Positions 1-64,000 of a stretch of 64,000 nucleotides of DNA are shown here, piece after piece (position 1 is the first letter of the stretch; the number at the start of each line of letters is the position of its first letter). The translations under genes were made by a program, and so were the position numbers. The DNA comes from Mactra quadrangularis (Eukaryota; Mollusca; Bivalvia; Venerida; Mactridae): the NCBI GenBank assembly GCA_025267735.1, contig CM046294.1, positions 41,539,570 through 41,603,569 on the forward strand. Direction: 5' to 3'. Under the pieces are notes generated by a model. It was given only the letters and a program-made list of their open reading frames with translations, ran no database searches and was not told where the DNA came from.

Positions 1-12
1 CAAAAATACTCA
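1..12 (-). CDS. Start of a further Polinton gene, cut by window edge
   Basis: Only the first four codons are visible. They read Met-Ser-Ile-Phe and are preceded on the minus strand by TATATAAAAAATG, the same start signal used by the other genes of the element. The next gene (39-497) also begins Met-Ser-Ile-Phe, so the two may be tandem paralogues. Nothing more can be said from four codons. Confidence 0.4.
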
Positions 13-38
13 TTTTTTATATAATTATTTTTATAATT

Positions 39-497
39 TTAATCTTCTAATATTTCCATTAATAATGAAGCAACTGTATTTGTTACAGTACTTCTAACTC
101 CACGTATATTATTAATTACAACAAAATTAATAACACTTCCTTTATTAAGTACTAATCCATTTTCTTCTGTAAATTCATTTATATTTCTATTATTAATGTT
201 TTCTAAATCAAAATTACAATAACATTCTTCATTTATTATTCCATCAACACTTAAAGCAAGTTTTTCATATCCAGGTTCTAATCCATTTGTAATTGATACA
301 CCAAAAGCAACAACTCTACATTTTCTCATTATTGTATAACCAACACCATTTTCTTTTCCAGCATTTCCCATTGAAAAAACTTTATCTCCTGCTAATGATC
401 CTTTTGATTCTGCAAATATTGTTATATAAGTTTTTTTATCTTTTTTATTTTTTATTAATTCTGGATTAACAGAAAATTTAACACCAAATATACTCAT
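39..497 (-). CDS. Polinton protein of unknown function, 152 aa
   Basis: I do not recognise a named family. The open frame runs further upstream, but the start is placed at the ATG at 497 because it is directly preceded by CTATAAAA, the signal found at the other starts. That TAA is also the stop codon of the upstream gene, so the two genes abut. The protein is soluble-looking, rich in beta-prone residues (Val, Ile, Thr, Asn), and has no membrane segment. It follows the minor-capsid-like gene on the same strand, so a virion component is a reasonable guess and no more than that. Confidence 0.6.
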   Translation of the reverse strand: MSIFGVKFSVNPELIKNKKDKKTYITIFAESKGSLAGDKVFSMGNAGKENGVGYTIMRKCRVVAFGVSITNGLEPGYEKLALSVDGIINEECYCNFDLENINNRNINEFTEENGLVLNKGSVINFVVINNIRGVRSTVTNTVASLLMEILED

Positions 498-499
498 TT

Positions 500-1110
500 T
501 TATAGAATAATTTCTAGTACACAACTAATAGGTAATCCGTTATTATTTATTTTATTTCCATTCTTATCACAAACGCTTAAACTTAATTCTGAAATATCAC
601 CATGTGTTAATTGTTTATATTCTGGATTACTAAAATTAATATGAACAATATCACCAAATGATCTGTTCTCAATAGGAACAACTCCAAGAATATTACTAGG
701 TGCTCCATCAAAAAAATTTAAAGAACTATTTATTTGTACAAGATGAACATATAATTGTTTATAAGGAGCAAGATCTACAGTATTATTTGTATTAATACCT
801 CCTAACAATTTACTAAGATTAGGTGATAAACTATATCTTTCTCTAGTATTTATATTAGCTAATCCATTTTGTAAATTAACTGTTAATTCAATATCTACTT
901 TTTTAAATTCATCTATTATTTCTTGAAGATTATACAATCCATCATCAAGTTTATTTTGTTTATTTTCAGTTCTAATAAAATCATTTAAAATATTAAACCA
1001 TCCTATAGTATAAGTAAAACTTTTAATCCAATTGTCTTACTACCACATTTGTTATCTATATATTGCTGTAAATGTGTTGTTTCATAAATATCTGAAATTG
1101 TATGGTACAT
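500..1110 (-). CDS. Minor capsid (penton-like) protein, frame-broken
   Basis: The C-terminal 145 residues (500-937) match my memory of the conserved Polinton protein taken to be the single-jelly-roll minor capsid. The pattern is a short SPNLSKLLG segment, a VDLAPYKQLYVHL strand, a LGVVPIE strand, a strand near HINFSNPEY and a closing LEI strand. The likely start is the ATG at 1110, preceded by CTTAAAA; from there the first 30 or so codons are open, then the frame must change near 1036-1044 to join the rest. Full length would be about 200 residues, the usual size. It is divergent from the gene at 1126, with only 15 bases between the two start codons. Homology is from pattern memory, not from a search. 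Confidence 0.65.
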
Positions 1111-1125
1111 TTTTAAGAGAAAAAA
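1111..1125. promoter_or_regulatory. Fifteen-base divergent start region
   Basis: Two ATG codons face away from each other across 15 bases. On the minus strand the start reads CTTAAAAATG, on the plus strand AGAGAAAAAAATGG. There is no room for a separate promoter for each gene, so the A-rich block next to each start codon must carry most of the signal, or transcription begins within the neighbouring gene. Confidence 0.45.
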
Positions 1126-2396
1126 ATGGTATTAAAAGAATTTAAATATAATAGTGATGCTAGCTATTCACAATCTGGGAGCTTTAGTAATAAAACAATT
1201 AATATTATAAAACAATCTATTGTAATTTCATCAGATGGGAAAAGTTTCAACGTAAATTTCCCCAATGTTTTTGAAAAATATTTATTACCACATGTTGCAT
1301 CAAATGATATTGTACAACGTTGGAATACAGATTGGTTATTATTTTGGCAAAATCAATTAAATTTTGCAATATGGTGTGCCACTACAGGCTGCGGTGTTGA
1401 TAATGAAAATCATATAAAAGCAGGTGGTTTAACTGGATCATTATTTTTATTTCATGTTTACTATCAAACAAGGAGAATATTATTTGAACTTTCTGTTGCA
1501 TTACCACAAGAAGATAGTTGGAATGCTTTTAACAATAGTTATGATAATAGTGCTTACGAACGAATATGTAAAGAGTTTAATGTAGATTCTAAAACAGACT
1601 GGAGACAAAAATTAGATTATAATAATGGATTAGGAACAATATATAATTATTGGACTAGAAGAGGATATCACCCTTTAGATCCTCCTAATACTGTATATGA
1701 TAAACAAAATATGAGTTTTACTAATTATCACTCAGACACAACTTTTCATATAGATTATATTCAACAAGATAAGAAAAATATAAATGCATGGACTACATTT
1801 ATTTTAGATAAATCAGAAGGTTTTACAAAAGCAGGAGTTGAAAGGATAAACGAATCCATAAGGACATATTGTTGGGCTATCCTTGGATCACAATCTCAAA
1901 CGAGAACAGATATACTCGGAACAGGAACAGCTTTTGATGCTCAAAAACAATTTATTGCAAACGTTGAGGATGCTATCAATAGTCCCATAGATTTACCAAG
2001 TCAAATTAATAATTATCAAAACACATTAAAATATGCTCGAAGTAAAGTTGATTATGTTTATGGAATTGGGTTGTATATGTCTCCAAGTAATATGGAATTA
2101 CGAATTGGAACAATCCAAGATTATAATAATTATATTATTGTAGCTACTGATGATCAAGAGCTTGGTTTAAATAATGATTTAATAATCAACCCATTCCACC
2201 AAAACAAAATACAGAAATCAAGGGAACACCAACAAAAAAATCTCTACCAGAACCAAAACATGATGTTTTACCTATAAAAAAAGATGTAGTACCTTTAAAA
2301 AAGGAAGCAATACAACACGATGACAACAAAACAGCAATAATAGTTGGTAGCATTGTATTAGGTCTTACCGCTTTAATTATTTACGAGATTTATTAA
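1126..2396 (+). CDS. Polinton protein with C-terminal membrane helix, frame-broken
   Basis: A 383-residue frame (1126-2277) begins at an ATG preceded by an A-rich run. It is rich in aromatic residues (many Trp and Tyr) and Asn, with no catalytic motif I recognise. After about 2178-2200 the natural continuation lies in another frame: a Pro/Lys-rich linker followed by a hydrophobic segment (IIVGSIVLGLTALII) and a stop at 2394-2396. The in-frame end at 2277 is therefore probably the result of a one-base indel. The intact product would be about 420 residues, anchored by its C terminus. It overlaps the opposite-strand gene by 20 bases tail to tail. Its place beside the minor capsid gene suggests a structural role; this is inference. 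Confidence 0.6.
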
Positions 2397-3692
2397 TAAA
2401 CTCCTTAGCAGCTGCAAATAACAATCCAGCAACAAGAACAACTAATGCCCATAAATGTTCTCCAAACCAGTTAACAACTTTACCTGCTGTTGAAAATATT
2501 TTAGATACAATAGCACCAATAATACCAGGTAATGCATCTGCTGCTTTTCCTGCAAGCATAGCTAATAGTTTACTTAAATGTGTTAATTGTTTTTTTACCC
2601 ATTCTTTTACACCATTTCCATCTTTTGGAGGTGTTACACTTCCTCCACTTGAAGGTGTTGCACCAGTACTAGGAATAAAAGTCTCAACAATAACACCAAT
2701 AACCATTCCAAAAGCAGTTAAAACACTAACAATTGTAATTCCTTGTTCTCTGAATAACGTTTTAATTCTCTCTGCTAATGTGGTGTCTTCATTTAATACT
2801 TTATGGATAGTTTCTTTTATTCTACTTACTTGTGTACGTATTATGTCTCTGTTTATATCAATTGCTTCTATTCTTGCACTTCTCTCAGACTCTAATTTTC
2901 TTATTTCTTTACTTATCCTATCTATTTGGAATTCATCATTATCCGATTTAGCTTGTTCTAATTTTTCTTTTTGTCTAGCTAAGTTTTTATTTGTTTCAGA
3001 CAATTTTGCTAATTCATTTGCAATCTCTTCTTTTACAGTTGTCATCGCTTTGATTATATCATCCATTTCTCCTTTTTTCATATCTGTTTGTATTCCTTTT
3101 TCGATTCCAACTATTTCTTTCACTCCAGTTTCTTCAGAAAAAGATGTTTCAAGAGTTTTAACCGCGGTTTCAACTTCATCTGCTACAATAGGTAAATCTG
3201 TCATTTCCACAGCATCAACATTAGGGAGAGTATTTTCTATTTTTTGTAAATTAGCAACTGCCTGTGATGACAATTGTTTAGTTGTAGAGCTATAATCAGG
3301 TAAATTCAATAAATCCCTAATTGCATCTGTTCCACCTTTACCAATTTTACTAACCAGTGTACTAAGAGTTATAAAACCACCTCCTTTTTTAGAAGTAAGT
3401 TGAATTTCTCTATCTTCAACCTTTAAAAATAATGTTTTATTATCAGGTCCAAGTTCAAAGTTATCAATATAATATCCATTTGTTTCTGTTCTACTATTAA
3501 TTTAGTTTTTTGATCAACATCATTAATATCCTCAATATGGGCGCTTTGGTTTTCTACAGTTCTATTAAATTGATCAACATCATCTGGAAGCATTGGACTC
3601 TCATCATCATCTTCATCAAAAATATTACGATCATAATCATCATAATAATCATCATCATCAAACACAGGATTTTCATAACCTCCTTTAGCCAT
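2377..3692 (-). CDS. Conserved Polinton coiled-coil membrane protein, frame-broken
   Basis: The start is the ATG at 3692, preceded by AATAAAA. The first 60 or so residues are very acidic (Asp/Glu runs, 'DDDDYYDDYD'). The frame then ends early at 3423, but the minus strand stays coding in another frame from about 3500 down to 2377. The switch coincides with a T6 run at 3506-3511. The second part holds a long Lys/Glu/Gln coiled coil, then a hydrophobic stretch (GITIVSVLTAFGMVIGVIV), a Gly/Pro/Ser linker, an 'AADALPGIIGAIVSKI' amphipathic segment and a final Trp-containing hydrophobic segment (LWALVVLVAGLLFAAA). I recognise this C-terminal pattern as recurring in invertebrate Polinton proteins annotated only as uncharacterised. 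A role in membrane penetration or virion assembly is inference. Confidence 0.7.
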
Positions 3693-3708
3693 TTTTATTT
3701 CTTAAAAA

Positions 3709-4978
3709 ATGTCTGCATTTGGAGAAAAATTGAACCCCTATAGAAAAATTAGAGAACCAAGAGGTATTAGAGGAATTAGACAAAGTGTTGTAATAACCAA
3801 TAATCCTTCAACTATTGACAAAAATCAACAATTGTTAGTTAGATTTCCTAATTTAAGTAGTAATGATGTTATTGTTCCTGGAACTGTTAAATTAGCTTTT
3901 GAAATTGAAATCAAAAGTGATAGTGATGCAAACGCAACAGTATATCCAAATCTTGGAAGATCAATTATTAAAAAAACAACAATAAAAATATCAGGAAATG
4001 AAGTTTTATCACTTCATGATAGTGATATCTATCATTGTTATATTGATTTATGGAAAACACCAACAGAACGTGTAAATATGGTATACCAAGGTATTGGAAA
4101 AAATAATATGTTAAAACATAGAGTTAAATCCGGTAATGCTACCGCAGACAAAGAAGATGAAGCCATCGCAAAGGCATGTGGAAATAGATTTTGCATTCCA
4201 CTTGATTTTGAATTATTAGAAACGCATATGCCATTTTACCAAGCTGGTCTAGGATATAGACTTGAATATGCACTTACATTCAATGATTATGATAAAGTAA
4301 TCAGATCAAGTGATGCTAATGCTAAATATATTATTAGTAATATATGTTTAGAATTTGATATGGTTAGTAATGTTGAATTAGCAAGACAAATAAGACAACA
4401 AGTAGATGGAAAAATGGTTATTTTATATGATAGAATACTTAGACAAACAAATGTAGTTAAAAATAAATCTGATACAGTATGGAATTTTAATTTAAATATA
4501 CCAGCAAGAAGTATGAAAGGTATATTAATGATATTTGAAGATCCAGATAGAACATCAACTGAAATTTTTTTTCAATCCAAATATAACAAAAGTAGAAATG
4601 ACAATTGAAGGAGTCCCAAATCAACTATACAGTCAAGGAATGAGAGCATATCAACAATGGGATGAAATAAATAATTTTTTTGCATTAAATTCAAAAAGAA
4701 ATAAAGAAACAAATAAAATTATGAAAGATTTATATTTATCCAATATAACAATAGATAAATATCTAACAGATCATTATGCTTTATGGTTAGATTTACGTTC
4801 AACAGATGATAACTCATTACATGGTTCAGGAAGAAGAATTGAAAATGGTTCAGAAGGTATTACAATACATATAATGAAAGAAGCAGGAGCAGATGAACCA
4901 TTAAATGTTTATATATTTATTATCCAGGATGCACAAATAAATTTTGAAGATGGGAGATTTAAAGAAGTTACGTTTTAA
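3709..4978 (+). CDS. Major capsid protein (double-jelly-roll type), frame-broken
   Basis: The start at 3709 follows TTAAAAA and lies 16 bases from the divergent start at 3692. The N terminus has the 'NPYRKIREPRGIRGI' region and a beta-rich body ('TIDKNQQLLVRFPNL', 'LAFEIEI') consistent with the Polinton capsid protein called PY or hexon. The first frame ends at 4608 and the second continues to 4978 with typical capsid-like beta sequence. The overlap region contains a T8 run at 4565-4572, the probable site of the indel. Total coding length is about 420 residues. The assignment rests on position next to the ATPase, on size and on recalled family pattern; a structure-based search would settle it. 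Confidence 0.72.
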
Positions 4979-4980
4979 AA

Positions 4981-5611
4981 ATGGTTAATTTCCAAAATAT
5001 CCTCACTGTGCTATTATTTGTGGGCAAACAGGTTGTGGTAAAACAGAATTTGTACTTGATATATTAGAAAAATATTATATTAAAGTTTTTAAATTCATTG
5101 TTATTTTATGTCCCACTATTCAATGGAATAAAGCTTATAAAAATCGTTATTGGATTTATGCTATCAAAAAACCAAAATCAAAAAATATAATAATTGTTAA
5201 TCCTATTGTTAATGAAGAAGAAAAGTTACAAGAATTATTAAGAATGTTTTATAAAAGATATGCTGGTCAACCAACATTATATATTATTGATGATTGTAGT
5301 GCAACAAAAGAATTAACAAAGAAAAGAGATATGCTTTCAGAGTTAGCTTTATCTGGAAGACATGCAGAACAAAGTGTATGGGTTATTTCTCAGAGATATA
5401 ATTCAGTTTTAAAAGATTTAAGAGAACAAACAAAATGGATATGTATGTTTTTTACAAAAGATAGAGATAGTTTTGAAAATTGTTTGAGAGAAAATGATGT
5501 TATAGAATCATTGGAAGAAAGAATAAAAATAAAAGAAGAATTGAAAAAAAGAAACATCGTAAATTAATATTAAAAACTGATCAACCAACTGGTTACTGGC
5601 TTATGGATTAA
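4981..5611 (+). CDS. FtsK/HerA-type genome-packaging ATPase, frame-broken at both ends
   Basis: A P-loop NTPase that would pump DNA into the capsid. Walker A is clear at about 5025-5052 (GQTGCGKT) and Walker B at about 5277-5297 (LYIIDD), followed by a 'SGRHAEQSVWVISQR' segment typical of the A32/FtsK-like packaging enzymes. The ATG at 4981 follows TTTTAAAA, three bases after the capsid gene stop, but its frame closes quickly. The Walker A frame is reached by a shift near the short T run at 4989-4991. At the far end an A7 run (5544-5550) again separates the main frame, which stops at 5567, from a better C terminus ending at 5611. Length of about 210 residues suits the family. The central catalytic part is uninterrupted. 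Confidence 0.85.
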
Positions 5612-5680
5612 TAAATATCTTTAGTACTACTTTAGTACTACTTTAGTTTTTCTTATCATTGCTTAAATATCGCTTTAAAA
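5612..5680. other. Short noncoding gap with tandem decamer
   Basis: This 69-base spacer contains two tandem copies of a TTTAGTACTAC-like unit (about 5620-5645). It is the longest gap between same-strand Polinton genes here. It could hold a terminator or promoter element; I see no hairpin. Confidence 0.35.
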
Positions 5681-6247
5681 ATGTTTATTGAATTGCTTAC
5701 TATTATAACAAATACTACAGTATTATCAATAGTTGGATATGTTGTGTTTAATTATTTTAAGATAAAAAATAAATATTTAAAAATGGATGCTGAAAAATTA
5801 TTAAATGATGTAAAAGAAGATGATGATCATGTTGAAACAAAACGAGATAGATTATCAGCTATTGTTGCAGGTGGAGGAAGTAAACAATATCTTGGTAAAG
5901 AATTGCAAATGTCAGACTTAGATAAAATGAATGATGAACAAGTAAATAAGCTTTACTATAGATATGAAGCTAGATTAGGTGCAGGTATGACTAAGACATT
6001 GGGAAACTCTTTTATTAATTTATATGTTTTGGGTGTATCAAAATATTTTAAAGTACCAAATACATCAAAATTAGTAAAAGATTTAGAAGAAGATCCATTT
6101 ATCAATCATGCTTTGACTAGCACATGTTGTGAATTATATTATAAATTTGGAATGTACTTAGCACCTTTTACAGCAATGTTAACAACTGCTAAACATATTA
6201 CTTATGAAACAGAGATAGAAAATAAAGATATAAAAAATGCTGATTGA
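5681..6247 (+). CDS. Polinton protein with N-terminal membrane helix, 188 aa
   Basis: The start follows CTTTAAAA. Residues 1-25 form a hydrophobic segment ('VLSIVGYVVFNYF'), followed by basic residues and a soluble body with acidic patches, a Gly-rich stretch (IVAGGGS) and an alpha-helical C-terminal half containing a Cys-Cys pair. Topology is probably a short N-terminal anchor with the body inside the particle or cell. It lies directly after the ATPase and its end overlaps the next start by 11 bases. I do not recognise the family. Confidence 0.65.
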   Translation: MFIELLTIITNTTVLSIVGYVVFNYFKIKNKYLKMDAEKLLNDVKEDDDHVETKRDRLSAIVAGGGSKQYLGKELQMSDLDKMNDEQVNKLYYRYEARLGAGMTKTLGNSFINLYVLGVSKYFKVPNTSKLVKDLEEDPFINHALTSTCCELYYKFGMYLAPFTAMLTTAKHITYETEIENKDIKNAD

Positions 6248-6803
6248 TAATAAATTTACATCTATGATATTTCATGGTTCTAAAAAATATGAATTAGAAG
6301 TTTGAAATTTATTTCAAAAGAAAATACAATTTGAATTTAATAATTTGAATTGTCTTAATTTAAATATTTTAGGATATATAAAAGAAGTTTATGTAACTAT
6401 ATTTTTGGGAAAAAATGAATTTCCTTGTGATTTAAATCCTGTTTATTCTAAATTAAAAGTTAAAGGATTTTCTCATTTGTATAATAATTCATATTCTGAT
6501 GTATTAGTAAAATATAATATAAATGCTGAAGATGAAACAACTGAAGATGATGTAGAATATCATGATTATTATACACGTAATTTTATTTTTAATAAACCAA
6601 CACCAGATCAATTATATGAAATTAGTAATAGTTCTCTTGAAACTATTCCAGTAATTAATAATCAATTTATTTCTTTTATTATTCCTAAAAGTTATTTCAC
6701 TTTTAAATTTTATGCATCTTATTGGGATTCACCAGAAATTAATAATTACCCAAGAACATTATGCGCATCTTGCGAAGTTCATGTTGAAAAATTAAAAATA
6801 TAA
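6237..6803 (+). CDS. Polinton protein with in-frame TGA, possibly beta-rich capsid-associated
   Basis: A GATATAAAAAATG start lies at 6237, overlapping the end of the previous gene. The frame reads 22 codons to a TGA at 6303-6305 and then stays open to 6803 in the same frame. The 152-residue remainder begins at an internal Met (6345). The body is rich in Phe, Tyr, Asn and Pro and looks like beta-sandwich sequence. The in-frame stop is a base substitution type of damage, not a homopolymer indel, so it is the best sign that this copy is really decaying. I do not assign a function; a second jelly-roll protein is one possibility. Confidence 0.55.
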
Positions 6804-6812
6804 TTATAAAAA

Positions 6813-7187
6813 ATGACAACTGAAAATGTTGAAAATGTTGAAAAGGTTAACAACCCAGAAAGAGTATCTGCAGGTAAAAAAGGTGCTGAAGCAAAAAAAA
6901 TAAAAGCTGAATTAAAAAGAAAAGAAATTGAACAAATAAAGATGGAAAATATGCAATTAAAATCTTCTATAACAAAAGATGATGATGATGATGAAATCAA
7001 AGAAGTTAAAGAAGTTAAAAAAATTAATATAGATAAATATAAAAAATATTTTCCCTTTTGTATAATTGGAGTTATAGGATTAGGATTATATATATATAAG
7101 TCTAAAAAAGTTACACCAAAGATACAACAACAACAACAACAACCTGTAATACAACAAAATAAAGAAATTGATCCGTTTGAATTTTAA
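6813..7187 (+). CDS. Small Polinton protein, basic helix plus membrane segment, 124 aa
   Basis: Start preceded by TTATAAAAA. The N-terminal third has 'NPERVSAGKKGAEAKK', a motif I associate with small basic Polinton proteins, then a Lys/Glu-rich helix, an acidic run of Asp, a hydrophobic segment (FCIIGVIGLGLYIY) near residue 75-90 and a Gln-rich tail. The basic N terminus and single hydrophobic helix suggest a membrane-linked, possibly DNA-contacting virion protein. Function unknown. Confidence 0.65.
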   Translation: MTTENVENVEKVNNPERVSAGKKGAEAKKIKAELKRKEIEQIKMENMQLKSSITKDDDDDEIKEVKEVKKINIDKYKKYFPFCIIGVIGLGLYIYKSKKVTPKIQQQQQQPVIQQNKEIDPFEF

Positions 7188-7196
7188 TATATAAAA

Positions 7197-7427
7197 ATGG
7201 CAACAGATGGAAAACAAATAGCAAACATGTTATATCATGCTGGAGTGGAAACTGTACTAACAATCGGATATGCTGAATTAGGAAGAAAACTATTGAAAAG
7301 ACCACCACCAAAAGTAGATTTTAATATGACAGATGTTGGTATGTTATCCATTAATATATTACTTGCAATGGCAACTAAAGATATGTTGATTAAACAAGGT
7401 ATCATTCCTGCCAATATTATGAAGTAG
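7197..7427 (+). CDS. Small conserved Polinton hydrophobic protein, 76 aa
   Basis: Start preceded by ATATAAAA, nine bases after the previous stop. It shows a 'KRPPPKVDF' turn followed by a helical hydrophobic region ('MLSINILLAMATKDML') and ends with 'KQGIIPANI'. I recognise this Pro-Pro/Lys-Val-Asp/Gln-Gly-Ile-Ile-Pro pattern from unnamed Polinton proteins of invertebrates. Probably membrane-active or a virion component; no direct evidence. Confidence 0.65.
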   Translation: MATDGKQIANMLYHAGVETVLTIGYAELGRKLLKRPPPKVDFNMTDVGMLSINILLAMATKDMLIKQGIIPANIMK

Positions 7428-7456
7428 CGAGCAAGTCGAGCGTTTCCACTTATAAA

Positions 7457-7867
7457 ATGGCAAGTGCAGTAGCGATGATGGTAGGGGGTGCAGTAGTTAA
7501 CGCGTTAGCTTTTACAGGGGGTAATTATTTATTTTCACATATGGATAAAAAAAATAGCGACGAAGAAAGAAAAAGACACGACGAAGCAATGGAACAATTA
7601 GAAGCAGCAACAACAGAATGGAATAAAAAGAGAACACAAAGATTAGATTTTCTCAATGAACAATTAAAAAAAGAACATCATGCTGTTCAAACTGATGATG
7701 AAGTTGATCAAGCAATGAAACAATATTATTATCTTGAAGAATCTAAACCTAAGTTAAGTGATTTTTATACTCCATCAGATGATCAAAAAAATAAAGAGAT
7801 TGCATTTGTTGTTGGTGGAATGGCATTAACTGGATTTGTTGCATGGAAGTTGAGTACCATAGGGTAA
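7457..7867 (+). CDS. Small Polinton protein with two hydrophobic ends, 136 aa
   Basis: Start preceded by CTTATAAA. A Gly/Ala-rich hydrophobic N terminus (residues 1-27) is followed by a charged helix ('HDEAMEQLEAATTEWNKKR') and a short C-terminal hydrophobic segment ('IAFVVGGMALTGFVAW'). The N-terminal amphipathic segment recalls the melittin-like membrane-active proteins described for adintoviruses, but this is a resemblance in character only. The last 42 bases overlap the end of the polymerase gene on the other strand. Confidence 0.65.
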   Translation: MASAVAMMVGGAVVNALAFTGGNYLFSHMDKKNSDEERKRHDEAMEQLEAATTEWNKKRTQRLDFLNEQLKKEHHAVQTDDEVDQAMKQYYYLEESKPKLSDFYTPSDDQKNKEIAFVVGGMALTGFVAWKLSTIG

Positions 7868-10800
7868 AGTTTCTATTCCATTATTTTGTATATATCTTTT
7901 GTCATCAAATGGTGACAAACTAATTTTATTTATTTCATTAACAAACATTTCATGTTTATTAGAGTTTAGTGTATACATTTTATTCATTTTAGTTTTACTG
8001 TTAAATAGACAATCTTTATAATCTTCAAATTTAATACTTTTATTTATCGTTGTTTTTCCAATTCCTTTTAATTTTTTTTCTTCACTTAAATCTGTCAATG
8101 TAAAAGAATATGCTTTACTTCTTAAAAAAACTATTTCATTCATAATTTTTCCGTTTAATTCATCTTTAAATTTTCCAATTACTTTTTTATTTTTTTCTGA
8201 ATGTAGAGGGTTGTCTTTAGGATAATCTGATGTATCTAATTCATCTATTATTTCTTTCATATCTTCATAAATATCTTTAGTTTTAATACTTAAGAATACA
8301 CTGTCCGTATTTTTTGCAATTAATGGAAATCCACAATTGAAATCCCCAGTTTCTGTAGATAAATCATATACAATTCGTTTTTCTTTACCTAGAGGTATTA
8401 TCTTTTTTACTTGTGCAATTTGTTCTTTCTTTGTTATATGTAATTCAAATATATTTGGCTTATCTAATCTTGTATTTATATTACAATTATAACCTAAACT
8501 TGTTAAAAGATAATGTAAACATGAAAATGTAATCTTTGATTTTTGTGCAAAAGAGAAATTTGAATTATGTCCTTTCTTACGACCATCTCCTTGATAAAAC
8601 CCTCTAAAGAAGAATAATCTATAATTATATTCTTTATTAAGAATTGTGTATGGAATATATTTTTCTTTTTTATCAGTATAAAATTTTTCAAATTTTGTTG
8701 CCATTAATTTAATACTTCCTTTTGGAACAATTCTATAAACTGCAGATGATTTCATACAATCTATTATTTTAAAATCTGTTGGATATATTTCTTTACACCA
8801 TTCTAAACATTTATTTAAAAGATTTAAGTCTTGATTATTTAAATTCCAAGAATATTTTACTCCCCATTTTGTTTGATAAATTCCACTACTTCCATCCGCT
8901 AAAAAGAATCCTTCTACAAATGCTTTTTTCTCATCTAATGTTCTTGGTTCTAATTGTAAAAATTCCTCTTTCATAGGTGGATCAAATATATCTTTATAAC
9001 TATTATTAAAAAGAAGTTTAGTATTTAATGATAAATCTTTAGGTTTAATAATTTCATTATTATCTTTTATTAAAGAATGATCCTCTGTAACATCAACAAA
9101 TCCTTGTGGTGTAACAACTCTAAACATTTCTTTTTCTGTTTCATGTTTAATTACAACCTTTAATTTAGTAAATCCTTTACTAGTCCAAACTTCTATATTT
9201 TCAGGTCTATAATGAAATTTACCATTATCACAATATTGAAATTCTTCCCCTATGTCTTCTATTTTATCAATGTATACTTTATCATTATATCTAAGAATAA
9301 TTGGTGTATCTCCTGAAACGGAATCAGAAGCAACTAATTCATTATTTTCCCATAGTTTATTAACAACATTATAATAGAAGTTGTAAATTAATTGTTTTGA
9401 GTAATCTAATATAGCTTGTCCTAAATAAATAGGTTTATTGAATTTAATAGAAGTAACATTATTTTCAATTGCAACAAAGTTATCATTAAATATTATTGAA
9501 TCTTTAAAGTTTGGTTTGTTTATATATTTCTTTACTTCTTCCCTATTTATAAATAATATAATTTCATTTCTTCCTCTAATATTTTCTAGTGTCTTTCCAT
9601 AAAAACTGTTGTTCATTAGTTTCCAAAGATCTTTTTCAAAATCAGATTTTGCTTTTTTTCTTTGCTCAGTATTAAAATTAATATACTTTGCTAACCAATC
9701 TGATTCTTTAAAAGAAATTATTCTATGAACCTTTGTTACCTGTAATCCTAGTTTAATGTATTCTTTTAGGATACTATGATGAATAATATATTTCTTTTTA
9801 TCATATAAGGTTAGAAATAGTTTTTCTTCTTTACCTAATGGTTTATCTCCTAATAAATTTAATTGATAATCAGATAAATCTTCTTTATTTATTTTCATCT
9901 TCTCTGGTGCTAAAGGATATTTACATGTTTTCTTTTTACACTCGTCTGTATACTTTAAGTCACATTCAATTAAACATCCTCTTCCTTTTGGAATAGTTTT
10001 ATAATAATCTAAATCTTTTTCCCATTTAAAATCTTTAGTTGGTAATTTCTGTGACATTGCCCAACCATACAAATTATTTGCATCAAGATATAATAAATAT
10101 TTTTCTAATAAGTAATCATTTAAGTTTCCTCCATTCTTTAATATTTCTAAACATTCTTTCATTTCGTGTGAATCTAATATTCTATTTCCATCATCATAAT
10201 AGTTAGGAGTATATTTATTAAATGCTTTTACATGTCTTGGACCTAGAACACCAGAGAATCCACCTCTTATTCCTTTTTCAAACATTTGTAACATATCAAC
10301 ATATGTTAACAATTCTAATTTTACTTTAGTATATTTTAAACCACATTGCCATGTCAATCCTGGTGCAGAATAACAGTATGCAGGATCAATATTATGATGT
10401 TTTAAAAAGAATTTTCTAAATTTTTCAAATGCATCTGCTAAAATAAGAACATCTGTTTTAAGATATAAATTATGATAATCTTTCAAAGTTTTACAATTAT
10501 AATGTTCCCAAACTTTCTGAGCATGTTTATACTCTTTATCTGTGATAGTTTTTTGGGTTAATGTGGAATAAAACTCTTTAATATCAGGTAATTTCTTATC
10601 TTTTAATTTCTTTATAGAATCTACATATTCATATGGATAGAATCCTTTTTGTTTTAGTAGAGAAATATTTCCATCAAACTCTTTTTCTAAAATAGGAAAC
10701 TCATCCATTGATTTAGCAATATCTGATAAGCCTTTTAACAAAAATCTATATGAATCTAGGAATCTTAATTTTTTATAATTTGAACCATATTCTATAGAAA

Positions 10801-11152
10801 TATATGTTTCTGAGTTTTTAGAAAGGATCTTTACTTTATTATAGTTGTCTTCATATTTCATTAGTTCTTCAATTAAAAAGTGGAAATCATAATTTGATCC
10901 ATTATGAAAGAACACAGGTATTAATTTTGTTGTTTTACCTTCTTTTGTATTACACGATTGACACGCTGCTCCTCTATATTTACCTGAAAGATGATTATGT
11001 TCTCTTACTTTATTATATTTTTCAGAAAGAAAAGATTCATTTTCTTCATCACTTTCTATTTCCACAAATTCTTCTCCGCAAATATAACATTCTGTTGCTT
11101 CCTGAAATTCATCTTCTTCATATTTATTTAATATTGTTTTTTTTCTTTTCAT
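7826..11152 (-). CDS. polB: Family-B DNA polymerase, exonuclease remainder and polymerase domain, with intein
   Basis: This 1108-residue frame carries most of a protein-primed-type PolB. In order: a Cys/His cluster (CYIC near residue 22, HNH-like EHNH, CQSC near 64), Exo II (FHNGSNYDF, near 87), polymerase motif A (LDANNLYGWAM, near 357), motif B (KLMNNSFYGKT, near 514) and motif C, which is interrupted. The N-side half ASD ends at residue 610 and the C-side half TDSVF starts at 949; between them lies a 338-residue intein. A KxY motif (SKAYSF) follows. The N-terminal exonuclease part with Exo I is in the upstream frame (11124-12341); the two frames overlap by 29 bases around an A8 run (11137-11144 as T8 on the plus strand), so this copy of the gene is split. 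Removal of the intein is required for an active site in any product. Confidence 0.93.
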   Translation of the reverse strand: MKRKKTILNKYEEDEFQEATECYICGEEFVEIESDEENESFLSEKYNKVREHNHLSGKYRGAACQSCNTKEGKTTKLIPVFFHNGSNYDFHFLIEELMKYEDNYNKVKILSKNSETYISIEYGSNYKKLRFLDSYRFLLKGLSDIAKSMDEFPILEKEFDGNISLLKQKGFYPYEYVDSIKKLKDKKLPDIKEFYSTLTQKTITDKEYKHAQKVWEHYNCKTLKDYHNLYLKTDVLILADAFEKFRKFFLKHHNIDPAYCYSAPGLTWQCGLKYTKVKLELLTYVDMLQMFEKGIRGGFSGVLGPRHVKAFNKYTPNYYDDGNRILDSHEMKECLEILKNGGNLNDYLLEKYLLYLDANNLYGWAMSQKLPTKDFKWEKDLDYYKTIPKGRGCLIECDLKYTDECKKKTCKYPLAPEKMKINKEDLSDYQLNLLGDKPLGKEEKLFLTLYDKKKYIIHHSILKEYIKLGLQVTKVHRIISFKESDWLAKYINFNTEQRKKAKSDFEKDLWKLMNNSFYGKTLENIRGRNEIILFINREEVKKYINKPNFKDSIIFNDNFVAIENNVTSIKFNKPIYLGQAILDYSKQLIYNFYYNVVNKLWENNELVASDSVSGDTPIILRYNDKVYIDKIEDIGEEFQYCDNGKFHYRPENIEVWTSKGFTKLKVVIKHETEKEMFRVVTPQGFVDVTEDHSLIKDNNEIIKPKDLSLNTKLLFNNSYKDIFDPPMKEEFLQLEPRTLDEKKAFVEGFFLADGSSGIYQTKWGVKYSWNLNNQDLNLLNKCLEWCKEIYPTDFKIIDCMKSSAVYRIVPKGSIKLMATKFEKFYTDKKEKYIPYTILNKEYNYRLFFFRGFYQGDGRKKGHNSNFSFAQKSKITFSCLHYLLTSLGYNCNINTRLDKPNIFELHITKKEQIAQVKKIIPLGKEKRIVYDLSTETGDFNCGFPLIAKNTDSVFLSIKTKDIYEDMKEIIDELDTSDYPKDNPLHSEKNKKVIGKFKDELNGKIMNEIVFLRSKAYSFTLTDLSEEKKLKGIGKTTINKSIKFEDYKDCLFNSKTKMNKMYTLNSNKHEMFVNEINKISLSPFDDKRYIQNNGIETLPYGTQLPCNKSS
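8309..9322 (-). mobile_element. PolB intein with LAGLIDADG homing endonuclease
   Basis: A self-splicing protein element of 338 residues (611-948 of the downstream polymerase frame). Block A is SVSGDTPI, starting with Ser. Block B has the TEDH core (VTEDHSLI). Two LAGLIDADG dodecapeptides are visible, EGFFLADGSSG and FRGFYQGDGRKK, each keeping its acidic residue, so the homing endonuclease looks complete. Block F reads RIVYDLSTETGDF, and block G ends LIAKN with the +1 extein residue Thr. The usual penultimate His of block G is Lys here. The insertion point lies between Asp and Thr of the catalytic motif C, the same conserved type of site used by PolB inteins of giant viruses such as Mimivirus. 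The frame is uninterrupted although the host gene is split elsewhere. Confidence 0.92.
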
Positions 11153-12341
11153 TAAGGTATATCTTATAATTTATTTCTTTAAATATCTTTATTACCTTTT
11201 CAACGTATTTTTCTACTGCATCATTACCAACATAAGAAAAGTATTGTGGTTTATATATTTCTGGATATTCTGAATGAACGTATATACCATAACTATTTAT
11301 TTTTTGTTTACGTATTGGGTTTATATATGATTTATCTGGATTTGGTTGTGTGGTGGATAACAGAATATTATTTGATTCGAAATCAGAATAGATAACAAAT
11401 GGTAGTTTGTTTTTAAAATGATAATTTTCAAATTTAAGAATATTTTTTCCTGGTTTAGGCATTATGATTTTACATTGTTCATTATCATAACATATTTCGT
11501 TATGTTTTTTTAATGTTTCTTCTCTTCGAAACCCTTGTAAACAATTTCTACATGTAAATGATTTATGATTATTCTTATCATATATAAAACTATCTAAATC
11601 TTTGATTAAACAATAATGGGTATTTTCATTGTTTTCAATATATAAGAGATCAATTATATTTTCGCTTTCTACGTTTGAAACATAAACTGGATATAAAGAT
11701 TCTTTATTTGTTTGGTCCTCTAACGCAAATACATTTATACTTAGATTATTTTGTTTCTCTACTTTTGGGATATCTTTTATTGGTACAGGATATTCAATTC
11801 CTTTCATGTTGATTTTATTTTCAAGATTTCTATAATTGGATACTCTTTGTTTATTTTTATTTTCTGCAGGATATAACTTTGCTAATATAGACCACAAGAA
11901 ACATTTATTATCATCTTTATTTTGTACATTTATTATATTACTTGATTTAAATTGAAGAGGAATATAGGATGAAGCTTTCTGATAATCATATTTATATTGT
12001 TTTACTAATACCATCTTAATATTCATGAAAACAAAACCAGATCCTCTTTCTTGAAATCTATCTATCCAAGCTTCAAATTTATGTATTAAAGTTTCATAGA
12101 ATGTTTGTATATTATTTTGTGTTTTAATAATTTGAATAGGATGAGAGTAATGACTTTCTACTATATTAAATGCCATAGGTGTTGAAAATTCACTTGTTAT
12201 TGTTAGTTTTATTTTCAAAGGAAATTGATTAATAACTATTTTATCTTTTAATAAGTTTATATATTTAGTTATATTATTTTCATCAATATCATCAATAACT
12301 GTTTCAGTAATAAGATCTTTGAAGGATTTTTTCTCGACCAT
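11124..12341 (-). CDS. polB: Family-B DNA polymerase, N-terminal part with Exo I
   Basis: The start is set at the ATG at 12341, preceded by CCTATAAAA; the frame is open a few codons further up. The 405-residue product has a long N-terminal region of the Polinton type, a C2H2-like zinc motif near the C-terminal third (CRNCLQGF...H...C) and then Exo I (VIYSDFES, near residue 320) that supplies two metal-binding acids of the 3'-5' proofreading site. The frame stops at 11124, just past an A8 run. The following polymerase frame is offset by +1 relative to this one, so one base too many in the homopolymer would explain the break. It may be a real mutation or an assembly error. Confidence 0.88.
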   Translation of the reverse strand: MVEKKSFKDLITETVIDDIDENNITKYINLLKDKIVINQFPLKIKLTITSEFSTPMAFNIVESHYSHPIQIIKTQNNIQTFYETLIHKFEAWIDRFQERGSGFVFMNIKMVLVKQYKYDYQKASSYIPLQFKSSNIINVQNKDDNKCFLWSILAKLYPAENKNKQRVSNYRNLENKINMKGIEYPVPIKDIPKVEKQNNLSINVFALEDQTNKESLYPVYVSNVESENIIDLLYIENNENTHYCLIKDLDSFIYDKNNHKSFTCRNCLQGFRREETLKKHNEICYDNEQCKIIMPKPGKNILKFENYHFKNKLPFVIYSDFESNNILLSTTQPNPDKSYINPIRKQKINSYGIYVHSEYPEIYKPQYFSYVGNDAVEKYVEKVIKIFKEINYKIYLNEKKKNNIK

Positions 12342-12358
12342 TTTTATAGGTTTAAATT

Positions 12359-12595
12359 TCAATTGGGTATTTTATTTCTATAATAATAATTACTTCGATA
12401 GTCCGGATTTCTTTCAATAAACTCTTGATAAGATTTTTTGTATTTTTCTTTGTTTCTTTCTCTGTGATTTCTTTTAACAAAGTATAAACATTTTTTGCAG
12501 TTTGCCTTTAATCCATCAGGAGCTTTAGATTCTTTGTAATAATTATTATATGTTTTATATTCATTACATTTACTACAAACTTTTCCTTCGTTCAT
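12359..12595 (-). CDS. Small Cys4 zinc-binding protein, 78 aa
   Basis: Start preceded by CAATAAAAA. The N-terminal half shows CSKC and CKKC pairs separated by about 24 residues with 'DGLKANC', the treble-clef zinc pattern that often precedes HNH nuclease domains in phage and viral proteins. No HNH core follows; the remainder is basic and Tyr/Asn/Arg-rich. It probably binds nucleic acid. It lies between the polymerase and the integrase, divergent from the latter. Confidence 0.65.
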   Translation of the reverse strand: MNEGKVCSKCNEYKTYNNYYKESKAPDGLKANCKKCLYFVKRNHRERNKEKYKKSYQEFIERNPDYRSNYYYRNKIPN

Positions 12596-12610
12596 TTTTT
12601 ATTGTTAAAA
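12596..12610. promoter_or_regulatory. Fifteen-base divergent start region between zinc protein and integrase
   Basis: The minus-strand start reads CAATAAAAAATG and the plus-strand start GTTAAAAATGG, with 15 bases between the two ATG codons. As at 1111-1125, the A-rich blocks abut the start codons directly. Confidence 0.45.
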
Positions 12611-13564
12611 ATGGATAACCCAAAAATATATTGTTTAAGTTGTAAAAAACATACTGAAAATAATTCAGTCAAAGAAGTAACAACAGCTAATAATAGACAA
12701 ATGTTACAAGGAAAATGTTCTGAGTGTGGATCTATCAAAAACAGATTTATAGGTTCCCTTCTAACAAATAAATTAGCAGACGAATTACATCACAGAGTTA
12801 TAAAATCTTTTCCTAAAAGACGTGTACATGTTGATTCAATAGATCAAACATGGGCAGTGGATTTGGTAGATATGCAACAATACTCAAAACAAAACAAACA
12901 CTATAAATATTTACTAGCAGTTATAGATGTGTTTAGTAAATATGGTTGGTTAATTCCTTTAAAAAATAAAACAGGAGTAACAGTAAGTGAAGCATTTAAA
13001 ACATTATTTAAAGAAAGAAAACCAATGTTTATTTGGTCAGATAAAGGATCTGAATTTTATAATAGACAAGTAAAAGAATTGTTCAAAGATAATAACATTA
13101 AGTTATATTCAACTGAGAATGAAGAAAAATCTAGTGTAGTAGAACGATGGATAGGAACTATGAAACAAAATATGTATAAATATTTTACTGCTCATGAAAC
13201 TAATAAATATTATGATGTATTAGATGATTTAGTTAAAGATTATAACAATACAGTTCATTCTTCTATCAAAATGACACCTATTGAGGCCAGTAAATTAGAA
13301 AATAGATTAACAGTGTATGAAAATTTATATCCAGAAAAAGAAACGGAAATTAAAAAACCTAAATTCAAAGTTGGTGATAGAGTTAGAATAACAAAAAAGA
13401 AAGGTAAATTTGAAAAGGGTTATACTACTCGTTGGACAAGAGAAATATTTGTAATTGAAGAGGTTTTAAATACAAATCCTATTACTTATACAATAAAGGA
13501 TTTAAAAGGTGAAGAAATTACAGGTAGTTTTTATGAACAAGAATTACAGATTACTGAGTTTTAG
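12611..13564 (+). CDS. int: Polinton integrase (rve family) with N-terminal zinc ribbon and C-terminal chromo-like domain
   Basis: The start is the ATG at 12611 (after GTTAAAA) and not the TTG nine bases earlier. The 317-residue protein is intact. Residues 6-45 form a Cys4 ribbon (CLSC ... CSEC, followed by RFIGS), resembling the small zinc-ribbon family DUF5679 more than the HHCC finger of retroviral integrases. The catalytic core follows: Asp in WAVDLVD (near 82), Asp in WSDKGSEF (near 142) and Glu in VVERW (near 176), with 33 residues between the last two by my count. The C-terminal part has 'FKVGDRVRI' and a beta-rich segment of the chromo/SH3-like type. It would insert the element and create the target duplication. 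It is the last gene before the right end, as usual in Polintons. Confidence 0.93.
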   Translation: MDNPKIYCLSCKKHTENNSVKEVTTANNRQMLQGKCSECGSIKNRFIGSLLTNKLADELHHRVIKSFPKRRVHVDSIDQTWAVDLVDMQQYSKQNKHYKYLLAVIDVFSKYGWLIPLKNKTGVTVSEAFKTLFKERKPMFIWSDKGSEFYNRQVKELFKDNNIKLYSTENEEKSSVVERWIGTMKQNMYKYFTAHETNKYYDVLDDLVKDYNNTVHSSIKMTPIEASKLENRLTVYENLYPEKETEIKKPKFKVGDRVRITKKKGKFEKGYTTRWTREIFVIEEVLNTNPITYTIKDLKGEEITGSFYEQELQITEF

Positions 13565-13862
13565 AATATTTTTTTATATTTTACTGCCCCAGTATATTTT
13601 TATATTTTTATGTTGTCCTATATTTTTATAAACTTGCTTTTACTTCTCAGTTCACAGTTCCTCCTTGTTTGTACAGTAGTATATTATTTGGGCGTGCCCA
13701 TTATTATACTATTGGTATATGAGGAGAAATAGAAAATATTGTGGATATATAAAAAATTTGAAAGTAGTAAAAATGTTGTGTTGTTTTTTTTTAGTTGTTG
13801 TAAATGTAAAAAAAAATTTTTTTGGGAGCCCTGGGGAGGACACGCCCAAATACTATACTACT
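13565..13862. repeat. Right terminal region of the Polinton with inverted repeat pair
   Basis: No gene. A T-rich stretch follows the integrase. Two 22-base sequences, AGTAGTATATTATTTGGGCG.. at 13675-13696 and its near-perfect inverse at 13841-13862 (21 of 22 positions), enclose a 144-base spacer. The outer one ends in ..TATACTACT, that is AGTAGTAT when read inward, which fits the 5'-AG start of Polinton termini. The element probably ends at 13862. The inner copy means the terminus itself can fold back. Confidence 0.6.
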
Positions 13863-13879
13863 AATAATCAATAATCAAT

Positions 13880-14285
13880 CAATAATTTAGCTGATTTATC
13901 GACTAAGATATTTTGAACCGATTCCCAACACTAATCATGACCAAACTCTACTACGTTATACATGTTGGTCGTGTCTGGGATTCGAACTAACGTTAACTAT
14001 GTTCATAGTACGACGCGCTACCGAGCCAACAGTAGATTTGGGTATCACGATATTTAGCACGATAGTAACATTGTATCATGATATGTATCACACTAGTGTA
14101 TATTTTATATGCAAAATGGTTGGAAGAAGACGAAAAGCAAACGAACTAAGTTCCGAAACGGTAATATAATTGCACTAGTATTTACAGCACAGGTAGGTAA
14201 AAAATTGAGGTTAAATGGTCCTTAATAAGAACACATTTCTTTAGAAATACTTGTTACATTAAATAAATGACGTATCAGTCTTCAG
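13880..14285. repeat. Duplicated host block D1, copy a
   Basis: About 400 bases matching 49650-50035 in the same orientation with scattered substitutions. It begins with AATAATTTAG and contains a tRNA-like SINE head on the minus strand, then a region ending near ATGACGTA. The neighbouring sequence of copy b lacks the Polinton. Confidence 0.85.
13966..14033 (-). repeat. tRNA-derived SINE head
   Basis: Read on the minus strand it shows an A-box (TTGGCTCGGTAGCG), an anticodon-arm-like hairpin and a B-box (GTTCGAATCCC), the internal RNA polymerase III promoter. The acceptor ends do not pair, so it is a SINE head or decayed tRNA and not a functional tRNA gene. A second copy is at 49727-49793. Confidence 0.7.
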
Positions 14286-16440
14286 TCTTCATTGTAGCTT
14301 GATAACAAGTAACTATCATCATGAATCGATAGTTTGTGGTACTATCACGATACACTATATCGTCATGCTTATGTCACGATACATCGATATATCAAGAATT
14401 TTGCCCCAACACTAGCCAACAGGTTTGGTGCATCGTCAAATAGAAGTTAAAATAATCTAGTTTAATCCATTTGTATGATATAATTGTGATTTGTTTTTGC
14501 AAAATATTTAAGAGAAAAAAGTAAATACTGTAAGAATCATTTATCATATGAGCGTTTTCTACATAAACCTGTCCATGTCTTAATCAGTTGTATAGTATTA
14601 AGCACGCAAATCAACGAAACTATACAACTTATTATTTGCCGATAAATAGTTTATACCCGAAGAGAATATTACACAGAGACGAAAAATGTATACAAATTAA
14701 ATAGTTACCTTTTGTCTCGTCAAAAATCCAAAATAGTTTTATTGAAACACGTTTAGTGAAACGAAATAATGACTTGCATGATATGACAAATATAATACCT
14801 AAAATATAGTCTTAATAATACGAATAATTATCTACAGTTAATTTTGTGTTTACTAAATATTCTGTTCCGGGTCTGGATCAGTTTAACACTTCCTACAACT
14901 GTTAACACTAATTTACAATCAACTAGCTGTATATTTGGGGAGGTGGGGGGTTAACATTACTGATTGAATATATCATGCTAAATATGAACACAAAGTGTGC
15001 ATTCTTATAAGAGAATATATATCTTAACAGTATAATGAATAGGCAAATACGCATCTTTATAACTTGTCTGGACGTATTTTTGCTATGTAGATTTAGTTTT
15101 ATATACTCGAGTATATCTGTTAGGGTTTGTTATACAGAAGTTAAAGTACTTTCAGCAGGCACGGTTGTGTTGTAACGACATTTATCTGGTAGTCATTAGA
15201 TAGCCAGATTCGCCTTAATCACAGCCGAGTTAAATCAACAGCTGAGCAAGTAGAATAAGGTAAATCTCAAGATGTAAATTAAAGTTTTAATGTACATGAC
15301 ATATACTTGACCTCGCGTTTTTATTGACTTTCAACAAAGAACTTGCCCACTCAATAAATAAGGTAAATAAGGTGATATAGGCACTCTTATACCGATTTAA
15401 ATAAAAAATCTTCAATATTTAACATGTATTACAACTAGTGAATATGTATACTGTCAATCTTAAAGTAAATATAATATTTTAACTAAATGAACTATTCAAT
15501 TTGTAGAATGTTGAATCCTTCAATATTGCTTTTTATAAAGCAGGTCACAATAACAGTCTTACAGTTCGTTTATATAAGCATACTGAATATTCATAACCAT
15601 TTCATTACACATATTTGGGGAGATAAATTAACAAATTAATAATTAAATTTGTATAGACATATCTGAACGTACAATTTACGATGTTTATATGCACTTTTGA
15701 AATTAAAGTGGTTAAATATCAATTGAATGATGTATGTACATAACCTTATTCAAGTATAGAGTAGGCAAGTTCATTGCATAAAGTACATTTCAAGACGCAT
15801 TGTTAACCTAAACTTAAACTAAACTTCTTCCTTTTATTCAACGCCAACTTCTATATTACATATCCAATGGCGTTGTACAAAATATTAATAATCAATGACG
15901 AGCGATCTGAACATAAAAACAAAGACTTATCAGATCTAAATCAAATTATTAGTTTCCAAAACCATCGAGGCATTTATTTAAAGCACATATTCAAAAATAT
16001 TGACTTATATCAATCACACACGTAAATAAAGTAGAAGTTGGCCAAATTATAAATTTATAGTGCAACCACTGTGAGATAAATAAGTACTTTGCCGTTTAGA
16101 GGCCGTTGCTCTGCAGAGTTTAATTCAATTAAAATTACGTTTAGGTGAAATATCAAAAAGTGTTGTTGTGCTGTGGATTTGTACAATTGAAAACTGTGGA
16201 AATTTGAAAATAGCATAATTTTACTAAAAGACAAAAGAAACTTGACATCTGTAAAAACCTATTTTTATGTTTAAGAAGAAGAAACTACATATACATTTGG
16301 TATCAATTTGAAGGAAACGTTATAAACGTTACATTTATAACAACCTTATTTAAAAATACGTCCAATGTATAACGTAAATGTATTTTTAATACAAGAAATG
16401 CTTTAAAACGTTGCAAATCAATTGCAATATATGATTTTGA
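14286..16440. other. Intergenic DNA, no gene seen
   Basis: AT-rich with no supportable coding region. At 14340-14400 are several ATCACGATA-type near-repeats. Block D2 copy a lies at 14560-15040. The segment 15805-15890 is an inverted copy of 33345-33425 (sharing GGCGTTGTACAAA), another sign of local duplication. Confidence 0.6.
14560..15040. repeat. Duplicated host block D2, copy a
   Basis: Matches 20430-21120 in the same orientation (for example TCAAAAATCCAAAAT, followed by a CACGTTT segment and a TCTGGATC segment). Copy b is interrupted by a tRNA-headed SINE at about 20481-20690, which is absent here. Confidence 0.75.
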
Positions 16441-16459
16441 TTTAAAAGGTGAATTCTGT

Positions 16460-17060
16460 TCAATCTAGTCGAGTAGTGTAAAGCCAAATTGCAATGTGTG
16501 TATCCTTATAACGAGTATGATCACCTCGCTGATGTCTTACCGTTTCCACACGTTGGCGCATTGACCGATCGTACTTTAATACATCGACATTTGAAGACCG
16601 TTCCCATTCTTCCAACAACAAGACGCATGCGCACAGATAGTCCATTTCGTGCAATTTATGTCACTAGAACAGGTTGTAAAATTTGGTCAACATATTCGTG
16701 TTCGTCAAGATTGCTATTTATAACGCAATTGACGTCGTGATAACAATGTTCGCGCCCGTCTATGACACAGATGTAGCTTCTGTCCTATGTATGAACGCAT
16801 ATAACGTATGGGTCGAGCATTACTTTTTAGACATTGTCGTACAATTTTGTATAAGATTACATATGGTAGAACAGTTGCAGTCGCCGTTTGGAACGGATTA
16901 TGGACGTGAACCAATGTAAATGATCTGTCAGTTCTGACGTTAGGAACTTTCGGTCGACCAGACATAGCTTTGTCTTTTATCGACCCAGAGGTGTCACACA
17001 GCTCAATGATATTCATTTAGTATTTTAGTTGCAGTTTAACGTACGAGCTATGTCTACTAC
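16460..17060 (-). pseudogene. Internally deleted Tc1-like transposase remnant
   Basis: On the minus strand, 17016-16714 encodes a transposase N-terminal DNA-binding region (SGSIKDKAMSGRPK, then NPFQTATAT). A piece resembling the YVDQILQPVL segment follows near 16690-16660, and the last part (around 16560-16510) encodes the typical C-terminal SMRQRVETV...GDHTRY. The DDE core between them is missing and frames change, so this is an internally deleted relic. It is more GC-rich than its surroundings. Confidence 0.7.
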
Positions 17061-17592
17061 GCTTTGCCTGGACGCCATGAGCATCAGACTTCGGGTACGA
17101 TCAGTTTCATTTATTTTTTGCAAGTTCATGCGGATAAAGCAATGAAATTATTTTGATTTTTCGATAGTCGTGTTAAAAGTGTTAAAAAAAGACCTCAACA
17201 CTATGACATATTTATTTTCTCAACGTGCTCGAGAAAAACGTGCTTTTCAACTAAAGCGCTATATATTGAAATCGGTTAAGTGTAAAGTCGCAAAATCGTA
17301 GGTAATTTTAGTGATGCATGATATGAAACTTGTGTATAAATTTTGTTTCAAAGGGTATCCTAATTATAAAAATATTACTCAAAATTTAAGTGTCCAGTTT
17401 GCCTATTAGTAATAATGTGTATGATATTTCATATTAAATATGGGTCTATCAATGTTGACGTTATAATTGCGCTTTTAACGTTACTCGTCGACGCAAACAA
17501 TGACTTGATTTGCAAAAACGGTGTACGCTGGTTTTAAAACACAGTTCCAGAGCGATATTTTATTACACAGGTGTCGATCCATTTTGCGCCAG
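17061..17592. other. Intergenic DNA, nothing recognised
   Basis: About 530 bases of unique-looking AT-rich DNA between the Tc1 relic and the hAT MITE. No coding signal or repeat identified. Confidence 0.5.
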
Positions 17593-17600
17593 GTTTAGAC

Positions 17601-18480
17601 CACTGGCACCAGAGTCCATATCTTATGATTATAATGCGTACGTCCCTATTTATAGTTCTCTGTACATACATTTATTATACACATGGTATTGAACGTTTTC
17701 TACAGTGCATACGGCCCAAACCGTTTTTCTTCAATTCGACTTGTACCTAAAAGAAAATGTCGGTCTCAATTTTAAGAATAAACATTACTCTAACATCATG
17801 CAAAGTTACATGTTTGCATCTGATACCGTTTTCATGAAATTTATATTAATTTCAGAATCACTAGTTTGCAGCGATTAAACGTCACTACTGACTTCCGGTT
17901 TAACTTAACCTGGTTCCCTGGATATTATTGATTACGTAGACAGACGCAGAACATATCATTGATTACGTATATTTTCTATTTATAGAACTTGGGACACGTA
18001 AATGTTTACCTAGGCAGTGCGCTCCGATTGGGTTTAAATTTGGCGCGCTTCATTGACAAGGTACGGGAAAAGTCTCGAGGAGTTTATCAACCAATCAGTT
18101 TACGCTGGTAAACGCGTCATAATTAAACCGGAAGTGAACAGTGACTCTCAATCGCTGCAAAGTGAAAGTATTGAAATTACGATTAATTTCATAATAACCG
18201 TTTAAGATATAAAGTTTTTGAATAGTCAGTTTTGTAAGGAAATGTTTAATCTATAAAACGAGACCGCTATTTGTATCCAAATATATTGGTAAAGGTAAAA
18301 TAAATCTGACAGACCGTACCTACTGTCAAAATGGTTCAATACCATGTGAATATTATAAAGATTATAGATCTAGTCACAACTCGTACACGGTGATGAATAT
18401 GGGAGCAACTTAATTGTGTTTGTTGACAAAATATAATATGTACGTGTATTTTAAAGAATGTGAGGACTCTAGTGCCAGTG
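17601..18480. mobile_element. hAT-type nonautonomous transposon with perfect target duplication
   Basis: Inverted ends CACTGGCACCAGAGTCC (17601-17617) and GGACTCTAGTGCCAGTG (18464-18480) match at 16 of 17 positions. They are flanked by an exact 8-bp duplication GTTTAGAC at 17593-17600 and 18481-18488. The CA...TG ends, the 8-bp size and the T at position 2 and A at position 7 of the duplication are hAT hallmarks. There is no transposase, so it is a MITE of 880 bp. It contains another inverted-repeat element. Confidence 0.92.
17865..18161. mobile_element. Inverted-repeat element nested in the hAT MITE
   Basis: Arms TTTGCAGCGATTAAACGTCA.. (17865-17901) and its inverse ..AATCGCTGCAAA (18125-18161) are about 37 bases with a few mismatches and include an ACTTCCGGTTT block. 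The 297-bp unit may be a separate MITE inserted in the hAT element or the element's own subterminal repeats. Target duplications are not clear. Confidence 0.6.
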
Positions 18481-18488
18481 GTTTAGAC

Positions 18489-20002
18489 ATACCGTCGACT
18501 CCATCTAGTGGTTTATTTTTGAGGCAAAAATAACGTCACGTAAAAAACGCTTTTGATTGTATTGATCTTTCATTTGCATATTAACGCGTATAGTCTAGTT
18601 GTGTTAATACACACCCGTTACTTGTTACAAGCGTAAAGTACTGTGATTTCCAAGCAGTCCCATGTAGTTTCAGGTAGGGTAAAAATTGAAACTTCATAAA
18701 AGAAGTATAATGATGTCAAACGCTAACTAGCGCTTTCAAAGCGTGCTATAATTGATACTTTAGCATGCAACGATTTTGCTTCAAGTTTGGCAAACCAATA
18801 TTGCGGCAGTGGGAACTTCAGACTGTTACAAATACGTGTAATAGCCAAATAATGCTAGCTAGCGCCACACTGTAGCAAACCGCTGCAAAAGATAATCCTA
18901 TAAAACGCTAGGTAGCAACATCCCTTCTCAAGGCTTCTGTTTTTAAAGTACAGATTTTATTTACTAAACATGACTTCTTCCGGGTTTGAAATAGACATTC
19001 AGTGTTAATACAAATATTATTCAATTCATACTTTTCAATAAAACTCGTGAATGAATAATGCATTTGAATCATGCGCTGTTTTCCCCCCATTATGTATTGA
19101 ATGTGTTTTGAATGAAATAATTCATCGTTGTTTAACCTTGAAAATTGGTCTACAGATTTTTTTAAAAGTCTTTAAAATGTCCTATTCTTACTCATACCCA
19201 GTGTGTTGAAAAATATAATACTAGTAGAATATCTATCTATACATAGAGCGTTCGGGGCGAGACCGAGTGTTCTGGTTCTGAAAGCGGGCGCCAGCGCGAG
19301 TGCTCGCTCGCGCTCGCGATTCTGCTCGATAAGTGTTTCGTCTAGATATCAAAGATGGCGGCTAGAAAAATTTTAATTCTTAACATTTAGAATTATCCCT
19401 TAAAAGTAGGACGCAAAATTATGTGTTACTTGTTCCACATAACATATCCACTCAATGCATATATTATAACTTATTTGGTACAATAATGTGTATCATAATG
19501 ATTCATATATGATAAAAAATGCGAGAGATCTCATGTATCAGCAGAAATAATTGTTACCCCACCCGCTATTCTCATTGTATATTTAATGTGCTGTTCGATG
19601 CCTTCTTGGATTTTACAGCGAGCACTTGCAATCCTTCAATAACCTAACAATTCGCAAAAAAGGCGTTCGCTCGAGCGCTCGCATTGTTGAACTTGCATCA
19701 GATTTAAACCTTGTACGAAACAAATATCCACACTAGTGTTTAACAACAGCAGTATTTGATAAAGAAGGTAAGCGGGAGAATAGCTTTAGAAAAAATTAAC
19801 TATCAAACTCCGTGAAATGTTAGGGTAAGTCCTGCCTTGAATTCGTATTCACGATTCATATGCAGACGCTCAACTGTGCCAGCAGTCTTCACGGCTAACT
19901 GTTATTGACATTGGACACACGATCCAGCCAAATGAAAGTTTACCGAAATAAAAAATATAAGTGATATGTTAAAATATCCTGTTCATTATAACGATTTAGA
20001 AG
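18489..20002. other. Intergenic DNA with a small GC-rich hairpin
   Basis: No gene. A CpG-rich patch at 19245-19345 contains an 8-base-stem hairpin (AGCGCGAG/CTCGCGCT, 19293-19314), and a second CpG-rich patch sits at 19665-19690. The short open frames here have no family features. Confidence 0.5.
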
Positions 20003-20238
20003 CAGGGGCGGATCCAGATTTTTTTATAGGGGAGGGGGTCCAAACTATCGAACTACAACCACATTAAATACACTTTGCAGAATAATGCCACATATTATTA
20101 AAAGGAACCGAAAACAATTGCTTCAAAGCACTTAAAAATGACTTACAGTCAAGAAATACACTAATAGAAGGTACATTTTGGAAATTCTAAGGGTTGTCCG
20201 AACCCCCTTGAACCCCCCACCCCTCGCTGGATCTGACA
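20003..20238. mobile_element. hAT-like MITE, diverged 3' end
   Basis: Begins CAGGGGCGGATCCAG, the classic hAT-type end of many animal MITEs, and ends near ..CTCGCTGGATCTG, an eroded inverse. A second, shorter copy starts at 21712 with CAGGGGCGGGTCCAAG and shares the internal TGCAGAATAATGC segment. Confidence 0.65.
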
Positions 20239-20429
20239 AGAATATAATACTAAGTTAAAATTAGCAATACAACGACAGATAAAACTTTTCTGATCAAAGG
20301 ATAATTGTTGTTGTAAACTGTTGGTGGACCACTGAGCCACTCACTTTAATAAAGTCACTGTATCGACGGCAGTTTCGATGGATTGTCTGTGGTCCACTGG
20401 CAAAATTCGAAGTCTGAAGATTGGCCATG

Positions 20430-21120
20430 GATTCATCAGTTGTATGATAAATTAAGCACTCAAAGTCTACGTCAATAATAAAAGGAGCGGGCGTGGTCGA
20501 GTGGTTACGACGTTGAACAAGTAATCATTGTGTAGCCAGCTCCGCGATGGTTCGAATCCTATCAAAACCTAATCCCGTTATTTCCTCGAGCAATAATTTT
20601 TATCCTACTAGCTCAATACTCGGGGGCAAGGAAGCTGCCTCGAAAGTGATTAATTTAAGTTGTGAGAACTTTATTCACAATCAAGCTAAAATAAATTAGT
20701 ATGTATAACAAATAATTTACCTATATGAAGTAATACCCGAAAATAATATAAAACAGAAACAAAATAATTGTAACAAATAATGTTAACTACCTCTTCTCAT
20801 CAAAAATCCAAAATCTTTTCATCGAATCACGTTTGGTAAAGAGAAACAATGGTTTGCATACTATGAGAAAACTTTAATTTGAAGGTAGTGTAAATGATAT
20901 ACGAATTATGTCTATATGTAAATTGATAATTGTAAACTACATGTTTCGTGTCTGGATCGCTTTACACCTTCTAACAACGGTAAACAATAGTCTAACAAAC
21001 AACTTGCCGTATAGTTTTACAGACAAAAAATAGTTTACATTTCTTAATGAAGATTTGTGTTAAATATCAACAAAAAATGTGCATTTATATAAGGAAAATA
21101 AATCTTTAAACAATTTAAAA
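20430..21120. repeat. Duplicated host block D2, copy b, split by a SINE
   Basis: Direct copy of 14560-15040, with the SINE at about 20481-20690 inserted. This gives a relative date: the duplication is older than the SINE insertion. Confidence 0.75.
20481..20690 (+). repeat. tRNA-derived SINE (Ser/Leu-like head)
   Basis: The head has an A-box (GTGGTCGAGTGG) and B-box (GGTTCGAATCC) with a long variable-arm-like section, as in class II tRNAs. The 5' and 3' acceptor segments do not pair, so it is not a working tRNA gene. A non-tRNA body follows to about 20690. Confidence 0.65.
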
Positions 21121-22764
21121 AATATACGTTTGTATACAATTTTTTTTAAACTTTTCTGAATGTATCTTTTTCAACTAATTTGGATTTATTTTATGTATAT
21201 GAACTCAAGTATGATAATTATTATGTTATGTAGAGTCTTAGATGATAAGTTCATTTTATCATTTGATTAAGAATCTATGTATGAATCCTTTTCTTGGTTT
21301 TGATCATGTGAATACGACGTTTATAGTAATTCGAAATGCAGATCTGCTATAAATTGATTCTAATGTAACACCAGCTCGTTGTCTACTTGAGTATAACACT
21401 TTATTCTTACAATTCAGTACACTAGGGAATAGGAGTCAAGCGTGATTAAATAAAGAACTATAGTTGGCAATCAAGCTAAATGATATAATTTACAAAAGAT
21501 CTGTTCACTTCAAAAATAAAATTCAAAGTCAAATTTTAATTGAGTAAATTAAAATATTACTGCTATTTTTAAGAGAACGGCCATTTAACGTTTCCAACAG
21601 TATTTCTTAAATTACCAGCAGATTTGTATTCTTTAACATTTTTCTTTTTTTTCGTCCTTTCTATCTTTGTTCCCCGGACTGACTTTTTATCTCAAGGTTT
21701 TCAGGGGCGGGTCCAAGATTTTTTCTAGGGGGGGTCCGAACTTCTTTTAGGGAGGATCCGAACTTTTTCTAGGGGGGTCCAAACATTCGCACAACCACAG
21801 GATACACATTTTGCAGCTTGCAGAATAATGCGGCATATTTATAATACTGTAACAGGATTGCTACCTGTTTCCAGGTTCGATCCTCTTTTCTATCAATATT
21901 TAACTCAAAACAGAAATAACAGAAACAGATTGACAGTAATATATTGATTTAATTTATTTACATTAGGTTAAATCAAATTCATGAAATATAAACAAAATAC
22001 ATGTCCATTATCGAATTAATCCAAACTAAGAACGCCTAACAATTGAAATAGTTAATGCAAAAAGAGACAACGTGACTGAACTCTTAGACAATAGGTAAAT
22101 GCTACCTTTCATGTCCGTGAGAAACAGCCACAAATAATTGTCAACACTAGCTTATATTCCCTTCAGTCAGAATTTATAATGAAATTCTCATGGTGCGTGA
22201 AATCTCACGGTACATGAAGTTAACAAGATGCATCAATTACACTAGCTATCTATACAACCAATAATTTGATTACACATGGGCTAGTCAATACAGTTTCAGA
22301 GTGATCAGTATTTAACACACATTGGTATAATAAAACCATACACAATACTTTAAAATTTCATTCTATCATAGTTCGTTTACTGTCAAAACATGAATAATTT
22401 CACGGTGAAGGCGTTTGTTTAAGTTTTTGTCATAATACATCCGTAAGTTTCCGAAAGTGTGTATTATAATCGGGTAAAGCTGCTTATGTCGTATGATATG
22501 TTTTAGTCAAGATAATTTTGATAACAATTAGGCTTCCAGTACAAAAACAATGTATTCAGTCACTGTGAAATTATTCAAACGTTGACAGTTGAGAAAAACA
22601 GACAATAAACAACTGTGAATCCATCAGTAAAATAAAGTATATTATGTACCACCAGTGAATGCTTTACTGAATATCACAGATATATCATGTGGAATAAAGA
22701 ATGAATGTTTTAATGGCATTTCTGGCGAAGTATTACTTCGTTTCGGCTGTAACTATAATGTTTA
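21121..22764. other. Intergenic DNA, one MITE fragment
   Basis: No gene recognised. The only repeat identified is the hAT-like MITE fragment at 21712-21850, with three tandem GGGGGGTCCGAAC-like units near its start. Confidence 0.5.
21712..21850. mobile_element. hAT-like MITE fragment, second copy
   Basis: Starts CAGGGGCGGGTCCAAG and carries the same internal AATACACTTTGCAG-like segment as the copy at 20003. The 3' end is not identifiable. Confidence 0.55.
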
Positions 22765-23547
22765 TGAAGTGATTTTAAATTTTATTCATCAAGTAATGTA
22801 CATTTCAAAAGTAGTACAATTCAACGTGAAGGATATTTATTAACATGCAAAGTCAAATCAAAATATTGTATTGAAAGACATTTGTAAATTTATGTTCAAG
22901 AAAAGTAATGGCGACATAAGTATGCTTATTTTCCTGATATGAAATATATGACACCTGTACAATGTATATAAGATTTATTGTCAGTTTTCAGTGTGTCAAT
23001 GGCACTAACTCTTTGGCATCGTCGTGTCATATACGTCACAAGTGAAATTCAGCTTTATGATTTACGTTATATGAGATCTATTTCTTCCAAGCCATCGACG
23101 AATGAAGGTTTGTCTTACCATCTCCAATGTTTCAATAGCGACATTGATATATAATTATGATGAGTGAAACACAATATAGAAAATAAACAAATGTTGATAC
23201 AATAAAAGAATGACTAGAATAGACGTTAGTCTGTTATAGCAAGTAGCAAATGCGAGGTACATGTCCGCATTTGAATATTACTAAGCCGATTAAACGTGTT
23301 AGGCTGTTTCATTGATGGTTTCTTTAATGTGGTATAAAGTAGATTCGCACTGAAGTTTAAACATGCCCATACAACAATAAAGTACAAGTACACGTTCTTA
23401 TTGTTTTGTTTTTAATTATATAAACAAATAGATTGGTTATCTCACGCTCCATACATGTACACACACTTTGCGCTTGAAAACAAAAACACACCTTTATTTA
23501 AAGTTATGAAGCGACTGCAACGGTAACAATGCATAAGGGAGTTTATA
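22765..23547. repeat. Duplicated host block D3, copy a
   Basis: Close direct copy of 50608-51395, including AAAAGTAATGGCGACATAAG and ATCTCCAATGTTTCAATAGC. Similarity ends within a few tens of bases of the left end of the 9.1-kb insertion, and copy b lacks that insertion. Confidence 0.88.
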
Positions 23548-23553
23548 TTAATA

Positions 23554-24115
23554 ACACAGTCCAGAATACGTTTGCGAATCCGGAAATCTTGCAAACTTAC
23601 TTTTTTTATTTTTCATCCAATTTATCTCAAATTTTCAATAAATGTAAATCTACACATGGGCATAACACCAGTAAACTTTCATCCAGATATCTTTACTAGA
23701 AATATGTTTAATTTTAAGTCAAAATTCCCATGGGAATCGGCAAATTCCCATGGGAGAATTGCTCTCCCATGGGATTTTTATGGGAGAAAAAAGGGAATTT
23801 TCTCCCATTTACAAATATGGGAGAAAAATCCCATTTTTTCAAACTTTTCCAAACTAACATTTAAAGATTGAATTGGATAGATCTATTTGTACATAAAATG
23901 ATTCTAAAGAAAAAATCAATAATTTGTCACTTTTAAAGCATTTAAACACCATTTAAGAATTCTCCCATATTAGAAATGGGAGAATTCTCCCATGGGAGTA
24001 TTCTCCCATTTCTGTATATGGGATTTCTCCCATGGGTGAATTCTCCCATTTTCTAAATGGGATTTCTCCCATGGGAGAATTCTCCCATTCTGAAAATGGG
24101 ATTTCCTAATATATT
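23554..24115 (+). repeat. Left arm with CCCATGGG/GAGAATTCTC palindromic units
   Basis: After an arm head shared with the right side, units of about 40 bases alternate the palindromes CCCATGGG and GAGAATTCTC with short spacers such as ATTCTGAAAATGGG. At least six GAGAATTCTC- or CCCATGGG-type cores occur between 23725 and 24115. Confidence 0.8.
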
Positions 24116-24579
24116 AGATTTAGCATATCTTATGAAGAATTTCTAAGGGAACTGTTATTTAATGACTAGATATTGTCGTTTTTTTAATATTTGACTGTAT
24201 TTTATGAGTAAATTAAGCTGCATAGTTGAAAATAGTTTTATGGCCTTTTATATACTAGAATGAATATAAAATCAAATATAGCAAAAAAGTTGTTTCAGAT
24301 AGTTGAAAATACCCTACATTACTCAAAAATTGTGTTTGATACATTATTTTAGAAATCGACAAATGGACGCCTTTTCTTTTTCATTCAAAATTGACACTTT
24401 CTTAGTAAGAGCATGACTGTATTGTTTTTATGTCAGATAATTGACTGGAAAAATGGTTAGTTGAATCAGTGGCTAAAACCTTTTTCAGTTGTGTTTTATA
24501 CATTCCATCTGATTCCCAAATGGGGCTTACATACTTTAGCAGAGTTTGTTCAAGATTTGATTTATACCACTTTTCTCCC

Positions 24580-24745
24580 TTGCTGATTCCTAGCCATGGC
24601 TGTCGGGCAGTTGTCAGTCACTGACTCAGTTACTCAGTTAAATGCAAACATTCCAGGAAAAATGAGTACATGGGTTGACTGACAGATAAGATGCGATTTA
24701 TACAATGTACATGTGTTGCTACGACGCAACCCGGCACCCTAAAAA
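24580..24745 (+). repeat. SINE or SINE-tail fragment
   Basis: Shares GGGCAGTTGTCAGTCACTGAC with 35336-35484 and ends with a TGTTGCTACGACGCAACCC tail, a diverged form of the ACGGCGTTAAA tail seen in the other copies here. Confidence 0.55.
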
Positions 24746-27700
24746 ACCAACGGTCCATCAAAAAGAATAATAATAGATATATCGAAAATAAAAAAGCAGA
24801 CTTTACTAGATCATACTGTAAATCAAATATTCATAGACAGATCTAGCAGGAAAGGGCAGGGGGTTGAACTAATGGTCTGTATCAACCTGCCTCATGCATC
24901 AACCCACCCAGTGGAGTTTCCCCTTAATATCATATTTCACGATCGATAGAAAAAGACTTGGCATTAGTTTAATCCCCTAACTAAAAATAATTAAAAAAAG
25001 TAAGCTTGCACGAAAATGCTAAAAAAGTTAATTTCAAACTACATAAGAGCAATATGCATAGATTCTACTTAGTGAGTAAGTGCTGAAGTCCTCGACCGTG
25101 GCACAGGCCTGTATTAGTGCTCCCTGTGTAGCAAGTGCTACACAATAGCAGACCAACAGCAAATGTCGCGAGAACACAGCGGTGCTACTAATATTGCATT
25201 ACAGACTGCTACGCCGTCGCGCTAACGGTCCCATAATGCATAAGCACTGCGCTCTATTTCGCAAAAGTTAAACCGCAAATACGGCCCATTAAACAACAAA
25301 ATATACTAAAAATACATAGATAAATATTATTATAACATTGCATGGATGTCATGATTTCAAATGTTTATATATCCTTTATACATGGTGAAATCAGTTAAGT
25401 ACTAAAAATGTCCGTAGATTAAAAATGTAGATCCGTCTAATAAAACGAGCGTTGTTAATAGCAACGAACCGGAAACAGTATTCACAGTGAAATTGACGGT
25501 TTTTCAACTTGTGACGTTTCTCGCTTGAAAATCGTTAATATCACAGTAAATAATTGGAATAAATTACTGAAACTTGGCATAAATGTGAATTAAGATACAT
25601 ATTACTGATTTAAACCAACAAAATTATGCGTGACAAACTGTCACAGTCAAAAAATGGATACAAACAGTTGTTTACATGGACAAATGCCGGACTGGAGGTT
25701 TGACAAATAAGCCATTTGAAATCAGGAATGATCTGAAATATCTTGGTGAAATTCACAGACCAGACATGATGCATTTTAATGATTATCCTAGTGCACCTGT
25801 CGAGATCTATGGGTGAAGCCAATGTGTTCTACAAACTAAATAGACTATGTTAAACATAGAAATAAGCCTTACAGTTACAAGTACTTACAAGTTACAGGAT
25901 ACAGTTGACATATGATAGTAGGAAACCTGACTGGATCTTAAAGGTAAATTAATTATTATAGTAAAATAGTTTAATGTCAGATCATTGCAATTTATTCTAT
26001 TCTGGATGTGTAATTTTGTCTAAAAATTGAGGATGATTTACATTATTGAAACTCATCAACAGTCATGAACATGATGAACATACAGTGAACTTGACAGTTC
26101 CGGGTCATCAGCATTTCTGGGTTGCTTTAATAATAGTATAGATTATTCATTGATTCATTTGATTATATGATAAATAAGTCATGTACACTAACCACTTAGC
26201 TACTGTTACACAAACTTTCTATTTCAACTTTTCTCTACCGGAAGTCATAGTCATAAAACACTAGAGGCTGGGTTTTTCTAACCAATTGGAAAGTTTGTGA
26301 GCGTTTCATCAATATTATCTAAAAAAGCAATTTATACCTACAATTAGAACAAACAGTTCCTTATTACACATCATTTTGCTGGAATTTTATCCGTGATCAC
26401 GATTTAACTCATAGATTTGTTTTATCTAATTACTGCATGACAATTATGCAGACAATTTGACCTGGTAAGCACATTACAATTTCGAGTCAAAACTTAACCC
26501 ATATTATATACAATCATTTATTTCAATTAAAAAAATATCTTTTTAACATTTAAAATTGATTTCATACATAACTTTATCTAATATGTAAGAAATTTGTCAA
26601 TCAAATACAATTATGATACTTGTTTCTATTTGCAATAGGTAATTGCAAGTGACATGATAGAACTTTCAATACAAGTTTAATTTGTTTAACTTGAAAGAAA
26701 ATAAGAGATAAAGTTTTTATTGACAAAAAGTCAGCAGTTTTATTGAACTTAACCCTGTTGAGACCACTCTGGATTAAAGAGACAGGCATCTGTCACGTGA
26801 CCCGATATTGGCAAGTACCACCAATAACTATCAAGTTTGCAACATGCAATTTCGAAAATGTCTTAGAAAATTAAGGGAAAATGACAACATTTAACATGCT
26901 AACGTGGAAGTATTTGTTTATCAATTAATGCAGATTTGATTCCCACCACGTCTATTTTGAAGAGACACACATCATTTGTTTCGTTACTGACCCAGAACCC
27001 AAAATTATAAGTTTATTATGCATGATTTTAATATTCTACTATATGAAACAAAATCACTTAAACTATTGCGATGTATGGTCATACCTTTTTTGGAAATCCC
27101 AAATGAAAACCGAGTAAACGTTTAGATTATATTATCAATGATTGATCGAAAAGGCTTGTTTGATAGTTTTTGTGATGATCAATTATGATTTTTTTTTTCG
27201 ATTTTTGAAACCCTTACTCTTTCTGTATTTTCTTTTTTATCATTTGTAAAGTTCTTTTCAGTATCTTCTAACAAGTTCCAAGTATTACATTTAACATAAA
27301 ATAAAAATTCTAATAGTTGAAACAACACCAAAATTCTAATTCATGTAGTTTTCTCTTTCAAATTATCATATCTTTATGTTCTCTATAATCAGTATTGTAT
27401 AATTAATTTTATAAGAAATTTATTTGGGGCAGGGTCAATATAAATTATCCAACGAAATTAATCAACTTAGAAGAATAATATGTTGGGTTATCAATTAATC
27501 ATGTAGTAAATGTTGATTTGTGACAGTTGTCAATACAGATGACATGATGGCATATTTTATCTAACAATAGACAAAGCCAGAAGGTATTTTCTACTAAGAT
27601 TATACTGATAAGATATCTTATATTGACTTGATAAGGTAATTTGTTTAAACAAGTAAATTCTATTAAGAAAGAATGTACACAATGTACATGTATAAAAAAA

Positions 27701-29701
27701 GAGTTTGTAAAGAAATAAACTTAAAGTTAAGAATTTTTATAAAAATTATAAATTCTAAAAGTAAAGACATATTTATATATTTCCTAAGTTTCTCTATCAT
27801 TTTCCAAAATGTCTGATTTTTTTGGTAAAAACCTTGTATAACATATATATATAACCCTCTTATCAGACTAGATAACATTCACACTAGGGTCATCCATTGT
27901 AAGGGACAGTTTTGTTAGATATTATATAGTGTTAGTTTTTACAGGGTGCTGATTGGCTGAGATATATAGTTACAATGTGATACCTAAGGGAGGGATTCTA
28001 TATTTTACTTAAAAAACAAAACTCTGAAAATACAAATTGCATGTACAATTTGTTTTCATAGAGCAGTTAACTATGAAAGCCTATAGATATATATCTGAGT
28101 CAGGAAATAATCTTTATAAATAATGGGAGTAGTTGGGCACTATCTAAAATATTCTTTATAAAAGAAGACCTAAACCCAAAATTTATCACTAGACTTAAGA
28201 TCAAAGCATTTAAAACCAAAAAACTAATCCATTATGAACCTAGTAATGATAATATTTTGTGTATATAATGTCAAATAAGCATCTGACTAACAACTAAATC
28301 AAATGTATAAAACAATTATTATCTGCAATTTACTTAAGCAACTACCCATCTAATATGTTATATCAGTGGTAAAAGTCCCCTACTCTTCATTATGTGTTTT
28401 TATAACTTGGACAAGTGCCAAATAATAGAAAAGAACACTCTGCATATAGCTTAATAACAAGCATCATTTAAACTTTGATATAGACTATAATATGCATGAT
28501 TGTATTTGTTACATATATTAAGATACAGACTATAATATGACCAACATAGAAAAGATCTGATAAGAGATATTATTTTATATGAATGTGTTCATTATAGCAA
28601 CATTTATCTAATGGCTGTAGGAAAAACCTACCAGTCTAATAGGAAATTTATTCATTTTTGTATATGAAGATGTATATTATGCTCAATGTACATTGTATGT
28701 AATTGATAGACAAATAACAGAAAATGACTTATTTTAAGCATTTTTTTTAATTAAACTAGTATCTCATGGTATCTAAATATGATCATAAATATTATAGAAA
28801 TGTTCTTAAAAATATATTCATGTATTTTATTATTTTCATAAATATTCAGTAATTGCTTTTAGATGACTATTGTAATTTCAATAGATGTACAGAATTAATT
28901 TACTTCTTTTATGCATTGACTCATTTTTTTATGTTGATTTTTTTACAACTACATACATCAGTTATATGCACATTATTATAAAATCACTCGTAATATGTTG
29001 TTGTATTGGGTTTAAATTTTAAATGCTGTACATAAAATTGAACAAAATTGTAAATTACTCTTTAAGTCTTATCAATTACATGTAACCAATGTAAGTGGAA
29101 GCTGTCAAACTTGTTACTATGGCAACCAGCTGATATCCAAGGATCAAAAGTCTATATATAGCCACAGATCTTAGATGAGATAAGTATTAAGACTAATTGT
29201 TAAATATACATGTATATACAGACTGTATAATATAATTGTTAGAGATTAGATCTTATTTAAAGATAAAACAGTACTAGTCTAAATGTTAGATACAATATTT
29301 ATTTAACATAAAGTTAGATGAACCTTATAATGATAAGTGATAGCAACATGTGATAATGAAAAACTGAACTTGCTTTCACAAACTTAGCACAATATTATAT
29401 TATGCTATCTTGCTTAATTTTTTTTCTGATGAAACTTAAACTAAAATGTATTCTGATATTTATATAGATGAAATTGGATTTGTTCAGTCAACTATAGTTA
29501 TAATGTCCCTGAAAAGTGTAAATGTTGATTTATTGGCCTCTCAACAAAATATATACTAAATAGAAAACATTCTTTCTTGTATGAAACAATATAAGCACTT
29601 GGTTTTATCATAAAATTATATATTATATGTATTACAATTATTATCATGCAATAGATAAATGTAATTCACCCCATCCCAGCTGGTGCATAAGGGATATCTT
29701 T

Positions 29702-30159
29702 ATTAGGGCTGGTGCCAGTATCAGAATACTCGGATATTTGCGATCTTGGCCAGAAAATCAAGTACAAATATTCATCATGTCTGAAATTGTCGGATCGGGA
29801 TCTATTTTTGAAAAAAAAAACACAAAAGAATATTTTAGCTTAATTAACACTGAAAATGGGTAGCATTTCATATGACAGTTTATGTACGGACTGAATTATC
29901 TTGAGTCAAAATTTACATTGTTGCACTTATAAAAAAATTTTATCACTAAAAATGCCCTAACACGCCTAGTAATTGAAATTTTTTGAGTACATAATTTTCC
30001 ATACAATAACAGCTTCTGTAATTCTTCACTTGTTTTTATAACATGAATTCCTGTATGCTTCTCCATTAACAACTGAATCAAGGTTCGATTTGTAAATTGC
30101 TACACATGAATCACAGTTTGGATCCAATCGCTTCTAGATCAACCATCCTCAGCCCTAAT
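29702..30159. mobile_element. Possible hAT-like MITE
   Basis: Inverted ends ATTAGGGCTG (29702-29711) and CAGCCCTAAT (30150-30159) enclose 458 bases. Ten-base ends are short and no target duplication is evident, so this is tentative. Confidence 0.4.
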
Positions 30160-30284
30160 TGTTTTGGTTACACTGTATTATTAAATCATTTGACTATTTT
30201 ATTACCTCAACTTAAATTCTGTTGATTTGGTTAAAAATATCCTGAGATAAAATATGTACTTGGTTTTCAATAATGCCTTAAGTT

Positions 30285-31460
30285 CTGGGGTCAGACTAGT
30301 GGGTAAAGTTGATGATTGCCATCTTAAATTTTCTTAAGCACTAGGTCCATTAATAATGTTATGAAGTTCAAGGCAAAATTATTAGCTAGTCCGATTGAAT
30401 GAATCAAGTAGATTAACAGGCCTGTATCTATGCTAATCCTGGAGTCAGGCTAGTGGGTAAGGTTGATGACTGCCATCTTAAATTTTCTCAAGCACTTTAT
30501 CCATTAATAATGTTATGAAGTTCAAGGCAAAATTATTAGCTAGCCCAATGTATGAATCAAGTAGATTTTACAAGCCTGTATCTATGTATGCTTGTCCTGG
30601 GGTCAGGCTAGTGGGTTAAGTAGATGACTTCCATCTTAAATTTTCTTGAGCACTAGGTCCAATAATAATGTTATGAAGTTCAAGGCAAAATTATTAGCTA
30701 ACCCGATGTATGAATCAAGTTGATTTTACAAGCTTGCATCCAAGTATGCTAGTTCTTGGGTCAGGCTAGTGGGTTAAGTTGGTGACTGCCATCTTAAATT
30801 TTCTCGAGCTCGAGGTTCATTGTAAATGTTATGAATCTCAGGGCAAAATTATTAGCTAGCCAGATTGAATAAACTAAGTAGATTTTACAAGCCTGTATCT
30901 ATATATATGCTAATCCTGGAGTCAGGCTAGTGGGTTAAATTGATGACTACCATCTTAAATTTTCTCAAGCACTTTATCCATTGATAATGTTATAAAGTTC
31001 AAGGCAAAATTGTTAGCTAGCCTGATGTATGAATCAAGTAGATTTACAAGCCTGTATCTATGTATGCTTGTTCTGGGGTCAGGCTAGTGGGTTAAGTAGA
31101 TGAATTCTATCTTAAATTTTCTTGAGCACTAGGTCCAATAATAATGTTATGAAGTTCAAGGCAAAATTGTAAGCTTTTATGTCAGATTGAATGAATCAAC
31201 TAGATTTTACAAGCCTGTATCTATATGTATGCTAGTCCTGTGGTCAGGCTAGTGGGTTAAGTTGATGACTGCCATCTTAAATTTTCTCGAGCACTTGGTC
31301 CATTATTAATGATATGAAACTTCATATCATTAATAATGGCAATATCTTATAAATTAATAAAGGCAAAATTATGATCTAACCCAATTGTATTTATCAAGTA
31401 GATTTTTACAAGCCTGTATCAATGTATTCAAGTCCTGTAGTCAGGCTAGTGGGTCAAGTT
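30285..31460 (+). repeat. Satellite array, about eight units of ~158 bp
   Basis: The phrase TCAGGCTAGTGGGT recurs near 30291, 30445, 30602, 30760, 30921, 31080, 31243 and 31441, giving spacings of 154-163 and a last longer one of about 198. Each unit also carries GATGACTGCCATCTTAAATT and AAGGCAAAATTATTAGCTAG-like phrases. The last, longer spacing contains a 40-base palindrome at 31300-31339. Confidence 0.92.
31300..31339. repeat. Perfect 19-bp-arm palindrome
   Basis: Arms CCATTATTAATGATATGAA and its exact inverse are separated by two bases (AC). It sits inside a satellite unit and creates the local length difference. Confidence 0.9.
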
Positions 31461-31659
31461 GATGACTGGTATAAAGTAAAAGAATAATAGTGTTTTCTAC
31501 TCCTTATTTTTTTATGAAACTTAAAATTTTGGGAAGCCTGTATTCAAGTATTTGCACCATGCTCAACTACAAATGTAATCATAGAAGCAGGTTAACAAAT
31601 TTACATTTATGTTATATTCTTACAACCAAAAAATCATAAAAAGTGTGGTAATTTTTTAA

Positions 31660-31960
31660 AGAAAACCCGGTTTGATAGCGCAGTTGGAAGCACACCGGGA
31701 TTTGGAATTTCGTGTCCGAGTGGGTGAGGGTTCGAATCCCACCTGGGGAGGTAATATCCTTCCATGAAAACTTGACAGTAATGTCAATTTTCCTCCGTTG
31801 ATTAGATAATATGGAGAAGTTTCCGGCCTCCGGAAGGGAAGGTGGGTACTGGTTGTAGACAATGGTTCAGGAAAGCTGGGTTAGGTGCACTGGACGCCGT
31901 AAAATTACCGAAATTGTGTTGACACGGTGTTAACTCCCATAAATAAATAAAATAGATAAA
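31660..31960 (+). repeat. tRNA-derived SINE, plus-strand copy
   Basis: Head with A-box (TTGATAGCGCAGTTGG) and B-box (GGGTTCGAATCCC), body with GATTAGATAATATGGAGAAG and a GGACGCCGTAAAAT segment, and an AAATAAATAAA tail. The copy at 41008-41278 is the same family on the other strand. Confidence 0.85.
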
Positions 31961-32094
31961 TATATATTCATTTAAGAAATGAAAAAGAATTAACAAAAAG
32001 CATTTACTATTTTAGACTTAAAAAATCATTCAAATGATCTCTAAGTCGTCCAAAGAAACTTCAGCTCAATATCAAATTTCCCTAATATTGAAAA

Positions 32095-32649
32095 AATTGG
32101 ATTTCTCCCACGGGAGAATTCTCCCATTTTGAAAATGGGATTTCTCCCACGGGAGAATTCTCCCAAATGCGATATGGGATTTCTCCCAGGGGAGAATTCT
32201 CCCATTCTGAAATATGGGATTTCTCCCACGGGAGAATTCTCCCATTCTAAAATATTGGAATTTTTTATTTTTGGACTTTTTTAATATTTTTTTTCACATT
32301 CTTGTTAAGAACACCAGTATGATGCCAAATCTGTATTTTTACCTTGTTATGACCTTTATTAATGGAATTAGAAATGGGAGAATCCTCCCATGGGAGGAAA
32401 TTCCCACATTCTAAATGGGATTCCCATGGGAGAGCCATTCTCCCATGGGAATTTGCTGATTCCCATGGGAATTTTGACTTTTGCCTTAAAATTAAACATA
32501 TTTCTAGTAAAGATATCTGGATGAAAGTTTACTGGTGTAATGCCCATATGTAGATCTACATTTATTGAAAATTTGAAATTAATCGGATGAAAAATAAAAA
32601 AAGTAAGTTTGCAAGATTTCCGGATTCGCAAACGTATTCCGGACTGTGT
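32095..32649 (-). repeat. Right arm with palindromic units
   Basis: Inverse counterpart of 23554-24115. Units are mostly of the form TTTCTCCCACGGGAGAATTC, so the CCCATGGG core is often CCCACGGG here. The inner stretch 32260-32360 differs from the left arm, so the arms are not identical. Confidence 0.8.
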
Positions 32650-32655
32650 TTAATA

Positions 32656-35340
32656 AATAATATAAAACTTTAAGCTACGTTTACTAGCTAACAACATTTT
32701 AAAGGATAATAATCAATTTAAAATTTCAAGCAATGCCATCAACACAATTAAAACGTTATAAAGGTATGTGTTTGTATTTGTTATTGTTTAAATCAGCAAA
32801 GCTGAATACTCATTTAAATCCAGAAGTCGGACATCGCTTTTTTCATTAGTAAGACTTCATCGTAACTATGCAATGAGTTACAAAGGATAAAATACTTATA
32901 TTTACGATATACTGAATAACGCATAGTTTAAAAGTTTGAATAATTTCAAAAATATTGTAGCAAAATTATTACATTCATTGTATTCATGATATGTATTTGT
33001 ACTCTGAGAACTATGCTACTAAGACTAACAAGCCATGTAATATTTAATCATGTTTCTTATGTATATTATATTTGAAATTAGGTCTTACATATTCTTACAC
33101 AAGATATTTAAGTGATATTGATATATTATATGGTTCATGACAACAACTTTCAATATAAAATTAATGAAAACAAATGAAAAAGTCGAATCATGAACTTAAG
33201 GCTAATGTAAGTCTATAAACTAGATATATGATAAACAAAATGCACAATCGCCCTATATAACAATATGTGAGATAAATTTTATTTTGTTTTGTGTAATTGT
33301 CAATATTAATGGTTGAGGGTCTAAACTTATTTATTATTGTTATCATTAATCTTTTTGTACAACGCCATTGAATATGTAATATAGAAATAGGCGTTCAATC
33401 AAATGAAGAAGTTTAAATTTATGATATTACCCTTGTGTTAGCGTGAATTTTATCCGTATTATCAGTGAACCGTTTTTAATAGGCTATAAGTGACGTCCGT
33501 TTGACAAGAAAGTTTACAAATGTGACAAACATAATCTTATAATAGAACTGTCTGTCGTTTTTCATTTGATTGCGTATACAGATATATGGGGCTTTCATTA
33601 TTAATTGTTGGATTACAATTTCAAAGTACATAGTCATTAAATTGCGTATGTTATTGAGAGTTCAACTGAAATTTACCTGTAGAAGAACCACGTCACAGTC
33701 TATAACATTTTGACAAAATTTCTCTGAAATCCCAAGATACATAACACTTAGCTGATTATTCACACCTAATAAATAATGTAACTCGGAGGGGCTATTAACC
33801 CCAGGAAGGTACCAATTTCTTCATGGTACATTATCGTAATACCAAATGTGAGACATAAGGTAATTTTTTGTCCCTGTCAGTTTAAAGAACTACGATTATA
33901 TTTCTTGGGGGGTCAACACATTTTATTCAACAAGCAAACAAAGGAAACTTTGTGTTTGCATAAAACCTTTACAGAACTTGAACTTGAAAAGGGAAAAGGT
34001 AGTTTATTGAATTGGAAATACATGTTTACCTTTAATAAACATTATCATAAAAATATCTGAAATTGGAGACATATTTTAGTACATACTTTAAGTTAAAACA
34101 TTTTAATTTTACACCAGAAACAATTATATGCATCATTAGTTATGCATAGCAAAATATACAATGTTACAATAAGGGACTTTAGTCAGTTATTTCCCCTTTT
34201 ATACTTTTTAAATAGGTAGATCAAATTAGTTGGATTACTCAGAACAGAAAAATTTTACCCTTACTTTTCAATGTCAACTTGCCAAAACTTTGTTGTAAAT
34301 TATTTAATTTTAATCTCAAAAAATCTCTTTGTTTAAGATTTCTCTAGAATAAGATTTTATTACTACACGAAACACATTTTTCTTACTGGCCATTAGGTTA
34401 CCTAAATGAGATTTTTATTGCTCCCCATAAAGTAACAACTTGGACATTAATGAGTTTATTGCTTCATGGTGATTTGGAAAGTAATTGTACTAGTCGGTTC
34501 AAAATTGAGCCAGCCTTAGTCAAAAAGTTACAGACTGGTCATACATACTGCAAAGTCGCAAAAAGAATAGAGACTTTGGTAGCTTAAAGCCACTATATGA
34601 AGATATTTTCATTAACAGTAGACTTGAAAACTGTTTAGTAACCATGAAGTTATTAAATCATAACATACATTAAGACACAATTAACAGTTTAAACCGTTCT
34701 GCTTTCTTAATCTGAGTTTGACAAAATGTCAAATTCTTAAAAAAGTGGGGTACTTTTATAAGAGCACACTATATTCATTTATATGCTGATGTTGAATATA
34801 CCTAATCCAAAATAGTTAAAAAACATAATTATGTAATTCGGATTAAGTTTTTTTCTCTAATAAGACTTCATCTTTAAAATACTCTGATCAAAACAAATGT
34901 TTTAAGTATTGACAACCAAATTCTACTTTCGGTTTCGATCTACTTTCACTTTGAAACAAACAAATGACATGAACATATCTAAGCAATATTTGCATATATT
35001 AAAAAAATCTTGTTCATAAGAGGGGATTGAAATAGATAAATGTCTGTTTTCTTTGCAGTCCAAAAACAGAGTTACTTTTGATATAGGGGCTTTAAATCAA
35101 TGAAAGTTGTTAAGAACATACATAATATGATACAGAATGCCATCCATAAATACCTTAACACTTGTTCAAAACCACTTCGTTATTTATTATCTAAAATCTT
35201 ATCTAAATGTGATAATGCAGATTAGGATTGTCCTAATAGATGGTAACATTAAAAAGGTAGTGTATATATCATACTTTTACAGTTGTTTAACCAGTACATC
35301 TTATCAAAGATGTGTTCGTATTTTCTCACGTATTTGGGCA
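32656..35340. repeat. Duplicated host block D4, copy a
   Basis: Patches match 51500-52500 in order: TTAAGCTACGTTTAC near 32672, GTATTATCAGTGA near 33457, AAGTGACGTCC near 33488, GCAAAGTCGCAAA near 34550 and GATTAGGATTGTCCTAATAG near 35220. Copy a is longer, with extra unmatched sequence (about 33790-34540). No exon resembling the receptor gene follows. Confidence 0.8.
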
Positions 35341-35484
35341 GTTGTCAGTCACTGACGAAAGAATGCGCTTAGTAGTTGGCAGCTAAATCCATAACTTTAG
35401 CTTTTCCAGGAGGAGTGAGTAGGTTGCAGTTATTTGACCTTTACAATGTGTTGTTACGGCGTTAAACCCAACAAACAAACAAAT
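35336..35484 (+). repeat. SINE fragment with ACGGCGTTAAA tail
   Basis: Begins GGGCAGTTGTCAGTCACTGA and ends TTACGGCGTTAAACCCAACA followed by AAC repeats. The tail is shared with the SINE at 41008-41278. Confidence 0.65.
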
Positions 35485-37849
35485 ATGTAACATTCAATCA
35501 AACATCCCAACTAACCAACAAGTGAAAATGCTAATGTTGTTGCATTATAAAGAATTTAGATTTAATGTGTGTTAAATCTTGATGCAAATGCTTCTCTTAA
35601 AATCTAACATTTAAACCAAGAGAACTACCTATGCTTCATGTGGTTTACTTGAATTTATTGCATTTGAGTTGTGGTTTAGCCACACAAATACATTTCTATT
35701 GAAATATTTTTTCGTTATTTCCATGTTGGGCCATACGAACATTTAGCTAAGCAGACAAATAACCTGCTAGTGGTTGATTGTCTGCACTATTTAAATTTAA
35801 CTGTATTAGATAAATGCGCTAACCTCCAGCGCTTTCAGCGCTTTGATTTAAAAAATGGTTGGTTTTAACGGCGCACAAAAAAGATAGCTTATAACGCGCA
35901 ATTTATAAATGATCAATAAATATCTGAAAAATGGTTTATATTATACATGCGCGGTTTTCAATCTTTATAGTGTAGTTAATGACATTTATGAACTCTATGC
36001 CTTAAGCAAAATAATTTCATAAAAGCGATGGAACCATTCAAAGCACCAGACAGTTATTATATTGCACTAATGTAAAATTGTAATATTATGTCTACCAAAA
36101 TATCTGAAAAATTAAATGATTTAGTAATTTGGTTCGCAAGTGCACACAATCTAAAAAGTTAAAAGATAAATTTATACTTTATTTATCCTGTAAGATTATT
36201 CAATATCTTATTTGTCTGCAATTCTTTATGGGCTTGCTAACTTGTTAAGATACTGTTTATACTATTTACCGAGACAAATATAAAACATATAAAATAAAAC
36301 ATATTCGCACACTTAAATAACTATTGAAACCAATACAGTTTTTTATTTAAGTTAAAATTTCTAAATTATTATGTGCGTACTAAACTTCCTGGTCATTGTT
36401 CAGGTGATTTTAAAGGTGTTTATAAAAGGCGAAGGTCAATACATGAATAAGTGTTGCAGTGCATGTTTGTTTATCCCTTAGTTGATTCATCTAAATGCGT
36501 TGTAAATTTCCTTGTCAAAAACACCACACAAACTACCACGAAATATGTTCAACTAATATTTGAAGAAACTTGAAAACGGATTCTGAAGTCCATAACTAGT
36601 TTGTGTCCTCTGAAATTATTGATATTGATGTAGATATGCTTATATAGATAATATTGTTTACTTAAAAACATTTTCTTTTGTTTTAGATGACCACCCGGAA
36701 ATATCATGTTCGCGGTTCACTACTTATTATCTTGACTTAGATAGCGCAAATTTAATATGTTACATACACTTTATAGAAATAGAAAAATAGTATGCATTTT
36801 TAGACCCAAACAATGTCTAGAGCATATTTCATTCATTCAATTGTTTAATTGTCATTTCTTGAATTTCTTTTGTATGGAAGGTTTACTGTTAAAGTGTGTA
36901 AATCGAAAAAGTAAACGACTAAATAATGAAGTACATAAATAATAGGTTACACCACTATTTGTCTAAATATTACATTACGTATTATACTTCTAACCTAATA
37001 TGAGCTTTAACCCATCGTTAGTTTTTATGATTGCTTTTAGTTAATCGTCTGACCTGTGACCATGTTGTTTTTTATGTAATTCAAACCTAAATTACAATCA
37101 AATAACTTTAAAAACTTCTTATATTAACCCTTTGTACAATATCAAATGGCGCATTATATTTTGAAAGAAGAAATTTGCATTTCAGACATAAGAAACACAT
37201 TATTTTAACCATCTTTTGGAAAATGCCTTCATTCTTTTGTTTCTGGCTTCTATTGAAAATATTATGTTTACAGTACAGATTCAGTCTCCTCCAAGTTGAT
37301 TATGGTATATCAAGTTAACTTAATAAGGTAAGGAAAAACAAAAAAATTAAAGTGAGGTTTAGAGCATGATCCCTTAAATAACAGTCAACCCCTCCCAGAG
37401 CACAATTTCAGCTTGCAAGTATCAAAAGATACCACAGTGCATGTCGCGATTTGTATTTACCAAACTTAGTTTGTACATTTGTATTATTTCAACCTCGAAT
37501 TAGTTCGATTATGTACGAGCATTTACTGATTACTCTAATCGTCCATTTTTTATTTTAGATTATTGAAATTGATTAACTATGAATCATGTCGGTGACAAAA
37601 GTTAGGTCACTATATTAATCTTAAAAGAACTATAATAAACATATAATAGACTTGGTCTAATTACATTCAATAATGGACATAAGCGTTTGTACATCGGGAA
37701 GTTAAATCATTCTTTTCAAATCAGGTGAACATTTTTAAAATACTCTTTCATCTCTAAAGTAATGCGTAAATGGCAGTTGTATACCGGAAGAAAAAATGTG
37801 TAAATGTGTTTATTCTTACTCATAAACAAAAACTATTTGATTACAGTGC
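35485..37849. other. Intergenic DNA, no gene seen
   Basis: About 2.4 kb of AT-rich DNA. Short open frames here lack domain features, neighbouring splice signals or homologous patterns. Nothing else recognised. Confidence 0.5.
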
Positions 37850-38770
37850 TTCTTATTAACATGATGTAGACTATACGGTAAGGGTTTTGTTCATTTTATT
37901 TTAACTATTAACGTACAAATTAAAAAATATTGTTTCAAAATGTAAAATTGTTCGACATCTACGTCGATTTAACTGCGGATTATTCTGTTAAAAAGTTCTT
38001 CATTTTTGGATTCGGTTTTCACAATTCAGTAAACAGTGTCTATGATTATTCTCTGTCTACCAAAATGGTTTGTGCTTAGTACTATGTTAAAAGTTGTGCG
38101 AAGATTCCTAGGCATTCCTGGAAGAGGACGACTAACAGTGCAGCATCACTGGATAGTTTTCGATCGGAAAACATTAATTACACACTAGTATGTACCGATA
38201 ATTCTGTTTATTTTTTTTCGCGCGCGTAATAGAAAGATCAAACAGAAATATCAGAAAACATTATTTTGGAGGCAGTTCAAAAAGTCATAAATGTGTTATA
38301 TGTTAATTTTCAATCAAGGAGCAATGTCACGTTATTGATATTTAAGTATAAGATATTAAAACTGTTGAATAAAACGATTATCAATATATTGATTTAATTT
38401 AATTGATTAACAAAATTTTTTACGTCTAAATATAGTCATTATGTTTTCATGTTTATTTAATCGTCATATTTTGTAAAGACGCTATAATAGTCTAACACTA
38501 AAATGAGAAGATAAAGCAGATTTACACTTGAATGTAAAACTTATTTCTTTTGAAAGAGGATACTAATATGATATCTGCATTTAAAATATGCATACGTAAG
38601 TGCAATAATCATTTGAATTGGGGCACATTTATTTTGAAGGTTTTAAGTGTATTCTACGAAACACACACGGATAACATAAGCCTTATCAATGTAAAATATT
38701 CAGTTCGATGTTTAAATAAATCCTTTTTAAGAAGGAATAGTATAGGAATGAAATATGATTAAATAGTTTG
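37850..38770. repeat. Duplicated host block D5, copy a (unfilled)
   Basis: Matches 42965-43215, 44368-44417 and 48828-49505 joined in order. Around 38087-38090 the sequence reads ATGTTAAAAGTTGTGCG with a single TTAA, where copy b has TTAA on both sides of a 4.4-kb insertion. It also lacks the 1.1-kb piggyBac-type MITE. Confidence 0.88.
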
Positions 38771-39309
38771 ATGCAACGAGTGACGAGATTATTGAAGCTG
38801 TGAAAAATTAACAATATGATAATGTTTGTTTTAATATTCCCTATTTTTATAATTGTATGTACTTTTTATCAACATAAATTGCATTTTAAACTATAACTGG
38901 CATCATTATATTGTCAATAGTACTATTGAAATGTAAAACATTATAATACATAAATGGACAGTAAGTTGTTTAATCATTGCTACATTAAAAGTTTACTAGT
39001 AGTGGGTCAATTGTTACAAAAATGACAAGTTCTTGAGCGAATCAATAGTTTTCGTTAATTATGTTAACATGATTATATTTCAACGAAGAGCAATATGGAA
39101 TGAAGAACTTGAAGTTATTAACGATGTTCTTGTGCTTTAACATATATAGTTTTACCAGAACTTATTGAGAATTTATATGTTGTTTTTTTTATTTTCTCTC
39201 TTTACTTTGTCTTACTCTATCATTTCTTCAAAGTTTGCTTAGAGTGATCTCCCTTTATAAACAAAAAAGCAGTCGACCTTTAACAGCACTGTAAAAATTT
39301 CAGCTTTTG
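38771..39309. other. Intergenic DNA, nothing recognised
   Basis: AT-rich, no gene. It probably includes the 5' part of the Tc1 relic that follows, but inverted ends were not found. Confidence 0.4.
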
Positions 39310-40219
39310 AAAAAAGAAAAAAAGATCTTGTGTTATACAACGAAGGTATAACATCAGCACAAAATATATCAACTGTGTACATGATTGTAAGAAATATCCA
39401 GAATGGCGAAAGTATTGAACAAAAGAAGGGGGCAGGTAGGTCTAAAAATTAACAGTTGTTGACTTGAGAAGGTTGGGAATCATTGTATTTAAAGGCAGAC
39501 ACATGAGTATTTCGAACATTCGAACTGAATTGATTCGTAGAAGAACTGTTAATGTCTCTAAGGAGACCATTAGATGTCAACTCCAATCAATGGACTGGCA
39601 TAAATATAAAGTAATTCCTTCGCCGTTATTGAAACCTGAACATAAAAAACGTCGTTTGAACTGGTGTTCGGAGCATGTAAACTTCAACTGGCAGAACGTT
39701 ATTTTCTCTGATGAAAGTTCACTATGGTTATACCCTAACTGTATAAAGATATGGGCAAAATGTGCGAGGAACCTACTTACCAGCAACCTTATTACAGTGA
39801 GAAGTTTCATGTGTGGGGTAGGGTATCCTTACTTGGGTTTACACCACTCTGTGTTGTTTGGTGTGAATCTGACCAGCGGACGGTACACAAATATACTGGA
39901 AGGACATCTGATTCCTACTGCAGAAGTTTTGTAAGGAAATGATTGGATTTGACAGCAAGACAATGACCCAAAGCACACAGCCAGGCATACCCAGAAGTGG
40001 TTCCAGGAACAAAATATCAATGTTTATGACTTGCCCAGCTACAGTCCTGACGTTAAACCAATTGAAAACATCTGGGGATGTATGAAGGAGAGTATTAACC
40101 AAACGACAAATATACATGATATGAAAGCAGAAGTGATCAGATATTGGGACAATATGAGCTATGATTTTCTGACTTCTTTGTTAAATAGCATGCCACGACG
40201 AATTGAAGCGTGTATATAA
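39310..40219 (+). pseudogene. Tc1-like transposase pseudogene (DD34E)
   Basis: Coding similarity starts with a helix-turn-helix remnant near 39310. The main frame (39464 onward) has VSKETIRCQLQS, then a WQNVIFSDESSLW segment with the first catalytic Asp. A short stretch (about 39790-39850) is better in another frame (HVWGRVSLLGFTPL) before the first frame resumes. In-frame TAA (39932) and TGA (39953) follow, then QQDNDPKHTARHT with the second Asp and SPDVKPIENIW with the Glu, 34 residues apart. Two stops and two compensating shifts make it inactive. It is older-looking than the copy at 46168. Confidence 0.88.
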
Positions 40220-41007
40220 GCTATAGGAAACCTTACAAAATATTGAAAACTGTATGATTTTGAAGCTTAAGGTTAGTGCTATTAAGTTTGAATTTCTGTG
40301 TTTAATTTCATTTCCTTTGAATATTTCTTATTCTCAATAATTTCAGGTCAAACTGTACGTACCGGTTTACTACAAATGTTAATAAAAACTGAAGGTAATA
40401 GGTAAACACGACATACATTTAACAGATATTCGTAGAATATCAATCCTCAAGTGCATTTACCGAGTATTTAAAGACTCCACCAAACAGATGGTTTTAAATT
40501 CAATTAATTTCTAGTGACAGTGTCACAGTGTGTCTAGTCGATAAGACAGAAAGCTGCCGGGACAGAGCATATATCACAAGCTAATTTACACCTAAATGAC
40601 CAGCAGATAAGCTGTATCACCATACAAAGTTGCAACGTCTATGCACAATGAAAGAAAAGAACATGATCAAAAAGTTAACAAGAAAAAGCATTGGTGCAGA
40701 TCAACTATATCAACAAAACACGCAAGCAATACAGTCAACTTTAATCTCTTTTTTATTTAACTCGTCAGTTAAGAACATAATCGTTCTATATTTAGCTCGT
40801 CAGTTAAGCGGTCAGTATTTTAGGAGAACCCTTAATAATCGAATGATAGGCTATTATGTCTGACGAAAAGGTCCCAGATTTTGCAGTTGCCCTTTCACAA
40901 GTCTGATTTCATTTCATAAGGGGCGTCGCGCTTCGTCGCGGACGCTAATCATGGCAATGTACGACGTACATGTACTAACCAGGTCAAAACTTATTTTTTT
41001 ACTAAAT
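40220..41007. other. Intergenic DNA, no gene seen
   Basis: AT-rich. A GC-rich GGGCGTCGCGCTTCGTCGCG patch lies near 40921-40940. No gene recognised. Confidence 0.45.
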
Positions 41008-41278
41008 TTAACGCCGTATAAACACAATTTATGTCATTTTACGGCGTCCAGGGCACCTAACCTAGCTTTCCTGGACCATTGTCTATAACCAGTACTCACC
41101 TACCATTCCACAAGGCCTGAAACTTCTCCATATTATCTAATCAATGGAGTAAAATTTACATTATTAACAAATTTACATGGAATGTTATAACCTCTCCGGG
41201 TGGAATTCGAACCACACCCCCTCGGGGACGATATTCTAAATCCCGGCGCGCTATGAACTGTTCCATCGACCCGGGTTG
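41008..41278 (-). repeat. tRNA-derived SINE, minus-strand copy
   Basis: Inverse of the family at 31660-31960: B-box GTGGTTCGAATTCCACC, body with GATTAGATAATATGGAGAAG, and a tail ATACGGCGTTAAATTT. The two copies differ by scattered substitutions. Confidence 0.85.
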
Positions 41279-42030
41279 TCAAAACTTATAACAAGTAGTT
41301 TAACCATATTTAACATTGTTAATTAGAATAAATAAGGATTATCCCATAAAGAGTAATTTGAAAAAGAGTCACATTCCAACACTGAATGTCATATTCACGA
41401 ATATTTGTCGTCTTCGCTATAAAGCCATACCTACAGGAGCGTACCATGCTTATGATTATATAATAGTTTAAAGTAGGAATGAGTTTCATACAACAACAAC
41501 ATTAACTATACATCGCAGTAAATAGTCCATATAACCCTGACTAGTACGCAGTACGACATGTAGTAACCAGTAACTTTACATTGAATTTAGGTATTACATG
41601 GTTTAAAAAATACAACGATAAAAAAATATCGTCACTACATAATAACATATTTATTACAAAAAGCTGTTTGTCGCCGCTGATGAAAAATAAGATATGAGGG
41701 TACATCAAACAATTGAACAGGAAATTTAAAATGAGAATATTTTTACATAGGGAAGAAACGTTATAGTGTAAACAAATAGTAAAATAGCTTTTTAAGTCAG
41801 TGGTTATATGATTACAATCTTGAGCGTGAACATGATTTAATCATTCGTTAAAATGTTTGCATTAAATTATTGGATTTAAGCATTGATCCTAACAAGTAAT
41901 CTAGCAGCATAATTAAGGTATGAATAGATTTATTTTACAACATTTTGAAATCGTCTGTTTTTTTTCTAAATTTGTCAAAATTTTATCATTATGTACGGTT
42001 CAAATTTACTGCATATATTCTTTACAAAAA
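41279..42030. other. Intergenic DNA, nothing recognised
   Basis: About 750 bases of AT-rich DNA without gene or repeat signal that I can identify. Confidence 0.45.
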
Positions 42031-42210
42031 TATATTTAACAAATAATACATGGCCACGAGGGCAATATGCAAGTTTACGGACTGGTTGGTCAGACCTAGG
42101 AAGGTATATGGCCCGAAGCGCAGCTGAGGGCCATATAGCTTCCGAGGTCTGAACAACCAGTCCGTAAAATTGCATATTGCCCGTAAGGCCATGTGTTATT
42201 TGTTATATTA
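42031..42210. mobile_element. Hairpin MITE with ~82-bp arms
   Basis: Arms run from 42031 to 42112 and back from 42126 to 42210, with roughly 88 percent match by eye. They share GGGCAATATGCAA, TTTACGGACTGGTTG and TATATGGCCC blocks, with a short GAAGCGCAGCTGAG loop. The whole can fold into one long hairpin. Confidence 0.8.
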
Positions 42211-42467
42211 TACCGAATTTAAATCCTATCACCACTCATGTTGCTGACATTTTACTACGAGTATAAGAATGTGTTTTCAAATAATCTTTTTATAAAATTC
42301 CGTACGTCAAATATCTATGCCCAAGTCAGACTTTCAAATTCACGCAACGTAGCAAGATATCATGCTCTCCTTGTTACATATTTCATCTTTTTTATCGACT
42401 CAGCCATTTCGTCTGTTTGTGTTTCCGTGTAATTAGCACGACGAGAAGGTCGCGTTAGATAAGACTT

Positions 42468-42555
42468 GATGACGTCATAAACGGTCAATATGAAATTTAT
42501 GGACTGGATGACGTCATAAACGGTCAATATGCGAATATATTGACCGGATGACGTC
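42468..42555 (+). repeat. Tandem repeat with TGACGTCA cores
   Basis: GATGACGTCATAAACGGTCA occurs at 42468 and again 39 bases later, with a third partial GATGACGTCACATT following. The core is a CRE-like palindrome. Confidence 0.75.
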
Positions 42556-42964
42556 ACATTAAATATAGAGGACGTTATGCAAATGAGGTGTAATATATAA
42601 GAATATTGTCTCCGTTTGGCAATATAATATGCAGAATATCCTGAATAATCCCGATAGTTTGATGAATTTGATTAGTTATTATATAACATTATTATATATT
42701 ATTATACGAAACCTAGTTTTTGAAATAATATTATAATTTCTTTATTTCTTATTTAAATTTGATAAACTAAGTGTTGTATAATATCTATAAAGGTATAAAT
42801 CTAAATCGCTTTTGCAGAAAAAATGAAAAAATAAAAAATTGTGTCTCAATGTTCAGTTTTTAACAGCTTAATGACTTAGCGTAAAAAAGTGATTAAATGT
42901 TAAACATTTTCCGGATTGCATTTTAGATGTTCTACATTCTCCCGCTTAATCAATGCTTGAATAT

Positions 42965-43215
42965 TCCATTTGGCGTTTCTTAACATGAAGTAGATTATAC
43001 GTTGAGGATTTTTTTTATTTTAACTATCAACGTTCAATTAAATATTGATTTCAAACTGTAAAAATTGCTCGACATTAACAAACTTGTCGGTTTAAATGTG
43101 AATTATTCAGTGAAAAAATTATAGGTCTGCATTTTTTTGTATTCGGTGTACAAAGTCAGTTAACAGTGTATATGTTTATGGCCATAATAGTCAATAACGA
43201 CTGATAGCCTCTGTA
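42965..43215. repeat. Duplicated host block D5, copy b, first piece
   Basis: Matches the start of 37850-38770 (TAACATGAAGTAGATTATAC against TAACATGATGTAGACTATAC). The block is then interrupted by the piggyBac-type MITE and by the 4.4-kb TTAA element, and resumes at 48828. Confidence 0.8.
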
Positions 43216-43219
43216 TTAA

Positions 43220-44363
43220 CCCTTATCATGCTATATATCTTACTTCTGATAAGCCTCCCCACTGCTGAATTAATTTAGCTGATATTGATCAGCGGATGCC
43301 GTGATGATAGGTGTTGTGTTTATCTGCTTTAAATTGGTATTTTCAACAAATTTATCATACCATAACCCATACTTTTTGAAAAGTACATAGAATAAAGAAA
43401 TTGAATATACAGTTTTTATTGATTTTCGTCATCAAACCATCTGTTTAAAGTCTTCCATAAGACAGGAAAGAAAAACATACATGACAATATTTCAAAGATT
43501 TCGATTTTCATGCTGTAAAAAAACATGTCATGCGCTTTAATTTTTATTAATTTAGATGGGGAATGATTAGTATAATAACACCATGCATATTAGTAATATT
43601 AATTGGGTAACTAGAATAACTAACTAACATATTTGTTGACTGCTGCTCGGCATTATTTCTGTATGTATTGAATGATCACAGTATTCCAATGTTATTTACA
43701 CTCAAAAGAATTGACTTATACACACTATATATAACACAAATACACGCATCTTCACACGCAACTTATTATAAATAATTACAAAACTTGATGTCCGTGAAAA
43801 CATAACGTAACAATTAAAAAAAATTAGGACAATAAGTATAATACAAGTGAACTCCAACGACATTTTTAGTTCTCATTCGCTTCAGGTTGAAGCCTATAAT
43901 CCTTCATAGAAATTTCACGTACAATTACATCATTTAAAAAATCACTGCACATTTGTTTTGTTACATGTAGTACCATCCGTGAAATTAATATCACAATCGC
44001 TGTCACCACTAAAATCAGTTTTTTCAAATAATTAGTCTAAAACAACGTCTAACGAAAATCCTTTTCTTGCGTAAGCTGCCATTGTTAGTATTATGAAAAC
44101 TCAGCCAGAAATGAAGTTTTTTTTTCGCGCGTAAAGCTAGATTAAACTTCTATTGGACAATAATTTAATCAATATCGTCATCAACAAGATATCAGCCTAC
44201 GATATAATAAATTTTGTACAGATGTCGATCTATTTTAAGCATAATAAGAGGATAATAAGAGGGTGCAACTTAGAAACATATGCATCGCGACTGTAGGTCG
44301 CGCTCAGCAGTGGGAAAACGATAAGATCATCGCGACCTGTGGTCGCGTATAGCATGATAAGGG
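43220..44363. mobile_element. piggyBac-type nonautonomous transposon
   Basis: Perfect 16-bp inverted ends CCCTTATCATGCTATA (43220-43235) and the inverse (44348-44363), each bordered by TTAA (43216-43219 and 44364-44367). The CCC start and TTAA target are piggyBac hallmarks. Subterminal inverted repeats CCCACTGCTGA / TCAGCAGTGGG are also present. No transposase in its 1144 bases. Confidence 0.9.
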
Positions 44364-46167
44364 TTAAGACAGGCAGTTGTCAGCTACTAAAGTGGTTTGT
44401 GCTTAGTATTACGTTAAGAGGCTGTCCACGAAAAATCAGGCAGGTTACACTAAAAATGTGTTACAGTTGATTTGTCAATTTTCAGCTTCATAAACTAAGT
44501 CAAAAACATTTCCTGATAATATTTTGGCTGTATTTTTGATATTCAGTGAAAAAATGCTATTTTTGAAAATTTCCGACTTTTTCACTTTTGCTCTTTATTT
44601 CAATGTAAGGTGTGGTTTTATAAATGCCCGTTACTCCTGATATGACGCTTGAAAATTATAGAATGCATATAGTAACATTAATAGACAGGTCAAATTTTAA
44701 TCATAACGAGAAAAAAAGATGGAACACTCTTTCAATAAATCGTAATTACGTAAATCGTTATACTATTTTTTTTCAACTTTTGATCAATGGGAGGCAACTC
44801 TGTCCATACTGTCATACATGTCTTTTTTGACATGTGATCCAATTTTTCATACTTTGCGTCAAAGTAATATTTTTTTTCATTTCATTAAATTCAGATATAT
44901 ATTTAAAGAGAAAAAATTATATTAAATAATTATTTGAACATGTTTCTATTGACAAATTGCGAAAAATATTTCGTCTAACAAAATTGTCATGAATTATCTC
45001 CCTTTGTTTGCATACGCCATTTGCAATTTTGCACATTGTTGACATCTGACGTTTGTTTACAACTAAAACAAGTTGTTACCGACAAATATTTTCTAGGAAA
45101 CCATCATCTTTGTGTGAATTTACAAGGTAAGTAAATTTAGTTTAATTAAGATCTATTTTGCACCGGCATTTATATGTTTAGTTTCAAATCAGACGGAATT
45201 TGTGACGTAAAATGACTCTGATAAAAGATGTTTATCAGAACGTGGAAAGAGATTTTGCTTCCTTACATGGAACCCCATTCTGCTTATTCATTTTAGGCCC
45301 CCTCTAACTAGAATTTTCCGCCCCCTCTAACCAGAAATCCTGAATCATGATATATTATGTTAGATATTTTTTTGGAGAATGGCTATATATTGGATTGTGT
45401 TTACCTTTAATTTTAACTTGCAAAATATGTTTTAAGACTGCTTCATTATTGAACTAATAAGTCATATTCGTTTGCTATTTCAGGAAATAATGGTAAGAAA
45501 GGAAATAATAATAATCATATTATTTGCAAGCATCAACTATACAGTATCCATAGATCTGCTATAATGCTGATACAACAAATCATAGAAACAAGGTACTACA
45601 AAAGCATGGGAAATCTCTTGGAAAAATTGTTTGAACTAGGGATTTTAATTTATTATCATTGACAAAAAATGCTGAATCTAGCATCTTATTTAATGAGTTT
45701 CATTATTTCTTGTGTGTAAGTTAAATCTGCATACTACTCAGTCACCACAAGTTAAAACTAGCATATGAAATTCAATTATCAGGAATGTTTTTCCTACTAA
45801 GGCTACTATCAATAATAATTCTTTAAATCATATAAGTAATGTTATTTTCTCTAGTTTGCTTTATTTACTATGGTAAACATTTATCCTTTTGTATGTTGGT
45901 TTAAAATGAAATTATTTTATTTCAGAATGACAACAACAGATGTCTCATAAAGTGTGTGTTAATGTTCTCAATGTTACAGGTTCTGAGACAGGAGAATAAT
46001 GAATATTTTGTTACAAAAAGAACATTTTTAAGACATATACCATTACTTGATCCACACAGATAGCTTAATGACATAATGATAAATGTATAATTGACATTCA
46101 TTATATTATGATCAACATGTGATTGTTGTTTTATTCTGTATCTATAAGGATATAGTTATATAATATA

Positions 46168-47712
46168 CTAATGGACAAAAGTCTTGTCCGGTATGGTTTT
46201 CCATAATATCTTTTCAACACGTGAAGTTACGATCTTGAAATTTGGCCTACTTTATATCACCTGTTTTTCAAACCGGTTTCTAAATTTTAACTGTCTTCCT
46301 CGCTCTAACAAAGGAGATACACTTCCGGCCACGTTTTTCACGTGCTCTTTCGTGTATACAGTGTTGCGCCTAGTTTGATGAAATGATATACCTTATTCTC
46401 TTGTGTAGCGATATCCCAATCGGAAGACATCAGAATATTTTAATAAAATATTGAATTTTATTCTTAAATGAACCTTTCAAATGAGCAGCGTGCGCGCGCT
46501 ATAGGCCAACTTGAGACTGATGCAACTGCTGCACATGTAGCCCGTCAATTCGGGGTTAATGAGAAAACCATTAGTCGGTTACGTACAAAATTCGCAACGC
46601 AAGGCTCCGTAGCAGATTTTCACGTTCCGGTCGGCCGCGCGAAACGACGTTACGTCAGGATAGGCATATTCAGCTTACCCACTTACGTAATCGTTTTGCC
46701 GCCCCAAATGACACGGCACGAAACAAAGCTGGTCGTCATCGGCCTCGCATTAGTGCCAAAACGGTACGGCGACGTCTCAAGGCAGCCGGGTTATGTTGCC
46801 GACGGCCATATCGTGGAGCAATATTAACTCCCAACCACAGGCGTCTACGGGTAGCATGGGCGTTACGTCATCAAAGGTGGCGCTTAAAATCAATGGCAAA
46901 ACATTCTGTTTACGGATGATTGTAAATTTAACATTGATTCAGTCGACCGACGTCTATCGACGCCCTGGTGAGAGGTTAACGGACGCCTGTGTCATTGAAA
47001 ATGACCGCTGGGGTGGGCCGAGCGTCATGGTTTGGGCAGGGTTTACACATCATCATAAAACCCAACTTGTATTCCTTGAATATGGTCGAGGACGTGGTCG
47101 TGGCTAAACGTTACGTAGACCAAGTGTTGCAACCGATTGTGTTGCCCTTCCTTATTGCCCATCCAGGCACAGTCCTGCAGCAGGACAACAACCGGCCCCA
47201 TGTTGCAAGGTTCACTCAAAACTTCCTGTTGGCCAACAATGTCCAAACATTGCCATGGCCGGCATTATCGCCTGACATGAACCCAATCGAACACGTTTGG
47301 GACTACATAAAACGGAAGATTAAGGCTCGGAACGTGTACAACGTGCATCAATTACGTGACGCTATTGTTCAAGAATGGGACCAAATTCCGGCTAGATTCC
47401 TTCGCAAACTTGTAGCATCGATGCGTAAAAGGATCACTGAACTCATTCGGGTTAATGGGGGTCACACACACTATTGAAAAAAATGTTTCGTTTAAAAACT
47501 TCGTCGATGCAATCATTTGTAACTTGCAAACCCTCAATGTCAATTTTCAACACATTACTGTACCGACAGAACTGGCTCAAATTTCACAATTCTTTTTTTA
47601 TTCAATGCATAATAATATTCTCTTTCTAACGATACCAAATTTATGAGTGGGCAATAACAAACAAAAGATATATTATGTTTTTTGTAGACCGGACAAGACT
47701 TTTGTCCATTAG
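46168..47712. mobile_element. Tc1-like transposon with perfect inverted ends
   Basis: Ends CTAATGGACAAAAG...GTCCGGT (46168-46192) and the exact 25-base inverse (47688-47712) are bordered by TA on each side (46166-46167 and 47713-47714). Length 1545 bp is typical for Tc1 elements. It is nested inside the TTAA element and is therefore younger than it. Confidence 0.93.
46468..47477 (+). pseudogene. Tc1 transposase with three frameshifts
   Basis: The N-terminal frame has two helix-turn-helix parts (VARQFGVNEKTISRLR). The frame changes near 46622, after which another frame carries the linker and 'RRPYRGAILTP' segment. It changes again near 46880 into the frame with ACVIENDRWGGPSVMVWAG, and a last time near 47085 into the frame with VLQQDNNRPHVAR and SPDMNPIEHVW. 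The second Asp and the Glu are 34 residues apart (DD34E). The protein cannot be made in one piece, although the ends of the element are perfect. Confidence 0.88.
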
Positions 47713-48827
47713 TATAGTTATCATTATGTTAATTGAGTCCCATGAACAGATTATTTCAAAATATTTAATCATAACCATTGCAACCAAATCAAATTTTAAG
47801 TTTTTATATTGGAATACTGCTTTAAACTTGCACATTATAATTTAACTTGTCAAAAGTTATTTGGAACTTTTTGAACAAATAATAAAGTGTGGTGGTAAAG
47901 AATTTTCAATGTTAAATAAAGTGTGTGGGGTATGAATTTTACATCATTTATAGATTATAGCTTTGATTTTAGGTATGATATATCAATCTTTACTTACTGT
48001 TAATATTTTGATATTTAAATATGATTAATATCCAGCTTTTAAATGGTGTAATTTCTTTGACTTTCAAGAAAAGAATCAGAAAAAAAGAAAAATAACTGAA
48101 ATTCATTAATTTTGATAAAATAATGTAATTGTTTCTTGACCGTTGCCATGGAAACCGTCATTTAATGCACTACAACTTATGTAATAAAGTATGTTATCAT
48201 ATACAAATGTTGATTTATTGAAAACATATTTGTTATTTCAAAAAATAATATTTTAAATTTTTTGACAAATTGCCAATTTTGTGGCAAATTGCCAAATTTT
48301 ATCGTTATTTTTCTTTCTTCTCTTTGAGAGTTCCATCTTTTTTATTTTAATTTTTTGTTACACCAAATTTCGCCTTTACATTGCTAGTAATGTAATTCTA
48401 TTTCCTGCGTCATATTGGAAATTATGAGCATGATCATATGCACATTTTTCAAGGAATTGCAAAAATTGAAAATCAAGGTGTTTTGAACTCAATTTTTTTC
48501 TATGAACTTTAGCCTGTGTCACTTGTGAATATTATGTTTTAATGGTTATTTAAATATATAATGATATAAACTTATGTTTGTTGTAATTCTTTCATTATTG
48601 ATTGCCCAGGAGCTTGATGAAAATATATAAAAAAAAATTCCAAGTGCATTTCATGCTAAAAATGGCCAAAACTTTAAATCGCGTTGCTATAGCAAACAAA
48701 TGATGCAAACAAAATTCTAAACCTAATTTCTTTATATTTGCATCAATATGATCAACTGACAGCAAAATCATCAAATTCTGAGAGATAGCATGTAACACTG
48801 ACTGCCAAATTTTTCGTGGACAGCCTC

Positions 48828-49505
48828 TTAAAAGTTTGTGCAAATATTTCCTAAGCTTGTCTTGAAGAGGACGACTAACAGTGCAATATTACTGGATATG
48901 GTTGGATCGCAGCATTAAATACCCACAAGTATGTACCATCTTACCTAATATTTTTTATTTCGTGCGCGCAAGAGAAAATGAAACAAAAATATCATTAAAT
49001 CGCTAACATTATTTTTGAGGCAGTTCAACAAATCATGAATGCTGTATATGTTTATTTTCTTTTATTAATCAAGGAACAATGTCACGTAATGGATATCCAT
49101 GTATCAAATATACTAACTATTGAATTAAACGCTCATTAGTAAAACGATATAATTTAAAGGGCTGATAAAATCATTTACGTCTTAATATTGTCTATATGTA
49201 TCTCATGTATATTGAATCTTCAAAATTTGTGAAGATGCTATAAAATCTAACACTACAATAAAAAGCTAAAGCAGATTTAATTTTAACTGTAAAACTGAAT
49301 ACTTTTGTTTTGAAAAAGATATTTCAAAACATGAATACGTAAATGCAATATTCATTTGAATGGGGGTACATGTATTTTGAAGGTTGTAAGTGTACTCACA
49401 CACGGGTAAAATCATTCTTATCAAAATATTTATTTCGATGTTTAAATAAACCCATTTAAAGAAGGAATATTATAGGAATGAAGGACGGTAAAAACATAAT
49501 AAGTG
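48828..49505. repeat. Duplicated host block D5, copy b, last piece
   Basis: Continues the match to 38091-38770 (AAGAGGACGACTAACAGTGC, then AAGGAATATTATAGGAATGA against AAGGAATAGTATAGGAATGA). Confidence 0.85.
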
Positions 49506-49649
49506 AAATCATCAATATGATAATATGGAAAACATGTTCATGTATAAGCTAAAACATGCATTATCGTCGTTTCAATTACACAACAGTTCCATGCGCTTTT
49601 GAGGCTGTTAGTCACAATAGCACGGAAGTGATTAATCAGGCAATAATTT

Positions 49650-50035
49650 AGTTGATTAATCGACTAAAATATTTTGAACCGATTCCCAACACTAATCATG
49701 ACCAAACTCTACTACGTTATACATGTTTGTCTTGTCTAGGATTCGAACTAACGATAACTGGGCTCATAGTACGACGCGCTACTGAGCCAACAGTAGAGTT
49801 GGGTATCGCCAGCTAGTTTGTATCACGTAGGTATCACGATGGTAACATTGTACCACGATAGTGTATATGATATATGCACAATGGCAAAAGCAAACGAACT
49901 ACTTTCTGAAATGGTAATATAATTGCACTAGTATTTACTGCACAGGTAGGTCAATAAGTTGAGGTTTATTGTGTCCTTACTACGCACATATTTCTTTAGA
50001 AATACTAGTTCCATTTAAAATAATGACGTAATTAA
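49650..50035. repeat. Duplicated host block D1, copy b, Polinton-free
   Basis: Second copy of 13880-14285. The sequence to its left (AAGTGATTAATCAGGC) is host DNA, which gives the unoccupied counterpart of the Polinton junction. Confidence 0.85.
49727..49793 (-). repeat. tRNA-derived SINE head, second copy
   Basis: Same A-box and B-box arrangement as 13966-14033, with a few substitutions (CTACTGAGCC instead of CTACCGAGCC). Confidence 0.65.
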
Positions 50036-50607
50036 CAATAAATTACAAGAATAATGAAGACCACATACCTAAAGATATAAATATACAATTTATATTTTCA
50101 TTAAGTGATACGAATAGAATAATAAATGCATCCAACATCAATCATTTAATAGCAGTGATTGATATTTTTTCGCGCACTTTCTATTTATATAGGTAGGTCC
50201 GTGGGTCATTTGCATATGAAAAGAGGGTAAGGATAAAGTAAAGTAAATAAAAGAATAGATAGATTAGACAAGAGTTAAATAACCTGATTACATGTTTTGT
50301 ATGTATGTATTGTATATATGTAACTATGGTGTATTTTGTTTGACACGAATTAGTGTTTTGAAATAAAAATGGTAAAATTACTGTTTATGTTATAAGTTTA
50401 TGTTATTCTGTGACATATCCCCACCCCTCCGGATTAATGTGGCCCTCGACATTCGCAAAACTTAACTATATCGCGTCAAACATGAAAACACTATAAAACA
50501 AATCTATATAATTATACTAATCTGGATGCAAACTTTATTTACATCTACAGGACGGAATAGACTTCGGTTATAAATGATAGTAAACAAAGCAAACTAAATC
50601 TTCCAAA
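50036..50607. other. Intergenic DNA, nothing recognised
   Basis: AT-rich spacer between duplicated blocks. No gene. Confidence 0.45.
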
Positions 50608-51395
50608 CATGAAGTGATTTAAAAGTTAATTCATCAAGTAATATCCTTAAATTGTACATGTCAACGTGTACGTTAATTATCAAATGCATAGTCATGTCAA
50701 AATATGTTACTGAAAGACATTTGTAAGTTTATGCTCAAGAAAAGTAATGGCGACATAAGTATGCATTTTATTCTGATAAGAAGTATATGACACCTGTACA
50801 ATAATTATAAGATTTATTGTAAGTTTTCAATGTGTCAATGTCACTAACTATTTTGCTTTGTCGTGTCATATACGTCACAAGTGAAATTCAGCTTTATGAT
50901 TTGCGTTATATGAGATCTATTTCTTCCAAGGCATCGACGAATGAAGGTTTGTCTTACCATCTCCAATGTTTCAATAGCGACATTGATATATAATTATGAT
51001 GAGTGAAACACAATATAGAAAATAAACAAATGTTGATACAATAAAATAATGACTAGAATAGACGTTAGTATGTTATAGCAAGTAGCAAATGTGAGGTACA
51101 TGTCCGCATTTGAATATTACTAAGCCGATTAAACTTGTTAGGCTGTTTCATTGATGGTTTTCTTAATGTGGTATTAAGTAGATTCGCACTGAAGTTTAAA
51201 CATGCCTATACTACAATAAAGTACAAGTATACGTTCTTATTATTTTGTTTTCAATTCTATTATAATATAAAAAAGAGATTAGTTATCTCACGCTCCATAC
51301 ATCTACACATACTATACGTTAAAAAAACCCCTTTATTTAAAGTTATAAAACGACTTCAACCTTAACAATGACTCAGAAAGTTTAAAACTATCACA
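50608..51395. repeat. Duplicated host block D3, copy b
   Basis: Direct copy of 22765-23547 with high similarity. Continues to block D4 copy b after about 100 bases, without the 9.1-kb insertion. Confidence 0.88.
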
Positions 51396-51499
51396 TATTT
51401 TTGTTTCTGAAGATCTTTTTACAGATGAACAAACATATTTATATTTCTATAGATAAAGGTACAACAATCTAGGGGTTCGTTTTTGTGAATATTAAATTT

Positions 51500-52500
51500 T
51501 AAAGTTACGTTTACAAGCTAACATCAGTTAAAAGGGTAACAACTAATTTAACATTACAAGCAATGCGATCTACATTATATTAAAAGTGATTAAGGTATGT
51601 ATTTTCATTTGGTGATATTTAATTTGCAAATCTGAATACTCGCTTTAATCCAGTTGAACATTGCTGTTTTTCAATTAATAACGCATTATCGTAACTACGC
51701 AATAAATTACAAATTATGAAATATAGTTGGCCAGTCAAAAGTGCATAGTTTAAAAGTTTGAATATTTAATGACAGTGTTTATTTTTTAGCAAAATTATTT
51801 CATTCTTTGTGTTTATAATTATGTATTTTTTTTCTAAGTACTATGTTGTTAAGACTAACTAGTAATATAATACATGTATCTAATCATGTTGCTTATGCAC
51901 ATTATCTTTCTCATTCAAAAGTAAGTCTTACATATGCTTACACAATATATTTAAGTGATATTGATATAACATTTTATGCAAGTGTAACGTTTATCCGTAT
52001 TATCAGTGAGTCGTTTTAACAAGCTATAAGTGACGTCCATTTGACAAAAATGTTTACAAATGTGCCAACCATGTTTTAATAATATAACTGTCTATCATTT
52101 TGTATTTGATTGCGTATGCAGATTTACTAGGCTTCCATTATTAAAATACAATGTTGGATTACAATTTCAAAGTGTATCGTCATTAAAAGTGCGTATGTTA
52201 TTTAAAGTTTAACTGAACTTGACTTGTAGAAGAACCACGTCATTACTATTGCAAAGTCGCAAAGAAAATAAAGTGTTTGGTAGCTTAAATCAATGAAGGC
52301 TTTTGAGTACATACATATCATATAACACAAAAACTACTTCTAATTCGTTATTCATTCTCTAAAATCTTAATCTAGACGTAATTATGCAAATTAGGATTGT
52401 CCTAATAGTTGGTAACATTTGAAAGGGTAGTAAAGATACTATTACTATTACATTTGTTAAACCAGTACATATTTTCAAATATCTTCTCACGTATTTGTAA
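51500..52500. repeat. Duplicated host block D4, copy b
   Basis: Compact counterpart of 32656-35340. It lies just upstream of the receptor gene, so it may contain promoter sequence that was duplicated with or from the gene. Confidence 0.8.
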
Positions 52501-52918
52501 CAAAAGTGTAACAATATTTATGAAAGTCCCGGTAAATAACATATAACGCTATCAAATATGTTAGAAACCATTGTATTATCTTGTGCAATCACACGTTTTG
52601 ATTGTTCATGGATTTAATCATATGACAAGTAAATCCTACTTTGTTTACTTAAATAATTAAGTAAACACTCGTTTCTATATTGTTATTAGATATTCATACT
52701 TTGTGTCTATTAATTTTAATGATTTACATAACCGGTTTTTATTTGTAACATTATTTTTATGAATTGTACGAAATATTTAAATTAAAATAAAAATGTAAGA
52801 AAATCATATGAAATTTAACAATACATACCTAGGGCTAATGACATACGAAATCAGACATGAGTTCAATGCTATACCACCTATATATTTATTCATCTGATTT
52901 TCAGGTTTACTTTCAATA
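52501..52918 (+). promoter_or_regulatory. Upstream region of the receptor gene
   Basis: No gene. An acceptor-like CATCTGATTTTCAG at about 52891-52904 lies just before the first ATG, so the 5' untranslated region may be spliced from a further exon upstream. No clear TATA box placement could be fixed. Confidence 0.3.
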
Positions 52919-52955
52919 ATGTTCATCTTGTACTTTGCAGTTTTGTTCGCTTATG
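52919..52955 (+). CDS. Receptor exon 1: signal peptide
   Basis: Met followed by an almost wholly hydrophobic run (FILYFAVLFAY), then donor GTGAGT in phase 1. With the first residues of exon 2 (ALFSVC) it makes a typical secretory signal. Confidence 0.8.
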
Positions 52956-55900
52956 GTGAGTATATCACTGTAATTTAACCAAATTCAAAAAATATTTATA
53001 TATACGAATGAATGACATTCAACATTTGTTAAAGTACTTATAAAATAATAGTAAAAAAAGTTGTTGTGAGAACATTAATGTGGCCATTAAGTCAATGGAA
53101 ACTTGTCTATAAATGCATTTATTATCAAGCTATTCCTGAACACTATAATTTTCTATTTATGTTTTAGCGCTGTTCAGTGTTTGCCAATCTTCAACATTAG
53201 TTATGAATGTCGTTGAGGTTGGAAGCCGTGGAGATATTACTTTAATTTGTAATGTTTCATCATCAACAAATTTAACAAGATGGACATGCTTTGAGGGATC
53301 TACAGGAACATCATTGATGAGTTATCAGAATGGACGATGTACTGTTTCACCATCCGGTTCTTTTCTTAGTGATTTTTTAAGATATTCTTACAAATGTAAT
53401 AGTACAGTACATAAGATTACACTACACTATGGAGAAGGAAATATTCATAATCGAATTATTGCATGTATGGACGTTGAACGGCTGGACGGATCGGGGTCAA
53501 CATGGATAATTAAAGTTGTATCAGGTATTTTATGATCGGTTTACACGCTATAATCTGCTCCGTACAATACATTGTAAACGTATTATGAACATTGTATTTC
53601 CTTAACTGTACTAAAGATATCCCAAATTCAAACTTAATAGTTTGCTTCATATTGAACACAATTGCTAATATTAATAATATACAATACGTGTGGTTCGCCA
53701 AAAATATTTCGAATCAATTGGGAACAATACGCTATATTGTTGTACATTAAACGTTCTATGTTAGCTTTGTTACTTTTTTATTTATTTTTTAACTTTAGCT
53801 AATCTACTATACTGAAAGTGAATTGAAGCTAACATATTATCTGTACATCAAAGTTTTAGTTTAGTTGATTAAAAAGTATATATAACAAAATAAATTATTT
53901 TTATTTACCAGAAAAGCAAAGATAATGTCTGACTGTTTAAAGTCAAGTGTTTGTAATGAATTCATGCATCAATTCGTTTCACATACTGTTTCCCGTGTAA
54001 TCTGGCATGATTTATTTTGACACTCAGGTGTAAACAATTGTTGTCACCAACAATACATTCGAATCCTGAATCGTTTGCTTGTGCTATATTACAGCAATGT
54101 ATACGATTATACATGCCATTCAGTTTACAATTCCAATAACAAATCTAAATATAGCACTAAAAGAAGTAGTGAAAGTTTTATCGAGTCTAGTATCATCATC
54201 AAATTACAAATAAGACCAGAAAAAATCCATTTTCGAGTTCATGTTGATAGTTCAAATATACAACCCTGTTGATTTTCTAAGATCAATGTAAATTACGTTT
54301 TCTTTTTTCAAACAGACATTTCGTGTACGGATTGTAGACCACCTATAACATTTGACGTTCATGAGATAGCTGAAGGGTTAAATGTAACATTTATATGTAT
54401 AGTATCATCTGATGTAGAATACGTCAACTGGAATAAGAACATGGGTTATAACTCAACTGCTATGAGTGGTCAGAACGGACGATGTGTTACATCACCACCT
54501 GGTGCAACATTTCTAGACAATACAAGTAAATATATCTACAAATGTAACCGTACAGTATATCAAGTTACAATATTAAATGTACAAAGAAGTGAACATAATG
54601 ACATGTATACGTGTACAAAACCAGCCCAACAAGAAGGAACAGGATCAAATTGGATAGTAAAAGTAACAGGTAAGATTTGATATATTTTTGGCGATGTTAT
54701 TATTATTATTTTAATAAGTCCTTTTAGGTAATTAAACATGGCTAACTAAAGTTTAAGCTAAATTCAAAGTCATTCTTTCAACACATTTAAATGTAATTTT
54801 ATTACATTCAAGTAACTGAAATTTGGAGACAGTGTGGATTACTACATGGCTTCAGACTTTATCCCTTGACTATATATACATTTAGTAATTAAATTTGAAA
54901 CTAAATGAATAAAGAAATATATAATACATATTATTTAGGTCGATAATATAATACAATACTTTCGCTATATTTTAGCTTCAGTAACATCAGCTACTTTGAC
55001 ACCATCTATTGACCCATTTGATGCTATAGAAAATACAGCAGTAGATTTCACGTGTGCAACATCAATAGCAAGACCTGTTGCTTCTGTTAATTGGTATAGG
55101 CATCCAAATGGTAACAGTAACAATATAACCCAGATAACGGAAAATATAACTACTACGACTGACTACAATGATTTAAGTATAACAACACGCACACTTCGTA
55201 TTTATCCAACTCGCCAAGACACCAATATAAAGTTATATTGTGAAGCAAATAACATCATCAATACTAGTCCAGTAAAATCCAACACGGATATACTGCTGAA
55301 CATTCTGTGTAAGTAAAAAGCAAGGGATTACTCAGTCGATACCATTATAGTATCTTTTTATGTCGGAACATAAGTTCAAGATGTAAGTTATAACAATATT
55401 CTGGGGCATGCTACCAGATACTTGCAGTGTTATGTTCTTAGAATTTAAATTTTGAATAACAATACATTTTTAACATAACGTCGATGTTGTCTAATCATTT
55501 GTTTTGTAACATTGTAGTTCCACCGACAGTCGCAAGGATAAAGAATATTTCCAAGCATATAGACGAAGAACTTAAAATGAATTGTCTGTATACTGCTGGA
55601 GAACCTGCCCAAACATCAGTTCAATGGACTAGAGACATAGATGATACACAATGGGACGGAGAACAGTTGTATATATCATCTATAAAGAGGAGCGACGCTG
55701 GTTATTACTACTGTAATGCTTCAAATGTCATGAAACCAAGTGGTGATAGCACATCATACATAGGTCATTCTACTCATCGTTTCTATATTGACGTCTTATG
55801 TAAGTATGTTACAACTTTATTCATTTTTCATAAATGTACTAGTATAATGTAATTTATAAGTTTAATATGTTTGGCATCGATAAAATATATGAATATCTTT

Positions 55901-58900
55901 TAACTATTTCTAATTACATGTATTTTATTAATTATGCTTAATTTGAATTATTTTAATCATATTTTTTATATTTACAAATACAATATAGTGCTTTGACTGT
56001 TTAAATATACATAGAACAATCTCTACGTTGTATAAAATCACCATACTACAATACTTAACTTTACAATGAGCAATCGTTAGGTATATTCTATTTGGACTTT
56101 AGACTAGCTTTTTGACTAATATATATTTATAAAATGGGTGTTTTTACGTTAGTGATGTAAATCAACCAAGTTGTTTGTCTCCTTTCCATTATTTTATCCG
56201 ATATCATAAGACTATTTGGTATTACCAAATGCATTATTTTGACAGATGGTGCAAACGTAACATCGTTTTCTATAGACGGATCTACAAAACATGTTGTGAC
56301 TGTAAATGAAAATGATCCATTTAGATTTATTTGTAATGCTGATAGTAATCCAGAGGCTATAATGACACTGATTCATGACGGTAAACCACTGAAGACAACA
56401 ACATCAAATACTCTGGAATACAACATAGTCAAGGGAAATTGTTCAAATGCAGGATTATATATTTGTCATGCTATGAATGCCTATAATAGCGTAGTTAGCT
56501 CCGTAGAATTCGTGCAACTATTTGTCACATGTAAGTATACGCAGTATTTTATTATTGAACTTATTATAAAAACAGGTTGTTTAACTTTGACTGTCCATTG
56601 AATTGCACATGTAAATTAAAAATGCTACTTTGATAAGGAAACACTTTTCAATATAGATATAGCACATAATTTATTGAACTGTAACTCTACTACATATATT
56701 GCTATTGTTGTGCGTTTTAGACTTAGATTAAGTTTATACATATATAAGTGCTCTCTTGAATTAATTAAAATACGTAAATTACCCTGTGCATTTTTGTGTC
56801 TGATCTTTGTATCGAATACCTTATTTTCTTTGCTAAGGTAAAAACTATATTAACCATAATCTTAATCAGGTCATCCAAGAGCTGCTAAAGACGTTGATAT
56901 AGATATAAACAGTGATACTGGTGTACCAATTACTATAGCAGTCGATGTTATCGCCTATCCACCCCCTTCATTTAAATGGTATACATTTGTAAACGGGACA
57001 TGGACTTTACTTAAACAAGATAACAAATATCGCATTGTCTCATCAGCAGTTCAGTCCAATCTAACAATACATAGCGTAGGTGTAGATGATTTTACAAGTT
57101 ATAAAGTGGTTGTAGAAAATGTGTATGGTCACTTTGCACAATATTATTCTATGACGCCATAAGGTAAGTATCATTTTCATCTGTAAGCATAATATTCGAT
57201 ATGATCTCACTTAAAGCTAATGTAAGTATGTGCTTGTGTAAATGAGTTATATAAATGTATTTTACACTTACTGCATTAGTGATGTAGCTGCCTATCCTGT
57301 AGTGTCATTTGATTATAGTTTGCAATGCACTTTTACATTTTCAAGCATGTGTTTTATATTTTAAGGATGTATATGTGACCTCTGCAGCAAAAATCAGTCT
57401 TAATGAGGAAAAATCACTTTTTTAGTTTTTTACTTTTTCTGAATCTATATTCACTGAAACATGTTTTCAGAAAATTGGAGGTGATTCTGAGAAATATTGC
57501 CAAAGTTACAGCGTTTTGAAGTATATGGGTATGGCGGTCAAAATTCTGCGCAATCTGAACATTTTTTACCAATTGTCTATATATTAATGAAAATTTGTTG
57601 CAAAAGATAAAAACATAAATAATTCTCTAAATTTTATTCTATTTTATTTATCATTTGAAGGAATACATTTTACAAAATATAATTACTATAAGATCTGGTA
57701 ATACATACATGTATATTCAAACATGTTTCCACAGCAACCAAATATAAAAAATACATTTTTATGTTTTTATTAAAAGAATATTCAGACAAATTTATTGAAA
57801 ATGCCTGTAATACATAGAAAACTAAAATTTATGTCAATAAATTGCAGAAAATTATCTTTATTTTATAAGATAACTATACCATGGAAGATTATACCATGGA
57901 AACAATGAACTATGACTAATTTTTATGCTTTTATGGAAAGCAGATTGTTTAAAATTACATGACACATACTATGTTGTCTTGAAACATTTACATAATATCT
58001 ACTATATAATATGCTTAAGAAATATTTCATTTGAATATTGTCATGTTATCAGGAAGGTCATGTTACAATGGAGTCATTTTTTTACTTCATATAACAGTTT
58101 CCATGGAAACCAATTCATTATAATTTTCAGGAATACTACTTATTTTCCAACATTTGAAGGAAAATAATGATGGATGTAGCAGAATGGTAAAACACACATT
58201 ATTAACTTATTTATTCTATCCAATTGATTATGTACTTAAGACTTAATTATATAACTAAAATTATGCTTAAAGTGCTTACACTATATATTAGCTAAAGCAT
58301 ATTATGAGCCTTGTTTAGTATTTAATAGCACCCAGTGACCAGAAATAGTTGATTTCAATCAACACCCCCCTCTTGGACCCATTTGAACAAATAAGAGTAG
58401 TTTTAAATTTTCAGAATCTTCACAGCACATTTTCTAGGACATGTGAATTTAATATAATTATTAATAATTGTAGGAGTGGAATTAATGTAATGTGAAGAAT
58501 GTGAACATGTGAACAAACCACAAAAAATGTGAACTGATAATTTTAATTAATATTTTTTTAAAGAAAAAAATGTCTACTGATATAACATATCAAAAGAGTC
58601 AAAGTTCACATTTTCTCAACACACTTGCTTGCAATATGCATAATTTTCACACAGAAGTATGTTAATTCATTTTTACATGTAAGAATATCAAAAATTCATA
58701 ATTTACTAGGTATGGCTTTGGACCACTACACCTACAAGTTAATTCAAGTACATAGAACCACTTCATTTTAACACTCTTTATAGCATACTTTAACCAATTT
58801 ATACTTGGAAATTATGGACAATAGTCAGTTTTTATAGTTCTGTACATATTTTCATCACACATATTTTATGTGATCTTAGAGCATATTTCTACCTACAACC

Positions 58901-61900
58901 ATACTAATGCTCATGATGTGAAATTCTATGTTGAACTGGATAATTTGTTTGGTTTTCATTATTCTACTAGATGAGTCCTTTGGTCTGTAAGTGTCGAGTT
59001 AAACTTATGATCTATTAGGTATCTGAAACAAAAATAACTTAGTTTAGTGAGTATAAGACATAAGATAATTACTTGTCACTTTAAATTAAACACAATAGTG
59101 AAAACAAAAAACCCTGATAAGAGTATAGTAATTCCATAAAAATGAATATAATTTATAAAACAGACATCTAAGAAAGCTGAAACTTATTTTAAAAATATCA
59201 TTGCTGCATATTATGTGATTTCATACAATAAGAAATGATAAAACAGGTCAAACAGATAACCAGTAAATAAGATTATCATTCATTAACATTATTATCAACA
59301 CAATATCAGTGAAGATAAATGGGAAACAAAGAATTCTCTTACTTTTTCATTACATCACCCCTTACTTCAAGACACCATGATCTTCTGTAACCTGGTATCC
59401 TATTTTTTGACTCAATCTGAAATGGAAAATAATTCATAATTAAATGATTTGTAAAGGTCATTTGCATGTTAATAAAATGCCATGCTCAGTGTGATCTAAA
59501 AACAAGCTGAAACTCTTTATATCTAATAATTAATCCACAGGGATAAAATAGACCTGAATTTTGGAAGAATATGCACTATTAATGAGTCTTTAAACTGAGT
59601 ATTGGCTGTATTAAAGTGATATGTTAACTTAATAACTAGACCATTTTTTTTAATTCTTACACCTGGAAATTAACATCACCTTGGGGCTGTGACAGGATTC
59701 TTAATGTTTAAAGTTGCTGAATTATCATATTGCCTTTCCCACTAACTTCTGGGAAGTAGAGCTGGTCCTGGAAAGAAATAATTTAATCTTGAATATGTAT
59801 ATAATTTAAAAATCAAGTAAATATTGTGTAAGATCAGTTCTTAAACTTGTAATCATTGAACCATACTAATTATAGATCTATTTACACCAGGAAATTACAA
59901 ATGTTCAATTATATTAACAATACTCGCAAGCCTAAAAAGTCAAGTTTAGTGATTTGATGCATAAAGTCAAGATGTACTGAACAATATCTGTGATTTTTAG
60001 TCAATCCAATGAGGAAACTCACCCACACCCCTTGAGACTGTTTATAATAGTCATACAGATTGGTTTTAGACATTTAAAAAAGGAAGATAACTGTCACAAA
60101 ACCAAAAAATGATGTTCAATACTATAGTATTAAGCCTCTTTGGTCCTTGATTGTAGACAAATGGGTGGGGTAAGTCATATATGAATACAGTTCAACTTCA
60201 ATGTTGTTAATTGCATTACTTTTTAATACTACAACTGATGCTGTAAAAAAAAAATGGACACCATCAGTGCAATCAAATCTGGGTTCCTCGTGTTACACAT
60301 ACATTTATGACATCAAGAGAGTTAGTTGTTTAAGAAAGAGCAATATTTTCATCCGTCAGCCAGTTGACTGCTGCATGGAAATTAGTGGCGTGACAAAATT
60401 TAGCAAATGCAATCGATTAGCCTAATCAACTCCAAAATATATTTTCTGACGGCATTTTATTCTCCTATCTATTAATGTCATTTAAATTTATCAACAAATA
60501 AAACTTTTCGCAAAAAAGAGAAACTTCCGGGTCATAATCTAGACCACATTTGAGTATACCGAGACGATTGCAATCAATAAATCAAAGAAAATAATATATA
60601 ACGATTACTTATCGATTCGACAGACATTGTGGAACATTCTAGTACAACGGTACGTCAATATGATAGTCTTTTAAACGATAAATTCTCACAAATATTACAA
60701 GTTTCGTGTTGCTGTTTTTGACGGCGCGCCATGTGTGGCCAAGGGAAAAAACTGCGTAAATACATTTCAGGCGTCATACCCATAAATTTTTGCACGGTTA
60801 TGTACCTTGTATGAATGGAGGGACCCTCGTGTGAAATATTGAGGAATTTTGACTAATAATAACTTAGAAACGCCTATTTATTTCGACGCTATTAAAAACT
60901 ATTTACACATTTTTCAACGTCACACTTTAAAGTTTTTCTTAAAATGACGTTCGCCGCATTTGTACGGATTTCTGCAGACGACGTCACATATTGTACCGTT
61001 CTATAGTTTGAATAAACTTTTACAAAGTGATGTTTTATCAGCCTTCCTACAAATTTGTGAAAAAGGAATTTCTGCAGATCTGGTGTTGTAGAATACAAAC
61101 CAATCAATAATCTGTGTTACCCTTAGTAGTATTGTTGCATTTTTAGATCATTAATACTTGTTTCCTCGTTTTATTTCTTTCAGATAAACCCAATCCACCG
61201 AAAAACTTCCGATATATCAAAGGTCACACTACAATATCATCAATACATTTGGAATGGAAGCCAGGTTTTGATGGTGGGCTGTCGCAAACATTTTATATAA
61301 AGTATAAGAAGAGTTCTGATTCATATTGGAAATATGTTAAAGTTTCTGATACTGAAGAACAAAAAATGGAACTTTCATTGACTGGATTAACAGAGGTCAC
61401 TCAGTATGATATTGTCATGTTTGCTTCAAATAGAGAGGGCAATTCCTCCGAGTCACAAGAGCTGATTGCAGTGACAATGGGTAACGACATTTCAGGTTTT
61501 TGAGTTGCTTAGTATGATTATTGATATTCTGTGAATAAGAACACTTGCCACCTCTTTGTGTGTAATAAAATTCGGTGTTTTACATAATAACACAGATAAA
61601 TTATGCTCCTCTTATCTTATCCACTTTTGTTAATTTGTCGTGTATAAAGAGGAGATATGCGTATACAATCTAAGACATTAAAATAATGCGATAAGCCTTA
61701 TGTATTGTGGCATACTTTAGTCATCAGATAACCATATAACTCACTAGTTAATTAAGAGGTTAACTATTTACCGTAACTATCTGGTGATCTAATGGCAGAA
61801 ATATGCCACCATACTTATGCCTTTTGTTTGTAGTACATTAAAACTGTTATTAGTATCACTTGCTGTCAAGAAAAAAATGATTTCATAGGACAAATAGCAT

Positions 61901-63378
61901 TTTATATCACTATATGTTCTTATTTGTTTTGAAAAGGGGAATGCAGTTGTACATCTCCTGGACTGTTGATGGGAGGTATCATTAGTTTAACTGTTGGAAT
62001 AGCTGTTTTAGTGGCAGTTGCAATATTTGTCTTCAGGCGAAACGGTTTTATAAATGGTAAGTTTATAACACAATGCCATCTATCATTGTATTTACATTAT
62101 CACAAATTAATTCAGCTAGATAATGGATAACGCAATCTAATAATCACTCTAGATTCCGCTGCATACGAGTTATTTAATATTAAGTATGTAGGTCAACGTC
62201 ACAAAAAGTTGATTTTGATGTAAAAGGAGCCACCTCAAAGTTGACTCTCCAAATTGTATCAGTCAAGTGTTAATATCATTCGATCATGGGTAACCGTTAA
62301 TTGGTATAAGACATGTATTTACATAATAAGTATAACTCCCCATTAACATTTAAAAATAGTATATATAGTACTAAGAAGTTAAGTCGATATAACACGTAGT
62401 ATCATCTTAACATTAAATTAAATTGGGACATAATCCTTTAATACACACATATTTTGTTTTACATAGCAATAAGTTAAATACCTCAGATTCTGAATTTCAG
62501 CATGTTCTACGAAGTCGGCAATCAGGACATAGTGAGTGTTATATTTTAGAGTATTACCTACGTTTATGCCAAAAAGTGTTTAACACCAAGATACAATTCT
62601 AATGTAAAATGTTCATTTTATCAATGATTATATAATATTTATTTCACGATGAAACGTTTTTGTCTCATGTTATATTCAGTTGTAAAAATATGTGCGACGT
62701 TATTGAATTGAGGCACATACCGGTACATGCCAAACGAAGAATTATTCAAACTGCATTTACAATTATGATTAAGTACCGGGTATGTAAATGAGATTGTAAT
62801 TGTGAGACATATATGAAGCATTCTTTATTTCAGTGAAGACAAAGGAATCAACAATGCAGCTGAAGAGAATTTTTACAACAATATTACCAGGTACAATCAT
62901 CATGTCTACAAACATGTTTATCATACACGTGGTTATTTAATTAATCAAAATTTGTATCATTGGTATAGATCAGGAATACTGTATTATCCACTACTTCCAA
63001 TGTATATTTAACTTGCGTAATTGTTTACATCAATAACAATTACAGTAGTTGAGTATAATTAGTATTATCATCAATTTTCAACGCGTCAATATGATTTGTT
63101 AGTGTCTGGTGTAACTTGCTGATTTATAAGTTATATTAATTTTATTCGGCTCAGTTAATATCAATAATACAATCAACTGTTTTACGTTTCAGTCTATTCG
63201 CGCATGTCATTTAATATAATACAAATTACAAATCTTTTTGTTTAAGGTAAGTGTATATTGTGTCATGTTATACGATACCTTCTTTTCAGTGATCCTGAGT
63301 ACGAAATGATGGATCAGAGAAATAACGAATCTGCACAGCGTTCATCAGTAGAGCAAATTCAGCTAACAGCCGCATCAG
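52919..63378 (+). CDS. Ig/FN3 single-pass receptor gene, 12 visible exons, 3' incomplete
   Basis: Exons joined by GT/AG: 52919-52955, 53168-53524, 54316-54669, 54976-55308, 55518-55799, 56246-56530, 56870-57163, 61184-61480, 61937-62056, 62501-62531, 62834-62890, 63290-63378. The product is a signal peptide, six Ig-like domains, one FN3 domain, a transmembrane helix and a cytoplasmic tail with tyrosine motifs, the plan of nephrin/CD22/cell-adhesion-type receptors. Exons 2-9 are all multiples of three and phase 1-1, the classic shuffling unit of Ig genes. An in-frame TAA one base before the donor of exon 7 would end the protein before the FN3 domain; skipping exon 7 would keep the frame. Likely a cell-surface recognition or adhesion receptor; ligand unknown. 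The last exon or exons lie beyond the window. Confidence 0.88.
53168..53524 (+). CDS. Receptor exon 2: Ig domain 1
   Basis: V-like domain with the first Cys in LICNV and the second in IIACMDV, and extra cysteines in the middle (WTCFEG, GRCTVSPSG, YKCNSTV). It resembles exon 3 closely in spacing, including the NGRC..SP.G pattern and the YKCN.TV strand. Confidence 0.85.
54316..54669 (+). CDS. Receptor exon 3: Ig domain 2
   Basis: V-like domain with FICIV and YTCTKP as the canonical cysteines, NGRCVTSPPG and YKCNRTV in the middle, and a WIVKV closing strand. It is a tandem duplicate of the exon 2 domain. Confidence 0.88.
54976..55308 (+). CDS. Receptor exon 4: Ig domain 3
   Basis: Cysteines in DFTCATS and LYCEANN, Trp in VNWYRHP. 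Several N-glycosylation sequons are visible (NNIT, ENIT). Donor GTAAGT in phase 1. Confidence 0.85.
55518..55799 (+). CDS. Receptor exon 5: Ig domain 4
   Basis: Cysteines in MNCLY and YYCNAS with the conserved DAGYYYC signature and Trp in VQWTRD. A clear I/C2-type domain. Confidence 0.88.
56246..56530 (+). CDS. Receptor exon 6: Ig domain 5
   Basis: Cysteines in FICNAD and YICHAM with NAGLYIC. The usual core Trp is replaced (IMTLIHDG). Confidence 0.85.
56870..57163 (+). CDS. Receptor exon 7: Ig domain 6 without core cysteines, ends at TAA
   Basis: Ig-like strands with Trp (FKWYTF) and a YKVVVENVYG strand, but Val at both positions where the disulfide cysteines would be. The last full codon before the donor is TAA (57160-57162), followed by one G and GTAAGT. 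Every other extracellular exon reads through. Confidence 0.75.
57164..61183 (+). other. Large intron 7 of the receptor gene
   Basis: At 4.0 kb it is far longer than the other introns, which are about 0.2-1.4 kb. It is AT-rich in most parts, with a CpG-richer stretch at 60480-61000 (GACGGCGCGCC near 60721). It may contain an old insertion, but I found no convincing inverted ends and no supportable gene. Confidence 0.5.
61184..61480 (+). CDS. Receptor exon 8: fibronectin type III domain
   Basis: Begins with the Pro-rich 'PNPPKNF' strand, then the conserved Trp (LEWKPGFDGG), Tyr in FYIKYK, the LTGLTEVTQYDI segment and a final NREGNSS strand, all FN3 marks. Donor GTAACG in phase 1. Confidence 0.9.
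61937..62056 (+). CDS. Receptor exon 9: transmembrane helix
   Basis: A short Cys-containing juxtamembrane piece, a hydrophobic helix of about 24 residues (GIISLTVGIAVLVAVAIFVF) and a basic stop-transfer RRNG. Phase 1 at both ends. Confidence 0.88.
62501..62531 (+). CDS. Receptor exon 10: short tail exon
   Basis: Thirty-one bases between a TTTCAG acceptor and a GTGAGT donor, changing phase from 1 to 2. Encodes about ten residues with Ser, Thr, Lys and Arg. Confidence 0.65.
62834..62890 (+). CDS. Receptor exon 11: tail with Tyr motifs
   Basis: Fifty-seven bases, phase 2 to 2. Encodes an acidic piece with YEDK across the junction and ENFYNNI, a YxxI-type tyrosine motif lacking the strict ITIM residue at -2. 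Confidence 0.75.
63290..63378 (+). CDS. Receptor exon 12: tail with YEMM motif
   Basis: Encodes DPEYEMMDQR, a YxxM motif of the type bound by PI3-kinase SH2 domains when phosphorylated, then a Ser/Gln-rich piece. Ends at donor GTAAAG in phase 1, so the coding sequence continues past the window. Confidence 0.75.
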
Positions 63379-64000
63379 GTAAAGTATTTTTACTTTCTTA
63401 ACTATTTACATATTTTAGCCACATGCCTCGACGTACATTTATATGTCACCATAATTCGTCGTGTGCAATTTCTAATAAAAACAAAATGACTTTTTAGATA
63501 ATAAGCGTATGGCAGTGTTATTAAAATACACTATTATAATTAATATTTTTTATAATCAGTACGAGCTTGGATATGTTAATAATTGCAGTCAGAGTAGAAA
63601 CAGCAACAATATTAAAACATTAAGGACAAGCACATGAAATGAATAAAATACTTCTGCTCATGTTTGCACACTTCAAAAATTTCGAAACCGAAGAGACATT
63701 TACTTGAAATTATGTAGACTGCGAACATTTGTTTTCCGTTATGATATACATGGAGGCCTTAATAGTTGCGTCACTGTGATAATTCATGTTTCAAGTCAGG
63801 CCGAGTAGTGACGATGTTAATTGATAATCATTGCATACCAAGCTCAGTGTTGGTTTAAATTGTATTAAAATTGCTGTTAGTGTTTATTGATCAAGGACCT
63901 TTATCGCATTTGTTCAGCACTGGAGTCCGTATCAGAATGACAATTCAAAATTAAAATACATTGTTTCACGGTCGAACTAAAGTAAATTACTATAAAGTAA
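63379..64000 (+). other. Start of the next receptor intron
   Basis: No further exon identified before the window ends. Confidence 0.5.

Follow-up and report, generated by a model that had tools for sequence, protein, structure and literature searches.

Our analyses very probably reveal a self-splicing, homing intein of the PolB motif-C type that is carried by a Polinton integrated in animal chromosomes. It lies in a window, the whole stretch of DNA analysed here, that covers 64 kb within a 48.9-Mb contig of a 979-Mb assembly. If it homes actively among Polintons, no earlier mobile intein would be known from the nuclear genome of an animal, to judge from our searches of the open-access literature.

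The intein and its host gene

Sequence, profiles, and predicted fold point to an intein of 338 residues, Ser1 to Asn338, encoded on the minus strand at 8309..9322. The N-terminal half of its Hint splicing domain, with blocks A and B, comprises intein residues 1-110 (8993..9322, minus strand, the outer limit being taken from the model and approximate), and is followed by a LAGLIDADG endonuclease domain at about residues 126-300 (8423..8947, minus strand, limits approximate) and by the C-terminal half of the splicing domain, with blocks F and G, at residues 307-338 (8309..8404, minus strand, limit approximate). The preliminary description had claimed a 338-residue insertion with splicing blocks and with two LAGLIDADG motifs whose acidic residues are kept, and this is borne out by profile matches and residue conservation; the site that it gave, between the Asp and the Thr of motif C, is likewise correct, as ..ASD precedes the intein and TDS.. 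follows it. The search with Hint and LAGLIDADG profiles that it had proposed did return matches, so a lack of such matches can no longer be held against the claim: TIGR01445 matches intein residues 2-84 with 33.6 bits vs a cut-off of 24.5, Pfam LAGLIDADG_3 matches intein residues 235-309, and I-DmoI, PI-SceI, and PI-PfuI are matches to the LAGLIDADG endonuclease of the insert. The predicted structure of the intein has a HINT fold.

Ser1 and the block B Thr and His are kept in all eight intein copies that cover them, Asn338 and Thr+1 as well as both LAGLIDADG Asp residues in all nine that cover these, and the entire set, which also includes the block F Asp, in eight of the eight fully covering copies; the partial ninth copy keeps the key residues wherever it covers them. 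The penultimate His is absent (Lys in seven and Ser in two of the nine copies covering the position), and some functional inteins are described to have another residue in its place (PMC4031507). Also absent from the Polinton intein is the block F His-His-Phe, which is present in other sequences of the comparison (L028, L029, L033, and others).

The interrupted polymerase gene is encoded on the minus strand. The N-terminal extein part in the ORF (polymerase residues 1-610, ending with ..ASD of motif C) is found at 9323..11152, the C-terminal extein, which begins with TDS.. and includes the stop codon, at 7826..8308, and an upstream part of the gene, in another frame, at 11124..12362. The window copy is damaged, with the polymerase split across two frames, and a capsid-side gene of this copy seems to be split across two frames as well; other genomic copies span the polymerase with uninterrupted frames about 1,500 aa long. 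Exo and polymerase motifs can be recognized by eye in the extein. It gave no match to a polymerase family among the Pfam families and none in a profile search of the PDB, and its AlphaFold2 model, with a pLDDT of 37, was too poor to name it. From the reading of the motifs and the context, we name the extein a probable Polinton family-B polymerase. Close to the beginning of this polymerase frame, at 10928-11041, there is an endonuclease VII-like match, which also occurs in the intein-free L011 and is below cut-off in L014 and L081.

The Polinton and its chromosomal setting

The element that carries the intein is 15,972 bp long (C2:41537460-41553431), and its left end is positioned 2,110 bp before the window. 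Its terminal repeats of 225 bp are identical at 220 of the 225 positions, and AATAAT flanks both ends. The right terminal inverted repeat (TIR) is at 13638..13862, with its left partner outside the window, and the adjoining 6-bp target-site duplication (TSD) AATAAT at 13863..13868 has the same sequence as the 6 bp that precede the left end. An integrase with an rve core (44.8 bits) and DUF5679 is encoded on the plus strand at 12602..13564, and a piece of an A32-type packaging ATPase, also on the plus strand, at 5244..5567 (Pox_A32, E 4e-5, 23.6 bits vs a cut-off of 22.8, truncated ORF). The other ORFs of the element, at 1126..7867, presumably represent the capsid/virion side; a Pfam search of the candidate ORFs for a double jelly-roll capsid protein, at 3709-4978, gave no match, and PADLOC matches of a coiled-coil ORF at 2377-3309 were judged spurious. 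Polintons, or Mavericks, are virus-like, self-synthesizing elements of about 15-20 kb with TIRs and a 6-bp target duplication, and the element has the size, the TIRs, the 6-bp TSD, the retrovirus-type integrase, and the packaging ATPase of a Polinton.

On the same contig, at 54976..56601 on the plus strand, a host animal gene is represented by three ORFs that match Ig domains and have AG and GTAAGT at their exon borders. The DNA that carries the element is nuclear DNA of the animal, and the earlier claim of a Polinton integrated in an animal chromosome is upheld by the TIR, the TSD, the chromosome-sized contig, and the Ig exons.

Filled and empty sites

A genome search with the 338-aa intein as query found ten intein loci on C2, C6, C9, C10, C14, and C19. 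The whole intein is open in four of the ten, and the other six have stops, frameshifts, or truncations. Eight copies are fuller, and the right flanks are unrelated in the six that could be tested (five with 400 nt, L066 with 69 nt; the comparison leaves out L022 and L018).

In two loci, L010 and L017, a polymerase of the same family lacks the insert, and its extein matches meet precisely, to the base, which is why a random deletion was rejected as the origin of the empty site. Because they have common sequence past the truncated edge of the element, we read the two as one duplicated locus. At the motif-C site, the intein is likewise missing from four loci (L011-L014) that belong to families with 36-50% identity, motif C itself having been read in L011 and L014, and from two viral-contig relatives; this scoring is limited to loci in which the site is resolved, and these do not include L025-L027. 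By parsimony, a gain of the intein within the Polinton family is favored over a less likely precise loss. A search for a frameshift common to empty and filled copies found none. The preliminary description had reasoned that a homing parasite would have had partners to home into, and such partners do exist in the same genome, where a relative has the empty site, more distant families are free of the intein, and the intein itself occurs in several alleles. In L025 (C11:29084500-29088000), which belongs to another Polinton family, the polymerase contains intervening stretches, possibly spliceosomal introns.

Separate histories of intein and exteins

The eight copies form four intein groups, which are the window copy (WIN) with L022; L021; L023; and L024 with L019, L020, and L018. 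In all 21 pairs between groups, which like the other pairs compared are not independent of one another, the third-position difference is larger in the intein (11.5-21.9%) than in the exteins (2.4-7.6%, compared at residues 1-585 and 971-1000; Fisher p 3e-5 to 4e-17). Within groups, four of seven pairs are without an intein/extein difference at p 0.1, and the other three all involve L018 (p 0.086, 0.004, and 0.018). A maximum-scoring-segment scan of residues 1-1000 placed the limits of the divergent segment at most 6 codons from both intein edges in 12 of the 21 between-group pairs, and at most 11 codons in 16; in the remaining five pairs, the segment has a limit inside the intein in four and begins 17 codons upstream in the fifth. 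The distances among inteins show no significant correlation with those among exteins (Mantel r 0.15, 262 of 2000 permutations), and the intein alleles are themselves mosaic. A raised local mutation rate in the intein was rejected, as there is no intein excess in the pair WIN/L022 or in the three L024/L019/L020 pairs. Because the histories of intein and exteins differ, the intein behaves as a cassette that has been moved between polymerases, and homing would be the best among several possible causes of this movement.

The capsid-side genes (1126-7867, pieces L067-L079) are strongly mosaic as well, with third-position differences of 0-28% among the 12 pairs listed. Elsewhere, the differences are 1-8% in the integrase, 3-15% in the upstream polymerase part, and 3-7% in extein 1, and some of the values for the other element genes are perhaps inflated by frameshifts. 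Since mosaicism is thus not restricted to the intein, its exchange may have come about by ordinary recombination and not by endonuclease-driven homing.

The codons at the junction are variable. Synonymous variants among the copies are found at all six codons that abut the intein (residues 608-610 and 949-951), whereas in the rest of the extein 16 of 120 codons that specify these amino acids vary (Fisher p 1.5e-5). Across eight copies, one junction Ser is encoded in five different ways, and another Ser alternates between AGT and TCA. Eight of the first ten intein codons are variable, vs 88 of 324, and variation more than 3 codons from the insertion is at the extein background (1/7 and 1/9 codons). 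The variable junction codons occupy 8300-8308 and 9323-9331 of the window, and their counterparts in L018-L024 are likewise concerned. Mantel tests revealed no association of the flank codons with the nearby intein end (right r 0.10, 306 of 2000 permutations as high; left r -0.23, 1819 of 2000), and therefore simple co-conversion from one donor is not supported as the origin of the junction variation. The variation could be explained by silent escape from the endonuclease or by repeated break repair.

Proposed mechanism and alternatives

In the mechanism that we propose, the intein would excise after translation by attack of Ser1, transfer to Thr+1, and cyclization of Asn338, and the exteins would be joined, ..ASD to TDS.., which would restore the catalytic motif C. 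The LAGLIDADG domain would cleave polymerase genes that lack the intein at the corresponding position, the repair of the cut site would copy the intein in, and the homing field would consist of other Polintons that meet an intein carrier in the same cells. We infer splicing, cutting, and homing from the sequence; of the homing parasite that the preliminary description had postulated, the intein, the endonuclease, and the partners have been found, whereas homing itself is deduced from sequence patterns. Because all six abutting codons have changed synonymously, in up to five ways, one may tentatively go further and consider active homing among infectious Polintons of an animal lineage, with the target site in an arms race, a reading that we regard as quite possible but somewhat short of probable.

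The strongest alternative is that the intein splices but is immobile, having entered a single time, and that its diverged alleles were shuffled by ordinary recombination among co-replicating Polintons. The mosaic capsid-side genes agree with this, as do the tree, in which the Polinton inteins form one clade with a support of 100/100, the single independent close empty site that was found, and the flank codons that do not track the intein ends. However, most between-group pairs have a divergent stretch that is delimited by the edges of the intein, and the endonuclease is as constrained as the splicing domain, with a pN/pS, pooled over all pairs, of 0.29 in comparison to 0.31 in the N-terminal splicing part and 0.34 in the C-terminal part. 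We consider an immobile intein rather unlikely. In the exteins, the pooled values are 0.21 for extein 1 and 0.29 for extein 2, and the intein (0.31) is above extein 1.

A fossil in decay, incapable of splicing as well as of cutting and residing in dead polymerases, would account for the six of ten loci that are interrupted, partial, or decayed, for the window copy's polymerase and seemingly a capsid-side gene being split between frames, and for the absent penultimate His, but it is hard to reconcile with the open inteins of the other four loci, with the long polymerase frames, about 1,500 aa, of some copies, with a dN/dS of 0.19-0.31, well below 1, in all 21 between-group pairs, and with key residues kept in eight of eight copies, and we judge it very unlikely. 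A contaminant scaffold, which the preliminary description had listed among the findings that would refute it, here with DNA of a protist or giant virus built into the animal assembly, can practically be dismissed despite the viral and archaeal nature of the nearest inteins, as the contig is chromosome-sized and includes Ig exons near the element, TIR and TSD are in place, and ten loci on six contigs have unrelated right flanks in the six testable copies.

Relatives and significance

The tree with PolB inteins, which had been suggested beforehand, groups the Polinton clade with L083, L028, and L029 at a support of 87/94, which is below the tool's star threshold, and the branching inside this group is not resolved; only four open Polinton copies were included in the trees. 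Near full length, the identity to the Polinton intein is 43% for L083, 40% for L029, and 38% for L028. The closest intein relative found, L083, is in a PolB on the Lokiarchaeota (Asgard) MAG contig JAEOTR010000065.1. All three resemble the Polinton intein in the D|S..N|TDS insertion point, in Ser1, Asn, and Thr+1, and in the LAGLIDADG-type layout, but the block-F His and the penultimate His are missing from the Polinton intein. The polymerases of L028 and L029 match DNA_pol_B (the scan covered these two, not L083), whereas the intein here resides in the probable polymerase of a Polinton that is integrated in an animal chromosome. PolB inteins from viral contigs and from archaea have the Ser1/Asn/Thr+1 layout at the same site, the exteins of five of five viral contigs tested match DNA_pol_B, and the penultimate His is present in 13 of 14 aligned viral relatives, with Lys in the exception L040. 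By its site and its nesting among such inteins, the insert is assigned to the PolB motif-C intein family, as judged from sequence comparison. An IMG/VR search with the window polymerase or the intein alone found no relative; the IMG/VR relatives were found from an alignment that included a phage intein.

Known systems differ in several respects. PI-PkoII (2cw7), an archaeal DNA polymerase intein, has 18% identity, 537 residues, and an archaeal host. Inteins of insect iridoviruses, reportedly described by Bigot in 2013, are similar in being inteins in DNA viruses of animals; these are free viruses, the inteins are in other genes, and none is known to be integrated in host chromosomes. The nucleases that Jeong reported in 2023 in Polinton pPolBs are said to be HNH and VSR, and we know of no complete splicing domain among these insertions.

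The likeness of that last system to ours, nucleases inside Polinton polymerases, is evident from a later account, which describes diverse homing endonuclease domains at different positions in Polinton pPolBs and suggests intein invasions as their origin (Jeong 2023, as cited in PMC11071308). Inteins have been stated to be absent from metazoan genomes, and this absence was given as a reason to treat them as drug targets (PMC5784728; PMC8529194). In the accessible parts of the open-access literature on inteins and Polintons, we found no description of a complete intein in an animal, and the accessible sections of PMC12721341 do not mention inteins. The preliminary description knew of no accepted intein fixed in an animal nuclear genome; the metazoan absence is stated in print, and intein-like insertions in Polinton polymerases had already been suggested in one sentence (PMC11071308). 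A constrained, multi-allelic intein in the integrated elements of an animal contradicts the flat claim of metazoan absence, and one parasite connects archaeal, viral-contig, and animal-Polinton polymerases. With filled and empty sites in one genome, the system offers a testbed for homing, target-site escape, and Polinton recombination.

Other features of the window

An Rfam search gave no match. Two arrays with a related 39-bp unit on a palindromic motif are located at 23956-24105 and 32092-32259, and a tandem array with 6.5 copies of a 158-bp unit at 30281-31318. Remnants of Tc1/mariner-type transposases, with matches to HTH_Tnp_Tc3_2 and DDE_3, are found at 39464-39934 and 46989-47477.
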